Shown here: positions 1 to 64,000 of the stretch, one piece after another
Position numbering within the stretch: the stretch's first letter is position 1
Layout of the letters: each line of letters starts with the position of its first letter
DNA from: Myxococcales bacterium
GTDB lineage: Bacteria; Myxococcota; UBA727; GCA-2721815
Length of the DNA: 64,000 nucleotides
Assembly (NCBI GenBank): GCA_002721815.1
Contig: PBLQ01000021.1
Coordinates: 1-64,000 of the forward strand
Reading direction: 5' to 3'
The notes under the pieces: generated by a model
Told to the model about the DNA's origin: nothing
Database searches by the model: none
Seen by the model: only the letters and a program-made list of their open reading frames with translations
Translations under genes and position numbers: made by a program

Positions 1-2
1 AC

Positions 3-3000
3 TTTTTTGCCTTCGACAGCTGGGATGGTGAAGTAGGTTACTTGAAGTACAACAATACTTATATTTGGCAGCGCTCCCATTTTCACGATCCGCAAAACGG
101 TGAGAACCAATGTGGGCGAGCGCACGATGACAAAAATGGTATTCTCAATGCTTTTGAACAGGCTTATTTTGTTCACGATGGCGGTACTTTTTCACTGACC
201 TTTGGTTCCACTCTCAATGAAGCTTCATTTAATGAGAGCTGGGGACTCAACAACTTGGTGATTAAAGCATCCAGTGCGACTGCTTGTGCGGGACGGACCA
301 TGTGGGGTGGGTATCAAGTTTGCGGGGTAGACTGTTGGGCCGAAAAGGTACTCTACGATTTGACACCGGGAGAATATTATCTTTCGTTTGACTTTTTTCA
401 CGTGGACAGTTGGGACGATGAAACAGGATGGCTTCAGTTCAACCAACGGCAGATTTGGAGTCGTTCCCATTACTCTGGAGACGCCACCGAAAATCTTTGC
501 GGACGCGGAGGGGCCTTTTATGACAATGGAATCTTTTTAGATCGCGTCACTGTAAAAATCATGCATTCGGGGGGCGATGCCGTTTTCAGGTGGGGGTCGG
601 ACTTAGACGAGGCGGCCATCAATGAAAGTTGGGGCATCGACAACATTCGTCTCGATCGGGAGGTTTCCAGTGTGCTACGTCATCGCTACAACTGGCAAGA
701 CAACCAGCCCTATTTCTGGCGCGTCAGAGCGCAAACCGGCTCAACGCCAGGACCGTGGAGTAATATTAAAGAATTCTTAATCGACAGCGGGCAGCCTTCT
801 GCTTTTAATCTATTGGCACCCTCTGACGGAACCGATCCACTCACCAAAAAGCCCACCTTAACCTGGGAGCCTTCCCTCAACCGTGGAACCAGTCGCGGTT
901 GCCTCACCATGACTGGCGGCGTGTGTAACAACGATGCCGACTGTGTGGGAACCTGCGTGGGTGGCATCTGCAGCGAAGACACCGCTTCGTTTACGTGCAC
1001 CTCCGATGCACAATGTGAGGGCACTTGTAACGGTGGCACATGCTCCGAACACCAAACCTGTACGGATAACAGCGATTGTAATGGTTTTTGCGGTGGTGAC
1101 GGGTATTGCACCGACACATGCGATGCCAACAACGACTGCGCCACGGGCTATGCCTGTATTAAAGGTCAGTGTTCTGAACCCGGCACGGTGGGTGGTGATT
1201 GTGACGAAAAATCGGACTGCCAAGGCGGCTATACCTGCGAAAACAGCATCTGCGTGAGTGTTTCTGGCCTTGGTTTGGTGGTCAAGGACACGGGCGGCAA
1301 TAAGCTGACCAAGACTTTTGCGTCCGCCGGAGCTGCAAACAAATGGTCGTTGAGTTATTGGGCAAAAATGGGCAACCCAGCGAGTAATCCCAATGTAATC
1401 GCGGGTGCGAAGGGCAGTAACAATTTTGAATACGTACGTTTTGGATTCAAAGACAAGAGGGCCTCAGTCGAGTTGAAAACGACCACTGCGGGGGCATCCT
1501 GTACGCAAACCACCGAGTTTGCCTTCGCCAATGAAGCCCAGCACTACTGGCACCACTACCTTTGGGTTCTGGACACGGCTCAAGAGTCGGTAAATGGGCG
1601 CTTAAGATTGTACATCGATGGTCAAGAACGCACCTCTTGGGTTGCGAACCAAACGTGCGTCACGCAAAACCAAAACGTGCCCTTTTGGAATGGGGCAGGC
1701 GCGTTACACACGTTGGGGGCGGATCCTCTGGGCACCCACAACTTCGATGGTGTGTTGGCTATGGTTCATTTCGTCGATGGTCATACCTTGTCTCCCTCTG
1801 ATTTTGCCTTGATGCAATCGCAGCATTGGGCGCCAAAAAGATTCACGGGCGCTTATGGCAGCACTGGGTTTCACCTCGACTTCAGTAACACTTACAACTT
1901 TGGTCAGGACAAAAGTCAGCTGAACAATCATTTCATTGCGGAAAATTTTGCGGCCCATGCCGCCATTTACGACACCCCTGATACTGATTTCGCGGTCTTC
2001 GATACCAATCGCAGAAACGCGACCAGCAACAGTTTGAGCGGGTCCAACTTGCACACCAGCAGCAACGGCGCCACCGGACTGGAACCCATCGGAGCCAACT
2101 TGCCCATTCGAAGGGGAAATTGGTACTACGAGTTTAAAGTCATCGCGGCGCAAACACAGCAAAAAACACCTGTTTTGGGCCTAGCCAAAGACGGATTTGA
2201 TTACACAACCACGCCGACAATGGGCACCAATTGGACCCCAGCTGACAGTACCATTTATGGAGTCGAAAGTGTCTCACCCGCTTCGAGTACTCAGAACTTT
2301 AACAGCGGCGCTGTTGTTGGCGTGGCCGTTGCCGTCGATGCAGGCACGCTGTGGTATCACGTGGATGGAACCTGGGGCAACGGTGCTGTTGCATCCAGCC
2401 CAAGCCAGTATGATGCCTCTAAAGCCTATCAGGTTGCCATCCTAGGGCCACATGACCTCGCCGCTATTTTGAGTGATGGTGTGGAAATTGTCGCTAATTT
2501 CGGACAGGACGCCACTTTCGGTGGTCGGCGGCTTGGGGTGGGTCAATTTGCTCCTGATGATGGCATTGGGCGATTTGCATACCCTGTGCCCAAAGGTTAC
2601 CAAGCGCTGGCAAAGGTGAACCAGGGCCGTCGAGCGCTGAGACGTTGTGGTGATAACAGCCAGTGTGAAGGCGTGTGTTTGATCGAAACCCAGGGGGGTG
2701 CGGCCATCAACCTACTTTCGGACGCCACCATCACAGCGTCTTCTACATTCACCAACTGGCCATTAAGCCACCTGACCGACGGGGATGCAAGCACAGCTTG
2801 GCGGAGCGATCCCACCAGTGGCGATGCCGTACCTCAAGTAACCATAGATTTGGGGAAACTGGTATATATTGACGCGGTGCAATTACAGGGCGTCAACTCT
2901 TCTTATGGTTCTCAAACGATAAGGGTGGCCGTGACCGCGGATTATTTAACCGGCTTTACGAGAACTCTTGCATTTAGTAGCGCAAACAACTCCGACTGGC

Positions 3001-6000
3001 TTAATTTCGATTTCTCTGGGATCCTAGCGCGAGTTATCAAAATTTACAGCGAGACGACTTTCAGCACAACTGCGGGCCTGAGCGAGATCCGCGTTGTAAA
3101 GGGCAACGATGGTTTTTGCGCCAATCAGCAGACGATTGGTGGCAGCTGCGACGAAAATGCCGATTGCGAACCGGGTTTAGAATGTGTGGCGGCAGTATGC
3201 CAAAAAGAACCGGAAGCCAAGCGTCAAAGTGTGAAGCTTAACGACGCCGATCAGTCCTATTTTAATATTACGCCGAGTGCCGCCGGCAACAGCAAAACTT
3301 GGACTTTCTCCACCTGGTTCAAGCGCGGAAATGAAAGCGCTAACGATCAAGCTCTGTTATCGGCACGATTGGATAACAGTAACCAGGCTGACATATTCTT
3401 AGGTGGCAGCGGCACCAGCCACAGCAGTCATTTGGGGGTGACGCTCAAATCTGCGGGCGTAGATTACGGATGGTACTTTAATGGTCTCCCCTCAGACAAC
3501 AAGGATTGGCATCACCTCTTGGTAACCCTGGACACCGATAATCGGTTGGGAGAGACGAATCGCCCCCGCGCGTATCTCGATGGTATCGAGGTGACGGATA
3601 TCGCCTACACCGGTAGCGCTGCTGGGGGATTACCGGCCAATCAGCCCACGGCTATTTTTCAAGTCGGGGCTCCTATTAGGCTGGGCGCTTCGGTTTTAGG
3701 CGGGAACCATTACGATGGTTACCTGGCCGAAGTCCAAATGATTGATGGGAAAGCTGCTTTATTAGAAGAGGTCACTGACCGGGTCAACATTCTTGTCCCG
3801 AAAAAGTTTGGTGGCGACTACGGACCGAACGGACTTTACCTGTCGTTTGTGGATAGTATGGCCACTGAGAGCGCCAGTGCCGGTGAGAGACTTCACCTCA
3901 AAAGTTTTGTTTCGAAAGGAAGCAAGCATCATATTGTCCAGACTCAGGGCATGTCATTCAGCCCCAGCTCGCTGAATATACGGGTGGGCGACTCTGTCAC
4001 TTTTATCAATACCGGGGGGGGCAACCATAATGTTAATGGAACCACAGCGACCTTTCCTGACAACCCAGCGAGTTTTGGAAATGCGGTGGGTACCGATTGG
4101 ACGTTCACTCACACGTTCACCGCCGCAGGGGTGTACAACTACCAATGCGATCCTCATGGGCCAGCTATGTCGGGTAGTATTACAGTCACCAGTAGTGGCG
4201 ATGAGGGTCAAACTTACACCGTTCAGACTCAGGGCATGTCATTCAGCCCCAGCTCGCTGAATATACGGGTGGGCGACTCTGTCACTTTTATCAATACCGA
4301 GGGGGTCAACCATAATGTTAACGGAACCACTGCGACCTTTCCTGGCAACCCAGCGAGTTTTGGAAATGCGGTGGGTACCAATTGGACATTCACTCACACG
4401 TTCACGGCCGCAGGAGTGTACAACTACCAATGCGATCCTCATGGGCCAGCCATGTCGGGCAATGTTTCAGTCTCCAGTGATGGTGAACAAGATCACATTT
4501 TGAGAGATGTTTCTAACTCCGCCCACGTGGTGCAATCCACGGGCGGGCCAGAAATTAAAGGTGGGGTTGGGAGTCCCTTCGACGCGTCTGCACAAGCGTT
4601 GTTTTTTGACGGACAAGACAGTTTCCTAACGGTGCCAGACAGTGATGATTTTTACTTCGCTTTAGAGCCCTTTACTTTAGAGACTTGGGTTTATCTCACT
4701 TCGGCATCCACAGGAGTGGACATCACCCAATATGATGACCCTGAGAATTACTGGCGCTTTGGTGTCTCCACAGACGGCCTCACTTTTGAGTCTCTGGCGG
4801 GGACCGGAGGTGCTAATTTTTCATTGGCCAATGCGGGAACGATCGAACTGAGTCGCTGGACGCACGTGGCGGTACAGCGGGCCCCCAACACTTTTGCCCT
4901 ATATATCGACGGTCAGAATGTAACGGCACTGGGCACAACTTCGGTGGTCTTCGCCAACCAGCATTTTGGTAACCAAAATGGTCCCTTGTGGATCGGGCGC
5001 GATCACAATTCCAACAGTTCTGTGGGATATATCTACGACCTTCGCTTAACCGTTAACGAAAACGCCTATTTTATTAATGATTTTAGCCCGCCTCAGTCAT
5101 CATTTGGCACCGGTGGTATCGGTAAAGATTCCAGCGGTAGAGACAATCATGTAGGTTTAAAAAATATACATGGTTACGACTTAATTCTTGATCATCCACA
5201 ACAAAATTTTGCCGTATGGAGTCTCACGGACAATCGCAAGGGCGATATCGATGATGGCAGCTTGGCTTTGAGTGAAGATGGTCTCAAGAACAACAGCACG
5301 CAGGCCACCATGAGTAAATCCAATGGCAAGTGGTACTTTGAAGTCATGGTGGAAGAAGTTGGTTCCGCCTCCGATGAGTTTCAAGTGGGCATTCGCAGTG
5401 ATTCAAATAAAATCAAATCGTTGGTGAGCAACAACGATAATGAACTGGTGTACGACAATTACGGCACCGTTAACACACACACTTCCTACCTCGGAACCCC
5501 TTATGAATCTTTACAAAGCCGCGTGCCCCCATGGCGCATCAACGATGTGGTCGGGGTGGCTTTTGACATCGATGGGGACTCCATTGCTTTTTACCTCAAT
5601 GGGGTACGGCTCACCTCCCAACGTTTTGTTGGCCTGCCTGGCAGTGATTGGTCGGCTTGGGCCTTCAACGATCAAGACAGTGTTTCTTGGCGTGCCAACT
5701 TTGGCCAAGATCCTTCTTTTGGCGGGCGAAGGGTTCGCGACTACTATTACGCTGACAGCTTTAACTTCGGTCGCTTTGCTTACCAACCTCCAAATGGTTA
5801 TCAGCCCTTGAGCAGTGAGGCCGAATGTTTGATCGACACGGATGGTGATGGCACCAACGATTGTTACGACGGTTGTCCCAACGATGCATCCCTCAGGGTT
5901 CGCGGATTGTGTGGTTGTGCACCCTGTTTGACCGCAGACAAATGTTACGGGGTCCGAGACAGCAGCTTTGATGAAGGGGACGTGTCTGCCTTTACGCCGG

Positions 6001-8705
6001 CCAGCACCAATGCAGCGTCGGGTGGTCCTATCGCGCTCAACTCGGCTTGGTACGCCTTTGGCCAGGACACCGACAGCGGCAGTGGGGCGTGTAATAACAT
6101 CCAAATCTCTGTGGCAGGGGGTGTGGGGACCGCAAATCACAACGGGGCCGCTGAAACGGAATGCCGTGCCCATCTCTACCAATGTGTGAAGGTGCCTCCC
6201 TTTAACCCCGCGACCCAAAGGCTGCGGTTTAGTTTTGATCAACAAGTCACTGGAACCAGCAGTGATGAAATCCCACAGGTGATCATCGGTTCACAATGTC
6301 ACACCGTGGCCGATTCCAGTTACAGTGCTGGTTGGTGGCCCAACTACGGTGGCAACACACTTTTTTCCCACTCAGAAAAACCCACCGATCTGACTTCTTT
6401 TGATTACCACGTCTCTCAACAGTTGGCGGCCTACCAAGGCCAAACCGTCATGATCGGCGTTTCCTCGTTCGACCAAGGGGCTGGAACCATTACCAATATG
6501 GTAGATAACATTCAGCTGCGCGTTGAGGGGCCGGGTTGTGAGGGCGTTTTTGCCACCGACGATACGGACGGTGACGGCGTGATCGACCTTTTAGATGGTG
6601 CGCCTGAAAACCCCAATTTGCAAGTTGACTTGCCCGCGGGCCTCCGTTTCAACAGTACCGGCACGGCTTCCACCAGTGCCTATTTGGAGAATACCTTTAC
6701 GCAAGCGGGCAACCGGCAAGTTGGCACTTACAGCTTCTGGTTGAGATCGAACAACGAAGCCGGTGGACTCATCACAATGGGCGCAGCCGGTGCGGGAGGC
6801 AGTCAGTCGGAGTTTGAGATAAGGTTTTCACAGAATAACGTTCTTCGTGTGGCCAATCATGTGAACAACAGTGCCGCCTGGTTTATTGAAACGAATGATT
6901 CATTGTTTGCCAGCGCGGACAAATATTACCATGTGGTGGTTGCTGTTGACACGGGCGAAAGTGTTGAGGCAGATAGAGTGAAACTTTGGGTGGACGGTAT
7001 CCAATTGCAGCAGGGAAGCGGTTTGGCCTCAGTGAACTATCCTGCCACGCAAGGGTACGAAAACCGCTTCGGTTTGGCAAATACCATCAATCGCGTGGGT
7101 GCCCGAGATGGTTCTGGTAACGCCTACATGCCCATGGCGGGTTATCTTGCCGAGGTGTACTATCTTGACGGCGCGGCCCGAGAGGCCAACGATTTCGCCG
7201 GCTTTAATGAGGAAGGCAACTGGGCACCCAAGGCTTACGACATGGCTTCCGACATCGGTAATTCTTTTCACCTGAGATTCCAAAGCCCAACCACCACCAT
7301 GTCCCCCAGTGTTTCGGGCGCAGCCTTCGTCTCTGATGGCGACACCAAAACCCTCATTCATTCCAACCACGCAGGCGGGGCCAACTGGCAAACCTTAGTG
7401 GATGAGTCCAGCACTTACTCGTGGACCGCTTACGGCAACGCGGGTCACTCCACAGACGAAAGTCATTTTGGAAGCTCGAGCATCAAGTTCGATGGCAGCG
7501 GCGATTATCTGAAGGCCAGCGGGTCCTGGTGGCATTTGCGCGGCAACTGGAATGGCGAAGCCCGCACCATAGAAATGTGGTTCAACACCGATTCCAATGC
7601 ATTTCAGGCTTTGGCGTCGCAATCAGCGAACCAACATTACCAATATCTATGGATTAAACCGGGCTGCAGCGGTTTAGAGGACTGCATTGGCATCGGCGGC
7701 AATCAAGGTGGTACCCATGCGAAAGGCAAAGCGGCGATCACGCTGAACACTTGGCACCACGTGGCTCATGTGATCACTGCTGACAGCCAATCCTATATCT
7801 TTTTCAACGGCGAGTTGATCGACCACCGCAGTTGGACCAATCCCAATGGATTCGCTGGTGCCGAGCACATGCAAATCGGTGCACAAACCTATTACGGCAC
7901 TTCTAATCATCGGTACCCCTTCTCTGGCTATATCGACGAAATACGCTATTCTTTGACCGCCCGTTATCTGCCCAACGCTGTCAGCGGCATTGGGGCCGAC
8001 AGCTCACCCCGTGGCAATCACTTTACGGCTTATAATCTTGGTGCGCACGACGTGACGCTTGATTCGCCTCTGACCAGCTTCGCCACGATGAACCCAGCTA
8101 CCACCGCGGTGGTCAGCGGCTACCTCACTTTCTCAGAGGGGAATACAAAAGTTTACTCCTCCAAAGCCTATAACAAAATCTTTACCACCCACAGTGCCAC
8201 CAGCGGCAAGTATTATGCGGAAGCCATGGTCCATTCCAACGGTTTCCAATACATGGGGGTCGCGCCTGAAGCGTACGTCGCTAATGTCGGTGATTACACG
8301 GGTTATTTGACCCAAAACAATCCTCACGTATGGGCTTTGTACAATTCCGACTCCGGCTCTGACGGAAAGGTCTATCACAACGGGGTGGCACTAGAAGATT
8401 TGGGCTCAATCGGTGGTTATACTGTGGTTCATATTGCATTGGATGTGGATAACCTCAAAGTGTATTTTGGAATGAACGGGACTTGGAGTGGTGACCCTGT
8501 GGCCGGAACGGGTGGCCACGCCATCACTGGCGATCGTTGGTACTTCGCTCAGGGCTACCGGGATTGGGTGACTTGGAACTTCGGTCAAGATCCAACGTTT
8601 GCGGGCGAAAAATCAGGGCAGTCCTATGCGCCCACTGAGGGCCCAGGGCGTTATTACTACCAACCTCCTGCCGGTTACAAAGCACTGGTCGACGTTAAAT
8701 ACTAA
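3..8705 (+). CDS. Giant mosaic surface protein, 5' end missing
   Basis: The reading frame is open from the first complete codon at position 3, so the gene starts upstream; a TTG at 42 is not a credible start because it cuts into a repeat unit. The product is at least 2,900 residues. Modules seen in order: two tandem units with SWD and NESWG motifs (to about 660), a Cys-rich stretch of C-x-x-D-x-C units (900-1260), a LamG-like domain (1265-1860), a SPRY-like domain ending NFGQDATFGGRR (2110-2560), a discoidin/F5-8C-like domain (2700-3110), LamG (3210-3790), two cupredoxin domains (3925-4490), LamG (4560-5090), SPRY-like (5300-5800), TSP3-like DTDGDG calcium motifs (about 5835 and 6560), two LamG-like domains (6640-7970) and a last SPRY-like domain. 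These families bind carbohydrate or protein, so a surface adhesin or matrix role is inferred. No membrane anchor is visible at the C-terminus. Confidence 0.9.
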   Translation, partial: FFAFDSWDGEVGYLKYNNTYIWQRSHFHDPQNGENQCGRAHDDKNGILNAFEQAYFVHDGGTFSLTFGSTLNEASFNESWGLNNLVIKASSATACAGRTMWGGYQVCGVDCWAEKVLYDLTPGEYYLSFDFFHVDSWDDETGWLQFNQRQIWSRSHYSGDATENLCGRGGAFYDNGIFLDRVTVKIMHSGGDAVFRWGSDLDEAAINESWGIDNIRLDREVSSVLRHRYNWQDNQPYFWRVRAQTGSTPGPWSNIKEFLIDSGQPSAFNLLAPSDGTDPLTKKPTLTWEPSLNRGTSRGCLTMTGGVCNNDADCVGTCVGGICSEDTASFTCTSDAQCEGTCNGGTCSEHQTCTDNSDCNGFCGGDGYCTDTCDANNDCATGYACIKGQCSEPGTVGGDCDEKSDCQGGYTCENSICVSVSGLGLVVKDTGGNKLTKTFASAGAANKWSLSYWAKMGNPASNPNVIAGAKGSNNFEYVRFGFKDKRASVELKTTTAGASCTQTTEFAFANEAQHYWHHYLWVLDTAQESVNGRLRLYIDGQERTSWVANQTCVTQNQNVPFWNGAGALHTLGADPLGTHNFDGVLAMVHFVDGHTLSPSDFALMQSQHWAPKRFTGAYGSTGFHLDFSNTYNFGQDKSQLNNHFIAENFAAHAAIYDTPDTDFAVFDTNRRNATSNSLSGSNLHTSSNGATGLEPIGANLPIRRGNWYYEFKVIAAQTQQKTPVLGLAKDGFDYTTTPTMGTNWTPADSTIYGVESVSPASSTQNFNSGAVVGVAVAVDAGTLWYHVDGTWGNGAVASSPSQYDASKAYQVAILGPHDLAAILSDGVEIVANFGQDATFGGRRLGVGQFAPDDGIGRFAYPVPKGYQALAKVNQGRRALRRCGDNSQCEGVCLIETQGGAAINLLSDATITASSTFTNWPLSHLTDGDASTAWRSDPTSGDAVPQVTIDLGKLVYIDAVQLQGVNSSYGSQTIRVAVTADYLTGFTRTLAFSSANNSDWLNFDFSGILARVIKIYSETTFSTTAGLSEIRVVKGNDGFCANQQTIGGSCDENADCEPGLECVAAVCQKEPEAKRQSVKLNDADQSYFNITPSAAGNSKTWTFSTWFKRGNESANDQALLSARLDNSNQADIFLGGSGTSHSSHLGVTLKSAGVDYGWYFNGLPSDNKDWHHLLVTLDTDNRLGETNRPRAYLDGIEVTDIAYTGSAAGGLPANQPTAIFQVGAPIRLGASVLGGNHYDGYLAEVQMIDGKAALLEEVTDRVNILVPKKFGGDYGPNGLYLSFVDSMATESASAGERLHLKSFVSKGSKHHIVQTQGMSFSPSSLNIRVGDSVTFINTGGGNHNVNGTTATFPDNPASFGNAVGTDWTFTHTFTAAGVYNYQCDPHGPAMSGSITVTSSGDEGQTYTVQTQGMSFSPSSLNIRVGDSVTFINTEGVNHNVNGTTATFPGNPASFGNAVGTNWTFTHTFTAAGVYNYQCDPHGPAMSGNVSVSSDGEQDHILRDVSNSAHVVQSTGGPEIKGGVGSPFDASAQALFFDGQDSFLTVPDSDDFYFALEPFTLETWVYLTSASTGVDITQYDDPENYWRFGVSTDGLTFESLAGTGGANFSLANAGTIELSRWTHVAVQRAPNTFALYIDGQNVTALGTTSVVFANQHFGNQNGPLWIGRDHNSNSSVGYIYDLRLTVNENAYFINDFSPPQSSFGTGGIGKDSSGRDNHVGLKNIHGYDLILDHPQQNFAVWSLTDNRKGDIDDGSLALSEDGLKNNSTQATMSKSNGKWYFEVMVEEVGSASDEFQVGIRSDSNKIKSLVSNNDNELVYDNYGTVNTHTSYLGTPYESLQSRVPPWRINDVVGVAFDIDGDSIAFYLNGVRLTSQRFVGLPGSDWSAWAFNDQDSVSWRANFGQDPSFGGRRVRDYYYADSFNFGRFAYQPPNGYQPLSSEAECLIDTDGDGTNDCYDGCPNDASLRVRGLCGCAPCLTADKCYGVRDSSFDEGDVSAFTPASTNAASGGPIALNSAWYAFGQDTDSGSGACNNIQISVAGGVGTANHNGAAETECRAHLYQCVKVPPFNPATQRLRFSFDQQVTGTSSDEIPQVIIGSQCHTVADSSYSAGWWPNYGGNTLFSHSEKPTDLTSFDYHVSQQLAAYQGQTVMIGVSSFDQGAGTITNMVDNIQLRVEGPGCEGVFATDDTDGDGVIDLLDGAPENPNLQVDLPAGLRFNSTGTASTSAYLENTFTQAGNRQVGTYSFWLRSNNEAGGLITMGAAGAGGSQSEFEIRFSQNNVLRVANHVNNSAAWFIETNDSLFASADKYYHVVVAVDTGESVEADRVKLWVDGIQLQQGSGLASVNYPATQGYENRFGLANTINRVGARDGSGNAYMPMAGYLAEVYYLDGAAREANDFAGFNEEGNWAPKAYDMASDIGNSFHLRFQSPTTTMSPSVSGAAFVSDGDTKTLIHSNHAGGANWQTLVDESSTYSWTAYGNAGHSTDESHFGSSSIKFDGSGDYLKASGSWWHLRGNWNGEARTIEMWFNTDSNAFQALASQSANQHYQYLWIKPGCSGLEDCIGIGGNQGGTHAKGKAAITLNTWHHVAHVITADSQSYIFFNGELIDHRSWTNPNGFAGAEHMQIGAQTYYGTSNHRYPFSGYIDEIRYSLTARYLPNAVSGIGADSSPRGNHFTAYNLGAHDVTLDSPLTSFATMNPATTAVVSGYLTFSEGNTKVYSSKAYNKIFTTHSATSGKYYAEAMVHSNGFQYMGVAPEAYVANVGDYTGYLTQNNPHVWALYNSDSGSDGKVYHNGVALEDLGSIGGYTVVHIALDVDNLKVYFGMNGTWSGDPVAGTGGHAITGDRWYFAQGYRDWVTWNFGQDPTFAGEKSGQSYAPTEGPGRYYYQPPAGYKALVDVKY
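3939..4174 (+). repeat. Cupredoxin-domain direct repeat, copy 1
   Basis: First copy of a 236-base direct repeat with a 285-base (95-codon) period inside the giant surface gene. It encodes one plastocyanin-like domain with the type 1 copper ligand set: a His in GNHNVN and the C-x-x-H-x-x-x-M cluster in QCDPHGPAM. The second copy differs by only scattered bases. Confidence 0.9.
4224..4459 (+). repeat. Cupredoxin-domain direct repeat, copy 2
   Basis: Second copy of the repeat, again with the complete His, Cys, His, Met ligand set (VNHNVN and QCDPHGPAM). The very high nucleotide identity to copy 1, including synonymous positions, points to a recent in-frame duplication or to gene conversion. Confidence 0.9.
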
Positions 8706-8708
8706 AAG

Positions 8709-9653
8709 ATGAGCAGACATACTTGGTTTGTTTTGTCCTTATTTTTAGGAACGCTCGCATGCAGCGCGCCTCATGATGCGCCTAATGTTGCACCCCCAAA
8801 AGAAACTGTGCAGCCGACTGGTGTGGTTGAGGGTACCGGTCCCAAAGACGTCCCCGCTGAAATTGTAGAACCTGACACCATACCTCAGCCCGATGCCGGT
8901 ATGGTCAATGTGGCACCCAAGGCGCCTCAGGGTGTCGCACAAGCGCCCAAACCCCAACCCACCAAAACGGTATCACCCCAACGCAGTGTGTTCGAAATGC
9001 CAAAGTCCAATCCGAAAGTGCTTAACACGTGCCAGGCGCAAACAGATTACAGCGAAAAGCTGTACGCCAAAGCTCTCAAGGTGGCCACGTCGACCTCCTG
9101 TAAAAAAAGCAGCGATTGCACCGTGGCACAAAACACGTCGCGATGCATAAAACGCAGCCCGTGCAAAGTTGATTCTTATGTGGGGGTTCACAAGCGTCAC
9201 GCAAAACAATTGAAGCAACTGCGCAGTGATTTGTATCAAAAAGTGTGTCCCACTTGCGTGAGGTATGCCTACAAGTGTGCCAAGCCGGCCATGAACGCGG
9301 TATGCCAGCAAAACCAATGTGTGCGCATCGATGTGAAAAGTGCTTTCAATTTGGGGCTGAAGGTCGGTCGCATCAAACCTTACAACCCTGAAATGCAAAA
9401 GCGATTCACGGCGCGCCACAAAATCTTTGAAAGGTGTGCCAGAGGCCATGGCCAAATGGGCACCTTTGATGGAGGCACTTTACGTCTGGCCGTAACTCTC
9501 AAAGAAGACGGTCGGGTCTCCGAGGTGAAAGCGCTTCAAAACCTTCGTCAGCCGAAAGTGACCCAATGCGTGATCCAAAAGATCAAGCCATACCGTTTTC
9601 CAAAGCCACAAGTGGGCCAGAATCGATTCGAAATCAATTTGGTGTACAAATAA
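8709..9653 (+). CDS. Cys-rich lipoprotein with TonB-C/AgmX-like C-terminus
   Basis: A 314-residue protein. It opens with a lipoprotein signal peptide whose lipobox is LACS at about residues 16-19, followed by a Pro/Lys-rich low-complexity linker to about residue 95. The middle has about ten cysteines in pairs, including SSCKKSSDC and CPTC. The last 80 residues (GGTLRLAVTLKEDGRVSEV, then a Cys and QKIKPYRFPKP) resemble the AgmX/PglI or TonB C-terminal fold common in exported deltaproteobacterial proteins. The start codon lies 3 bases after the stop of the giant surface gene, so the two are probably co-transcribed. Its stop codon touches that of metB on the other strand. Function unknown; an outer-membrane accessory of the giant protein is possible. 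Confidence 0.8.
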   Translation: MSRHTWFVLSLFLGTLACSAPHDAPNVAPPKETVQPTGVVEGTGPKDVPAEIVEPDTIPQPDAGMVNVAPKAPQGVAQAPKPQPTKTVSPQRSVFEMPKSNPKVLNTCQAQTDYSEKLYAKALKVATSTSCKKSSDCTVAQNTSRCIKRSPCKVDSYVGVHKRHAKQLKQLRSDLYQKVCPTCVRYAYKCAKPAMNAVCQQNQCVRIDVKSAFNLGLKVGRIKPYNPEMQKRFTARHKIFERCARGHGQMGTFDGGTLRLAVTLKEDGRVSEVKALQNLRQPKVTQCVIQKIKPYRFPKPQVGQNRFEINLVYK

Positions 9654-10817
9654 TTAAGCGGCGCCCCCTTTGCGACATGAGCGGCACAACACCAAAGCTT
9701 GTTTCAGGTCAGCCAACAGGTCCCGGGGATCTTCAATGCCCACACTCAAACGGATTAACCCATCTGAAATTCCCGCAACTGCCCGCGCCTCAGCGGACAT
9801 GGCCGCGTGGGTCATGGTGGCTGGATGTGCCACCAGACTTTCAACGCCGCCCAGCGACTCGGCTAAACTGAAGACCTGCAGTGATTCAACCAAAGGTTTG
9901 ATATCGTCAGCGTCATGAAGTTCAAAACTCACCATGGCCCCAAACCCAGTTTGCTGTTGTCTGGCGATGGCATGGCCCGGATGGGTGGTGAGTCCAGGAT
10001 AATAGACTTTGGCCACCGCAGGATGGTTATCCAAAAGGGCCACCACTGCTTCGGTGTTCTGCAAGTGTTGGGTCATGCGGGCATGTAATGTGCGGACGCC
10101 ACGTAAGGTGAGCCATGCGTCAAAGGGCGCGCCGGTGAGTCCCAAACAATTGGCCCACCACGCAATCTCTTCGCCTAAGGTTTTGTCTTTGCTGATCACG
10201 GCACCGCCCACCACATCACTGTGTCCGTTGATGTATTTGGTGGTGGAATGCACGATCACATCGGCCCCCAACTCCAAAGGCTTTTGCAAAGCGGGCGATA
10301 AAAACGTGTTGTCCACCACCAAAATGGCATCGGGCGCTTCTTGGCGCACTTGTGCAATATCGGTGATGCGTAACAATGGATTGCTTGGGGTTTCCACCCA
10401 AACCACTTTGGCGGGTTTTTTGAGAGCCTCACGTCTGGTGATCGGATTGCTGAGATCGACCCAATCCACCACGAAAGCATTTCGCTTTTGCAGTGCATCC
10501 ACCAAACGCCAAGTGCCCCCGTAGCAATCGTGGGGCATCACCAAGCGATCACCGGGTTTTAACAGTTGCAAAGCAGCGGTGATGGCCGCCATGCCCGATG
10601 CGGTGACGGTGGCTTGCGTGCCGCCTTCTAAGGCCGCCAAGGTCTCTGCCAAAATGGCCCGGGTGGGATTGCCCGAACGTGTATAATCAAACGTGCGAGG
10701 TTGGCCCAGACTTTCAAAGGTGTAGTTGCTGGACAAGTGCAGGGGGGGAATGACCGCCCCGTGCTGTTGGTCTCGCTCTAAACCGGTACGAACTGCGATG
10801 GTTGGAAGGTTTTTCAT
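9654..10817 (-). CDS. metB: Cystathionine gamma-synthase / trans-sulfuration PLP enzyme
   Basis: A 387-residue Cys/Met-metabolism PLP enzyme of normal family length. The Schiff-base lysine is K194 in HSTTKYINGHSD, the PLP-nitrogen aspartate is D169 in VVDNTFLSP, and YTRSGNPTR near residue 45 is the family cofactor and substrate motif. It would join an activated homoserine ester to cysteine (cystathionine gamma-synthase) or to sulfide (O-acylhomoserine sulfhydrylase); sequence alone does not separate these, nor cystathionine gamma-lyase. The gene overlaps the stop of metX by 4 bases (ATGA), so it is translationally coupled and falls under the SAM riboswitch upstream of metX. Its stop codon abuts that of the lipoprotein gene on the other strand. 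Confidence 0.88.
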   Translation of the reverse strand: MKNLPTIAVRTGLERDQQHGAVIPPLHLSSNYTFESLGQPRTFDYTRSGNPTRAILAETLAALEGGTQATVTASGMAAITAALQLLKPGDRLVMPHDCYGGTWRLVDALQKRNAFVVDWVDLSNPITRREALKKPAKVVWVETPSNPLLRITDIAQVRQEAPDAILVVDNTFLSPALQKPLELGADVIVHSTTKYINGHSDVVGGAVISKDKTLGEEIAWWANCLGLTGAPFDAWLTLRGVRTLHARMTQHLQNTEAVVALLDNHPAVAKVYYPGLTTHPGHAIARQQQTGFGAMVSFELHDADDIKPLVESLQVFSLAESLGGVESLVAHPATMTHAAMSAEARAVAGISDGLIRLSVGIEDPRDLLADLKQALVLCRSCRKGGAA

Positions 10818-11677
10818 GCTGCCACCCCCTGCCGTGTATAGAGAAGTGTGGCTAAAACCCCATTGAGCTGTTGGGTCTCTTTCAAAAAAGCATCGTGCCC
10901 ATACACAGAGTTCAATTCTATTTTTTCACCGCACGGGAGCTGTTCGACCAGTTCGTCCAAAAGCCACGGCGGCACCAGTACGTCCGAATCAAAACCAATC
11001 ACGGTGGTGGGGGTGGTGATGTTTGCGGGGTGAACCCGGTGTTCATCGATGGCGGTAGATACTGCGCAGAATTCACGGACAGAAAAACGTTTGGTGAATT
11101 CATGACCGTGGTGGTTGAGCCAAGAGAACAGTTCTTGTGGTCGTTGTGAAAACCGGTCGTCCAAGTCTTGATCACTGCGGTAGGTGGTCATGGCTAGGGC
11201 ACGGGCCAACGAAAGGCCTTCATCGTGGGGCAGACTTTGTGCCAGTTGACGCTGAATCCATCGCCAAGCGGTGGCCAAAGTATGCGAGCGGTGAGCCGCT
11301 GCAATGGGGATGATGTGTGAAACGCGGTGCGGCGCCAACTCACCCAAGGCCAGGGCAACCATACCGCCATAGGAACATCCCACCGCAGCGTGAAGGGTAG
11401 AGATGTTATTTTGGTCGAGGAATGTGAGAATGTGTTTGGCTTGTTGGTGCGTGGTGACGTGAGGTTGAACATGCCAGCTGCAACTTAAAATACGAAAACG
11501 TTGCGGGTTAATGGCGCCGTTTTGACCGACGACGGGGGACCACCATTTCAGATCAGAGGTGGCACTGATGCCGCCCAAAACAAGAACAACCGGTGCGTTT
11601 TGAGGGCCAATGAGCCGTATGGTTGGAGAGGGACCGGATGTGCAGTAAGCGTCGATGTGGTTTGTGGTTTGAATCAT
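10814..11677 (-). CDS. metX: Homoserine O-acyltransferase (MetX-type alpha/beta hydrolase)
   Basis: A 287-residue alpha/beta-hydrolase protein, shorter than typical MetX (about 350-380). The nucleophile elbow is GCSYGG with S102, the acid is probably D232 in DSDVLVPP, and the histidine is H261 in YGHDAFLKE, a hallmark of the MetX family. It would acylate homoserine, the first committed step of methionine synthesis; acetyl versus succinyl specificity cannot be read here. The start is well defined: GGAGG lies 5 bases upstream of the ATG, inside a hairpin. It is the first gene of a metX-metB operon under a SAM-I riboswitch, which independently supports the methionine assignment. The missing length suggests a shortened lid region. 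Confidence 0.87.
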   Translation of the reverse strand: MIQTTNHIDAYCTSGPSPTIRLIGPQNAPVVLVLGGISATSDLKWWSPVVGQNGAINPQRFRILSCSWHVQPHVTTHQQAKHILTFLDQNNISTLHAAVGCSYGGMVALALGELAPHRVSHIIPIAAAHRSHTLATAWRWIQRQLAQSLPHDEGLSLARALAMTTYRSDQDLDDRFSQRPQELFSWLNHHGHEFTKRFSVREFCAVSTAIDEHRVHPANITTPTTVIGFDSDVLVPPWLLDELVEQLPCGEKIELNSVYGHDAFLKETQQLNGVLATLLYTRQGVAA

Positions 11678-11681
11678 TTTT

Positions 11682-11707
11682 GCCTCCGATTCAGTGGTCT
11701 CGGAGGC
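11682..11707 (-). promoter_or_regulatory. Shine-Dalgarno-sequestering hairpin of metX
   Basis: On the minus strand GCCTCCGA and TCGGAGGC form a perfect 8-bp stem with a 10-base loop. The 3' arm contains the GGAGG ribosome site of metX, 5 bases before the ATG. No U-run follows, so this is an occluder of translation initiation and not a terminator. It lies 53 bases downstream of the SAM-I aptamer and is its likely expression platform. Confidence 0.75.
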
Positions 11708-11760
11708 CGTTCAAAGAGCCCGACGTTTTTCCTAACCGTAAAAGGTGTGGTCCGCGCTGG

Positions 11761-11862
11761 ACTCATCTTTCGGCACCCGAGGGTCCGCAGGATTTGGCAC
11801 CTTCCATAGTGGGGGTTGCCTCGGCTTCACAGGGCCTGATCCCTCTGCCGATCATGATGAGT
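11761..11862 (-). ncRNA. SAM-I (S-box) riboswitch aptamer
   Basis: The minus strand carries S-box core segments in order: a P1 arm ACTCATC, AGAGGGATCAGGCCCTGTGAAG, a CCGAGGCAACC segment, GGAAGGTGCCAAATCCTGC, a short GC-rich hairpin, then the closing GAAAGATGAGT arm. P1 pairs 11856-11862 with 11761-11767. The S-box class binds S-adenosylmethionine and lowers expression of methionine genes. Its position before metX-metB fits. Confidence 0.92.
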
Positions 11863-11942
11863 TAATTAAGAGTTACTAATTGTGTGGGTGGGCGTCAACT
11901 AATCCACCCACCGTGAGATAATTACTTATTAAAATAGGTAAT

Positions 11943-11968
11943 AAAAAACCGGGCCTGCTGAGCCCGGT
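11943..11968 (-). terminator. Rho-independent terminator after tRNA-Thr
   Basis: The minus strand reads ACCGGGC, a 7-base loop, GCCCGGT, then TTTTTAT: a 7-bp GC-rich stem followed by a U-run, just 3' of the tRNA gene. Confidence 0.85.
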
Positions 11969-11970
11969 AT

Positions 11971-12046
11971 TGGAGCCGATAAGCGGATTCGAACCGCTGA
12001 CCTATTCATTACGAGTGAATCGCTCTACCAACTGAGCTATATCGGC
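11971..12046 (-). tRNA. tRNA-Thr (anticodon CGT)
   Basis: A 76-base cloverleaf with encoded CCA at 11971-11973. The acceptor arm is GCCGATA/TATCGGC, the D-arm contains AGCTCAGTTGGTAGAGC, the anticodon stem ATTCA/TGAAT carries the loop CTCGTAA (anticodon CGT, reading ACG), and the T-loop is TTCGAAT. It is transcribed alone, with a terminator right after it. Confidence 0.95.
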
Positions 12047-12372
12047 GCTGCTGTCTGAATCTTCTGATTCGAGCTCAAAGTCAAGCGGGCAGACAGCCCA
12101 AAAATGGCTCATGAGCCCGTGCGCCCCGTTGAAAACAGCACAACAGCGGGTGCATGAATGAAATAACCCTATGTTTTTTATAACTTTTTCTATGAGACCA
12201 TGTGCCACGAGGTCCCGTCCTCATAAAAAGCTCATTTAAATCAGTCACTTGGGTGACTCAATCAAGACTCCAAAACTGAGCCTCAGACAGAAGGGGGCCT
12301 TCGAAGCGGTCTGTAAGCGTTTGGCCAGGGCGGGCGTCGGTGTTCCATTGGCGAACTCTTCCTAAGCGGTAC
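12047..12372. other. Intergenic stretch without a recognised gene
   Basis: This stretch separates the tRNA from the terminator of the histone-like gene. I see no convincing coding frame. It must hold the tRNA promoter on the minus strand; TTGACT at about 12075-12080 could be a -35 box, but no good -10 follows. Two short inverted repeats are present (GAATC/GATTC at 12057-12070 and AGTCAC/GTGACT near 12242-12257), of unknown meaning. Confidence 0.5.
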
Positions 12373-12404
12373 AAAAAAAAACACGCTCTATATAGAGCGT
12401 GTTT
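12373..12404 (-). terminator. Terminator of the histone-like gene
   Basis: A nearly perfect palindrome, AAACACGCTCTA / TAGAGCGTGTTT with a 2-base loop at 12379-12404, is followed on the minus strand by a run of eight or nine U. It lies about 50 bases past the stop of the Lys/Ala-rich gene. Confidence 0.85.
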
Positions 12405-12452
12405 GGTATAAAAAAAGTCGACACTCCTGAAGGCGTGACGACGAGAAAATGC

Positions 12453-12839
12453 TTATTTCTTTTTGCGACGAGCAGGCTTGCGCTTGGCAGCTTTTTTCTT
12501 CGTTGCTTTTTTCTTAGTGGCCTTTTTCTTAGTGGCTTTACGCTTAGTGGCCTTTTTCTTAGTGGCCTTTTTCTTAGTGGCCTTTTTCTTAGTAGCCTTT
12601 TTCTTGGTTGCTTTTTTCTTGGTTGCTTTGCGCTTAGTGGCCTTTTTCTTGGTGGCCTTTTTCTTAGTGGCCTTTTTCTTGGTTGCTTTGCGCTTGGTTG
12701 CTTTTTTCTTAGTGGCTTTTTTCTTAGTGGCCTTTTTCTTGGTTGCTTTTTTCTTAGTTGCTTTGCGTTTAGTCGCTTTTTTCTTGGTTGCTTTCTTCTT
12801 AGTTGCTTTTTTCTTAGTAGCCTTTTTGCGTGTGGCCAT
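12453..12839 (-). CDS. Histone H1-like Lys/Ala-rich DNA-binding protein
   Basis: A 128-residue protein built almost entirely of about 23 pentapeptides KATKK or KATKR, ending in KPARRKKK. Only Met, Ala, Thr, Lys, Arg and one Pro occur. This resembles the basic C-terminal tails of bacterial H1-like proteins (AlgP, BpH1, Hc1-type), which bind and compact DNA without sequence specificity. KATKR units recur after every three to five KATKK units. The ATG has AAGGAG 8 bases upstream and the gene has its own terminator, so it is a single-gene unit. The Phe/Leu-rich frames on the opposite strand are mirror images of the repeat and not genes. Confidence 0.88.
   Translation of the reverse strand: MATRKKATKKKATKKKATKKKATKRKATKKKATKKKATKKKATKKKATKRKATKKKATKKKATKKKATKRKATKKKATKKKATKKKATKKKATKKKATKRKATKKKATKKKATKKKAAKRKPARRKKK
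12480..12830 (-). repeat. 15-base tandem array encoding KATKK/KATKR
   Basis: About 23 head-to-tail units of 15 bases fill the histone-like gene. Units differ at wobble positions and at the Lys/Arg codon, so the array is not freshly expanded, but its length could vary between strains in steps of five residues. Confidence 0.9.
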
Positions 12840-13009
12840 ATTCGGACTCCTTATTTGACGACGTCATTTATGAATATCGATCGTCGGGTTTGGTTTACCG
12901 AAGGCCTCAGCCTTCGAAGCTATTGAAAACATGTCATATTTATTATTTATTCGTCAACAAAATGGCCTGTTTAACGAAACTTTTTTTCATATAAAAAGTG
13001 GCAAAAATT

Positions 13010-13032
13010 GTCATAGCGCATCATGCTATGAC
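13010..13032. promoter_or_regulatory. Perfect inverted repeat between divergent genes
   Basis: GTCATAGC, a 7-base spacer and GCTATGAC form a perfect 8-bp inverted repeat, 170 bases upstream of the histone-like gene and 94 bases upstream of the exchanger gene. It could be an operator for a dimeric regulator or a small hairpin. No U-run follows, so it is not a terminator. Confidence 0.45.
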
Positions 13033-13125
13033 CAACTTTACATGTTGCGTAACACAATTTAGTTAATGCACACGCCCCAACCCTCTGTTCAAAGACTAAA
13101 CATTTAACCGACACAGGAACTCGAA

Positions 13126-14103
13126 TTGACAGTTATAATTGCATTAGGCGCCGTTATACTGGGCTTTACGCTGCTTGTGGGCGGCGGTGATTTGTTGGTT
13201 CGAGGTGCTGAAAAATTAGCGGTAAAGCTCCGTTTAACGCCGGTGGTGATTGGTTTGACGGTGGTTGCTTTTGGGACCTCGGTGCCCGAACTCGTGGTTT
13301 CTCTGTTGGCAGCTTTTGAAGGTAATCCTGATATCGCTGCAGGAAACGTCATTGGTTCAAACATTTTGAATATCGCTGCAGTGATGGGTGGTACTGCAAT
13401 TGTGATGCCAATCGCCATCAACCAAGACATTACACGCATTCACTGGCCGTTTATGTTTGCTTTGAGCATCATTTTTGTGACCATGGTTTGGGACACACAA
13501 CTCGTTCGTACAGAGGGCGTAATTCTTTTCGCACTTCTGGTGACCTTCACGGGCTGGATGATTGATCAAACCCGTCGCAAATCAAAACAAGCGCAAGAAG
13601 ATATTTTCGATCATGCTTCTGGCGAGGTGAGCCCAGAATCTGAAAGTACATTAAAGCCTTTTGTATTGATATTTTTAGGGATTGGTTTGTTGTGGGCCGG
13701 TGGTAAATTTGCTTTATGGGGTGCGGTAGAGCTTTCGCGCCTTTGGGGGCTGACCGAGCGCGTGATTGCATTAACGGTTGTGGCGTTTGGAACGTCATTA
13801 CCCGAACTGGTTGCATCATTGGTCGCGGCTTTTCGCAACCAAGAAGATATGGCAGTGGGGAACATTATTGGATCAAACATATACAATATTGGTTGCGTAC
13901 TCGGTCTGACATCAATGATTAAACCCATCGGAGTGGATCCGCAATTGGTGCAAAATGATGCCATGATGATGCTGGGTGTTGCGTTTGTATTGTTCCCCAT
14001 GGGGGTAATTTTTAAAGGTTTGCCCAGATGGTCAGGAGTGGTTTATCTTGCGAGTTTAGGGGGTTACACTACTTGGTTGCTGCAACCGGGTGCTTTTGGA
14101 TAA
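13126..14103 (+). CDS. CaCA-family Na+/Ca2+ (cation/calcium) exchanger, YrbG-like
   Basis: A 325-residue inner-membrane protein with the two alpha repeats of the CaCA family: GTSVPELVVSLLAA with GNVIGSNILNI near residues 50-85, and GTSLPELVASLVAA with GNIIGSNIYNI near 222-257. Ten or so hydrophobic helices surround a charged central loop (about residues 145-170). It would exchange Ca2+ or a similar cation for Na+ or H+. The start is a TTG behind AGGA. It overlaps or closely precedes the lptA-like gene; in E. coli the homologue yrbG also heads the kds-lpt cluster. Confidence 0.88.
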   Translation: MTVIIALGAVILGFTLLVGGGDLLVRGAEKLAVKLRLTPVVIGLTVVAFGTSVPELVVSLLAAFEGNPDIAAGNVIGSNILNIAAVMGGTAIVMPIAINQDITRIHWPFMFALSIIFVTMVWDTQLVRTEGVILFALLVTFTGWMIDQTRRKSKQAQEDIFDHASGEVSPESESTLKPFVLIFLGIGLLWAGGKFALWGAVELSRLWGLTERVIALTVVAFGTSLPELVASLVAAFRNQEDMAVGNIIGSNIYNIGCVLGLTSMIKPIGVDPQLVQNDAMMMLGVAFVLFPMGVIFKGLPRWSGVVYLASLGGYTTWLLQPGAFG

Positions 14104-14134
14104 GATGGGGACCTATAACGGACAAAGGCAGTTT

Positions 14135-14830
14135 ATGTTTTTTCAAAAGGTTCAGCAGAAAAAAACAATCGTCAGGTTGGTTGGGTTGTTTGGGCTATTT
14201 TTACTGACATCATGCAGCGCCCATGCGTCGCAATCGTTTGCCGAACGAGAAGCCAAACTGAATCAACGCGCCGACTTAAAAACCTATGAGGTGGAACCCC
14301 GGTCAGAAGAAAAAACATTGGCACAGGCCAAACCAGCTCCCGCAAACACTTCGGACACTGCTGAATCGCCCGAGGCCAAAGAACCATCGGTGGCCAAAGC
14401 TGAGGTGCCAGTGTCCACCGAAGATTTCGTCGAGCCCCAAAACCCCCAAGGAAAAAGACTGAAGGCCGCGCTCACGTGCGGCAAACTGGTTCTGAAAAAA
14501 GGGGGTAAAGCCAACTGTTTCGGACCCGTCCGAATGTGGCGGGAAGACATCGAAATTACCTGCACCTCTGCCATCGCGGTCTTCAATCAAAAAGGTGCCT
14601 TGAGTCGTTTGCGGTGCGAAGGCGATGTACGCATCGTTACGGCAGAACGGGTGGGCTTTGCACAACGCGCCATTTACGATGAGGACAAGCAAAATGTGAC
14701 CCTCGAAGAAAAAGCCAAGTTGAAGCAGCGGGGCATGCAGCTTCAAGGCGATAAAGTGACAGTGGATTTGTTGACAGAAGAAGTGAGCGTAGAGGGCGGT
14801 GTAAAGGGTTTATACGCCCCAGAAGAATAG
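14135..14830 (+). CDS. lptA: LptA/OstA-like LPS transport protein
   Basis: The ATG at 14135 has AAAGG 7 bases upstream and starts directly with a signal peptide whose LLTSC motif looks like a lipobox, so it is preferred over earlier in-frame starts at 14090 and 14105. The product has about 231 residues. A Pro/Glu/Ala/Lys-rich linker follows to about residue 110, then an OstA-type beta-jellyroll region (ALTCGKLVLKK through LQGDKVTVDLLTEEVSVEGG). LptA forms the periplasmic bridge that carries lipopolysaccharide to the outer membrane. The gene lies 17 bases before lptB. A lipidated LptA with a long linker is unusual, and no LptC is visible nearby, so a merged LptC/LptA role is possible. Confidence 0.75.
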   Translation: MFFQKVQQKKTIVRLVGLFGLFLLTSCSAHASQSFAEREAKLNQRADLKTYEVEPRSEEKTLAQAKPAPANTSDTAESPEAKEPSVAKAEVPVSTEDFVEPQNPQGKRLKAALTCGKLVLKKGGKANCFGPVRMWREDIEITCTSAIAVFNQKGALSRLRCEGDVRIVTAERVGFAQRAIYDEDKQNVTLEEKAKLKQRGMQLQGDKVTVDLLTEEVSVEGGVKGLYAPEE

Positions 14831-14847
14831 AAAGCCAAAGACCAAAG

Positions 14848-15624
14848 ATGACCGCAGATTCCTCTTCCATGAGCCCTCAGGCGGGCCGGCTCATTGCAAA
14901 AAAGCTCGAAAAATCTTTTGGAAAGCGCAAAGTCGTAGATGGTGTCTCCTTTTTTGTGGACCAAGGCGAAATCGTTGGCCTGTTGGGTCCGAATGGTGCG
15001 GGTAAGTCCACTTCTTTTAAAATGGTTGCGGGTTTGCTCCCTGCAGATCAAGGTGAGATCTATTTGAACGACAGGTCGTTGGCTGGTGAACCGCTTTATA
15101 AACGCGCCAGGGCTGGTTTGGGTTATTTGCCCCAAGAAGCGTCCGTATTTCGTAACATGAGCGTTTACGACAATTTGATGACCGTGCTGGAGTTGCACGA
15201 AAAAAATGCAACAAAACGCGAGGAGCGTGCGGAAGAATTGCTTGAGACCTTTCGTTTGCAACACGTGAGGAACGCGCAAGGGGCATCTTTATCGGGCGGG
15301 GAACGGCGGCGCTGTGAAATCGCCCGAGCATTGGTTCCCCGGCCCACCCATTTGCTTTTTGATGAGCCTTTTGCCGGTGTGGACCCCATTGCCGTCAATG
15401 ATATTCAAGAGGTCATGACTTTGTTGGTCGAAAAGGAAGGTTTGGGGGTGCTGATCACCGATCACGCCGTACGTGAGACGTTAAGCATTTGTCAGCGTGC
15501 CACTTTGATCGATCAAGGCAAGCTGTTGGTGGAGGGCACGCCGGAGGTGATTGCCGCTGATGAAAATGCCAGACGGATTTACCTGGGGGCTGATTTTCGC
15601 TTGGAAAAGCCCGCTGCAGTTTAA
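14848..15624 (+). CDS. lptB: LPS export ABC transporter ATPase LptB
   Basis: A 258-residue cytoplasmic ATPase with Walker A GPNGAGKS (47-54), Q-loop LPQEAS, signature LSGGERRRCEIARAL, Walker B HLLFDEPFAGVDP and H-loop ITDH. The GERRRCEIARAL and FAGVDP motifs are typical of LptB. It energises LPS extraction from the inner membrane with LptF, LptG and LptC, none of which is in this window. The first 12 residues extend beyond the usual LptB start. It follows the lptA-like gene and precedes ftsE in what looks like one transcript. Confidence 0.93.
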   Translation: MTADSSSMSPQAGRLIAKKLEKSFGKRKVVDGVSFFVDQGEIVGLLGPNGAGKSTSFKMVAGLLPADQGEIYLNDRSLAGEPLYKRARAGLGYLPQEASVFRNMSVYDNLMTVLELHEKNATKREERAEELLETFRLQHVRNAQGASLSGGERRRCEIARALVPRPTHLLFDEPFAGVDPIAVNDIQEVMTLLVEKEGLGVLITDHAVRETLSICQRATLIDQGKLLVEGTPEVIAADENARRIYLGADFRLEKPAAV

Positions 15625-15684
15625 AAAAAATGAACATTGTGGCACAAACAAACAAACGAACGATGAGAGAACAAGGTTTGTTTG

Positions 15685-16344
15685 GTGATCGAATTACAGA
15701 ACGTCACGAAAGTTTATGATGGCAGTGAGCAGCCCGCTCTCGCAGATGTGAGCCTGCGCATTGAAAAGGGAGAGTTTTGCTTATTAACCGGACCTTCGGG
15801 TGCGGGTAAAAGTACCTTGCTGCGGTTGCTATTTTGCGCTCTCAAGCCATCCCAAGGCGAAGTGATTCTTCATGACCAGGCCCTGTCGCAGCTGAAACGA
15901 GACGACATTCCCTTATTACGGCGTGAGATTGGAGTGGTGTTTCAAGACTTTAAACTGCTTCCCCATTTGACCGTTTACGAAAATACGGCACTGACGTTAG
16001 AGGTTCGCGGCACGCCCCAGGTTGAGATCGATCGAAAAGTAAAAGAGCTTCTCATTCAGGTTGGCTTGGGCCACCGGCTCAACCATCGATGTGAGCAGTT
16101 GTCAGGTGGGGAGCAGCAGCGTGTGGCCATTGCCCGGGCCCTCATCGGTGACCCATTTATTTTGTTATGTGACGAACCCACGGGCAATCTCGACCCTGAG
16201 CGCTCCAAAGACATTATGGAGTTGTTACTGAGTGCCAACGCCCGAGGCTCCACCGTGATCGTGGCCACTCACGATCCCACATTGATTAACAATTACCAAC
16301 GACGCATTCTACGTTTGGATGAAGGCGTTTTAACGTCCAGTTAA
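15685..16344 (+). CDS. ftsE: Cell-division ABC ATPase FtsE
   Basis: A 219-residue ATPase starting at GTG 15685, with AAGG 8 bases upstream; TTG at 15682 is the alternative. Walker A is GPSGAGKS (36-43), signature [15 protein letters not shown], Walker [29 protein letters not shown] is characteristic of FtsE. With FtsX it forms a divisome complex that transmits ATP hydrolysis across the inner membrane to periplasmic hydrolase activators. ftsX follows after 11 bases. Confidence 0.93.
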
Positions 16345-16355
16345 GGCATATAAAG

Positions 16356-17261
16356 ATGGCCAGTTCCAACAACAATACGATGTGGGTGACCCTGATCAAA
16401 CATGGGTTTCGCAATGTGAGACGTGGCGGGCTGCATTTCTTTTTTGTCGCTTTCATGATCGGCTTGGGGCTGTATGGCCTTGCCGCTTTTGGCACCGTTT
16501 GGCTCAATTTTGAACGATTGGCCCAACGCGTGGGGTCATCAGTGGGCGCCGTGGCGTTTTTGGTGGTGGACAATGATGATGAGGCCCAACGGGTCGCCCA
16601 GGAGATTGCCGCGATTCCCGGTGTGGCCAAAGCAGACTTGGTGGCGCCTGACGCTGCCTTGCAGCGGGCGGTGGGCGAGTTGGATAAAAACAATGCACTG
16701 TTGGTGGATGCCCAAGGGCTCAAACTCCCTTGGGTGGTGGAAATTTCTCGAAAATTAGCCAGTGACACCTCACCTTTGTCCGCTTTGGTGCCCCAGGTCG
16801 AAAAGATCAAAGGGGTGGGCCAAGTGATGCATGCCGGGGCAGAAGTACAGCGCTTGGAGCGATTGGCCCAGGTTCTCAAAAACGTTGGATTGTACTTGGC
16901 CATTTTGATCGCCTTGATCACCATTGTCGTGGTGGGAAATACCGTCAAGCTCACAGTGCTTTCCCGAATCGATGAAATTTCTTTAATGAAACTGGTGGGG
17001 GCCACTGACGGATTTATTCGCAACCCGTTTTTACTGGAGGGTTTTGTGCAAGGTTGCATTGGCGGTGGAAGTGCGGCTTTGGGTTTGTTTTTGTCTCACC
17101 AAACCTTGGCCGGCCTTTTGCAAGCCACCTTGTCCGATGCTTTTGGCGTGTTCGAGCTGGAACCTCTGTCTTTGAATGCGCATTTACTGTTGCTGTTGGC
17201 CGGTGGTCTGTTGGGCTTGTTGGGTGCGGCTTTTTCGCTGCGACGACATTTGAGGTCTTAA
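16356..17261 (+). CDS. ftsX: Cell-division membrane protein FtsX
   Basis: A 301-residue inner-membrane protein with FtsX topology: a first membrane helix near residues 25-50, a periplasmic loop of about 130 residues, and three further helices near 180-200, 228-250 and 275-295. The periplasmic loop is where FtsX contacts EnvC-type partners. Its stop codon directly abuts the start of the EnvC-like gene, which supports the complex FtsE-FtsX-EnvC. Confidence 0.92.
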   Translation: MASSNNNTMWVTLIKHGFRNVRRGGLHFFFVAFMIGLGLYGLAAFGTVWLNFERLAQRVGSSVGAVAFLVVDNDDEAQRVAQEIAAIPGVAKADLVAPDAALQRAVGELDKNNALLVDAQGLKLPWVVEISRKLASDTSPLSALVPQVEKIKGVGQVMHAGAEVQRLERLAQVLKNVGLYLAILIALITIVVVGNTVKLTVLSRIDEISLMKLVGATDGFIRNPFLLEGFVQGCIGGGSAALGLFLSHQTLAGLLQATLSDAFGVFELEPLSLNAHLLLLLAGGLLGLLGAAFSLRRHLRS

Positions 17262-18434
17262 ATGAACCCGCGCATGTGGTGCAGCCTTATGACCTTCCTG
17301 TTCGTTTGGGCGAACGGTACCGCTTTGGTTCATGCCGGCGAAATCGAAACCAAACAAAATCAGATGACGGTGATTCAGGCCGAATTGGCGCAAAACCGCA
17401 AAGCGCTCAAAGATTTGCGCAACCAGAAAAAATCTCTTTTGGATGCGTTGGGCAACTTGGATGAATCGCTGTCTAAACTAGAAAAAGAAAAATTTCGAAC
17501 CGAGGAAATGAGCCAACAACTTGAAGCCGATCTGAAAAGACTGAGCACCGAACAGGTGGATGCCGAAGCTTTATACAATCAATTGAAAACACGGGTTCAA
17601 AATCGGCTCAAGGGTTTGTACGTCATGGGTCAAGGTCGTACCGCCCGCTTACTGCTCGATGCACAAAACCATTCTGAACTGGCCATGCGTCGTTTTATGT
17701 TGGAGAAAATGACCCAAGATGATTTGTCTTTGTTCCAAAAGCACGATGAGGCGCTCAAAACCATTTTACGAATTCGGCGAGAAAAGAAGGATGCCCTCAC
17801 CTCCATGCGCGCCACGGAGAAAGCGCTCCAAATTCAGCTTAATTTACTGAAAGAGGTGCGTGGCGAGCGCCAAAAAGCCATCGACCAAGTGTTGCAGGAC
17901 CGGCGTTTGGCCCGACGCAGGGCATGGGAGCTGAGAAAGCGTTACGAGGCATTGGCAGAGCTGGTGGCTTCGTTAATCCAAGAAAAGGCGCTTAAGGACA
18001 TGCACGCTATGCCCGGTTTGGCGTTGTTCAAAATGCGAAAAAGACTGAACTGGCCCGTAAGTGGTGAGATAATAAGACGTTTCGGGAAGAAAAAAGATAA
18101 GAAAACCGGTGCCACCCACATCTCCAAAGGTTTGCACATTCGGGCGAAAATGGGCGAGGACGTGAAGGTTTTTGCGGCCGGAACGGTGGTTCATGTGGGT
18201 TGGATGCGGGGTTTTGGACGAATTATCATCATTAACCACGGTGAAAGCGTCCATTCCTTGTTCGCACATCTTTCAGATGCATTGGTGATGGCGGGGGACC
18301 AGGTTCCCTCAGGCGCCGCGATTGGAAAAGTGGGGGATACAGAGAGTTTGGATGGCCCCAAACTGTATTTTGAGTTGCGCCACCGTGGGCAAGCTAAAAA
18401 CCCGCTGAAATTGCTGAAGACTGCAGGCTCATGA
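17262..18434 (+). CDS. envC: EnvC-like murein hydrolase activator (coiled coil plus LytM)
   Basis: A 390-residue periplasmic protein: signal peptide to about residue 25 (cleavage near VHAG), long coiled coils at about 27-110 and 150-245, and a LytM/M23 fold at about 265-385. The LytM zinc-binding set is degenerate: where active enzymes have H-x-G-x-D this protein has ISKGLHI, though VHSLFAHL keeps two histidines. E. coli EnvC also lacks the catalytic residues and activates amidases instead of cutting peptidoglycan. The gene begins at the base after the ftsX stop codon, the expected operon for an FtsEX-controlled activator. A weak hydrolase activity cannot be excluded from sequence. Confidence 0.85.
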   Translation: MNPRMWCSLMTFLFVWANGTALVHAGEIETKQNQMTVIQAELAQNRKALKDLRNQKKSLLDALGNLDESLSKLEKEKFRTEEMSQQLEADLKRLSTEQVDAEALYNQLKTRVQNRLKGLYVMGQGRTARLLLDAQNHSELAMRRFMLEKMTQDDLSLFQKHDEALKTILRIRREKKDALTSMRATEKALQIQLNLLKEVRGERQKAIDQVLQDRRLARRRAWELRKRYEALAELVASLIQEKALKDMHAMPGLALFKMRKRLNWPVSGEIIRRFGKKKDKKTGATHISKGLHIRAKMGEDVKVFAAGTVVHVGWMRGFGRIIIINHGESVHSLFAHLSDALVMAGDQVPSGAAIGKVGDTESLDGPKLYFELRHRGQAKNPLKLLKTAGS

Positions 18435-18483
18435 GAAAGCAAAGGTTGGATCTGCCTCAAACTCGTGTTAGCGTGATCCCGCT

Positions 18484-18831
18484 ATGAGTGAAGAAAACAA
18501 CCAAAACCGTCGACGGCACCCGCGGGTCAAAGTACCCATGTTGGTGCAATACCGAATCGAAAACGTTCCAGAATTACAAACGGACTACACCGCTGATTTT
18601 TCGGAAAGTGGCGCCCTGATTTACACCGATAAGGTCACTGAGGCAGGTGCCAAGGTTTTCGTCCATATCACCACAAGAATCGGGGAATTTCTCGAAGCTG
18701 AGGGGAAGGTGGTTCGCACCATTGATGGTAAGTTGGCCATCGAGTTGGACCAAGCCTCCGATGAGGTGAAAACCTCCCTGAGAAACGCAGTGGCAGACGC
18801 CCAGGCTGCGCCCCGAATGGAAAACGACTAA
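18484..18831 (+). CDS. PilZ-domain protein (probable c-di-GMP sensor)
   Basis: A 115-residue single-domain protein. It has the RRRHPRVKV segment (the R-x-x-x-R c-di-GMP motif) at about residues 9-17 and the DFSESGAL form of the D/N-x-S-x-x-G motif at about 39-46. PilZ proteins bind cyclic di-GMP and alter motility, adhesion or polysaccharide output by protein contact. The gene follows the EnvC-like gene by 49 bases and precedes a Crp/Fnr regulator by 10 bases, suggesting a small signalling pair. Confidence 0.88.
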   Translation: MSEENNQNRRRHPRVKVPMLVQYRIENVPELQTDYTADFSESGALIYTDKVTEAGAKVFVHITTRIGEFLEAEGKVVRTIDGKLAIELDQASDEVKTSLRNAVADAQAAPRMEND

Positions 18832-18841
18832 AGGAAAACGT

Positions 18842-19516
18842 ATGACAAGTTTTAATCTGACGGATGTGGGCCTTTTTGGTGGCCTCTCAGATGAAGACAG
18901 CAAAAATGTGGCTGCGTTGATGACCAGTCACCGGTTTGAAAAAGGCGACAAAATTGTGGCCACCGACGATCCCGGTGATGCGCTCTTCGTGATTCAGGCG
19001 GGCAAGGTCAAAGTCTCTTTGTTGGGTAAAAACGGCAAAGAACTCATTTTGGATTTTTTAGAAAGCGGCGACTTTTTTGGCGAAATGAGCCTAGTCGACG
19101 GTGAGCCCCGTTCGGCGAATGTGGTTTGCATGAACAAGTGTACGGTTTTGAGATTGGATCGCCGCGAATTTTTAAAAGCGGTGCGAGCCTATCCCACGGT
19201 GGCCATCAACATCATGACCGAGTTGTGTGTGCGATTGCGTAAGGCTGATAGCACTTTAGGGTCGTTGGCTTTACTCGATGTGTTTGGGCGGGTAGCGCGT
19301 TTTGTTTTAGAGAAAGCGGAAGAAGAGGGTGAAGATCGAGATGAGGGTTTGTGGATTCAAAAATTGCCCTCCCAACAGCAAATGGCCAATCGTTTGGGCA
19401 CCAGCCGAGAGACGGTGTCGCGCGCTTTGAGCGAATTTCACAAACGCGGCTGGCTCGAGAGCCAAGACAAAGGTGTTTTGGTTCGCCCCGAGCTCGATCA
19501 CAACTATCGATTCTAA
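18842..19516 (+). CDS. Crp/Fnr-family transcriptional regulator
   Basis: A 224-residue regulator with a cyclic-nucleotide-binding beta roll at about residues 15-115 (GDALFVIQAGKVKVSLLG, FFGEMSLVDGEPRSANV), a dimerisation helix, and a winged helix at about 165-215. The recognition helix is TSRETVSRALSEF: Arg and Glu in R-E-T-V-x-R are as in E. coli CRP, while Ser before the last Arg is as in FNR. The FGEMSLVDGEPRSA segment matches the phosphate-binding cassette, so cyclic-nucleotide binding is likely; no FNR-type N-terminal cysteines are present. AAGGAAA lies just before the ATG. A TGTGA-N6-TCACA site at 33792-33807 is a plausible target. Confidence 0.9.
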   Translation: MTSFNLTDVGLFGGLSDEDSKNVAALMTSHRFEKGDKIVATDDPGDALFVIQAGKVKVSLLGKNGKELILDFLESGDFFGEMSLVDGEPRSANVVCMNKCTVLRLDRREFLKAVRAYPTVAINIMTELCVRLRKADSTLGSLALLDVFGRVARFVLEKAEEEGEDRDEGLWIQKLPSQQQMANRLGTSRETVSRALSEFHKRGWLESQDKGVLVRPELDHNYRF

Positions 19517-19550
19517 ATTCAATCTATAATTTTTGCAGGAGGCAGTAGAC

Positions 19551-20279
19551 ATGCGTGCAGACGGACGGGAAGCAGCGCAATTGCGACCAGTGGGTTTTGA
19601 GTGCGGCTTTATTGAGCACCACGCCGGATCGGTGGTGGTCTCTTTTGGAAAAACCAGGGTTTTGACCACGGCGACTTTAACCGAAGGGATTCCCCGCTTT
19701 CGAAAAGAAGAAGGCAAGAAGGGATGGCTGACCGCAGAATACGGGATGCTCCCCGCCTCGACTTTAACCCGAAAAAGCCGTGCCAGTTCTCGTGGCCGAC
19801 CTGATGGCCGCAGTGTTGAAATCCAAAGGCTGATCGGCCGGGCATTACGGCAAGTGGTGAATCTCGAAGGTCTTGGTGATCACACCCTTCACATCGATTG
19901 TGATGTGTTGCAGGCCGATGGCGGGACCCGTACTGCATCCATTACCGGTGCCTACGTGGCCGTTGCACTGTGTCTCAAAGATGCCATCGCGCGAAAAGCA
20001 ATCCCGGCGGCGGCATTGGCGAGCGTGCTCACCGATCAGATTGCAGCCATCTCCTTGGGCATCAAAAATGGTCAGGTGCTCACCGATCTTTGTTACGAAG
20101 AAGATGTGGCGGTGGATACCGATTTCAACTTGGTGGCTCGAGGTGATGGTGCCATTGTTGAATTGCAGGGCACGGCCGAAGGGGCCGCCATGCGTCGAGA
20201 AGAGGTGGATCAAATCCTGAATATGGGCTTGGCTTCCATTGAAGAATTATGCCGGTTACAACGGGCTGCTTTGGCATGA
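19551..20279 (+). CDS. rph: Ribonuclease PH
   Basis: The ATG at 19551 has AGGAGG 9 bases upstream; an in-frame TTG at 19533 lies before that ribosome site and is rejected. The product of 242 residues has typical RNase PH segments: RPDGR near the start and within SSRGRPDGRS, IDCDVLQADGGTRTASITG, and DFNLVARGDGAIVELQGTAEG. It trims tRNA 3' ends by phosphorolysis. The rdgB start overlaps its stop (ATGA), a common rph-rdgB arrangement. Confidence 0.95.
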   Translation: MRADGREAAQLRPVGFECGFIEHHAGSVVVSFGKTRVLTTATLTEGIPRFRKEEGKKGWLTAEYGMLPASTLTRKSRASSRGRPDGRSVEIQRLIGRALRQVVNLEGLGDHTLHIDCDVLQADGGTRTASITGAYVAVALCLKDAIARKAIPAAALASVLTDQIAAISLGIKNGQVLTDLCYEEDVAVDTDFNLVARGDGAIVELQGTAEGAAMRREEVDQILNMGLASIEELCRLQRAALA

Positions 20280-20917
20280 ATGCTTCAAAACAGTTTTGGG
20301 TGATGGCCACTCAGAATTCAAAAAAAGCCAAGGAGTTGGTAGCGCTCACCGGTGGACGTGTTGAGGTTAAAACACTCCGGGATCTTGGTTTAGACGACCT
20401 GGAGATCATCGAAGACGGTCACACCTTTGCAGAAAACGCACAAAAAAAATCAGAAACCGTTTGGGCGCATTTGAAGCGCACGGGAGCTGACCTCATGCCC
20501 CATTGGATCATCGCTGACGACAGTGGGTTGTGTGTGGATGCTTTGGGAGGGGCGCCTGGGATTCGTTCAGCCCGCTATGCCTTAGATGCTGGCACCGGTG
20601 AGGGTGACGATGACAACAATACTTTGCTTCTGAACAATTTACGGTCTTTCCCCACGGCTCAAGAACGGCGCGCCCATTTTGCATGTGCCTTGTGTGCCAT
20701 GAATGCCGAAGGACAAATACATGGATTTTACGGTGAGGTGCACGGCTTTATTGGGCATGCGCTCAGCGGGGCAGGTGGGTTTGGCTATGATCCGTTGTTT
20801 TACCCGGACGCGTTTCCCGGACAAACCACTGCGGAAATCAGCGAAGAAAACAAACATGCCATCTCCCATCGCGGGAAGGCATTTCGTGCGTTAGCCGATG
20901 CGCTGTTAGCGAGTTGA
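20276..20917 (+). CDS. rdgB: XTP/dITP diphosphatase (RdgB/HAM1)
   Basis: A 213-residue house-cleaning pyrophosphatase. MATQNSKKAKEL near the start is the substrate loop, DDSGLCVDALGGAPGIRSARYA carries the catalytic Asp and metal region, and GGFGYDPLFYPD and ISHRGKAF close the active site. It removes deaminated purine nucleotides such as dITP and XTP. ATG 20276 overlaps the rph stop by 4 bases, the coupled start; an earlier in-frame ATG at 20249 lies inside rph. Its TGA touches the stop codon of the aldehyde dehydrogenase on the other strand. Confidence 0.94.
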   Translation: MNASKQFWVMATQNSKKAKELVALTGGRVEVKTLRDLGLDDLEIIEDGHTFAENAQKKSETVWAHLKRTGADLMPHWIIADDSGLCVDALGGAPGIRSARYALDAGTGEGDDDNNTLLLNNLRSFPTAQERRAHFACALCAMNAEGQIHGFYGEVHGFIGHALSGAGGFGYDPLFYPDAFPGQTTAEISEENKHAISHRGKAFRALADALLAS

Positions 20918-22483
20918 TTAGGCTTCCTTAATGCCAAACATGCGATTGAGGGCTCCGCGATCCCCTTGAATGGCTGTACGCTGTAGATAAAAATCCAAGC
21001 CACGCAGGCCGCCCAGCTCCTCGCCACCGCCGGCACGTCCAGGACCTCCATGAATAGAGACCGGTAAGACCATGCCCGGGGTCGTGGCTTGATCAGCCAC
21101 TTTCGCATTGCCCCAGTAAACGCGACCGTGAAAGGGGGCGATGCCCATGAGCACGTTTTCCACCCATTTTTTGTCGTTGGAATACAAAGAGGCCACCAAA
21201 GAACCTTGGCCTTTGGCCACCAAAGCGACGGCTTCGTTTTCATCATCATAAGGCATCAGCGTGGACACGGGACCAAAGACTTCCAGGTCGTGGACGGAAG
21301 GGTGTTCTTGGGGTTGATCCACTCTCAAGAGCGCTGGCCCGATGAAATAACCATTGTCGTGATCGATATCCACCAGGTCTGGTTTTTCAGGTGTCCCAAA
21401 GAACATGGTGGCACCGTCTTCGACCAGCTGTCCGATTCCTTTGAGGGCGTCTTCTTTTTGCTGTTGGGTTGCCAATGGGCCAACAGAGACTTCTCGCAGC
21501 ATGGGATTGCCCACTTTGACATCGTTAAAACGCTCGATGAGGTCTTCTTGGACTTGGTCGATCATACCTGCGGGCACAAAAATACGACGAATGGCCGTGC
21601 ACTTTTGCCCGGCTTTTTGGGTGATTTCGGTTTGAAGGTTTCGCAAAAAGAGCTGGTAGGCTTCATCGTCTGCGCCGAGATCGGGGCCAAGAACGGCCGC
21701 GTTTAAGGAGTCGGCTTCAACGTTAAATCCGACGTTGTGATTCACCACGTTGTCATGGCGTCTCAAATATGAACCAGTGGCGGCAGAACCAGTAAAGGCC
21801 ACGGTGTCTTGACCATCCAAAAGTTCAAAAAAGTTTTGTAATGAACCACCCACGAATTGCAGTACGCCATCGGGAAGTACGTTTTGCTCGGTCAAAACCT
21901 TGACCGCTTCACAAGCGAGCAGCGAAGTACTCGTTGCGGGTTTGGTGATGACTGGAACGCCCGCGAGCAGCGCGCAGGCTGCTTTTTCCATCATGCCCCA
22001 CACGGGGAAATTAAATGCGTTGATGTGGAGTGCCACGCCTCGCTTGGGGGTTTTTACATGGTATCCCATGAACCGGGTGGCGCGGGTCAGTGGGTCGGGT
22101 CCGCCATCTACAATGAAGCGTTGTTCGCCCAGGTCTTTTCCGAGTTTCGCGTAATAGGCCAGCGTTCCAATCCCACCATCGATGTCGAATTTGGCATCAC
22201 CCCTGGAGGTGCCTACATTTTCCGTGGAAACATCGATCAGTCGGTCGCGCGCTTCGTGCAGCGCGAGGGACATGGATTTGAGCAGTTGGCCTCGCTCCGC
22301 AAAGGTCATTTCACCCAACGTCTTGGCGCCGGCGGTTTGGGCATGGGCTTTCGCCGCGGCCAAATCCAGACCGTCTGTGCATGCGGTGGCCACATTTTCA
22401 CCCGTGATGGGGTTGTAAAGGGTTTGCTCTTTGCCTTGGCCGTATTGCCACTCTCCACACAGAAATGATTGGACTTGCTTCAC
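20918..22483 (-). CDS. Aldehyde dehydrogenase, dehydroadipyl-CoA semialdehyde type (BoxD/PaaZ-like)
   Basis: The GTG at 22483 has AGGAGG 7 bases upstream and gives a normal N-terminus (KQVQSFLCGEW, 521 residues); a longer frame back to 22558 lacks a ribosome site. Catalytic C295 lies in KAGQKCTAIRR, general-base E256 in FNVEADSLNAA, and K181 in ITKPATSTS. Overall spacing and HINAFNFPVWGM match the ALDH domain of PaaZ or BoxD, which oxidises a CoA-bound semialdehyde in phenylacetyl-CoA or benzoyl-CoA breakdown. The C-terminal MaoC hydratase of PaaZ is absent, favouring the BoxD form. No other aromatic-degradation gene is in the window, so the pathway is inferred. It is transcribed away from the patatin gene. 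Confidence 0.85.
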   Translation of the reverse strand: MKQVQSFLCGEWQYGQGKEQTLYNPITGENVATACTDGLDLAAAKAHAQTAGAKTLGEMTFAERGQLLKSMSLALHEARDRLIDVSTENVGTSRGDAKFDIDGGIGTLAYYAKLGKDLGEQRFIVDGGPDPLTRATRFMGYHVKTPKRGVALHINAFNFPVWGMMEKAACALLAGVPVITKPATSTSLLACEAVKVLTEQNVLPDGVLQFVGGSLQNFFELLDGQDTVAFTGSAATGSYLRRHDNVVNHNVGFNVEADSLNAAVLGPDLGADDEAYQLFLRNLQTEITQKAGQKCTAIRRIFVPAGMIDQVQEDLIERFNDVKVGNPMLREVSVGPLATQQQKEDALKGIGQLVEDGATMFFGTPEKPDLVDIDHDNGYFIGPALLRVDQPQEHPSVHDLEVFGPVSTLMPYDDENEAVALVAKGQGSLVASLYSNDKKWVENVLMGIAPFHGRVYWGNAKVADQATTPGMVLPVSIHGGPGRAGGGEELGGLRGLDFYLQRTAIQGDRGALNRMFGIKEA

Positions 22484-22563
22484 CTGTCGCCTCCTCGCGC
22501 TCGATTGCCCGCTGTTCATAGCCTCGGAGGCTCTTTGAATCAATACAGGATGAGTCATGGCGT

Positions 22564-22592
22564 TTGGCGTTGGCCCAGGGAAGTGGTATGAT
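22564..22592 (+). promoter_or_regulatory. Candidate sigma-70 promoter of the patatin gene
   Basis: TTGGCG at 22564-22569 and TATGAT at 22587-22592 are separated by 17 bases, close to a vegetative promoter, and lie about 37 bases before the patatin start. Found by eye; it overlaps the 5' side of the divergent dehydrogenase gene. Confidence 0.4.
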
Positions 22593-22628
22593 TTTCATCT
22601 TTGATCTTCACAGTTTAGGGGTTCTACG

Positions 22629-23891
22629 GTGGAAAACGCAGGGGTGACGCGCGAAAAAAAAAGGCCGTGGACGGGCCTGGTCCTATCCGGTGGCGGTGCG
22701 CGCGGGGCCTATGAAGCTGGGGTAATTCAGTATTTGCGCACCCAACTGCCGCCTGAGATTCAAAAAAAGATCCATTTCGACATTATTTCGGGCACTTCCG
22801 TAGGGGCCATCAACGCTTGTTTTTTAGCGGCGAACAATCACGTCCCCAAGATTCAAGGGAAAGCCTTGTCCATGATTTGGGAACGGCTGCGGATCGAGGG
22901 CGTGTACCAAATGGGTTGGCGAGAAGTGGCCAACTTGCCCCGTTTTCTTTTGGGGTCACGGGGCCGAGGCACACTGGACAGCACCTTGGGCCCGGGTCGG
23001 CTCGGCGGCTTGTTAAACACTTTGCCCTTGGAGCAGTTGGTGCGACGCGGGAACCGTTGGCGCTACATTTCAAAAAATATCAAAAGTGGAAACCTCCGAG
23101 GGATGGCGCTGAACGCCACCCACATCGCTTCGGGTAAAACCCACGTGTTTGCGCAAACCACCGAAGGGGTGTTGCCCGCTTGGAGCACCGATCCCCAGGT
23201 GGCCGCATTCCATACCGAAATCGGACCCAACCATGCATTGGCCTCAGCGGCCATCCCATGGGTTTTTCCGTCGGTGGAGATCGATGGGGAGCTATATTGC
23301 GACGGCAGTTTGAAACAGAACACACCCATTTCACCTGCTTTACGGCTCGGGGCCGATCGCCTCTTGATGATTGGGCTTCAACCAGAACGGAACAAGCCCA
23401 GTGTGATTCAAGCCGATGATCCTGAAACGGTAGATCATTTCCCGTCGGCGGTTTATCTTTTGGGTAAAATCCTCAGTGCAACATTAGTGGATAAAACTGA
23501 GTATGACATGAAGCGTTTGCAACGTTTTAATGCCTTACTCGATGCCGGTACGGAGGCGTATGGCCCCGAGTTCGAAGATCGCCTGGGCCAAGTGATGAAA
23601 CGCATGCGCGGCGCGCCTTTTCGGAAGATCAAAACGCTGGTGATTCGACCCAGCGAGGAGATTACGCAAGTCACATTGCGACATATCAATGAAGGGACCA
23701 TTTTGTCTCGAGCGGGGGGCTTGGTGGGCTCCATATTCAGGCGCATGGCCGATAGGGGAGGGGATCAAGCATCAGACTTGCTGTCTTATCTGCTTTTCGA
23801 CGGTGAATATGCCGCCGATCTCATTCAACTGGCCATGCGGGATGCCCACGCACAGCGAGAAGAGATCATCGCTTTTTTTGAGGACAATTGA
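22629..23891 (+). CDS. Patatin-like phospholipase
   Basis: A 420-residue protein starting at GTG. The patatin core is clear: the oxyanion-hole motif GGGARGAYEAG at about residues 21-31, nucleophile S57 in GTSVGA, and the catalytic Asp in CDGSLKQNTP at about residue 227. Patatins hydrolyse acyl chains from phospholipids or lysolipids. The C-terminal 180 residues contain a second domain of unknown role. No signal peptide is seen, so it acts in the cytoplasm or is exported by another route. The next gene on the strand is an acyl-CoA dehydrogenase, which could consume released fatty acids; that link is inference from position only. Confidence 0.9.
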   Translation: MENAGVTREKKRPWTGLVLSGGGARGAYEAGVIQYLRTQLPPEIQKKIHFDIISGTSVGAINACFLAANNHVPKIQGKALSMIWERLRIEGVYQMGWREVANLPRFLLGSRGRGTLDSTLGPGRLGGLLNTLPLEQLVRRGNRWRYISKNIKSGNLRGMALNATHIASGKTHVFAQTTEGVLPAWSTDPQVAAFHTEIGPNHALASAAIPWVFPSVEIDGELYCDGSLKQNTPISPALRLGADRLLMIGLQPERNKPSVIQADDPETVDHFPSAVYLLGKILSATLVDKTEYDMKRLQRFNALLDAGTEAYGPEFEDRLGQVMKRMRGAPFRKIKTLVIRPSEEITQVTLRHINEGTILSRAGGLVGSIFRRMADRGGDQASDLLSYLLFDGEYAADLIQLAMRDAHAQREEIIAFFEDN

Positions 23892-23968
23892 TAAGAATAA
23901 CGCTAAATGTTCATAGGATTTAATGGAATGCCTCGATTGCATGGCGCTGATTCGAGGAGGGAGTGCTC

Positions 23969-25885
23969 ATGGTTTCACGCAACTTTTTTACGGATAACGA
24001 AGATTTACAGTTTCACATTCGGGCCACCGATTGGGGGAAGCTGCTGCCTTTATTGGAGGCCTATGAAGACCCCAGCGACGCGTTCACGGACCCCAAAGAA
24101 GCCGCGACTTTCTATGCCGACATGCTAGAAACCATCGGGCAATTCGCAGCTGAGCAGATCGCCCCATTCACTGAAGAGTTGGACAGCCAACACCCTGTGC
24201 AAAACGGTGAAGAAGTGGAAACCGCGCCTCGGTTGGCAAAAATCCTGAACGGCCTGGCTGAAATGGGCGCCATGGGCTTGATGATGCCCCGACGTGTAGG
24301 CGGCTTAAACCTCCCGGTGGTGCTCGGCAGCGCGGTCAGCGAACTTTTGGCCCGGGGTGATGTGTCGGTGATGAGTGCGTACGGTTTTTATGGCGGGGTG
24401 GGCTTGGTCCTGACATCCTACGCCATTGAAGAGGGCAATTTTGAGCTGGATGAGAACAATCGCATCACATCCATGCGTTTCGATGAAGAGTTGAAAAAGA
24501 TTGCGGCCGGCCAGGAATGGGGGGCCATGTTGCTCACCGAGCCCAATGCGGGTTCGGATTTGGCGCAAATTGGGACCAAAGCCGTCGAACAAGAAGATGG
24601 GACGTGGCGCATCAATGGCCAAAAAATTTGGATTACTTCAGGGCACGGTGAGCATCACATTGTGTTGGCGCGTTCTGAGGACCCGGGCAAATTGGGCGGG
24701 CTCAAAGGGCTGTCTCTTTATTACGTGCCCGCTCACATTGAGAAAGATGGGGAGCGAGTTCGCAATGTTGAAATGGGCGGCCTTGAAGAAAAAATGGGCC
24801 AGCACTCTGGTGTGGCGGCGACCATTAATCTCGAAGACAGCGTGGGTTACCTCATTGGACAACGGGGTCATGGTTTCAGAGGCATGTTATTACTCATGAA
24901 CAACGCACGAATTTTGGTGGGCTTTGAAGGGCTTGGAATCATGGAGGCTACATACCGGCAGGCAGAAGATTACGCGAACGAGCGGGTCACCATGGGCAAG
25001 CCCATCGCCAAACACGAAATGATCGCGGACTACTTGGACGAAATGAAAATCACCACCATTGGTCTGCGGGCCTTGTCGTTTGAGGCTGCTGGTAATGAAG
25101 AAATGGCCCATCGGTTGCGGGTGAAACTCAAAATCGAACCGCCTGAAAGCCACGAAGAGAAGCGCGCACTGGAAAAAGAAATTCTGAGTTACAAAAACCG
25201 GGCTCGCATGTCCACGCCATTGATCAAATACGTGGGGGGCGAAGAAGCCGTACGTTTCGCCCGCATGAACATGCAGATTCTGGGTGGTGTGGGCTATATG
25301 AAAGAATACGGCGCAGAAAAATTATTGCGAGACGCCCTTATTTTGCCCATTTACGAGGGGACCAGCCAAATCCAAAGTCTGATGGCCCTCAAAGATAATT
25401 TGCAAAAAGTATTACGCAATCCCACTAAAGCATTGTCGCGTTTTGCAGCCTTGAAACTTGAGGCCGTGACGGGGCGAGACGAAATGGAAAAGGCGCTGGC
25501 GCGGGTTCGTGTGGTTAAGTATTCAGCCATGCAAAGTATTTTCACGCGCATCGTGAGCGACAAATTCGGTGACATGAAAGACAAACCGCTATTGGAATGG
25601 AAAGCCTCGTTCTTGAAAACGTGGGATCCGGCAAAAGATTTTTCTTTTGGTTTGTGGCACGCCGAGCGCCTGACCAAGATTTTATCCATCGTCGCTATTT
25701 CAGAGGCTTTGGTCAGGTTGGCCCGGCGTGTGGCTGACACCGATGATGGTCCACAGCGAAGGGCGTATGCGTTACAGTACATGGAACGTTTCGAGCCCAA
25801 AGCGAAGGGTGTTTTGGAAGAGATTGAGAGCTACGGGCCGTCCTTACTCGATCGTCTTTTGGACCGTACGCCTAAGGACGCATGA
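23969..25885 (+). CDS. Acyl-CoA dehydrogenase
   Basis: ATG 23969 lies 8 bases after a GAGGAGG site; an in-frame GTG at 23963 is too close to it. The product of 638 residues is longer than the common 380-residue form. The FAD-binding segment LLTEPNAGSDLAQI, the WITSGHGEHHIVLAR segment, and the C-terminal YEGTSQIQ with its expected catalytic Glu are clear. Residues after about 500 form the extra C-terminal domain seen in the 600-residue class. It would introduce the 2,3-double bond in acyl-CoA with electrons passing to ETF. The next gene overlaps its stop. Confidence 0.9.
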   Translation: MVSRNFFTDNEDLQFHIRATDWGKLLPLLEAYEDPSDAFTDPKEAATFYADMLETIGQFAAEQIAPFTEELDSQHPVQNGEEVETAPRLAKILNGLAEMGAMGLMMPRRVGGLNLPVVLGSAVSELLARGDVSVMSAYGFYGGVGLVLTSYAIEEGNFELDENNRITSMRFDEELKKIAAGQEWGAMLLTEPNAGSDLAQIGTKAVEQEDGTWRINGQKIWITSGHGEHHIVLARSEDPGKLGGLKGLSLYYVPAHIEKDGERVRNVEMGGLEEKMGQHSGVAATINLEDSVGYLIGQRGHGFRGMLLLMNNARILVGFEGLGIMEATYRQAEDYANERVTMGKPIAKHEMIADYLDEMKITTIGLRALSFEAAGNEEMAHRLRVKLKIEPPESHEEKRALEKEILSYKNRARMSTPLIKYVGGEEAVRFARMNMQILGGVGYMKEYGAEKLLRDALILPIYEGTSQIQSLMALKDNLQKVLRNPTKALSRFAALKLEAVTGRDEMEKALARVRVVKYSAMQSIFTRIVSDKFGDMKDKPLLEWKASFLKTWDPAKDFSFGLWHAERLTKILSIVAISEALVRLARRVADTDDGPQRRAYALQYMERFEPKAKGVLEEIESYGPSLLDRLLDRTPKDA

Positions 25886-27756
25886 TAATTTTTGTTACCG
25901 GGGGAATTGTGAGAGTGCGAATCGTACAGCTGATATTACTATTGGGTTTGATGTCTTTTTCTTCTTGCTCATGTGAGCGCGAAGTATTTGTGCGTCAGTC
26001 GGGGGCGCTCATCTCGGTTAATCCCATGGCACTCGATTTTGGCGACGTGCCTATGGGGCTCTCGAGCACGCGTACCATTGAAGTGTTAAACCTCGGTCAA
26101 ATGCCGCTTAAAATTTCTGATTGGGTGCTGGTGGATGAAGAGAGTGTTTTTTCGGTAGAGTTGGGTGTCGACCAGGTTGGGGTGTCATCCTCCGAAACGA
26201 TTTCGGTCACTTTTTCGCCCACGGCCATCAAAGAATATCAAGGCACATTGACCCTCAACACCGATGCTGAAAACACAAAACTAACCCTCATTCCCCTCTC
26301 CGGGCAGGGGCTTCCCGATAGTATCTGTGGCGACTGCGATGAACCACCCGAAGATCGATGCATGAGCGAGTATGACCTTCTGGTATACGATAACGTAGGC
26401 GCTTGTGTGGAAGGGGAATGTCAGTACCAAGCCTCACAAATCTATTGTGAGTTTGGTTGCGACCCTGACACCCATCGTTGCAAGGGGGACTCAGGGCCCA
26501 TCGAAGAGAGTGATGCTGGAGGCCAGACCCCACTTTTACCGAGTGATGCAGGAAACGGAGACAGCCTATGGGAGCCAGATGAAAGCGATGCTGGAGTTTA
26601 CATTCCAGAGGGCGATTACGTTCAAGAGGTACAAGTTGGGAGCCAATGGACTTGTGTGCGATGGTCCACCAGCGATGTGGAATGCTTTGGAATAAACAAG
26701 TGGGGGCAGCTTGGTCTTGGTTGGTGGGACGGGATGTCTGAGGACTCCATTAATCCCACGCCCCAGCCAGCACTCATCCCTTCCGACCGCGCTGTGGTTG
26801 CTATAGAAACTGGGAACACCTCCACGACGGTGACCACCGAATCGGGTGACCTGTACTGTTGGGGCGGTTGCCCACATCGGCGCCCCAGCAACACCCAGGG
26901 GCAAAACAAACACACCCCCGAAGTGGTCACCGGAATCACCAGTACTCGAGCGGCGAAAACGGGCTGGGGACATTCCTGCGTGATTCGCGATGACGGTGAT
27001 CTTGAATGTTGGGGCTCAAACTGGTTCGGTGGACTGGGAACGGGCGATGATTTGTTTCCCTCCAATGGTGGACCCGTGGTGGTGGACGGCGTTTCCAACG
27101 TGGTGAAGCTCGCGGTGGGGTATCACCACACGTGTGCTTTGCAGGATGACGGCAAGTTGTTTTGCTGGGGATGGAATCACCGGTATCAAGTGGCCACTCC
27201 CATGGATGACAACGAGGTATGTCCCAATTCTGATTCATACCCCTGTGTCTTGAGCCCTCGGGAAATCCAAGGTCTCGACAGCGATTTCATTGATGTGGCA
27301 GCCGGTGTCAACAACACCTGTGTGATCACTGCGGCAGACGGTAAAGTCTATTGTTGGGGGGATAACCAGAGCGGTGCCATTGGGAACGGGGTGCACCAGC
27401 CCTTTGCACGGGAAGGTGAACCCATCGAAACGGAAGATTTAGGCCAACGGGCGGTGAAACTTTCCTTGGGCTCAACCTACGCCTTGGCCATCATGGCCGA
27501 TGGCTCGGTCAAAGGCTGGGGGCAGAACAGCTACGGCCAACTGGGGAACGGGAGCATGACCAGCCCACAAAACAGCCCCTTGGCGGTGGTGGGACTCGAA
27601 GGGCCCGTGATTCAGATATCGGCGGGGGTCAATCATTCTTGTGCGCTGTTGGAGAATCGGTCCGTCTGGTGCTGGGGCCGGAATAACTACGGCCAACTGG
27701 GGGATGGGACCAGTGTGGACAGTGCGAGCCCCGTTCAGGTGGTTTTCCCGGAATAA
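25882..27756 (+). CDS. Lipoprotein with ASH/HYDIN-like domain and seven RCC1 repeats
   Basis: A 624-residue exported lipoprotein. ATG 25882 overlaps the acyl-CoA dehydrogenase stop (ATGA); a GTG at 25915 behind GGGGGA is an alternative that gives a tighter signal peptide ending in LMSFSSC. Residues about 40-140 form an ASH/HYDIN-type beta sandwich (NPMALDFGDVPMG, VTFSPTA, SGQGL). A Cys-rich stretch and an acidic linker follow. Residues about 250-624 hold seven RCC1-type units, each with a C-x-x-W-G or related turn (LYCWGG, LECWGSN, LFCWGWN, VYCWGDN, VKGWGQN, VWCWGRN), enough for one seven-bladed propeller. Cys occurs in most blades. The propeller probably binds a surface partner; the ligand is unknown. 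Confidence 0.87.
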   Translation: MIIFVTGGIVRVRIVQLILLLGLMSFSSCSCEREVFVRQSGALISVNPMALDFGDVPMGLSSTRTIEVLNLGQMPLKISDWVLVDEESVFSVELGVDQVGVSSSETISVTFSPTAIKEYQGTLTLNTDAENTKLTLIPLSGQGLPDSICGDCDEPPEDRCMSEYDLLVYDNVGACVEGECQYQASQIYCEFGCDPDTHRCKGDSGPIEESDAGGQTPLLPSDAGNGDSLWEPDESDAGVYIPEGDYVQEVQVGSQWTCVRWSTSDVECFGINKWGQLGLGWWDGMSEDSINPTPQPALIPSDRAVVAIETGNTSTTVTTESGDLYCWGGCPHRRPSNTQGQNKHTPEVVTGITSTRAAKTGWGHSCVIRDDGDLECWGSNWFGGLGTGDDLFPSNGGPVVVDGVSNVVKLAVGYHHTCALQDDGKLFCWGWNHRYQVATPMDDNEVCPNSDSYPCVLSPREIQGLDSDFIDVAAGVNNTCVITAADGKVYCWGDNQSGAIGNGVHQPFAREGEPIETEDLGQRAVKLSLGSTYALAIMADGSVKGWGQNSYGQLGNGSMTSPQNSPLAVVGLEGPVIQISAGVNHSCALLENRSVWCWGRNNYGQLGDGTSVDSASPVQVVFPE

Positions 27757-27840
27757 AGGCCCCAAAAAGTGGATCTGGTGCCCAAAAAACCATGAAAAAG
27801 AGCTCTTTTAAGGAATAATTGCGGATCGCCGCGCGTTCTT

Positions 27841-27868
27841 TTGACGTAGGGTCAGCTTTTGCTAGGCT
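27841..27868 (+). promoter_or_regulatory. Candidate promoter of the sigma/anti-sigma operon
   Basis: TTGACG (27841-27846), a 16-base spacer and TAGGCT (27863-27868) preceded by TGC as an extended -10. It lies about 27 bases before the sigma-factor start. This is the vegetative type, not an obvious ECF-type autoregulated promoter. Confidence 0.45.
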
Positions 27869-27894
27869 CAAAAGAGATAAGATAAGGTTTTTCA

Positions 27895-28554
27895 ATGTTT
27901 TTCGGTCAAAAAGACAGCAAGCAGAAGAAACAAAAAAAATGGACCCGTAAGGCCTTCGAGGCCGAAGCGTTGCCCCACATGGGCATCTTGTACGGAACGG
28001 CGCTGCGCATGACCCGATCCCCTGCGGATGCAGAAGACCTGGTTCAAGACACCTTTTTCAAGGCACTGCGGGCGAAAGACCAGTTTGAGCCTGGGAGCAA
28101 CTGCAAAGCATGGTTGTTCAAAATTCTCACCAACACCTTCATCAACAAATACAGGCGCCGGGTTAAAGAGCGGGAAATCCTGACCGGCCCCAATAAAGAC
28201 AGCAACTTGGAAAACTTTTTCAAGCCAGAGTCTCACAAAGAGACCCTCGACCCTGAAAATGCACTGGTTGACCGATTTTTAAGCGATGAAGTTCAGGCGG
28301 CTTTAGAGTCCCTCCCGGTCGATTATCGAACCATCATCGTCCTGAGTGACGTTCAGGGCTTCGCTTATAAAGAAGTGGCAGAAATGGCGGATATTCCGGT
28401 GGGTACTGTCATGTCGCGGTTGCACCGGGGACGCCGGTTGTTACAACAGAAACTTTTTGATTTCGCTAAACAAGAAGGCGTCATTCGTACCGATGAAGGG
28501 GCTTACTCCCTCGAAGCATTTCGCGCCCAGAAAAAGCAAGCGGGGAAATCTTAG
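27895..28554 (+). CDS. ECF-type RNA polymerase sigma factor
   Basis: A 219-residue sigma-70 family factor of the extracytoplasmic-function class. Region 2 includes [19 protein letters not shown] (core binding and -10 recognition) at about residues 36-60, and region 4 includes [20 protein letters not shown] with a helix-turn-helix to about 180. The first 20 residues are Lys-rich and the last 40 form a tail. The next gene encodes a zinc-finger anti-sigma factor, the usual partner. The signal that releases the factor is not evident, though the membrane-anchored partner suggests envelope stress. Confidence 0.92.
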
Positions 28555-28580
28555 TTGTTTAAAAGTGATGATGTATTTCG

Positions 28581-29567
28581 ATGGGCAAAGGACCGCATGG
28601 GGACCCAATGGTAAATCCAGACAAGTGTGAAAATATCCAACAGCAACTCCACTGGTATCTGGATGGTGAGTTGGCGACTGAAGAAAAGCAGAGCATTGAG
28701 CTTCACCTCGATGACTGTGCGTGTTGTCGCCAACAAATGCAGTTGCTGTCCAAGATGAAAACAGGACTCCGTTGCGCTGCGCAGTGTGACGTACCCGCGT
28801 CATTGGCGGCTCGCATTCAAAAAGAGACCCGAAGTTGTACCCACGGGCCCCTGCGAATTTGGGGGGCTCGCCTGGCGGTGTCCGGGGGGGCCTTGGCAGC
28901 CTGTTTGATGGTGTCAACCTTCTTGTCGTCCATGCACGAGCGACCACGGTTTCTTTTTAAGCAAGTGAAGAACGCAGTGGCCCAGCACAAATTACAAGTG
29001 CCCATGGACGTGGCATCACCTGATCCTCAAACGGTTGCATCTTTTGTGCGTTCTCGCCTGGGTAAAGACATTAAGGTGCCCAACCTCACGCAGGCAGGCT
29101 TCATGCTGCGCGGCGGGCGGGTGGTTTCGGTTGGGGACGAAGAGGTGGCTCAACTTCGCTACCGCGGCCATTTGGGCCAAGAGCTGTCGTTAATGGCGAT
29201 CCTTAATAAAGGAGAACGTTTACGGCATGTGTGGTCACTGATCGCAGGGGACGACGAGGAAACTCAAAATTTATACGCGGGCTTGAGCGGTAAAGTGGGC
29301 GATCTGCCGGTGATGTTGATTCAAAAGGATGGCGTGTTTTATGCCGCGGTAGGCCAGGTGGCTCCGAACAAATTGTATGCGGCAGTGTTCTCTCAAGAAG
29401 CACCTCAGAAATCCATCGAGGAAGTTTTATTGGCTAAGAAGCACCAAGAACGTTTGGGAACGGCAGAGACACCCAATCGGGTGGAGCCAGCCATTAAGTG
29501 GCATCGGGCTTTTCGTTCTGCCGCCGCGCCACGTGGTTCCATTCAACCGGCAGTGTATCGACCTTAG
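28581..29567 (+). CDS. Membrane-anchored zinc-finger anti-sigma factor
   Basis: A 328-residue protein (from ATG 28581; ATG 28608 behind GGGGA is possible and shortens it by nine residues). The N-terminal H-x-x-x-C-x-x-C motif reads LHLDDCACC and marks the ZAS anti-sigma domain at about residues 15-75. One membrane helix follows at about 98-118 (VSGGALAACLMVSTFLSS). The periplasmic part of about 200 residues has no family I can name. It would hold the upstream ECF sigma factor inactive until a periplasmic signal relieves it. Its stop touches the stop of the next, opposite gene. Confidence 0.88.
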   Translation: MGKGPHGDPMVNPDKCENIQQQLHWYLDGELATEEKQSIELHLDDCACCRQQMQLLSKMKTGLRCAAQCDVPASLAARIQKETRSCTHGPLRIWGARLAVSGGALAACLMVSTFLSSMHERPRFLFKQVKNAVAQHKLQVPMDVASPDPQTVASFVRSRLGKDIKVPNLTQAGFMLRGGRVVSVGDEEVAQLRYRGHLGQELSLMAILNKGERLRHVWSLIAGDDEETQNLYAGLSGKVGDLPVMLIQKDGVFYAAVGQVAPNKLYAAVFSQEAPQKSIEEVLLAKKHQERLGTAETPNRVEPAIKWHRAFRSAAAPRGSIQPAVYRP

Positions 29568-30116
29568 TTACAACCCAGGCAGACTTTTTCGAGACAGTCC
29601 GGCATCTTCCCAAGGGACTTCTCCCGCTTCGATCGCCTCTTGAAACCGCTGGTTTTTTGTCATCAAAAATAACGAACGTGTTTTGCCTGCAGCAATGCTC
29701 TCGCGGTCGATGGCGTCGAGTTCGTGACATACAGCTTTCCAGAGAAATTCGGCTCTGGTTTGGCTCAACCCCATTTGAATGGCCTTGTTGATGACGCTCT
29801 GTTTGAGTTTGCGACCTTTGATCACTTTGTGAGCGGTGAGCGTGCTCAACGCCAAGCCCGGTCCACAGCTCAGTCCAATCACGGCAAGAATTGAAATCCC
29901 AACCACGGGCAAGCCCAAAATGAAACCCAAAGCCGTGGTGGCCACTGCTGCTACGGGGATGGTGGAAATACCCAAGCGGAGTGCAAATTCGCGGCGTGCA
30001 CATTCCTGTTGCAAACTTTTGCGATACAGATCGTTGATATCGGTGGATTCGGTTTCGTGCCGAACGTGCGAGCCGGGAGAGGCGGGCGTGTGGGGAAGCG
30101 AACGATGGTTGACCAT
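29568..30116 (-). CDS. Small membrane protein of unknown function
   Basis: A 182-residue protein. After a polar, charged N-terminus of about 50 residues there are two adjacent hydrophobic helices (about residues 52-95, ISTIPVAAVATTALGFILG and VVGISILAVIGLSCG), then a soluble basic C-terminal half. I recognise no family. It converges on the anti-sigma gene with touching stop codons and lies about 50 bases upstream of the stop of the next minus gene. Confidence 0.65.
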   Translation of the reverse strand: MVNHRSLPHTPASPGSHVRHETESTDINDLYRKSLQQECARREFALRLGISTIPVAAVATTALGFILGLPVVGISILAVIGLSCGPGLALSTLTAHKVIKGRKLKQSVINKAIQMGLSQTRAEFLWKAVCHELDAIDRESIAAGKTRSLFLMTKNQRFQEAIEAGEVPWEDAGLSRKSLPGL

Positions 30117-30153
30117 ATTGTCAATTTAACAACTGGGAGGGGGCAGTCACAAG

Positions 30154-30672
30154 CTAAATGGTTTTTCCGATGGCTGGCCCTTGGTTGAGCAGTTGATGTT
30201 CCGCTCGAATAACCACTACCCGACGGTGATCGCCGTATTCACGCAGCCACACCTTACTGCCGTAAGCATCCTCTAGGAGGGGGAGTCGGGTGGCCAGGGT
30301 GCCCGGTGCTTCCACTTCTTCATTGTTGGCAAAAGCCTTTTTGAGCTTTTCATACGCGTTTCTTTGAACTTCCACGAAGACCCCAAAAGTTTGGGCTTGC
30401 GGGTGGTCGAGAGGGACTTTAAGGACGGCACGAACGAAGCCACGGGTGGTCTCGGGAGGGGTTCCCAGCATGATGACGGAGTCCATGCCCTGCCGCACTT
30501 GGCGCTGGCGATCGGCTTCTTCGAGCTCCATCACCGGCTCAGGGAAAGCCGCCATCAAAGCCATGGGTTCGTCGGTGCTGTCTTGACCGATTTGAACCAG
30601 CTCTTTTTGAGCGATTTTTTTAAGTTGCTCTGCTGCCAACATGGCTTTTTTTGCTCCGCTTTTCGGGTCCAA
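30154..30672 (-). CDS. DUF2199-like protein
   Basis: The frame is open to TTG 30720, but AGGAGGG lies just before TTG 30672, which I prefer; ATG 30642 is a third choice. The product has about 172 residues. A central run, TTRGFVRAVLKVPL with FGVFVEVQ, and the C-terminal HQLLNQGPAIGK resemble DUF2199, a family of unknown function whose members share a FIRG...GVWV-type core. There is no signal peptide. The typical N-terminal zinc-like Cys motif of DUF2199 is missing, so the match is partial. Confidence 0.6.
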   Translation of the reverse strand: MDPKSGAKKAMLAAEQLKKIAQKELVQIGQDSTDEPMALMAAFPEPVMELEEADRQRQVRQGMDSVIMLGTPPETTRGFVRAVLKVPLDHPQAQTFGVFVEVQRNAYEKLKKAFANNEEVEAPGTLATRLPLLEDAYGSKVWLREYGDHRRVVVIRAEHQLLNQGPAIGKTI

Positions 30673-30790
30673 AACCCCTCCTGAAGATCTCGTCGGATAG
30701 TATGTGCACCATTTGGCCAATTAATGAATTTTTTGCCCCGATTTTCGCGCCATTTTTCAAAGCCAGGGCATCTTTTGTTAAGGTACTTAT

Positions 30791-31465
30791 ATGGCGACCA
30801 AATTGCCCAAAACTTATGCCCAAAGCATGCGGATCACCCCGAAGGCCATTAAACCTTTGGCCCAGGCTGCAGGGCGCCACCGGGAAGCCAGGGCCCAGGC
30901 CCAAGAGGACGACGCACGGCCCCATCGCATTTATTTGACGCGGTATCAGGGTCTGGAGGCCTTGGTGGAGGCCAACAAAGAGAAAATCTTAAAAGAACTC
31001 AGCTCCTTACAAAGCTACGACCAGGTGGCAGATTGGGAGGTGTTGGCGCATTTGCTCGCGGCCTTGCCTCCAGCCATGCTCAAGCGTGTGTTTGCGTTGT
31101 CAGAAATACGCGAGCTCAGCGTGTTGTTTGCCAAAAGACCCATGCGACGCTTATTGAGCCAAAATCAAGGCTTGGTGGGCGTGGGGATCGACTGGAACCG
31201 GTTTCAGGGTGCGAAAAAAGACATGCGTTTTCAGCTGGGACACAACAACTATAAGTCCTCTATTGCGCTGGTCCTTTATTTGCACGTGGTCAGAATGTCT
31301 TGCGATCCGAAGGTACAAAAGGACGCTAATTTTGTTGAGGATCTGGAGGTGTTGAAGCCGGCGAACGCTGTACTGGACTACGTGGCGGAGTCGATCATTC
31401 AACATCACCGGTTGGCCATTGATGAGTTTTGGGGAGCGCCGCATCGAGGTCGTCGGGGGCCTTAG
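30791..31465 (+). CDS. Hypothetical protein, 224 residues
   Basis: No family recognised. The ATG has AAGG 7 bases upstream. The first 45 residues are basic and Ala/Gln-rich; a largely helical region follows (RYQGLEALVEANKEKILKEL, then LLAALPPAMLKRVFALSEI), with a C-terminal helix ending in a basic tail RRGRRG. No signal peptide or membrane helix. It stands alone between a minus gene and a 178-base gap in which I see no gene. Confidence 0.6.
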   Translation: MATKLPKTYAQSMRITPKAIKPLAQAAGRHREARAQAQEDDARPHRIYLTRYQGLEALVEANKEKILKELSSLQSYDQVADWEVLAHLLAALPPAMLKRVFALSEIRELSVLFAKRPMRRLLSQNQGLVGVGIDWNRFQGAKKDMRFQLGHNNYKSSIALVLYLHVVRMSCDPKVQKDANFVEDLEVLKPANAVLDYVAESIIQHHRLAIDEFWGAPHRGRRGP

Positions 31466-31643
31466 TGCCTTCAGACCGAAGACCGTTTCAGGATGAGGTG
31501 AGCTCTGTCCGGGATGCGTATTGTACGCTCGCCAACTCTGTTCAGCCTGAAAACGGCCGTGGCGCTGTTAGGGTAAGCCGATCGCCTTGGAACGACCCAC
31601 ACGCCAAGTCTGAATTCAACGTTCTTTAATGATAGCCCAAGTT

Positions 31644-33704
31644 CTACAGGGTCTCAAGGAAACGGATCAGGTCTTTAATTTCATCTGGATTCAGGTGCGA
31701 GCCTTTGCCCATGCGATCGGTCTTGACCCATTCGTTCACCAGTGCCTCCAAGGTGTCGGCTGAACCGTCGTGCATGTACGGCGCAGAGCGTGAAAGACCA
31801 TGTAAAACAGGTACTTGAAAATCATTTCGGTCTGAGTGACGGGCCTTCGAACCAATGTCCATGGTCAAGTTATTGGTGTAGTCCTCGCCGGAATGACAGC
31901 TGGCACAGGCGGTTTCGGCACTTTCAAAGATGGCCTTGCCACGTTCTTCGGAGGCGGTGAGGGTGTTGGTGATGTGTTTCACCGTGGGTGCGGAGGGCAA
32001 ATGGTCCATGAAGGAGCCCACCACTGCCATGTCAGAGCCCAGACCTTCACCGCCCATGAAGGCCCGAACGGTGGCGGTTTCGAGATCGTCAAATCGGTTC
32101 ACGTCTCCGGGCCAGTGAAAGGGCGCGGTGTCCATAATGCCACCCCCCAGTTGGGGCGTGTTGCGGGGACCAAAATTGAACTTCCAGGTCATGTTGTCGG
32201 TTCGGCCGTCTGGATGGCATGATGCACAAGAGACGGTTGCGCCACTGGAGATGCGGTGGTCGTTGGCATCGTGGAAAAGAATCCGGCCGTAAGCCACATC
32301 TGGGGGCAATACCTCTTCGAGAATGGTGACGGTGTTGGATGGCAGATTGTTGCCTCTTTCATTCTCAAAATCCATGGCCAAAGAATCTTCCACCAAGGGA
32401 ACGTCTTCATGGATGGTCGTGCTCTCCGTTTTTGCCATCAAAGCATCGTTGTTTCGGACGGTATCGATGTCGGGAATGACCGGTAACTCAATTTCGGTGA
32501 TGCTGCCCTCGAACAGGTTGAAGACATACGCGAATTGACCATCGCGTGTCAGTGCGAGTCCGGTGGGGCCATGCCCGATACGCGCTGCACCGAGAACATC
32601 CCTGGAGGAGCCATTCATGTTTCTGCGGATGAGAATTGCATTTTGGGTACCCGTGTTAACCACCAAAAGAGCGCGTCCACCATCGACAACTGCGGCACCC
32701 ATGGGGTTGTGTAGGCGTACTTTAAAAGCGAAGCGGTCGGAGTTGGGATTGAGGATGGTTGGGGATTCTGAAGCAAACCCTCTTTCGATGTCTGAGTTGA
32801 TTTGAGTTTGGTCTTTGACAGGAATGACCACGCTGTCGAATTCAAGATCCACTTGGGTCACGGTGGGAACCACCGCACCGAGTTCGTCGGGGCAGCCGCC
32901 GTAACCGCAGTTGCTTTGTGAGAATTCTTCTTCTTCAAAACCGTCTTCGGTTTCCATATCGTGGCCAGTGACCAAGGTGGGATCCAAGGGCGAGCGAACC
33001 ACATCGGGATTGCTTTGGCTGTGGGCAGTGACCACTTCTTCACCGTCGCTGCTCAAGGTGAGCAAACGAACGTGATTGGGGTGAATTGCGGGTCCCGTTT
33101 GAACCGGCGTGTTCATGGGGATGTTTTTGTAGAAGTCCATGTCGGCGTCTAAAATGGATAAACGACCCGAGGACATATGACTCACCACCAAACGGCCGCG
33201 AGCGTCTTGCGCCACGGCTCGTGGGTCTGCATCTGGCAACGCCACTTTTTTAGTGATTTCGTAGTTGGCAACATCAACGATGGCCACCGCAGACTCTCCC
33301 GACAGGGCAACGGCGACGCGGTTGTGGTCAACCAAAGTCAAGCCCATGGGTTCGGCCCCCACGGTCACCTGGCCTTTTTCATGGCCAGTGTTGAGATCGA
33401 CCGCGTGAAGTTTGTGCCCGTAGCGGGTGGTGACATAGGCGGTGTTGGTTTCATCAACGATCACGTGGGAAGGACCGGCTGAAACATCAATGGTGCGCAC
33501 CACCTCTTTGGTGTCTCGGTCAATCACCACCACTTGATTGTGATCTTCAGCAGCAATGATCAGATGGGCATCATCGGCCGTGATGGCCAAAGCGGAAGAG
33601 GCCGGCGCTTGGCCCGGTTCAATGGGTCGTGCATCTTCAGGACCGAGCCCCGGAATACAGGCTGAGAACCCCAGTGCAGCCAAAATCACCAAATGCTTTT
33701 TCAT
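31644..33704 (-). CDS. Lipoprotein with YVTN beta-propeller fused to di-haem cytochrome c domain
   Basis: ATG 33704 has GGGAGG 5 bases upstream and begins a lipoprotein signal peptide with FSAC lipobox; the longer frame to 33743 is rejected. The product has 686 residues. About 30-400 form a beta-propeller with VVVIDRDTKEVVRTIDV and similar YVTN/NHL units. The C-terminal third carries two haem sites: C493-A-S-C-H497 and C600-A-S-C-H604, with spacing and the surrounding NMTWKFNFGPRNTPQLGG resembling bacterial cytochrome c peroxidase/MauG-type di-haem proteins. Likely an electron-transfer or peroxidase protein at the cell surface. A perfect TGTGA-N6-TCACA site lies about 96 bases upstream. Confidence 0.87.
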   Translation of the reverse strand: MKKHLVILAALGFSACIPGLGPEDARPIEPGQAPASSALAITADDAHLIIAAEDHNQVVVIDRDTKEVVRTIDVSAGPSHVIVDETNTAYVTTRYGHKLHAVDLNTGHEKGQVTVGAEPMGLTLVDHNRVAVALSGESAVAIVDVANYEITKKVALPDADPRAVAQDARGRLVVSHMSSGRLSILDADMDFYKNIPMNTPVQTGPAIHPNHVRLLTLSSDGEEVVTAHSQSNPDVVRSPLDPTLVTGHDMETEDGFEEEEFSQSNCGYGGCPDELGAVVPTVTQVDLEFDSVVIPVKDQTQINSDIERGFASESPTILNPNSDRFAFKVRLHNPMGAAVVDGGRALLVVNTGTQNAILIRRNMNGSSRDVLGAARIGHGPTGLALTRDGQFAYVFNLFEGSITEIELPVIPDIDTVRNNDALMAKTESTTIHEDVPLVEDSLAMDFENERGNNLPSNTVTILEEVLPPDVAYGRILFHDANDHRISSGATVSCASCHPDGRTDNMTWKFNFGPRNTPQLGGGIMDTAPFHWPGDVNRFDDLETATVRAFMGGEGLGSDMAVVGSFMDHLPSAPTVKHITNTLTASEERGKAIFESAETACASCHSGEDYTNNLTMDIGSKARHSDRNDFQVPVLHGLSRSAPYMHDGSADTLEALVNEWVKTDRMGKGSHLNPDEIKDLIRFLETL

Positions 33705-33791
33705 GCTTTCCTCCCTCAAAACCTCGATAGACAAGCTTAGCAAACTTGGACGCAGGTTTGCGACCGAAGATTCAGTCCGTATCGATTGGGA

Positions 33792-33807
33792 TGTGATCTA
33801 TGTCACA
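33792..33807. promoter_or_regulatory. CRP-type operator, perfect half-sites
   Basis: TGTGA-TCTATG-TCACA: both half-sites match the CRP consensus exactly. The centre lies about 96 bases before the start of the haem lipoprotein gene, a workable position for activation. The only other gene upstream on the plus side starts some 880 bases away. A Crp/Fnr regulator with matching recognition residues is encoded at 18842-19516. Confidence 0.6.
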
Positions 33808-33969
33808 CCCTAGATTACAAAGGATATGCATCAAGATTGATGCCAATCTCGTCTCTCATAAAAAATATCGAGATAACAGATGCTTACAGGTTTTTTAGAT
33901 TCATGCGACGTGAGCGTGTGGGAATAAATGCGGCAGTCGAGTCGCGGTTGCGAACTGGGTACCGCAGCA

Positions 33970-34617
33970 TCAAAGGCCGAAAATGGCCACCTTGAGGGTG
34001 CGAAAGATGAAGCGAATGGGGGCAAAAAAGGCCAGGAGGGGCTTGACACTTTGTCCTTCCAAAATGGTTTGAGCTTCCAAATGCATGTCTTCTGGCAACC
34101 ATTTTGGCATTTCTAGGAGGGTCTGTTTCACCACCAGACGATAGAAAAACCAGGACAACACGGAGGCCGCGGCAAGAGGTTGCCAAGCCCAATAGCTGAA
34201 TTTGGCGAACTTTCCACCGCCCACTGAGCGCACCACGAGCCAAAAAAGCACCAAGCTGGCGGTCAGTGCGAAGACGGATTTGACGAAGGGGGGAAACCAA
34301 CGCCATAAGGGCTGGTTTTTCCGAAGTTTCATGAAGGTGAACCCCACCAGGTGTTCACAAGCGTCCCCTAAGGCCCGGGATTCCGCTTTGTAGGGGGCCA
34401 CTTCCCGTCGGGTCTCTGAGGAAAGCTCATCGAAGAAGGCGAAATCACGACTGGCCGATTTTTGGGTGGGAAAGTCGGTGGATTCAAGCAAATCAGAAAC
34501 GGTTTTTTGGTGTGGCAATCGCAATGCGCGCAAGCCATTGAGGCTGCGCCAACGCCACTGAAAATAACCGCTGGCAGCGATAGAACAGGCAAAAGGTAGG
34601 AAATAAGCCATTTTCAT
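33970..34617 (-). CDS. Membrane protein, possible degenerate YugP-type peptidase relative
   Basis: ATG 34617 (MKMAYFLPF) is preferred to the longer frame to 34716, which would overlap the divergent ligA. The product has about 215 residues with a hydrophobic N-terminus and two more membrane helices (about 120-140 and 155-175). The layout of N-terminal helix, charged middle and paired helices recalls YugP-like neutral zinc peptidases, but where those have a HEXXH motif this protein has ACEHLVG, so it would be inactive. That family link is tentative. It is divergently transcribed from ligA. Confidence 0.55.
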   Translation of the reverse strand: MKMAYFLPFACSIAASGYFQWRWRSLNGLRALRLPHQKTVSDLLESTDFPTQKSASRDFAFFDELSSETRREVAPYKAESRALGDACEHLVGFTFMKLRKNQPLWRWFPPFVKSVFALTASLVLFWLVVRSVGGGKFAKFSYWAWQPLAAASVLSWFFYRLVVKQTLLEMPKWLPEDMHLEAQTILEGQSVKPLLAFFAPIRFIFRTLKVAIFGL

Positions 34618-34688
34618 GGTTGTGAACGGTGCCTCCAACTGAATCCAAAGTCTTTTATTAGTGAGCTTATTGCAGTAACGCAAGGGAC

Positions 34689-36764
34689 ATGTCCTGGGCC
34701 GATCAAATAGCAGCAAATGATCTCGCGTTGTTGACGCGTCTCAAAACGCTCACTGTGAGCGAACTCGAAGCGCTGGTGGCCCAGCACAACGCCGCGTATT
34801 GGGACAAAAACACCCCAGAAATCTCCGATGAGGCCTACGATCGGCTGGTAGAAGCCTTGCGCAAAGCAGCGCCTGATTCTCCTTTGTTGGTGGCGCTCGG
34901 TGAATCCAGGCCTCAATCTAATGAAAACCGGCGTTTTGATACGGTATCCCACGAAGTGCCCATGCTGTCTTTGGACAAGTGTTACGATGATAAAACCTAT
35001 TTAAAATGGTGTCAGAAAATCAAAGGTGATTTTTTGGCCATGCCCAAGATTGACGGGGTGGCGTGTACCTTGCGGTACGATCAAAAAGGGCAGTTGTTTT
35101 TGGCCGCCACGCGGGGAGATGGCAAGCAAGGCGACGATATCACACAAAATGTTTTGCAAATTGACGACATCCCCAATCAAGTGTCGCCTGAGTTGGTGGC
35201 AAAAAACTTGGAAGCGGGCCGCACCTACATGGAAGTACGTGGTGAGGTGTTCATGTTGCTCTCACGGTTTCATGCGCACTACGCCGAAGATTTTGCCAAC
35301 CCGCGCAACTTGGCGGCGGGCTCTCTAAAGCAAAAAGACCCACAGAAAACCAACGAAGCGGGGCTTTCCTTTTTTCCTTACGGGGCCATGTATTTGGCAT
35401 TGGATTCCGAAATTGAAAAAGTGCGGCTTTTGGCCAAAATGGGTTTTCGCGAAATCCCCACACTTTTGCTTTCTGTCGATGACGATTTAACCCAAGGTCA
35501 TTTGCATTTTGCATCGCAACGAGACCAGCTGGACTACGAAACCGATGGGGTGGTGATCCGTGCCGATGCGGTCTCAGAGCAAGCACGCATGGGAGAAACA
35601 GCGCACCACCCCAAATGGGCCATCGCTTACAAATTTCAAGGCGAATCCGCACAAACAAAGTTGGAAGAGGTCACGTGGTCTTTGGGACGAACCGGGGTGA
35701 TCACACCCGTGGCCGTGGTGGCCCCGGTGGTGGTGTCAGGCGCCACGGTCACCCGAGCCTCTTTGCACAACCTGGCCATTCTCAACAATTTAGAACTGAC
35801 CCAAAACGCATTGGTGGAAGTGGTGCGCCGGGGAGGGGTGATTCCCCACGTTGAACGGGTGTTGAGTGCAGGGGCGGGGGCTGTTGTTGCGCCGACGGAT
35901 TGTCCATCATGTGGCGGGCAAACCTTGGTCCAGGGCGATTTCCTTTATTGCGCGAACCCAGACCAATGCGAGGCTGTCATTAAAGGACGGGTGGCGTATT
36001 TTTGTTCGGTGATCGATTTGCAAGGGCTCGGCGATAAACATTTGTCCGGGTTGATTCAAAAAGATTTGTTGCGCACCCCTGCGGACCTTTACGCGCTTAG
36101 CGTCAATCAACTGGAACAATTGGAGCGGATGGGCCCGAAGTTGGCGGCGAAAATTGTGACGGAAGTTCAAAATAAAAAAGAACTACCGCCCGCCGTGTTT
36201 TTGGCGGCTTTGGGCATCCCTGAAATTGGCCCCACGGTGGCAGAAACATTGTGCGATGCTTTTGGTGGCTTCGAACCCTTGTTCGCGGTGACTGAAGAAG
36301 ACATTCAAAATGTTCACGGTATGGGTGAAGCCATTGCAGCCGCATTGGTGACGGGGCTGCGTGGGCGTCGCGACGAAATTGATGCCATGTTGAGGGTTGT
36401 CACTCTGGTGCAGCCTCAAAAGCCCAAGGCAGGTGAGCTTTTGTTCGAGGGCCTGAGTTTTGTGTTCACTGGCAAGATGGCGCAGTTGGATCGAAAGTCA
36501 GCCCAAAAAGCGGTGCAGGCTCAGGGTGGCAAGACCCCTTCGGGCGTTTCAAAAGACCTTAGCTACCTGGTGGTGGGGGATGATGGGTCGCCTTTGCTCG
36601 GCGAAGGACAAATGAGCACCAAGCAAAAAAAAGCCGAGGCGCTGGTAGAAAAAGGGGCGAGCATTCGCATTATCAGTGAAACGGATTTTCTGAAAATAAT
36701 GGCCGGTGAGACGGAGGCATCCTCTGAGCCTTCTGTGCCCGTAGACCAATTGAGTTTGCTTTAA
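34689..36764 (+). CDS. ligA: NAD+-dependent DNA ligase
   Basis: A 691-residue replicative ligase of normal length. The adenylation lysine is K120 in MPKIDGVACTLRY; an NAD-binding Ia-type domain precedes it (YWDKNTPEISDEAYD). An OB fold follows, then a zinc finger with C-P-S-C and CANPDQC cysteines, helix-hairpin-helix repeats near 500-580 (LGIPEIGPTVAETL) and a C-terminal BRCT domain at about 600-680 (FVFTGKM, GGKTPSGVSKDLSYLVVGDD). It seals nicks in replication and repair. AAGGG sits unusually close (about 3 bases) to the ATG. Confidence 0.95.
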   Translation: MSWADQIAANDLALLTRLKTLTVSELEALVAQHNAAYWDKNTPEISDEAYDRLVEALRKAAPDSPLLVALGESRPQSNENRRFDTVSHEVPMLSLDKCYDDKTYLKWCQKIKGDFLAMPKIDGVACTLRYDQKGQLFLAATRGDGKQGDDITQNVLQIDDIPNQVSPELVAKNLEAGRTYMEVRGEVFMLLSRFHAHYAEDFANPRNLAAGSLKQKDPQKTNEAGLSFFPYGAMYLALDSEIEKVRLLAKMGFREIPTLLLSVDDDLTQGHLHFASQRDQLDYETDGVVIRADAVSEQARMGETAHHPKWAIAYKFQGESAQTKLEEVTWSLGRTGVITPVAVVAPVVVSGATVTRASLHNLAILNNLELTQNALVEVVRRGGVIPHVERVLSAGAGAVVAPTDCPSCGGQTLVQGDFLYCANPDQCEAVIKGRVAYFCSVIDLQGLGDKHLSGLIQKDLLRTPADLYALSVNQLEQLERMGPKLAAKIVTEVQNKKELPPAVFLAALGIPEIGPTVAETLCDAFGGFEPLFAVTEEDIQNVHGMGEAIAAALVTGLRGRRDEIDAMLRVVTLVQPQKPKAGELLFEGLSFVFTGKMAQLDRKSAQKAVQAQGGKTPSGVSKDLSYLVVGDDGSPLLGEGQMSTKQKKAEALVEKGASIRIISETDFLKIMAGETEASSEPSVPVDQLSLL

Positions 36765-36768
36765 GCGG

Positions 36769-36834
36769 CCCCGTGACATCGGACAACCGACCGACCCATG
36801 ATCGCAAGGTCAGCGACCGCTGAAGGGCACGGGG
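36769..36834. other. Candidate structured element after ligA
   Basis: CCCCGTG (36769-36775) pairs with CACGGGG (36828-36834), enclosing a small hairpin TCGG-ACAA-CCGA and AGCG-ACC-GCT. It lies in the 254-base gap between ligA and the next gene and has no following U-run. A T-loop is missing, so it is not a tRNA. It could be a leader element of the downstream operon or a chance structure. Confidence 0.3.
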
Positions 36835-37018
36835 GACCGAACTCCTAACTGTCTGTTTTATAATCGTCTTTTCTTGTTTAGACGCTTGTATAGGGTTGGG
36901 GTTTGACGACTTGGAAAACAAAAAGAGAGGGGACACCCGATTGACCCGCCCCTTCAGTTTGGTAGTCACAACCTTTAAATCGCGAGTTTTTGGGCGCGAT
37001 CCAGCCGAAGAGGTTTAC

Positions 37019-38092
37019 ATGAGATTAAAAACCGGTCCTTTTGCTTTGTCCTGGTTCACATTTTGCTTCTTGTTCGCGGTTTCATTCTCAACCCCCCTGC
37101 AGGCCCAAGGCCTTTTAGACCCCAACGACCCCAACAACGCACTCGGTGGTGCGGGTGATAGCCAAGCCGCAGTATTCCCCTTAAGCGCCAATGTCATTTT
37201 GAGTAACTCCGTGGGCATTGGGACCTTCATGCCGGAATACCAACGCATGCCTTCTTGGGGAACCGGTTTGACTCTGATGATGGGTGTTAATGTGCCAGGG
37301 GTCGGTGTTGTTCCGCGCGGCCGGTTTAACTTGGCGTCTTCGATATCTGTTCCTTGGTTGTTGGCGTTTAATGGGGGTAATAACGCCAACCTCAATCAGC
37401 CCATGGTTGGCGATGTCAGAGCACTGTACGCACTGGGGTCGATTTGGCGTATTGCGCCGCTTAAGCTCAACGTGGGCTGGTCTGGTGGGGCATCCTTACC
37501 CACTTCCATGCGGTCTCGTTATAATAATCTTGCCACCACACTCCGAACGGCCATCCCCATTAGTTTCTCCGGCTTGAACCCGGTGTCCGTTATTTGGATC
37601 CCAAGCTTTGGGTATAACGTTTACACCCGAGCCACCCCGCTTACCCAACGCATGAACAGTGAAGAAGAAGCGAATGCCTTTTTGGTGGTGTGTCGTCCGC
37701 AGGAAGTCCTGGGGGAAAACATGTGCATGCGCCGTGGTCGCCCTTCTGATTATCGCCTATCCAATACGATCGCTTTGGGCTACGGCATTGGTGGCGGGCA
37801 CAGTGTGGGCATGAGCCTCACTTGGAGTATGGGATTCCTTCGGGCGCTCAGCGAGGCCCCAGAACTCCAGAGTCAATATGCTTCAGACCAAAACTTTACC
37901 GAGTCTATGTTCGGTAGCATCAACTACAACTATGTGTTCAAAAACCCATTGGCGCCAGTGCTGGGTTTTGCATTGAGCACTGGTGGGCCTCCGTACACGC
38001 CCACTGGCGAAATGCGCTTTTGGTTTTTTGATCACATCACGCCATCCAACAACCTCACGCAGATCGGTATGAATCTGTCTTGGCGCATGTAA
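37019..38092 (+). CDS. Exported, probably outer-membrane beta-barrel protein
   Basis: ATG 37019 follows GAAGAGG at 5 bases and opens a signal peptide ending near LQAQGLL; the long frame from 36896 is not supported. The mature protein of about 330 residues is rich in alternating polar/hydrophobic segments with Gly, Tyr and Trp (GYGIGGGHSVGMSLTWSMGF, MRFWFFDHITPSNN), and ends in WRM near the C-terminus, all consistent with a transmembrane beta barrel. No named family is recognised. It lies 27 bases before the first giant metzincin gene and is probably co-transcribed, so it may be the membrane partner of those lipoproteins. Confidence 0.72.
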   Translation: MRLKTGPFALSWFTFCFLFAVSFSTPLQAQGLLDPNDPNNALGGAGDSQAAVFPLSANVILSNSVGIGTFMPEYQRMPSWGTGLTLMMGVNVPGVGVVPRGRFNLASSISVPWLLAFNGGNNANLNQPMVGDVRALYALGSIWRIAPLKLNVGWSGGASLPTSMRSRYNNLATTLRTAIPISFSGLNPVSVIWIPSFGYNVYTRATPLTQRMNSEEEANAFLVVCRPQEVLGENMCMRRGRPSDYRLSNTIALGYGIGGGHSVGMSLTWSMGFLRALSEAPELQSQYASDQNFTESMFGSINYNYVFKNPLAPVLGFALSTGGPPYTPTGEMRFWFFDHITPSNNLTQIGMNLSWRM

Positions 38093-38118
38093 AAAAGATT
38101 TTTCAAGGAGAACGCAAC

Positions 38119-41100
38119 ATGAAGTTTTCACTGACCCGACCCGCCACTGTCCTCGTTGCTTTGAGCATAGCGCTGCTCACCGTTTCATCGGGGTGTTCCA
38201 ACCGGAATGATACCATCAATCGGATTACAGATCCGTACTGGGATAAATCGGATTTTAACAAGAATTGGCAAACACAGCCTTTGGGTGAAGCTGTTTGGCA
38301 CATGCGTAAAACCATTACGGACACCGGTATCAACGAGGGTCGTATGGGTATTGCGGACGGAGATTGGTTACAGGTCGAACGTTTGCGTTGGGAAATCACC
38401 GAGCGCGCCCTGATTGGCTGGCGTGATTACGTGGCCGTGCCCGGCGCCGATGGTGACCAACTCGAAGGCGGCGCTGACATGATGCGGGGCGAGCGCGTGA
38501 TCTCTTTTCCCATCACGGGCCACTTCGACCTTCGTAAAGCCTACGATGCTGTGACCGGTCAAGAAAGCAATGTATTGGTGGAAAACCGCGAGAAGCCTTG
38601 GTACGACCGAGCATTTTTCCGCGTGGAATGGTCAAGAACCCTGGCATTTAGATCGTTGGTACCTCGAAACGGCTACACCGTTCAGCACAACGATCCGGCC
38701 GACCCCGATCGGTGGCGTTTCGAAATGAACGACGGCTACTTTGAAGCCACCACGCGCCAGGAATGGCCCACTGATATTTACGGTTACTTCGGATATTACG
38801 ACCCCAACTATGCTTATGATGAATATGCATCAGTGCTTAACATTCGTTGGAGCTTCAAAAAGGTTGATCCAGCCAACGATTACCAGCCTCTTCATTTCCC
38901 CGATCATGTGGTGATGCTCGATGAAAATGGTGATGAGATTCGAGATGAGAATGGTTTGGCCAAGCGCATGCCTATTTTTGAAAAGTTTGGCCTGTACCGG
39001 GTGAATTTTGAAGGGCGAAAAACCTGGGACGAAGAACGCGCCATGTTGACCAGTGGCATGGACTACAACGTGACTCGCTTTAATATTTGGGAAGAAAGTG
39101 TGGATTCAGACGGCGATGTGATTCCGCTCCACAAGCGAACCGTTAAGCCCATCGTCTATTATCCCAACGTTCAACACCCCGAAGACCTGCTCGATGTTTC
39201 AGAAACGGTCATTGGTGAGTGGAACAAAGCCTTCCAAGAAATGTACTACGCCATTCACGACGAAGCCGGTACCGGAAAATACGACTCTGTAGACGACGTG
39301 GATGTGGAGCTGGTGGAGTTTCGCAAAAACAGTTGTCACATCGATAATGTGGTCAAGGTTGTGGCTGATTTAGAGGCCGACGTGGCAGACAAAGTGCAAT
39401 CCGCTGCTGGTTTCACGGCCGATGAAATCAAGTCGCGCATGTCGGATATCTGGAGTGGCGATAACCCAGCGACTTTTACCCAAAAAACCGACGACGAAGA
39501 CCAAGCGCATTTGGACTTAGAACGCATCTGTACTGCTTTGGAATGGTACACCGCAGATGATGAAACGCCCTTCCGTTACCAGCGCCCCGGCGATCTGCGT
39601 TACAACATTATTAACTTGGTGCTGAAGCGCGCTCAAACTGGATGGCTTGGTTTGGGACCCATGCTTGCAGACCCCGTCTCCGGTGAAACCATTCAGGCCG
39701 TTTCTAACATTAACATGGCTTACTTGGATTACAGTGCCGCCAACGCGGCTCGCCAAATGGGAACTCAGTTGGGCGAGCTGGAGTTGAATGATTTGGTTCG
39801 AGGCTTCGACATTCAGCAATACACCCGTGAGCATCTTGCTCAGGTTTCCACGGTGGCTAAAGGTGTTCCCACCGAGCACATCATGCAAGAGATGGATCAG
39901 CGCATGGACAACTTGCGCGAGGCTGGACAGCTTTTCCAAGAAATTTCACCCAACTACGACCGGGCCCAACGCGATCGCTTGGTGGGCACGCCTGTAGAGC
40001 TCAAAATGATTGCACCTGATGATGTGGCATTATTTGGTGGCATCGGTCCTGATGCGGACATGCTCACCGACGACTTAGACGATTTGTTGTTGGACAAGGT
40101 GTCACCATTTAGAGAGGGCAACCTGTGGGAGGGGCTGCGTGCTGATGAACAGCGCTTGGCTGAGCAAGTCAAAATGCCCTTTGACGGGCCTGAATTTGTA
40201 GACCAACTCACAGTGGGTATTTCATTACAGTATCGCGATATGAGCTACGAAGAGCGCTTTAATGCGATTCGTCGCGCGACTTTCCGTTCTGTGTTGCTAC
40301 ACGAGCTGGGTCACAACATGGGCTTGGGTCACAACATGGCAGGCAGTGGCGATGCCCTAAACTTTGGCCCTCGTTTTTGGTACGTCCAATCCTTGGACCC
40401 TGATTTATTCACTGCTGCTAACACCGAAGGCGTCTCAGCCGCGGACAAAGAGCAACTGGAGCTGTGCTTGGCCGAAATGGATGGAGACGACCCCAAAGAC
40501 TTGGTGAACCTGCACGATGGCTTTACGATGACCACGCAAGATTGTTTGCGTCAACAAGAAGGCATGTACTCCTCCATCATGGATTACCATACCTCCTGGA
40601 ACTCCGACAACAATGGACTGGGTCCTTACGACATCGCCGCCATTAAGTTTGGCTATGCCCAGTTGGTGGAAACTTTCCCGGAAGAAAACATTGTTGCCAG
40701 TGGTAACATGAAGGATTGGATCTTCCTGAACGACTGGCGTGATATTCCCCAAGACTTGGTCGCGAACACCGACGCCATTCAAACCCGCGGGCATTACAAA
40801 TATGATTGGGGACAAGCATCCACCCAAATGACGCCACCGACCAATGAAGTACCTTACAAATACTGCTTGGATTCGGGTGGTAACTTTGGTCCGGAGTGTA
40901 AGGCCTGGGATTTCGGTCCCGATTTCCGTACCCGCGCGAAATGGATGGAAACCACTTACTGGCAATACTATTTCTTCAGTCACTTTTCACGGGACCGGTT
41001 GTGGGATTGGCGCCGTGGTGCATGGCAAGGTCCGGTGAACCGAGACCTTCGTGTTTTCCTCAACTACAACCAGATCATGAAATGGTACTATTTCTACAAG

Positions 41101-42315
41101 GCCACCATGCCGGAGTTTGAAGGTTCTTACGCTGAGCAAGACTTTTTACAGGCCACCATGATGGGGCTGAACCACTACAGTCACGTATTGGGTCACCCCT
41201 CTTCCGGTGAGTTCATTAATGTTCCACGTTTCTCGGTGGAGACGTTGATGTGGGACACTGTTCCCGCCGATGGTACTGGCGACCGATTTGAGGTGACCGA
41301 TAAAATGATACCTTATGATTGGTTGGGAACTTGTACCGCCTACTACGCCGCCGATGTGGAGAATGGTATTCCTACCGAAGCATCCGATGGCTTCACTTTG
41401 ACCAGCATTCCTTTGGGCGACGGACGTCCCTTCTTCGCTGAGTGGACTGATGATTATGAAGACTGGTACGTGTCTTACATCGGTTCCTTCTATCCCAAGC
41501 GCTATGTGGGATTGGCCATGGGCTCATCTTACTCCTTCTTCCCACGTGTCCAAACCATCGACGACCGGCGCTTTTTCCATGTGAACTGGTACCGTTTGTT
41601 CCCCAAGCAAGTGGCTAAAATGATGCATTCGGTTATTACCAGCAATAACTTTGCTTATGGGCCTGTGGTGGATCCTGACGGCAACTTTCAGCATCGCGAT
41701 CTGATTGACCCCGCGACCGGCGACTCACCTGACTATACCGGTTACAAGCAAGTTTACCCTTATGTGTCCAGTTACCTTTCTTACTATGCGATGGTGGATG
41801 CGGCATTCAGCATGTCTTACACCGGCGACGGACAGTTGGACATGGTGGACATGATGCGCGTGGCATTGGAAGGCTCTGAAGATGATTTGTCAGCCTTTGA
41901 AGATGCTGACCCCGCCGATGTCTCCACTTTTGTGCATCCGGTCAGTGGTCTCACATATCGCGCATTAAAGGTGGGCGATACGCCAGTTGGTTTTGACATG
42001 GTGGAGCGCTTGAATACTCATAAAGATCGTTACCTGCGTTTGAAGGCCTGCGTGGAGGATGAAGCTCTGAGAACCGTTGACACCTATTGTCACTGTATCG
42101 AGACATCAACACCTGCGGGCTATTGTTGCAATGAGCGCAATGATGATTGTTTAGAACCTTATACCTTGGTGCCTGGCTCCGAAGAGGCCGGAGAAGAATG
42201 CACCTTGGCTGATTTACAAGACCGTCGCGACTCTGCCCAAGAGCGCATGAACCTGGCTGCCGATTTGGTGGATGATTTACGATTCTTTGTTCAAAGATTC
42301 GACAACCGCTTCTAG
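38119..42315 (+). CDS. Giant metzincin-type zinc metalloprotease lipoprotein, copy 1
   Basis: ATG 38119 has AAGGAG 8 bases upstream and starts a lipoprotein signal peptide with SSGC; the earlier in-frame start 38080 is rejected. The product has 1,398 residues. The zinc motif is H728-E-L-G-H732-N-M-G-L-G-H738, with the Met-turn M821 in SSIMDYH, a metzincin signature. A paralogue follows. N-terminal RITDPYWDKSDF, a long middle region and a C-terminal Cys-rich and helical part flank the domain. Related families (DUF5117/DUF4953-type zinc proteases) are known in other phyla; this is probably a surface protease with the barrel protein upstream. Confidence 0.88.
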   Translation: MKFSLTRPATVLVALSIALLTVSSGCSNRNDTINRITDPYWDKSDFNKNWQTQPLGEAVWHMRKTITDTGINEGRMGIADGDWLQVERLRWEITERALIGWRDYVAVPGADGDQLEGGADMMRGERVISFPITGHFDLRKAYDAVTGQESNVLVENREKPWYDRAFFRVEWSRTLAFRSLVPRNGYTVQHNDPADPDRWRFEMNDGYFEATTRQEWPTDIYGYFGYYDPNYAYDEYASVLNIRWSFKKVDPANDYQPLHFPDHVVMLDENGDEIRDENGLAKRMPIFEKFGLYRVNFEGRKTWDEERAMLTSGMDYNVTRFNIWEESVDSDGDVIPLHKRTVKPIVYYPNVQHPEDLLDVSETVIGEWNKAFQEMYYAIHDEAGTGKYDSVDDVDVELVEFRKNSCHIDNVVKVVADLEADVADKVQSAAGFTADEIKSRMSDIWSGDNPATFTQKTDDEDQAHLDLERICTALEWYTADDETPFRYQRPGDLRYNIINLVLKRAQTGWLGLGPMLADPVSGETIQAVSNINMAYLDYSAANAARQMGTQLGELELNDLVRGFDIQQYTREHLAQVSTVAKGVPTEHIMQEMDQRMDNLREAGQLFQEISPNYDRAQRDRLVGTPVELKMIAPDDVALFGGIGPDADMLTDDLDDLLLDKVSPFREGNLWEGLRADEQRLAEQVKMPFDGPEFVDQLTVGISLQYRDMSYEERFNAIRRATFRSVLLHELGHNMGLGHNMAGSGDALNFGPRFWYVQSLDPDLFTAANTEGVSAADKEQLELCLAEMDGDDPKDLVNLHDGFTMTTQDCLRQQEGMYSSIMDYHTSWNSDNNGLGPYDIAAIKFGYAQLVETFPEENIVASGNMKDWIFLNDWRDIPQDLVANTDAIQTRGHYKYDWGQASTQMTPPTNEVPYKYCLDSGGNFGPECKAWDFGPDFRTRAKWMETTYWQYYFFSHFSRDRLWDWRRGAWQGPVNRDLRVFLNYNQIMKWYYFYKATMPEFEGSYAEQDFLQATMMGLNHYSHVLGHPSSGEFINVPRFSVETLMWDTVPADGTGDRFEVTDKMIPYDWLGTCTAYYAADVENGIPTEASDGFTLTSIPLGDGRPFFAEWTDDYEDWYVSYIGSFYPKRYVGLAMGSSYSFFPRVQTIDDRRFFHVNWYRLFPKQVAKMMHSVITSNNFAYGPVVDPDGNFQHRDLIDPATGDSPDYTGYKQVYPYVSSYLSYYAMVDAAFSMSYTGDGQLDMVDMMRVALEGSEDDLSAFEDADPADVSTFVHPVSGLTYRALKVGDTPVGFDMVERLNTHKDRYLRLKACVEDEALRTVDTYCHCIETSTPAGYCCNERNDDCLEPYTLVPGSEEAGEECTLADLQDRRDSAQERMNLAADLVDDLRFFVQRFDNRF

Positions 42316-42342
42316 GCATAAAGGATAATGGAGATGATTCAG

Positions 42343-45300
42343 ATGAAAAATAATCAACAAAAACTTTTTCGCTCTCGTTTCCCTGCCTTGGGCCTGGTTT
42401 TGGCACTGTTGGCGGGTATGGGATGTGCGCAAGAAATTGTGGACATCAATCGAGTTCAACCCAACTACGTGGACAAGAGCACCTTTACAGGTGAGTGGTA
42501 CCACCGTGCAGTGGTGGTGGATAAGCAATTCTCATCCGGCTATCCCTTTGTGGGTTACCAGGGCGACATGGAGCGCATCGTGTGGGAGATTACCCGAGAT
42601 GCATTGCTCGTGTTTCGGTCCTACAGCAAAGCACCCGGCGCTGAAGGCGGCGATGCTGGTTCGCAAACTTTGATCGCATCCTTTCCCATTCAAAAGCACT
42701 TTGACATTCGTCGTGAATACAACCCTGCGAATGGGCGGGAAAGCAATGTGGTTTCTGAGAACGATTTCGATAACCCCTGGTGGGAACGGCAATACATGCG
42801 CGTGGACTGGTCGAACAACACCGTTCAGGATTACGACCTGAATGGCTGGGTCCGATTCTACATGGGGTCTGAAGGAACCACCACTCGCAATGCAGAAAAC
42901 GATACCACCAACCCATGGCGCGTTCGCCTCTCAAATGATTACATTGAAACCACCGTTGAGGCCAATATGGCCATGACGCCGCGAGCGTGTAACGCCACCG
43001 GTGATTGGTACGTGACCTGCAGCACCAATTTGGCGCCATCGACCCGTTACAAACTCTCGTTTATGCGCATCGATCCCAAAGACGACTATGAGCCCTTGCT
43101 TTACCCCGATTACCAGTCGATTCGGTACGGATTGCGCACCACGGCCACTGGTGAAACGGAGTTCTGTTATGAGGACGAAGAGGGCTGTGAGGCACGCGAT
43201 CTATGGTTGTACTACAATCCTTTTGGCGACTATGAGATCTGTGATCCCACCCGGCACGATGTGGACGAGTGCTTTCAAGAAACCACTCGCATTCATTCTC
43301 GCTTTGGGTATTTCAGAACCGAACGCTTTTTGTACGACCGTGAAAATGGGACCACCCTTTCTGCTCGAGAGCAGTTGGCCAACCGTTGGAACATTTGGGA
43401 AAAAAGCTTTGATGAAGACGGCGAGCCAATCCCCTACGCCGACCGAACCATCAAGCCCATTGTCTACCATTTGAACGTAATGTTCCCAGAGGATTTGCAT
43501 CCCGAAATTCGTTCTATCGAAGCCGATTGGAACGGCGCCTTCGTGAATTTGCTCGATGCACTTGGTGTCGAAACGGATGAAAATACCGAAGTGTTCAAAA
43601 TTGTCGAAAACAGTTGTTCCCTTAAGTCAGTGAAAGACTTCGCGGACAAGCACGACTTAAACGGTGAGTTAGAGTCTGCGGGTATTTACCCGGTGGCTTA
43701 CGGCAACCTTGAGCGCGCCTGTGCGGTGCTCGAATATCATACGGCAGGTACGGATCATGCCTTCACCTGGGAGCAGTTGGGCGATCTGCGTTACAGCTTT
43801 CTGAACTGGACGCATAAAGCCGAACAGTCCAGCCCGTTGGGCTACGGCCCGTCTTCTGCAGATCCTTTGACGGGACAAATCGTTTCAGCCAATGCCAACG
43901 TGTACGGCACGGTGGTCAACCGCTACGCAGCTTGGGCAGCAGACATCGTTGAACTTATCAACGGTGAAATCGACGAGAATGATATCCTCAATGGCACCAA
44001 TGCGCGGGAGCACATCGAAAATGCCCGTCAGCGCTGGCACAAAAAACTTTCGCCTGAAAAGCTGGCTCAGTTCAAAGACTTGTTTCATCAACGCACCGAG
44101 CACCTCAGTGACGAACAATACCTGGTGGAACGCCCCTTGCACGCCGTGAATGAGAACATGCACTTGTTGAAAGACTTAGGCTTTGACGAAGAATTGCTCA
44201 TGACCGAAGATGTTTTGCGCATGATGGCCGGTCCAGAGCTGTACCAGCCCGGTCAGGATATCAACGATGAGGCATGGGAACGTGCGCGCCCGTCCAACTG
44301 GGGACGTGCAATGGTTCCAGATGATGCGTACCGTCAAGGGAGCGGACACTTGGGCGACCCCGAAGAGGGCCACGCTCACAGTCACACCGGCGGCATTCAC
44401 GCTTTCGCCCAAAAAGAAGACTTCTTGGGCCGACAGAACTTCTGTTTCCTAGAGGAGATGGTTGAGCCGGCCATTGCCGATTTGGCGCTCTCCCTGCAAG
44501 GAAAATCCCGAGAAGAGGTCTATAACGCGGTACGAAAGAGTGTGTTCCAGGGCGTGATGGCTCACGAAATCGGTCACACCGTTGGCCTGCGTCACAACTT
44601 TGAAGGTTCTGCAGATCCGCTGAACTTCTTTTCTCAGTTCTGGGACGTGAACACGGCAGACAAGTACCAGTCACGAATTACCGAGAGCAGCCATGAGCAG
44701 CGCTACTCTTCCATTATGGATTACCATCAACGTTTCAACAGTGATTTTGGTGGAATCGGTTTGTACGACAAGGCCGCTATTGCCTTCGGTTATGGCCAAA
44801 TGATGGAGGTCTTTGATGAACGCGCAGGAAGTTTTGTGCCCACACAGTTCTATAATAATCTGGGCTTGTTTGATTATGATGATTTGCCGTACCTCTTCGA
44901 AGGGGCGGCGAATGACCCAGTGTACAATGAATACCGTGCTGCATACGACGCTTATTGGGGGGGAGACCGAACGGCCTCTATCAATATTAAAGACCTGGGC
45001 TTAAATCCCACCCAAGGTAAAACCAACATGTACCAACGGCGCATGGTACCTTGGACGGATCAAGTGAAACACATCACCTACCGTGAAATAGCCTCTTCTT
45101 TGGGACTGGGCTCCACCACCTTTGAGAATTCGACGTCTGCGCTCCAATGGGAAGTGCCGTACCAATACTGTACCGACCAGTTTGCTTGGGGCGGAAACCT
45201 GACCTGTAACCGATGGGATATGGGCGCGACCTCGTCCGAAATCGTGTCCAACGCTGCAGAAATGTATGATGCCTATTACATTTTCAATAATTTCCGGCGT

Positions 45301-46404
45301 GACCGAATCATGAGTCCTTACTGGGCGAGCAGCTATATCAATCGATTGTACCAACGCACCTATCAGCCCATGCTGAATGCATTCCGTTATTACTATTACT
45401 ACCAACGGTCTTCGTCCCGTATTTGGCCCATGGTTCAAGATTGGGCCGGCGCCACTTTCTCGGGTCTCGACTTTTTCACTACTGTGTTGGCCGCACCCGA
45501 ACCCGGAACCTATTGTCTGTCGGACGGGGCCTATGTGCCAGAGGCTGAAGTGGGCAGTTGCGATGATTCGGTGAACATTCCCTTGGGCATGGGCCGTCAT
45601 TTCACCACCACATGGACCGACGAGTTTTTCTACCGTCCTGAAGTGATTGGGCAGGTTTGGGACAAAGTGTTGGCCATTATGGCCATGACTGACTCAGCCG
45701 CATTCTTTACCAAAGATTTTTCATCCTCATTTAACCGTGGGGCTTTCTCTATTGGTTACTACCGCGTGTTTGGCCCTGAGCTCACTGAATACTTCACGAG
45801 CTTCATGAAGGGCGAGCCATTGGGTTACAGCGGCCACTTGTACGTGAACGATGGGGTACCGACCCTGACGCCGCCATCACTGGTTCAGCTGGGTGAAGAT
45901 GCAGCACCAATTGACGCGCCCAAGATCAAAGCCAGTACCTCTTGGGGCTTAAGGTATTACGGGACGCTCTATCCGCTGATTCGCTACTCCAGTACGGTGG
46001 ATGCGCAGTTGGATTTTGGGAAGCGTTCTCGGATTGCTTATTTGGGCGGCGCTCAAGACCCAACCGTCTCTGATGATGTGGAAGTAGGCCAGGCACTGTT
46101 CACCCATCCCATCACCTTGGTTCAATACACCGCGTACAGCGTGGATGGTGATGAGAACTCTCCAGGCTATCAGCTGCTGCAAGAAGCCAATGCTTTGGTG
46201 AGCGACGGCGGTGCTTGGCACATGGCGAATGCGGCTTACGAGGCGGCCTTGGCCGATTACGAAGCCAGTGCCAGTGAGGCCAACGAGACTGCTTTAGACC
46301 AAGCGGAAGCAGCTCTAGATGTACAAACGGGCTTATTGCAAGAGAAGGTACATATCATTGACATGGTACGTTCATTGTCTGAAGCTTTAGAGTACAGCAA
46401 CTAG
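42343..46404 (+). CDS. Giant metzincin-type zinc metalloprotease lipoprotein, copy 2
   Basis: A paralogue of the preceding gene, 1,353 residues. ATG 42343 has GGAG 9 bases upstream; ATG 42328 is also possible. The signal peptide ends in LAGMGC. Residues share NRVQPNYVDKSTF with copy 1, then a long N-terminal region (IKPIVYHLN, matching KPIVYYPN in copy 1). The zinc motif is H741-E-I-G-H745-T-V-G-L-R-H751 and the Met-turn M792 lies in SSIMDYH. It keeps all catalytic residues, so both copies look active. The C-terminus forms an Ala/Glu-rich helix. A shared terminator follows. Confidence 0.88.
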   Translation: MKNNQQKLFRSRFPALGLVLALLAGMGCAQEIVDINRVQPNYVDKSTFTGEWYHRAVVVDKQFSSGYPFVGYQGDMERIVWEITRDALLVFRSYSKAPGAEGGDAGSQTLIASFPIQKHFDIRREYNPANGRESNVVSENDFDNPWWERQYMRVDWSNNTVQDYDLNGWVRFYMGSEGTTTRNAENDTTNPWRVRLSNDYIETTVEANMAMTPRACNATGDWYVTCSTNLAPSTRYKLSFMRIDPKDDYEPLLYPDYQSIRYGLRTTATGETEFCYEDEEGCEARDLWLYYNPFGDYEICDPTRHDVDECFQETTRIHSRFGYFRTERFLYDRENGTTLSAREQLANRWNIWEKSFDEDGEPIPYADRTIKPIVYHLNVMFPEDLHPEIRSIEADWNGAFVNLLDALGVETDENTEVFKIVENSCSLKSVKDFADKHDLNGELESAGIYPVAYGNLERACAVLEYHTAGTDHAFTWEQLGDLRYSFLNWTHKAEQSSPLGYGPSSADPLTGQIVSANANVYGTVVNRYAAWAADIVELINGEIDENDILNGTNAREHIENARQRWHKKLSPEKLAQFKDLFHQRTEHLSDEQYLVERPLHAVNENMHLLKDLGFDEELLMTEDVLRMMAGPELYQPGQDINDEAWERARPSNWGRAMVPDDAYRQGSGHLGDPEEGHAHSHTGGIHAFAQKEDFLGRQNFCFLEEMVEPAIADLALSLQGKSREEVYNAVRKSVFQGVMAHEIGHTVGLRHNFEGSADPLNFFSQFWDVNTADKYQSRITESSHEQRYSSIMDYHQRFNSDFGGIGLYDKAAIAFGYGQMMEVFDERAGSFVPTQFYNNLGLFDYDDLPYLFEGAANDPVYNEYRAAYDAYWGGDRTASINIKDLGLNPTQGKTNMYQRRMVPWTDQVKHITYREIASSLGLGSTTFENSTSALQWEVPYQYCTDQFAWGGNLTCNRWDMGATSSEIVSNAAEMYDAYYIFNNFRRDRIMSPYWASSYINRLYQRTYQPMLNAFRYYYYYQRSSSRIWPMVQDWAGATFSGLDFFTTVLAAPEPGTYCLSDGAYVPEAEVGSCDDSVNIPLGMGRHFTTTWTDEFFYRPEVIGQVWDKVLAIMAMTDSAAFFTKDFSSSFNRGAFSIGYYRVFGPELTEYFTSFMKGEPLGYSGHLYVNDGVPTLTPPSLVQLGEDAAPIDAPKIKASTSWGLRYYGTLYPLIRYSSTVDAQLDFGKRSRIAYLGGAQDPTVSDDVEVGQALFTHPITLVQYTAYSVDGDENSPGYQLLQEANALVSDGGAWHMANAAYEAALADYEASASEANETALDQAEAALDVQTGLLQEKVHIIDMVRSLSEALEYSN

Positions 46405-46422
46405 GAAGAACATTTCCTGATA

Positions 46423-46455
46423 CAAAAAAGCTCCGGTTTGGCCGGGGCTTTTTTA
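46423..46455. terminator. Bidirectional terminator between convergent genes
   Basis: AAAAAAGCTCCGG, TTTG, CCGGGGCTTTTTT (one G-U-type mismatch) forms a stem with A-run on one side and U-run on the other, so it can end transcription from both the metzincin operon and the tamA-like gene. Confidence 0.85.
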
Positions 46456-46457
46456 AT

Positions 46458-49400
46458 TTAAAACGGGAAACCAAATTGTAAATGGATGCGCCAAAGTGGT
46501 CCACCGGTCAATTGTTGGTGCAGGGGCGAGACGGCGAAATCAGCAGCGATGGGGCCTACCGGAAGAATGTACCGCAAGCCCGCACCCACGCTCAGCCCGA
46601 ATTGGTTGGGGTCGTCTTGATTGTCAATGGCATTGGAAATGGCAGAGAAGGCTAAAGGGTTATCGGCCACTGTGACGAGACCAAAGTCGGAAAAGAAAGC
46701 GCCCTGCAAGCTGTCATTGGCCGTGTCTCCAAGTAGAGGAAAGCGCAGTTCGGCGTTGAGTAAATGTGACAGGTTACCGTTGTGAACCCCCACTTGTTCC
46801 ATTTGGGTTTCTTCGTCCACGAGATTTTCGCCCTTTTGGTCTTTCAATACGCCGAACACCCCGATGGTTCGGTCTCCGTAACCACGAATGGTCCGATCGC
46901 CGCCGAGGGTAGAGATTTCGTTTCTGAGAAAATACCAGTTGCTTTGTGGGTTATCGATAAAACTTAACTTAGAGAGTAACCGAAATGCTGTGGTGAGCGG
47001 TCCAAAGGTTTTCACTCGGGAAAGATTGGCCGTAAAGGCGGCAAAGGGTGCAGCGCTGCCCAACGATGGGTGACTGAGCCCCACTGAAAACTCCATTTGG
47101 TGTCCTTCTTTGGGGTTAAAGGGGTTATCCAACTTCATGGAGCGGTAAGCGGGACGTAAAAGACCTTCTTGAATGGGAGTGGATTCGGTGACTGTCAACA
47201 GTCCATCCATGGTGTTGATGGCTTCGTTGGCGTCGCGCAGCAAAGAAATAGCGCGTCCGGAAGAGTCCCACCAAGCCCAACGCAGTTCGTAGCCAAGACT
47301 GATGGTGTCGAGGTTGGACAATACCCAATCCAAACCTGCAGTCATCCGTGTTTGAAAAACCCGTTGTCGCAGGGCGGCCGCTTGTGAATCCAAAGAGATG
47401 GGTTGGGGGCGGTCTTCATACAGCAGTTCTGGAGCGACGACCGAAAAATTAAGGGGCGTCCCCAAAATATGAGGCCACTTTAAGGTGGAGCGAATCTGTG
47501 AGACTCGACCCCAAAATAAACCGTTGTCCACGAGGGCTTCATAATCCAGCATGGCCCCCAATAAATTACGATGTCTAAATTTTGTTTGCCAAGAGAAAAA
47601 GGTGTCGGTGGAAAAGGATAAGGAAGTGTCTAATGAGAAATATGATTTCTCTTCTACAAATATTTGTGCGTGTACGCGTCGCCACTCTTCTTCGAGACCC
47701 AAATATTTGAGCTGTACTTTGGAAAAAAGGCCGGTTTTCCTCAAACGGTCGACACCATCAGAAAGCACCAATGGCGATAAGGGAATGTTGCGATAGTTGT
47801 CAGTGATACCCATTTCGCGTCGCAGGACACTGGTTTGGGTACGCATGTTGCCATCGAATAAAATTTCACCGAGCAATACGGGAGGGACGTTTCGCTTGAA
47901 GGCTTCCATGGATTTTTGGGTCTCGAAGGAGGTGTCAGGGTCGATGGTGTAATGGACCTCTACGTGTCCCTGGTCTTCGGTTTGCTCCATTGACACATGG
48001 GCGTAGGTGTAGCCTTCTTGCACATACATCGAGACCAATTTTTGTCGTTGGGCTTCGACGTTTTCGGCCAGGTAAGGGGTGCCTGAGCAAAAGGGGCCCA
48101 TGGTGGTTTCGTTCTTGTGATGCGGCGGATTGGGCACGACGCAAAGGTCGAAGACATCTAGCGCGCGGTCTTTAAGTTTATCCACACCATGGTGGATATA
48201 AACATGCTTTATTTTTTGGGCGACCCCCTCTTCGATATGAAACACCACTTCGATGTTTTGGTGCTCATCGGAGGAAATTCGGGTTTGGATGTTTGCCTTT
48301 GCATGGCCTGCCAAGCGGTAATGTTCTTGTAGTCGTGCTACATCTGCCGCCAAGTAGGATTGGACCAAGGCACCTGGCGCGAAGAAATGGAATGGTTTGG
48401 AGCCAATGAGAATTTCGTTGAGAAGCATAGCGTCGCTATATGCGTCATTCCCCTTAAAGCGAACCGATTTAATGCGGAATCCTTTGCCACTTCGGATCTT
48501 TACTTTCTGTTCGGCGATCTTTTTTCGTTTTCGTTTTTTGACCTGAATTTTCGCATCGGGAAATTGTTGTTTTTGTACCGCATCAAGCACCAATGCCTTG
48601 AGTTCGTCGTTTTTCATGCTTTGTTTGGCGAAGTCTTCATTTGTCTCCAGAGCGTCTTGGAGGGCGGCGGTGTCGAGGGGCGCGGTAACGGCGACTTGTG
48701 GACTGAAGATTTGCTGTAGCCAGGCATGCCCGGTGGTGAGTGAGGAATATAAGGATTTAAAAACGTCGACGTCTATGGAGGGGCTGGCGCTTTTTGGGTA
48801 GGATTGGATGGAAACTTTTTCATGGGGCCCTAACTTTAATTTCAGCTTTAGGTCCACGCATCGCATGTCGTCTGGTTTATCATCTGAGCGCATTTTGCAG
48901 ACATTGTCACCCGGCTTTGCCATTTTGCCCGTGACAGGAATGTACTCTCCTTTGAGCCGCGCGCGTTTGTAGCCCAGCTGACGGATTTTCGTTTCGGTTT
49001 TTTTGACCACTTTTTTAAAGAGCTTGGGAATGAAGCAGGAAATGGATTGGGGACCCACCGTTTCCAGGGCCATGTCCACGGAGGCACACATTTTTTTAAA
49101 GGTATCATCAAAGGGGAAAGGAGTGCTGTCTCCTCGCTGATAAACAAAACGGACGGAAACAAAATGCCCGCCGGTGATGCGAACCAAAATATCTACAGCG
49201 TGGGAGCCAGGAACCGGGGGAGTCAACACCTGCACTTTAGAGCCAAAGTAACCCTGGCTCTCCAGATATTTTTCTAGCCGTTGTCGCTGCCGGGTGATTC
49301 GGTTGCGTCCGCTGACCTCTTGCTGGTCGATGAGTTCGCCTTCTTTGAGAAAGATACGTTTACGAAAGTCTGTTTCCAGGAAAGAAGGAGGGAGGCCCTC

Positions 49401-49754
49401 GGTGCGAATATAGCGGATGGTTCTGGATCGGGTTAACCCACAGGTCATACGCCCCGCATTGCTATTTTTTCCAAACCGGCACACGGCCGATCGATAGCGA
49501 CCGGTTTTATTTAAAATCTTTTCGGCCTATTTGCCCAGTTGGGGCGTTGCAGGTTGCCCCAGCAAATGAGACACCAGCTGTTTCATTTGTGCTTCTTCAT
49601 TTGGATCGGCCGCATTCCCCACCCTGACACGAATTTCACTGAGAGGTGCCGCATCACCTTCGGCAAAACCAGGCCCCGCGGCCAGGATCAAGGCCCAAAG
49701 GCCCAGCATGGGCCCCAGCACGGCTTGGCACAGGTGTCGCGGAGGTCGTTTCAT
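46458..49754 (-). pseudogene. tamA: TamA-like Omp85 protein interrupted by one in-frame amber codon
   Basis: The ATG at 49754 overlaps the tamB stop (ATGA) and starts a signal peptide (LILAAGPGFAEG). A POTRA begins with LSEIRVRVG, and the frame then meets TAG at 49527-49529. With that codon ignored, the same frame runs on without a stop to 46458, for 1,098 codons. The interrupted segment reads as one POTRA: QLGK, stop, AEKILNKTGRY, and then IRYIRTEGLPPSF. Further POTRAs and a 16-strand Omp85 barrel ending in FGFPF follow. TAG is an ordinary stop in neighbours (42315, 46404), so this is a nonsense mutation or a sequencing error unless read through. The 1,008-residue downstream piece (start 49484) would lack a signal peptide. 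Confidence 0.85.
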
Positions 49755-52700
49755 TGCTCCAAAATCCTGTAGGTCATGCGCACGTCCCCTCGAGGCTCAG
49801 CATTTTGGTTGGTGGAGGGCGGCGAGGCCAAACCACCTTCGAGAAACAATTCTTTACCGAAAGGTAAGTGGTCAAAGATCAAGAAACGCAATCGTAAATC
49901 GTTGTTTTGGGCAGAAGCATCATTGCCAAACTGGATGCCGCCTGCACCCTCCAGTTCGAGTCGTTTGCCCAAGTGCCAGCGCACACCCGTTTTGACGCCA
50001 CTGCTGTCAGCGTAGAGATCCACTTGAACATTGGCGCCCAGTTTGTTGCGCAGCAAATCTTCAACTTGTTTGCGGGTGGAGGCGGTGAGTTCTCTGGAGA
50101 CGGCGCGCAGGGCATTGTCGGTACTGGGGCCGCCACCGGCGCTGTCACCAGGCAGGGATGGAAGGTACCCCAGCAAAACCAGAGCCAGCAAATCGGTTCG
50201 TGAGTAGTCACTCCCGTCTTCTGCACGAAAATCCAGTTTCATTTCATCCAAATTACCTTCGAGAACCAGCACCAGGGGCAGGGTCTCTTGGTTCAGTTGC
50301 GGAATGTCTCGTTGAGATACTTCGGACCAAGCTTCGATTCTAAACTGTGGGTCGATAAAGTGGCCCGGGGTTTGTTTGAAGTCCACCGTGGCCGACGCAA
50401 GGTCGAACTGCGCGTAGGGGAAAACAAATTGGCCTTCGGTAAGTTCCACACTGCCTGTGAGCAGCGGTTCCCGTAGGTTCTGTGCCAAGCGCAAAGAGCC
50501 TTGAAGGTCTGTCTCTAGGGAGAAGGAATTGAGCAGCGTTTGTACCCCGAAGCTTTGAATTAAAATGCCCACATCGAATTCCAGATCTTCCATAAAGTAC
50601 AAGGTTTCAGTGAGTGGTGTGCCAGGGGAGTCATCTGCAGCGGTGATCACAAAGTTGTTCAACCGGAATTCTTTTTGAAGTTGGCCCTCAGTGATTTCCA
50701 GCTGCCCTTGGAGCTTGGGGGCTTTGCCTTCACCTTGGAGTTTGAGTTGGGTGGCGCATTCCACGTGCGTGGTACGGCTGTGGTAGGTGAGACCGCTGGC
50801 TTGGACCTCGAGGTTCCACTGGTCGATCGGCGTGGTGTCAAAAATGTCTGAAGACACAGGGTTGAGAAGAACATCTCCATTGAGGGCCAAGTCCCCATTG
50901 TCGGTTTTGGTTTTCAGCTCAACAAAGGAAATGCGAATTTGTTCCTCAGAGGTTTCGCCATTCTCTTGTGCTTGGGGCGATTCTTGTGCAAAAGCCAAGG
51001 CCCCAGATTGAAAAATTAAATCTTGATCAAGAGAGGTCAGGTGCACAAAAGCCCCCGGTTGGGGTTTGATCAGCCCTTCCAGTTGGGGTTGGTCCGCCGT
51101 GCCTCTGGCTTGAATCTTCACGTCGAGCAATCCCTCGCTCTGGGTGACACTGTCGGTGAATAAGCCCAAGAAGGCCAAGGCCAATTGGCCCTGGGCGTCC
51201 AGCTTCATTTCTTCTGGGGCATAGAACCCCGAGATGGTGAGTTGTCCGGATTCAGTAATGAGTTCGACTGGGGTGTTCAGTCGAGCGCTTTCTCCCGTGA
51301 ATTGAATGGCAAAAGGTTGTTTCAGATCGAACCGAGGGGCTTGCGGTGATGCAAAATCAAATTCGATGAACCGTCCACTGCCACTGATGTCCCATTCTGC
51401 TTCGCTGTTGTCCCGTGCCAGACTAATGGTGGAGGTGAGGTGCATGCCGGCTTGAATTTCAGCTCGCGCTACGGAGGGGATGTAATCCGCCATGGAGGCA
51501 AAATCCATTTCGACTTGTGCCGTGAGATTGCTGGTGGATTCGGCGTCAATATTTCCTTGCACACGAATTTGGAGCCGTTCTTTTTTACTGCATGCGATGC
51601 CACGCGTGCGGCTGCTCGCTGAGAAATTTGGGAAGGCGCACACTTGCGCGTCTACCAGACCATTTTGTATTTCGCCCGCCACGCGCACCGAACCCAAGTA
51701 TTTGAAAGGTGATAGGGGGCTCGGTCCGTTTTCTTCTTCATCGTCAAACTGGGGCTGGCTTTGTTCTTCGAGAATTAGTCCTAATTGCGCCACCGAGAGG
51801 TTCAAATGAATTTTGGGGTCTGAAGTGGTGCCCTTGATACGGGCTTTGCCCTGCAGGGTTCCATCCATGGGGGGAATGGATTCTGACCAACCCCCACCAT
51901 AATGTTGCAGATCTAGATCTTGAAGACGTATTTGTGCGAGGACCTCATCAGTCAATGTACTTAAATAGCTCTGAAAAAACACAGAACCTTGGCTGCTGGT
52001 GATCAGGCCATTGGCCGCCACTTCATAATCAGTGGCTTCGCTTTGCTGCGGTGTTGCCACCACGCGTACTTTGCCATCGCCCAGAGCACGCTCATCGTAG
52101 ACCAAATCAGACAGAAACAATCCGGCTTCCAGTTGCGGGTGTTTGATGTTCTCATGGATTTTAAGCCAACCGGCCACTTGACCTTTGGCTGGGATTTCTT
52201 GGGCAGAGGCAAAGCTCTCAACGTCCACATGGTTGATGGAGATGAGACCGGCGATGTTCATCTGGTCCAAGTCCAATTCGATGCTTTCTCCTGAAACGTT
52301 GAGGTTGGAGGAAACAACGGTGAGCCGGTTCAAAAGAACCCTTGGGTATTGTAATTCACCTTGAAGATCCATTTCGCTTTTGAGGATGCCTTCAGTATGA
52401 ATATCTTCGCCATGCACCTGAAACACCACTTCGGGGGTTTCAGTGGTGCCTCCAATTTGGAACGCGGCAGAAACAGCGCCCGTCAGGGGGTTTTGTTCGG
52501 GCTGAACCATCTCCAGACTGGCTAATTGGATTTCGCGCAACTCGCCTTGACCTGCCAAGCCAATGAGGATTTCATCACTCAAATCAATGGTGAGATTTAA
52601 ATTGCACATGCCTCCGGCCAACTCTGCCGTGAGTTCAGGCATGTGCACTTGGCTAGGAGACACAGTGACCGAGGTGGTAATTTCACTAACGGGCAAGCCG

Positions 52701-54274
52701 CTGTACTCCACTGCTGCCACGTGCACGTCACCGCTGTACAAGTAATCATCGAAGGTTCCAGTGACGGTGCCAGTGGTTTTGGTATTTCCGAGCACCATAT
52801 CTTCAGGAAGACTGTCCACCAATTCTTTGATTCGACTGCTTTCCAGTTCTGTATTGAGATTGAGTGTCTCTCGTTGCAGGTTGATTCTTCCGTTAAAAGA
52901 AAAGGCGAGGTCTTCTGCGGTAATTTTATTTTGTCGCAAAGACAAAGCTTTGCCATTGAGTACCATCTTGCCTTTTAAACGACTGATGGCCGGAAGTTGA
53001 AGAGGGGCCATCACGAAATTGCGGGTGGTCAACTGGTAGCTGGCTTCAATGACCGGTGCCTCTCCTTTGAGGTCAACAGAAGCGTTGATTTTGCCTCTGA
53101 CCGATCCTTTCAATTTCCTGGCGAGGTTGGTGCCAGGCACCAGGGCACGCAAAGGAATGGCGCTGAGTTGGTTGTCGAGCGTCACTTGTTTTTGATTCAT
53201 CTCATAATTAATGCTGCCCTTGATGGTACCCCCTGCGAGGAGTTGTGCATCGAGCTCAGTGACCTGGACGAGGTTCGCCCCCACATTTACTTTTGCGCTG
53301 CCAGAGGCCAATGCATAGTCGTAGGCTTCTACGGGACCAAAGTTGGTGTTCAATTGAATGGTCGGGCTGTCAAAGTTACCGTTGATATTAACCCAGCCAT
53401 TGACCTTTGGGGTTGCGAAATCCAGAGGCGCCAATTTTTCGGGCCAAGCATTTTTTGGAAAATTGTAGCTGCCGCTGAGCTTCAGTGAGCCAGCTCCGTC
53501 ACGGTTGATTTTGCCTTTAAGATTGAGGTTGCCACCCAGGGTTTCAGTGCTGAGGCTGTCAAAACGAATTAAAGAGCCAACTAATTGGGTATTGGTCAGT
53601 TGGGTGTTGCCTAAATTCATGGCCAATGTGTCGTTTTCGAACCGTCCCGAGCGAAAAGCCATTTTGTTCAGGGCCACGATGAGGTTTTCCCCAGAGAGTT
53701 CTAAAGTGCCTTGGGTGTTGATGCGTGCGAACTGCAAGGAAAGTCCCGCATCGTTCTTAAAGCGCACATCGCCTTTGTTAATTCGCAGGTTATCGATGGT
53801 AATGTTGAGCGGTTCGCCATCATCAGAGTCTGCCCCTGACTTTTTTCTTTTTGGGGTGAAGGCCCGCTGAAGGTTGAGTTTGCCACTTTGAATGCCCAAA
53901 TTGAGCGTAGGCTCATCGATGGTAATTTCCTCAAAGCGCAATTCACCTGAAAAAAGTTCTTTCACCGATACGGAGACCCGGAGTTTGCGTACATCCACCA
54001 CCAATTCCCCACCCGGCGCTTTAACTTTCACTCCGTACAAGGTCACTGTGCTGGGGGCATCGTAGTCGAAGCGCTGGGCCAGGATTTCACCAGCAATTTT
54101 TTTGTTCACGGTGTCCAACAATAGCTGAGGGATATTGTCGGTCAGCCCGGCGATGCCGATGGTCTGGATCGGCGGTACCGTTTTGGGTTCCGCATGTAAG
54201 GGAAGGGCAAAACCACACAAAAAAGCCAGCCAAGCGCACTGAATTAGTTTTGGATGTTTTTGCCATGGTTTCAT
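49751..54274 (-). CDS. tamB: Translocation and assembly module protein TamB
   Basis: A 1,507-residue protein of the AsmA/TamB superfamily. It opens with a signal anchor (AWLAFLCGFALPLHAE), followed by more than a thousand residues of repeated beta strands that build the long hydrophobic groove, and ends with the DUF490/TamB domain (LLALVLLGYLPSLPGD, LTASTRKQVEDLLRNKLG, LRFLIFD). TamB spans the periplasm from inner membrane to the Omp85 partner and moves lipids or helps insert outer-membrane proteins. Its stop overlaps the start of the tamA-like gene, so the two are translationally coupled and the partner is the amber-interrupted gene downstream. Confidence 0.92.
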   Translation of the reverse strand: MKPWQKHPKLIQCAWLAFLCGFALPLHAEPKTVPPIQTIGIAGLTDNIPQLLLDTVNKKIAGEILAQRFDYDAPSTVTLYGVKVKAPGGELVVDVRKLRVSVSVKELFSGELRFEEITIDEPTLNLGIQSGKLNLQRAFTPKRKKSGADSDDGEPLNITIDNLRINKGDVRFKNDAGLSLQFARINTQGTLELSGENLIVALNKMAFRSGRFENDTLAMNLGNTQLTNTQLVGSLIRFDSLSTETLGGNLNLKGKINRDGAGSLKLSGSYNFPKNAWPEKLAPLDFATPKVNGWVNINGNFDSPTIQLNTNFGPVEAYDYALASGSAKVNVGANLVQVTELDAQLLAGGTIKGSINYEMNQKQVTLDNQLSAIPLRALVPGTNLARKLKGSVRGKINASVDLKGEAPVIEASYQLTTRNFVMAPLQLPAISRLKGKMVLNGKALSLRQNKITAEDLAFSFNGRINLQRETLNLNTELESSRIKELVDSLPEDMVLGNTKTTGTVTGTFDDYLYSGDVHVAAVEYSGLPVSEITTSVTVSPSQVHMPELTAELAGGMCNLNLTIDLSDEILIGLAGQGELREIQLASLEMVQPEQNPLTGAVSAAFQIGGTTETPEVVFQVHGEDIHTEGILKSEMDLQGELQYPRVLLNRLTVVSSNLNVSGESIELDLDQMNIAGLISINHVDVESFASAQEIPAKGQVAGWLKIHENIKHPQLEAGLFLSDLVYDERALGDGKVRVVATPQQSEATDYEVAANGLITSSQGSVFFQSYLSTLTDEVLAQIRLQDLDLQHYGGGWSESIPPMDGTLQGKARIKGTTSDPKIHLNLSVAQLGLILEEQSQPQFDDEEENGPSPLSPFKYLGSVRVAGEIQNGLVDAQVCAFPNFSASSRTRGIACSKKERLQIRVQGNIDAESTSNLTAQVEMDFASMADYIPSVARAEIQAGMHLTSTISLARDNSEAEWDISGSGRFIEFDFASPQAPRFDLKQPFAIQFTGESARLNTPVELITESGQLTISGFYAPEEMKLDAQGQLALAFLGLFTDSVTQSEGLLDVKIQARGTADQPQLEGLIKPQPGAFVHLTSLDQDLIFQSGALAFAQESPQAQENGETSEEQIRISFVELKTKTDNGDLALNGDVLLNPVSSDIFDTTPIDQWNLEVQASGLTYHSRTTHVECATQLKLQGEGKAPKLQGQLEITEGQLQKEFRLNNFVITAADDSPGTPLTETLYFMEDLEFDVGILIQSFGVQTLLNSFSLETDLQGSLRLAQNLREPLLTGSVELTEGQFVFPYAQFDLASATVDFKQTPGHFIDPQFRIEAWSEVSQRDIPQLNQETLPLVLVLEGNLDEMKLDFRAEDGSDYSRTDLLALVLLGYLPSLPGDSAGGGPSTDNALRAVSRELTASTRKQVEDLLRNKLGANVQVDLYADSSGVKTGVRWHLGKRLELEGAGGIQFGNDASAQNNDLRLRFLIFDHLPFGKELFLEGGLASPPSTNQNAEPRGDVRMTYRILEQ

Positions 54275-54289
54275 GGTGTCGATATTTCT

Positions 54290-56029
54290 TTACTTTTTGG
54301 GCTCGGGCAGTCCTTTGAGTTGGTACCGCCCATGGAGCCAGCCTTCAGCTTCCTTGTACCACGCCGGGTAATTGGGGTCATTTGAAAAGCTGTGTAATTT
54401 GAAAAGCCACGCTGCGGGCATTCCTGGGTGTAAGACCAAGGCGCGATCGATCCATTGACGTGCCTGAGCCGGTTCCCCTCTGGCCTTGGCCATCTGGGCC
54501 GCCAAGAACCAGCCGGTGGCTTGAGCAGGGTTTTTTTCAACCCAGGCCTGGGTCAACATTTGACTGCGTTGGTGCCAAACCTCGCAGTGGGCCTCGCAGG
54601 TAACCTGTTTCTCCACCACCAAAGACATGAGGGCCAAGTGCGCTTCTAGGTCTGCGGGAAAGTTTGTTATCCATGATTCTAAGGATTGTGATGCCTGAGG
54701 AAATGGGGCTTCGCGGCTTTGCAGCAACATGCCTTTGCGTTCGGTGAGAAAATAGGTACCGGCCACCGTAATGAGCGTTAGGGCCAAAATGAGAATTTTT
54801 TCATTGGCTCGAGAGGGGCGGGGGGGAGGCGGGAAAGCTTCATGTTCAGAAAAAAGAAGGAAAGTGAAAATGGCCAATAAGCATGCGGTTTGTGGCGCTT
54901 GAAAGTCATAATCGATGCATGCGTGGGCCCAAAGCGCCGCCACACCGCCCCAAAGCCACGGGGTGGGTGCTTCTTGGGAGGCGGCGTGCCACTGTTTTAA
55001 GCGCCGCAACAGAAGGGTTGCCAATAACAACAAAAGGAAAAGGCCCGCCAAGCCCAGCTCTGAAGGCATTTGAAAGAGCAGCCCGTGGGCGTAACGGGTG
55101 ATGTTGGATCCCACGGGGCGCGCCATTTCATAGGCTGCACCAAACCCACCCGGCCCCACACCAATGGGCCAGTGCTGCGAAAAAATATCCAAAGCACCTC
55201 GCCAGTTGAGTAAGCGCTCGTGAGTAGAGGTGCTGAGCGCTTGAATGCCCCTGAACCCAAATAAAACGAAGGGAAGCATCACGAGCAAAACCCCAAGTTC
55301 GGACTTGAAAGACAGCCGCTTTTGGAAACGTTTCAAAAATAACACCAACAAACATCCCACCACCATGGCGAGAAAAACCCCGGTGGAGCGACTCAACCCT
55401 AGGCCACACAATGCTGGAATGAACAGGAGTGACACGCCAACGCGTTGTTCTCGGTGGCGCGTGACCATCAACCAAAGACCGGAAAAGACGCCAGCCATAC
55501 ACAACACCGCACTGAGATCTGGTGAACTGCTGAGTCCAAGGGTGCGCCCTTCATGGAGGCGAAAGATTTGTGCTTTGGTGAGGCCCAACGTTTCTTGCTG
55601 TTGCAAGAGATCGGGAAAGACAAAGAAATATTGCCACAAAGAGGTCAGGCCATGCAGTGCCCCAGCGATGAGAATCAGCATGGGCAGCAGGCGCAAAACA
55701 GAGAGGGGGAACCAACACAGGGCTGTGACAATGAAAAGAGGTGCCAACAGCGAAGGAAAGTGAAGCAGTTGCTGAAAAGGCGTGGGCCAAAAAGGCCACA
55801 AAACCCAATGAAAAAGAACCAGCAATACCCACCAATTAAAATACGGAATACCGAGCGTGTTGTTGGGCAGGCGCCAAACCCCATAGGCAGCAAAACAAGC
55901 AAAAATCGAAGAGGCCAAGGGATCCAGCGTGTTGTCATCACCACCAAAAACGCAAAGGCGCCACAAAAGTGCCGCCAAAAAGAGCCAACCCACCAACGGG
56001 TGGTGGGGTTGTGGAGAAGTTTCGTCCAT
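54290..56029 (-). CDS. O-antigen ligase-like polytopic membrane protein with TPR tail
   Basis: ATG 56029 lies 5 bases after the upstream stop and gives 579 residues; the frame upstream to 56074 overlaps that gene. Ten to twelve membrane helices fill residues about 15-430. The Wzy_C-type region has a large periplasmic loop around STHERLLNWRGALDIFSQHWPIGVGPGGFG. The last 120 residues form one or two TPR units (ATGWFLAAQMAKARGEPAQA). The family joins or polymerises surface polysaccharide units. Its distance of 15 bases from tamB suggests an operon with the envelope assembly pair. Confidence 0.82.
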   Translation of the reverse strand: MDETSPQPHHPLVGWLFLAALLWRLCVFGGDDNTLDPLASSIFACFAAYGVWRLPNNTLGIPYFNWWVLLVLFHWVLWPFWPTPFQQLLHFPSLLAPLFIVTALCWFPLSVLRLLPMLILIAGALHGLTSLWQYFFVFPDLLQQQETLGLTKAQIFRLHEGRTLGLSSSPDLSAVLCMAGVFSGLWLMVTRHREQRVGVSLLFIPALCGLGLSRSTGVFLAMVVGCLLVLFLKRFQKRLSFKSELGVLLVMLPFVLFGFRGIQALSTSTHERLLNWRGALDIFSQHWPIGVGPGGFGAAYEMARPVGSNITRYAHGLLFQMPSELGLAGLFLLLLLATLLLRRLKQWHAASQEAPTPWLWGGVAALWAHACIDYDFQAPQTACLLAIFTFLLFSEHEAFPPPPRPSRANEKILILALTLITVAGTYFLTERKGMLLQSREAPFPQASQSLESWITNFPADLEAHLALMSLVVEKQVTCEAHCEVWHQRSQMLTQAWVEKNPAQATGWFLAAQMAKARGEPAQARQWIDRALVLHPGMPAAWLFKLHSFSNDPNYPAWYKEAEGWLHGRYQLKGLPEPKK

Positions 56030-56034
56030 TGGTT

Positions 56035-57069
56035 TTATAGCGGTGGTGCCTTCGGTCCCTCGAGGGGACCACACTGTTGAACTTTTCCTTTGGGGTCCAC
56101 GTTGATGCGAAGTCCCAGCATTTTTTCTTCAATGGGCAGTACCGCCGATATGACGTTGGTGCTGCCTTTTCGAATGGGGAAGCGCCATCGTTTAATTTCA
56201 CGACAAAGACAGTTTTGAACTTTTTCAGGCTTTTTTATGGTGGAGGGACCAATCTTGGCTCGGCATCGATTTAAGGTGAAGTCTCGTGTTTGTGCATAGT
56301 CGAGAATGCGTTGGTTGTCGCTTTCTTGCTCGGCGGTTTCTTTGGCGCGGCCACTGAGTTGGGTTGGCCCCGCTTTACGAGAGGTGCTCAAGGCTTCTTG
56401 CGCTTTCTTCATGTTTAAAAAGCATCCTCGAGAGGTGAGGATTCGCTGTATGGCACCTTTTTCTTCCATGGATTTCGCGGCGCGATCTGCTGTGCTTAAC
56501 CAGCGTTTGGCGCATTTGCACAAGCCTTCACGGAGACCTTTGGTGTTTTTATCAAAAACAAAGGTCTCTAAATTATCTTTGGCTTTTTTGTGGGCGGGTT
56601 TGTAGCCACCCCGATTGGGAATTTCTGACAAGGCGCTCAAAACAGTCTCGATGGTGGCGCAGGTGGCTTCGCCCGCTTGGTATTGGAGGTGTTTGAATTT
56701 GGGCGGGGGATCTAGGGGGTCGTATTGGTCGATGGCCATGAAGGTATCAAAGGCGGCTTTGGCTATTGAAAGTTTTTGATTCACAAGCCACGGGGTGTTG
56801 TTTTGCATCTTCTTGGTCACTTTTTGGAGCGCCTGAAGCCTGCAAATGGTCCCTTGCAGTTCTTTGGTGCGAATAATTTTACTGTCGCAGGCCCTCATGC
56901 GTTTGTCGCTTTGGATCATCTGGTCCACTTGGGCGCCTTTTATGCTTTGTTTGACCAACGGAGCTTCTCGGTATGATCGGGCGCTTTGAGCCTCATTAGG
57001 CCCCAAGAAGGCGGTCACCATGAGCAACGCCACCACGGGTGACAGCGGGCATCGGATTTTCCTGAACAT
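56035..57069 (-). CDS. Exported hypothetical protein, 344 residues
   Basis: A signal peptide (VVALLMVTAFLGPNEAQS) gives a periplasmic or surface protein. AGGGAG precedes the ATG. The mature part is basic and helical, with about ten conserved-looking Cys residues (ACDS, CRLQAL, CATIETV, CKCAKRW, CLCREIKRW) but no family that I can name. The C-terminal 50 residues (VLPIEEKMLGLRINVDPKGKVQQC) suggest an AgmX/TonB-C-like end as in the lipoprotein at 8709. It leads the four-gene minus operon. Confidence 0.7.
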   Translation of the reverse strand: MFRKIRCPLSPVVALLMVTAFLGPNEAQSARSYREAPLVKQSIKGAQVDQMIQSDKRMRACDSKIIRTKELQGTICRLQALQKVTKKMQNNTPWLVNQKLSIAKAAFDTFMAIDQYDPLDPPPKFKHLQYQAGEATCATIETVLSALSEIPNRGGYKPAHKKAKDNLETFVFDKNTKGLREGLCKCAKRWLSTADRAAKSMEEKGAIQRILTSRGCFLNMKKAQEALSTSRKAGPTQLSGRAKETAEQESDNQRILDYAQTRDFTLNRCRAKIGPSTIKKPEKVQNCLCREIKRWRFPIRKGSTNVISAVLPIEEKMLGLRINVDPKGKVQQCGPLEGPKAPPL

Positions 57070-57305
57070 CTTAACTCCCTAAAAATAATAATGTTATTCC
57101 TTGATCGGCCTGTGGGGCGATCTCGATGCCCCCCACCTTAACGCTCTTTGAAGGTTGACGGCAAAGGGAATGAAATATTCAGTGTTTTTTTTGAAAAACC
57201 AGCAACGCATTGCGCTTGACACGGATGGGGAAATTCTTTCAGATCGAGCTCTGCTCCCCTATTCTGAGGGCCGCTCATTGTAGCCATGAATGTGAAGGAG
57301 GCATA

Positions 57306-59057
57306 TTGCCGGCCAATCGAAGTAAAATCTCTGCCAATGTCAGTAAACTTTTGTCCCAGGGCAAATACGATAAGGCCATGGCTGAAATGGCACGTTTGGT
57401 GGAGGATGACCCAGCTGATCACCGTACTTTGCTTCGCATGGCTGAAACCTATGCCAAAATGGGGCGACCCATCGATGCCATCCAAACTTATGAAAACGTA
57501 GCCAACCAATACACGGCCGAAGGTTTTCACATGAAAGCCATTGCCGTTTACAAGCAGATGCTGCGGGTGGACACCAACTTGACTTCGGCCCACAAAGCCC
57601 TGGCCGAGCAGTACCATGCGTTGGGGATGCAAAAAGACTGCATCACCCACTACGAAATTACAGCGTCATTATTGGAACGGGGCGGTCGACTGCGGGAGGC
57701 CTTAGCGATTTTCCGCCGTATGGTGGAGCAGCAACCTGAAAATATCGCCAGTCGGGTCAAATTGGCGGATTATCTGGTCCAGCAAAGAATGAAAAGTGAT
57801 GCCGTACGCGAGTACCAAGCGGCTGCAGAGTACGCTCAACAATCAGGCCTCACCGATGAGTACCTCATGGTGGCTGAAAAGTGGTGGTCGGTGGCGCCCA
57901 CCAATTTAAACATTGGTAGGAATCTGGGGCGCTTGTATTTACAACGTGCCGATCCTGAAAAAGCACTCGGCAAATTGCAGCAATGTTTTCAGCAGGACCC
58001 AGAGGACGTGGAAACATTACCCATGGTGGCCGAAGCCTTCGCTGCACTGGAGCAACACAATAAAGCGGCAGCGGTCTATAAAGAATTGGCCCGGGTGTTT
58101 CAAAAAAAGGGCATGCACGCTGATGCCAAATCGTCTTGGCGCAAAGTTCTAGAGATCATTCACGACGACAAAGAGGCTAAAGAGGCGTTGGGTGATGACG
58201 GTGAAATGTTTTCGGGCCTACCCACGGTTCCTGAAATGCCCGCAATGGCGAACAGTGGCATTCCCGAAATGCTCAAAGAAGTGGATGTGTTCAAAACTTA
58301 TGGTTTGCAGAAGAAAGCGGTAGAGCTCATGCAGGAAGTGGTGAGTCTCGACCCCAAAAACCTGTCGTATCATGTGCGTCTTTATGATTTGCTTCATGAA
58401 GTGAAAGACGTGCATGGCTTGGCCGGCGTTCTACAAAAAATGATTGTTTTGGCTGACGTCACGCAAGACGGTCGAAAAGGCGAATGGCAGTCGGAACTCA
58501 ATACTTTAAAGGCCACCTTGCAAGAGGCTCAAGATGATTCAGTAGAACTGGAAGTGGCGCTCGCTGCTGATTTACCGGGCTCAGTCAATGTTCAAGCCGA
58601 TCAGGATATTGCACCCAATGTACAGGTTTCGGTGGACGAGGTTCTGGGCCAGTTCAAAGAGGGTGTCAAAAAGAGTATCGAAGATGATGATGCAGAAACT
58701 CATTTTGAATTAGGGATTGCCTACAAAGAAATGGGTCTTTTCAACGAGGCCAAAGATGCATTTCACTTGGCTTCGCAATCGAAAGAAAAAGAAGTGGATG
58801 CCCATCACATGACGGCGGTGGTGTTGATGGATGAAGGTGATACTGAAAAAGCCATCATGCTGTTCGATGCCATTTTACAAAAACCAAACTTATCCAGCAG
58901 TCAGCAAGGCGCCAATTGGTTTCAAAAGGGTTTGTGCCACCAGCGGTTGCAGCAAGTCGATCAAGCGATTGCCGCATTTAAATCAGCTGCAGACACCGGC
59001 GAAAACATACCAGGTTTGCAGGCGCGCATTGATTTATTGTCAAACGCGCTTGGGTGA
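57306..59057 (+). CDS. TPR-repeat protein
   Basis: TTG 57306 lies 4 bases after AAGGAGG and gives 583 residues (MPANRSKISANVSK); earlier in-frame starts have no ribosome site. About nine tetratricopeptide repeats occur: KYDKAMAEMARLVEDDP, HRTLLRMAETYAKMG, FHMKAIAVYKQML and others, then MGLFNEAKDAFHLA and IMLFDAILQKP near the C-terminus. There is no signal peptide, so it is cytoplasmic, probably a scaffold for a multi-protein complex. The stop overlaps the convergent M16 gene by 18 bases. Confidence 0.88.
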   Translation: MPANRSKISANVSKLLSQGKYDKAMAEMARLVEDDPADHRTLLRMAETYAKMGRPIDAIQTYENVANQYTAEGFHMKAIAVYKQMLRVDTNLTSAHKALAEQYHALGMQKDCITHYEITASLLERGGRLREALAIFRRMVEQQPENIASRVKLADYLVQQRMKSDAVREYQAAAEYAQQSGLTDEYLMVAEKWWSVAPTNLNIGRNLGRLYLQRADPEKALGKLQQCFQQDPEDVETLPMVAEAFAALEQHNKAAAVYKELARVFQKKGMHADAKSSWRKVLEIIHDDKEAKEALGDDGEMFSGLPTVPEMPAMANSGIPEMLKEVDVFKTYGLQKKAVELMQEVVSLDPKNLSYHVRLYDLLHEVKDVHGLAGVLQKMIVLADVTQDGRKGEWQSELNTLKATLQEAQDDSVELEVALAADLPGSVNVQADQDIAPNVQVSVDEVLGQFKEGVKKSIEDDDAETHFELGIAYKEMGLFNEAKDAFHLASQSKEKEVDAHHMTAVVLMDEGDTEKAIMLFDAILQKPNLSSSQQGANWFQKGLCHQRLQQVDQAIAAFKSAADTGENIPGLQARIDLLSNALG

Positions 59058-61712
59058 AAGTCCCAATCGTTCCTCTGCATCGATATTGGGCTTTGGGCCA
59101 TCTTCAGGAAGATGCCCCACCACCACCACCACTTGTTTTTGAGGCAAGAACACCTCTTGGGCCACGCGCTGCAAATCCAATGCCGTGAGTGGATTGAGAC
59201 GTTGCTCTAGATGAAGGTGTTGATCGTAAGGCAAGCCCACCGTTTGATTGATACAGAAGGCCGCGGATTGCGTTTGGATACTTTGGGCGGCCAATAATTT
59301 TTGTCCCAAAAGACGTTTTCGTGCACGTTCCACTTCTACGTCATCTAGAGGGTGCGCGCAGATCTCTTGAATTAGACCTTCCAAATGCACGATGGCCTCG
59401 GTGACTTTTTCATTGGCACATCCCAAATAAAAACCCGTGGCACCCGGGTGCATCCCGTCAAATTGAAAGCTTTGAACCTGATAACACAGACCGCGTTTTT
59501 CTCGGAGTTCCTGAAACAGCCGTCCGCTTTGACCACCCAAGCAAGCCATGAGGAGCAAAAATGCATCGCCGCGTGGATCATCGACCTTAAGGCCTTCAAA
59601 ACCCAGAACAACGTGGCTTTGCTCCCCTTCAAAGGGGAAATGGGCCATGGCTTTTGATGACAGCGCCGGGGGTTGGTGCAAAAGGGGCAGACGTTTGGTC
59701 GCTCGTGCCAAATGGGCCCATTGTCGCTCAAGCGTTTCTTGAATCTCGTCGGGGTTGAAGTGACCCACCAGGGCAATCGTTGGTTGGGTTTCCAGGAAGA
59801 TTTTGTGATGCCAAGCCTGGATTTCAGTCAGCTTACGCCGAGACAATGTTTCAGTGTCACCCGACGGCAACCGGCCGTAGGGATGCTCGGTATTCCAAAG
59901 GGTTTTTCGAAACAGTTCAAAGGCCAGCCCACTGGGGTAATCCACGCGCCTTTCATGACTTTTTTTCAGCATGTCCACTTGTCGGTGGAAATCCTCAGAT
60001 TCAAAACGGGGTTCCTGCAAAACTTGTGCTGCCAATTCGGAAGCGGTTTCAAATTGATTGGCCACACAACCGAAATGCAGCCCGGTGGCATTGCGACCGA
60101 AGAAGGGCGAGAAACGAGTGGTGTGGCAGTCTATGGCTTCCATCATCTCTTCGCGGGTTTTGGTTTGGGTGCCCGAAACCAGCATCTCGGCCGTGAGGGT
60201 TCCAACTCCCTTGAGATGGGCCGGCTCAAAACTGATACCCCCTCGCCAAGCGGCATACATGTGAATGGCCGGGATTTTGTCGGTGGGGTAATAAACAATG
60301 GGCACATGTCCTAACATTGTTGTACGAATCGTTTCGGAGGGACTGCATGAGGGCGTTTTTTTTGGGGACGAAGAATTCTTGAATGAGGAGGTTACAGGGC
60401 TAGGCACCGAAGACAAACCTGGAGGCCGCCAAACATCCTTCCACAGTTTAGATAACGCTTGAAAATCTTCTCCTTGTCCTTTCGGTACATGTGCCACAAT
60501 GCTGGCATTGGGTGTGCCAAAATATTGCCGGGCCACCATTTGGATATCCACTTGAGTCACGTTTAGAAGTTGTTCGAGAAATTGCTCTCCCAGCCGGGGG
60601 TTTTGGTGTCTTGAGAACCCTTCACCGTATTGGTGGGCTTTGCCCTCGACGGTTTCTCCCCGGTAAGCTTGAGACGCCTCGATCCAGGCACGTGCTTTTT
60701 CGAACTCCTTGTTGGAGGGGCCATCGATCATCAGCCGGTAAAGGGTTTCATAGCTTTGCCGCAGCACGGTGTGAAGGTTGTCGTGTAAACCAAATAAGGT
60801 CAAAACCCCGAGTCCTGTTTGCGCCGGTTGGAATAGAAAAGTTCCTGCTTCATTGACAAGTTGTTGATCCCAGCACAGTTTTTTTTCGAGCGGGGAAGAA
60901 GCCCCTTGCCCCCACAACATAGAAAACAGTTCTAGGGCCGGTGCTTCGGAGGCCATTACGGGCGGAACGGGCCAGCCGATGGCCAAGCGATGCTCGAAAA
61001 GATCTTTTTCAATGACTTCAACGGCAAAGCCTTGGTGTACGGGCGCGGCGGGGCGGACCATCCGCTGGTGGGATGTGGCGGTGGGCAGTCGTTCGTCCAA
61101 AAAGCGGTGGATTTCGTCGGGGATCACCGCGCCCACCACAGAAAATGTCATTCGTGAAGTCTGAAACAACTTTTGGTGCAACGCCGTGAGCTGGTGGGGT
61201 GTACAGTCTTGAACGATTTTAGGGTCGCCCAGGACCGGTCTGCCGTAGGGGTGGTCAGGGAAAGCGCAGTTGAGCAAATGACGGAACAGCTGTCGATCCG
61301 GTGCATCCTGCTCACGGTTGATCTCTTCGAGGACCACTTTCTTTTCATTTTCCAAGGCTGCCAAAGGAAATTGTAGGGGAAACAAAAGCTGGCAAAGAAG
61401 TTCCAGGCCTTCTTGCCAATGGGCCGAAGGCAAAGAGGCGTAAAACACCATTTCGTCTGGGCTGGTAAATGCGTTGAGATAGCCGCCCAGTTCTTCAAAG
61501 GCTTCGGCAGGGGCTTTCCCATGGGTGGACTCAGCTGCCTGGAAAACCATGTGCTCCAAAAGATGGCACAAACCGATCTCGGACTCGTTTTCATAGCGGG
61601 AGCCCGCTTTGACCCAAGCTTGCAAGGAGACCACAGGTTCCCGAGGGTCTTGTTGGACCAAGAGCTGGCCTCCTGAACTTAAGTTCATGTTTTTTATAGG
61701 AAATGCGGTCAA
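59040..61712 (-). CDS. M16-family zinc peptidase, double-domain
   Basis: TTG 61712 has AGGAG 5 bases upstream and is preferred to the 61910 start, which would run across the divergent promoter. The product has 890 residues. It has the inverted zinc motif H50-L-L-E53-H54, with NEKKVVLEE about 75 residues later. A second M16 half starts at about residue 470 (IPAIHMYAAWRGGISFEP) and has no zinc motif, like the C-terminal half of pitrilysins. It would cleave small peptides. No signal peptide is seen. Confidence 0.88.
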   Translation of the reverse strand: MTAFPIKNMNLSSGGQLLVQQDPREPVVSLQAWVKAGSRYENESEIGLCHLLEHMVFQAAESTHGKAPAEAFEELGGYLNAFTSPDEMVFYASLPSAHWQEGLELLCQLLFPLQFPLAALENEKKVVLEEINREQDAPDRQLFRHLLNCAFPDHPYGRPVLGDPKIVQDCTPHQLTALHQKLFQTSRMTFSVVGAVIPDEIHRFLDERLPTATSHQRMVRPAAPVHQGFAVEVIEKDLFEHRLAIGWPVPPVMASEAPALELFSMLWGQGASSPLEKKLCWDQQLVNEAGTFLFQPAQTGLGVLTLFGLHDNLHTVLRQSYETLYRLMIDGPSNKEFEKARAWIEASQAYRGETVEGKAHQYGEGFSRHQNPRLGEQFLEQLLNVTQVDIQMVARQYFGTPNASIVAHVPKGQGEDFQALSKLWKDVWRPPGLSSVPSPVTSSFKNSSSPKKTPSCSPSETIRTTMLGHVPIVYYPTDKIPAIHMYAAWRGGISFEPAHLKGVGTLTAEMLVSGTQTKTREEMMEAIDCHTTRFSPFFGRNATGLHFGCVANQFETASELAAQVLQEPRFESEDFHRQVDMLKKSHERRVDYPSGLAFELFRKTLWNTEHPYGRLPSGDTETLSRRKLTEIQAWHHKIFLETQPTIALVGHFNPDEIQETLERQWAHLARATKRLPLLHQPPALSSKAMAHFPFEGEQSHVVLGFEGLKVDDPRGDAFLLLMACLGGQSGRLFQELREKRGLCYQVQSFQFDGMHPGATGFYLGCANEKVTEAIVHLEGLIQEICAHPLDDVEVERARKRLLGQKLLAAQSIQTQSAAFCINQTVGLPYDQHLHLEQRLNPLTALDLQRVAQEVFLPQKQVVVVVGHLPEDGPKPNIDAEERLGLSPKRV

Positions 61713-61885
61713 ATTAACTCCTGACCTGCACATTGTATCCCCATCAGGTGTGCGTTTGAAAGGCAGAAATAGAGCCAAAGGGTGAATGCAGGGCCCATAC
61801 GGTGCCCATTTGGTGCCATTGGGGACTAGCGATTTGGTGCCGCTCGTGGCATACAAAGAGAACGTTTTTTTTCTTTGGGGTCGCG

Positions 61886-63460
61886 ATGTTTCGGTCTGTT
61901 TTTTGTCCATTATTTCTTTTTGTTATGCTCGCTTTTTCAGCGGGTTGCCCTGAGTCCGAGACGGACGACTCCAATGGTCGAAAAACCGGTGATGGGGTTC
62001 GGGAAACCCAAATGAACACGGGCGATGATGAAGACGATGAAGCTGCCGATGCGGGCACAATCGCGCCCCCAGCGACCGGTGGGGATGGCGGAACTGAGCC
62101 CACACCATCCGAATGTGGCCCTCAAACCCCCGGATACGGAGAGCCTTGTTCGTCTTCTCCCAACGGGCCTTTATGCGGCACCTTCACCTGCGATTTCATG
62201 ACCGGCGAACTGGTGTGTGATGATCCCGGCCCCAATGCGTGTGGTGGTTGTGACGAACTGGACACCAGTGCGGGTGATTTGAACGATGCCTGTGGCGAAC
62301 ACATGTGCGGCACGATTTTATGTAACGAAGATTTAACCGCAACGGTTTGCTTGAACGATCACCCGCGCAATCTTTGTGGGGGCTGCAACCTTACTGATTT
62401 TGACACGGTGGAAAACGACGAAGGTCAGGTGACTGAAGTCCTTGGCCCCACACCAGGGGATGCCTGCTCCGAGTGCCTGACCGGGACGCAGACCTGTTCG
62501 AGAGACAGCGAAGAGCTGTTTTGCTGGGAAGGCATCTCCGAGAACGTGAGTTCTTCCTCCAACTACCAAAACCTGAACTGTGGTCGTTGTGAGCGTTGCG
62601 TGATGTACCGCGCAGTCATGGATCAGCGTCTCGAGGGCCTGTATCTCCGTTCCGGGACCGAACTGGTCATTGAACATGTACGCAACAGCCAAAGACATTT
62701 GGTGTTCGATCCGCTTGTTGAGGGACCGGGCACCAATGGATTGGTGATGGCTCGTATTTACCTGAGTACCACACCTGATTTTGACGTCAGTACCTACACC
62801 TACCGCACCTTAACTCCGGCCTTTGCACAAAGTTACAATCAAACTGAAATGGCCGATCCGCACCGACAGTACACGGTTTATAGCAGTATCGATCTCGACC
62901 GGTACAAGTACGTCATTATTTATGACCAGTTCTTCGAGAGTGTCATCTCAGCGGGCGAACTGGTTTGTGAGGATGACGGCTATGAGCCGAACGATTCGGT
63001 CGCTGAGGCTCAGCCCCTGGCCGAAGCCACTGGGGCGTACACCTTTCAGCCAGACGATTATCCTTACGGTGGCGCTTGTTCTACCGATAGCCAGTGTGGC
63101 AGTGGCGGTTCCTGTGTCGATTCGGTGTGTGTCCCTTACGATAATCTCGCCGGCGGAGTCATTTGTAATGGCAGTACCGATTATTTCAGTGTGCCGCTCG
63201 AGGCGGGGCAAACTTTGAGTATAGACTTGGTCAGCCAACGCACCAACAGCGGCTCCGTAGATAATGCGAATTTGTCTTTGGTGGATGAAAATGATGTATC
63301 CGTCGCCAGCGCCAGTCGATCGGCTTATAGTTTCGGCTACAAACATGCGCTTTCATATACCACCTCTTCAGCAGGGACTTATTATCTGAAAGTGACCGGG
63401 CAGTCTGGAACACGCATCACCTATACCATCAACTCAGCGATTACTGGTGGAAACCCTTAA
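61886..63460 (+). CDS. Cys-rich lipoprotein with PPC domain
   Basis: ATG 61886 starts a lipoprotein signal peptide with FSAGC. The mature part of the 524-residue product has an Asp/Glu-rich linker, then repeated Cys segments with GxPCSSSPNGPLCGTFTC, CGGCDELDT, CGGCNLTD and CGRCERC. The C-terminal 130 residues form a prepeptidase C-terminal (PPC) beta sandwich (DYFSVPLEAGQTLSIDLV, AGTYYLKVTG). A short DSQCGSGGSCVDSVC unit lies before it, the same type as in the giant protein at the window start. The function is unknown; the PPC domain suggests surface display or carriage by a secretion system. Confidence 0.85.
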   Translation: MFRSVFCPLFLFVMLAFSAGCPESETDDSNGRKTGDGVRETQMNTGDDEDDEAADAGTIAPPATGGDGGTEPTPSECGPQTPGYGEPCSSSPNGPLCGTFTCDFMTGELVCDDPGPNACGGCDELDTSAGDLNDACGEHMCGTILCNEDLTATVCLNDHPRNLCGGCNLTDFDTVENDEGQVTEVLGPTPGDACSECLTGTQTCSRDSEELFCWEGISENVSSSSNYQNLNCGRCERCVMYRAVMDQRLEGLYLRSGTELVIEHVRNSQRHLVFDPLVEGPGTNGLVMARIYLSTTPDFDVSTYTYRTLTPAFAQSYNQTEMADPHRQYTVYSSIDLDRYKYVIIYDQFFESVISAGELVCEDDGYEPNDSVAEAQPLAEATGAYTFQPDDYPYGGACSTDSQCGSGGSCVDSVCVPYDNLAGGVICNGSTDYFSVPLEAGQTLSIDLVSQRTNSGSVDNANLSLVDENDVSVASASRSAYSFGYKHALSYTTSSAGTYYLKVTGQSGTRITYTINSAITGGNP

Positions 63461-63520
63461 GCGAACGTCGTTGGCGTATTTTATGGTGCGCCTATTTATG
63501 TTGATGAGAGGTAACGCGTT

Positions 63521-64000
63521 TTGATTGCCATCTTTCAGCGGTTCATAGACGTACCAGGGCCTGTGCTTGTCCCGGCCATCCGGGTGGCCATATGGCATTT
63601 TTTCTTCGTGTGGGCAGTCACCGGGGTGAAGGTGGCCACCAATGCTGTATTTCTGGCTCGTGCAGATAAAGCCACGCTACCGCTCTTATACGTGTTTGTG
63701 ACCTTAGGGGTGTTGGTGGTCTCCACCTATTTGGCTCGGGTCTTGAGCCAGAAACCACCCGCCTTGGTCTTGCGTACTGCCATGTGGGTGGCGGCTTGGC
63801 TGATGTTCACAGTGGGGGCTGCACTTTGGATGGGGGTCCCACATGCGCCGGCTGTGGCCTATGTTTTCGGTGAAATTATCACCACGGCCATTTCATTGTT
63901 GTTTTGGGCGCGGGTTTCAGATGCATTTTCAACCCGAAGCCGAAAGCTGGTGGTGGGCTTTATTTCTGGTGGCGGAATGAGCGGTGCCGTGGTGGGCGGC
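63521..64000 (+). CDS. Polytopic membrane protein, 3' end missing
   Basis: TTG 63521 follows GAGAGG by about 9 bases, and the frame is open to the end of the window, 160 codons. The segment has four or five hydrophobic helices, separated by basic loops (RADKATLPLL, RVLSQKPPALVLR, RVSDAFSTRSRK). It looks like the N-terminal part of an MFS/ADP-ATP carrier-like transporter (NTP/NDP antiporter family), a weak match that the missing part would settle. Confidence 0.55.
   Translation, partial: MIAIFQRFIDVPGPVLVPAIRVAIWHFFFVWAVTGVKVATNAVFLARADKATLPLLYVFVTLGVLVVSTYLARVLSQKPPALVLRTAMWVAAWLMFTVGAALWMGVPHAPAVAYVFGEIITTAISLLFWARVSDAFSTRSRKLVVGFISGGGMSGAVVGG

Follow-up and report, generated by a model that had tools for sequence, protein, structure and literature searches.

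Is a gene that is open over its whole length, except for one in-frame amber codon, a young pseudogene, the product of a wrong base in the sequence, or a gene whose stop is read through? The question is raised by an Omp85-type gene, here called tamA1, in a draft genome of a Myxococcales bacterium; "the window" denotes the whole 64,000-nucleotide stretch of DNA that was analysed. A preliminary description of the locus had offered these three readings. The set proved to be the right one, the first two being favoured by the results below and read-through becoming less likely.

Frame reading placed tamA1 on the minus strand (46458..49754), from an ATG at 49754 to a TAA at 46460-46458, in a frame of 1,098 codons with a single internal stop. 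This stop is a TAG at 49529-49527 (minus strand; 49527..49529), in frame at codon 76. The first common start codon after it, a GTG at 49484, lies 45 bases past the first base of the TAG. The upstream piece (49530..49754, minus strand; 75 codons) includes a probable signal peptide, read by eye, and the start of the first POTRA, while the downstream piece (46458..49526, minus strand; 1,022 open codons) is predicted to carry the remaining POTRAs and the barrel. The remaining five frames over the tamA1 stretch contain 31 to 45 stops each, and the chance of a 1,022-codon open run at the base composition of the gene is about 1e-20; the downstream frame is therefore real coding sequence. The pieces before and after the TAG align with relatives in one and the same frame. 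Adjoining tamA1 on the same strand is tamB1 (49751..54274; 1,507 aa), which is open from its ATG to a TGA that overlaps the downstream tamA1 ATG as ATGA. Thus, the lone TAG within an otherwise open 1,098-codon frame, the 45 bases separating it from the next possible start and the intact, ATGA-coupled tamB, all reported in the preliminary description, were seen again in our reading. Elsewhere in the window, the plus strand carries two adjacent and very large genes (38080-46404), apparently tandem paralogues, whose predicted products of 1,411 and 1,358 aa show zinc protease motifs of the HExxH type, HELGHNMGLGHN and HEIGHTVGLRHN; an uninterrupted frame some 2,887 codons long lies at 42-8705 on the same strand.

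Pfam searches assigned the predicted tamA1 product to the Omp85 superfamily, with above-threshold matches to POTRA (PF07244, 97.7 bits, cut-off 21.3) and Omp85 (PF01103, 82.5 bits, cut-off 24); tamB1 matched the TamB family above threshold (PF04357, 76.5 bits, cut-off 22.4). Of the equivalog models, neither the TamA model (NF047950, 35.1 bits, cut-off 625) nor the BamA model (TIGR03303, 176.8 bits, cut-off 297) was matched above threshold, and among solved structures the tamA1 profile matched BamA best and TamA weakly. Since both cut-offs were missed, the product is best called a TamB-linked Omp85 protein. The earlier label "TamA-like" is thus apt in a loose sense only, with 35 bits against a TamA cut-off of 625 and 177 against a BamA cut-off of 297. 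A structure model of the read-through product, built from five sequences (mean pLDDT 60.6), suggested about seven POTRA-like units followed by a barrel from about residue 706. In this model the first POTRA is a beta-alpha-alpha-beta-beta unit at residues 40-109 (pLDDT about 70-83), and codon 76 falls within its second helix (71-82), in agreement with the previous placement of the TAG inside the first POTRA.

The comparison with sister genomes proposed in the preliminary description was made with 14 genomes, all of the same order, the named ones being Myxococcales or "Deltaproteobacteria" metagenome-assembled genomes. Strong matches to tamA1 were obtained in six of them (G002, G003, G006, G008, G010 and G013), none with an internal stop. 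In the four relatives for which a residue aligned to codon 76, this residue was R, E, E and E; hence, these order-level relatives have sense codons at the site of the TAG, and the alignment suggests that codon 76 is a variable charged helix position. Conservation of the TAG, as would be looked for in programmed read-through, was not found in these genomes. The same six genomes gave strong matches to tamB1 (6/6), the two genes being neighbours with a common orientation wherever the contigs let both be seen, and no genome of the order was found that clearly had only one of the two.

The genome also carries an intact pair of the same general type. On contig C36, an Omp85 gene (1,051 aa) and a tamB gene (1,339 aa), both open, lie side by side on the minus strand (G000:C36:15000-28000, locus positions 5265-8420 and 8544-12563). 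A true BamA is encoded on contig C67 (480 bits). A phylogenetic tree resolved three separate groups, namely the window type (100/100 support), the C36 type (100/100) and BamA (100/99). Both TAM types are present in G002, G006 and G013, only the window type was seen in G003, G008 and G010, and only the C36 type in G001, G004, G005, G007 and G011. Thus, within the limits of incomplete genomes, either type can be missing in the order. The preliminary description had considered that a lost TamA with a kept TamB would be unusual. This view needs qualifying, as the C36 pair and the C67 BamA remain and bacteria commonly have TamB but no TamA (PMC4494059). What is left of the surprise is narrow: in this order the two window-type genes are either both retained or both absent, as seen in six of six genomes with strong matches. 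The existence of two deeply separate tamA-tamB-type pairs, patchily distributed across the order, should serve studies of TAM evolution for longer than the stop itself.

The stop in tamA1 is genuinely present in the sequence analysed, and is of an ordinary kind. Its best explanation, and a somewhat probable one, is a single recent nonsense substitution in this tamA1 allele. Translation from the ATG at 49754 would end at codon 76, leaving some 75 residues, unable to form even the first POTRA, and a product re-initiated from the GTG at 49484 would lack the signal peptide and thus have no export signal. For these reasons, a working outer-membrane protein would not be expected beyond the trace that natural mis-reading could supply. 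The loss would probably be tolerated because of the second intact tamA-tamB-type pair and BamA. The lone stop, the otherwise intact frame, the uninterrupted genes of relatives, the second pair and the ordinary code are direct results; the correctness of the TAG base, the absence of the product and compensation by the second pair are inferred. The mutation, if real, should be young. About 3.6-4.0% of single substitutions in tamA1 create a stop, and as no further stop occurs in 1,098 codons, neutral divergence since the loss is bounded at about 2.3-2.6% (P = 0.05). Likewise, the tree branch of tamA1 (1.22) is similar to that of the C36 TamA (1.18), which gives no sign of long relaxed evolution. 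Counting against a true loss is the observation that every genome of the order with a clear window-type TamB also has the matching TamA, so that a loss here would be the first seen in the order. Should the mutation be real, it would be a natural early step by which a genome with two TAM-type systems in parallel comes to lose one of them.

The main rival to a young nonsense mutation is that the TAG arose as an error of consensus calling or of assembly, or represents the allele of a minor strain, the organism itself having an intact gene. The assembly is a draft in 74 contigs with 2.6% contamination. No ambiguous base occurs anywhere in the window, while elsewhere in the assembly, the same contig included, doubtful sites are written as N. 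Such letters were seen at L098 2464-9315 (G000:C3, about 32.4-39.3 kb) and at L089 5623-8893 (129.6-132.9 kb of the window's contig, C20), mostly, as judged by eye, at third codon positions; they are probably the consensus of two related populations. A wrong base at codon 76 would fit the fact that a single base is involved, with the frame undisturbed and the remainder of the gene intact and conserved, and also the otherwise constant co-occurrence of tamA1 with tamB1; furthermore, the scattered N letters on C3 and the far end of C20 resemble the consensus of two related populations. However, the absence of N from the window weakly supports a firm call of the TAG, and no further split gene was found in a 416 kb sample of the assembly, so that the rate of false nonsense codons is not high. 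On balance, we regard an error or a minor-strain allele as rather unlikely.

A recent nonsense substitution is to be weighed also against translation of the TAG. The stop counts and the split-gene search that bear on this point rest on the same 416 kb sample. Among 236 well-scored genes in it, TAA is the terminator of 127, TAG of 55 and TGA of 54. Release factor RF1 (prfA) is intact (506.7 bits, cut-off 423), as is RF2. A genome-wide sense reading of TAG was thus rejected, with 55 of 236 genes ending in this codon and RF1 intact, and so was pyrrolysine decoding, the best match to PylS (24.2 bits) being below the cut-off of 178. No other stop-split gene was found in the 416 kb; three candidates were resolved by domain search into neighbouring genes with different domains. 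The search for an amber suppressor tRNA suggested in the preliminary description was run and yielded no tRNA with a CTA anticodon, either among 32 tRNA genes (Rfam tRNA search, ARAGORN) or in a scan with a degenerate pattern. The CTA pattern gave 16 matches, as against 18 for a reversed-pattern control, and the sole tRNA among them was the known tRNA-Arg(tct). Neither tRNA-Tyr nor tRNA-Ile was found by these searches, a tRNA-Tyr control with the same pattern also giving no Tyr tRNA; hence, the recovered tRNA set is incomplete. The RNA following the TAG folds no better than shuffled sequences (z = 0.5). Together, these results make recoding of the TAG very unlikely. A tmRNA gene was also noted, at L150 1486-1851 (G000:C2, near 97.7 kb), with the tag peptide ANDNVEYAVAA.

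Leaky reading of the amber codon, by which a near-cognate tRNA would decode TAG at a low level and yield the full protein in reduced amount, is a less likely explanation than a consensus error. It would account for a frame that is intact on both sides over 1,098 codons, and bacterial genes have been reported to contain widespread in-frame stops for which dN/dS lies below 1 (PMC7918605). Yet the stop is conserved in no relative, no stable RNA structure lies past the TAG, no CTA-anticodon tRNA appeared among the 32 tRNA genes or in the pattern scan, and RF1 is intact. A further version, in which a fixed leaky amber throttles one of two TAM-type systems and leaves little full-length TamA1 relative to TamB1, seems improbable. 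Programmed recoding or reassignment of TAG, through a suppressor tRNA, pyrrolysine or an alternative code, is hardly credible: the open frame is all that speaks for it, apart from the room that a tRNA set lacking Tyr and Ile members leaves for an unassembled suppressor, whereas TAG terminates 55 of 236 genes, RF1 is present, PylS reaches 24 bits against 178 and no second TAG-split gene occurs in 416 kb. The case is mostly a caution: an isolated in-frame stop, met in a draft genome, does not by itself testify to recoding.

How does the locus, with its presumed young nonsense mutation, compare with known systems? In-frame stops are widespread in bacterial genes, and for many of them dN/dS is below 1, a pattern that Belinky et al. 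interpret as frequent read-through (PMC7918605). The tamA1 stop resembles theirs in interrupting, alone and in frame, a gene that is otherwise conserved; however, their filter accepts a stop only when at least two genomes share it, and the tamA1 stop, seen in one, would fail it (PMC7918605). As to the protein, TamA of the proteobacterial translocation and assembly module is, like the predicted tamA1 product, an Omp85 barrel with POTRAs encoded beside, and overlapping, tamB. TamA has three POTRA domains, while tamA1 reaches only 35 bits on the TamA model and would encode about seven POTRA-like units, as judged from a low-confidence model. BamA supplies the best curated model for tamA1 (TIGR03303), but the score of 176.8 bits is below the cut-off of 297, tamA1 falls in its own clade with 100/100 support and the genome has a separate, 480-bit BamA. 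The occurrence of tamB together with bamA where TamA is lacking, the two genes often sharing an operon, has been reported over much of bacterial diversity (PMC4494059).
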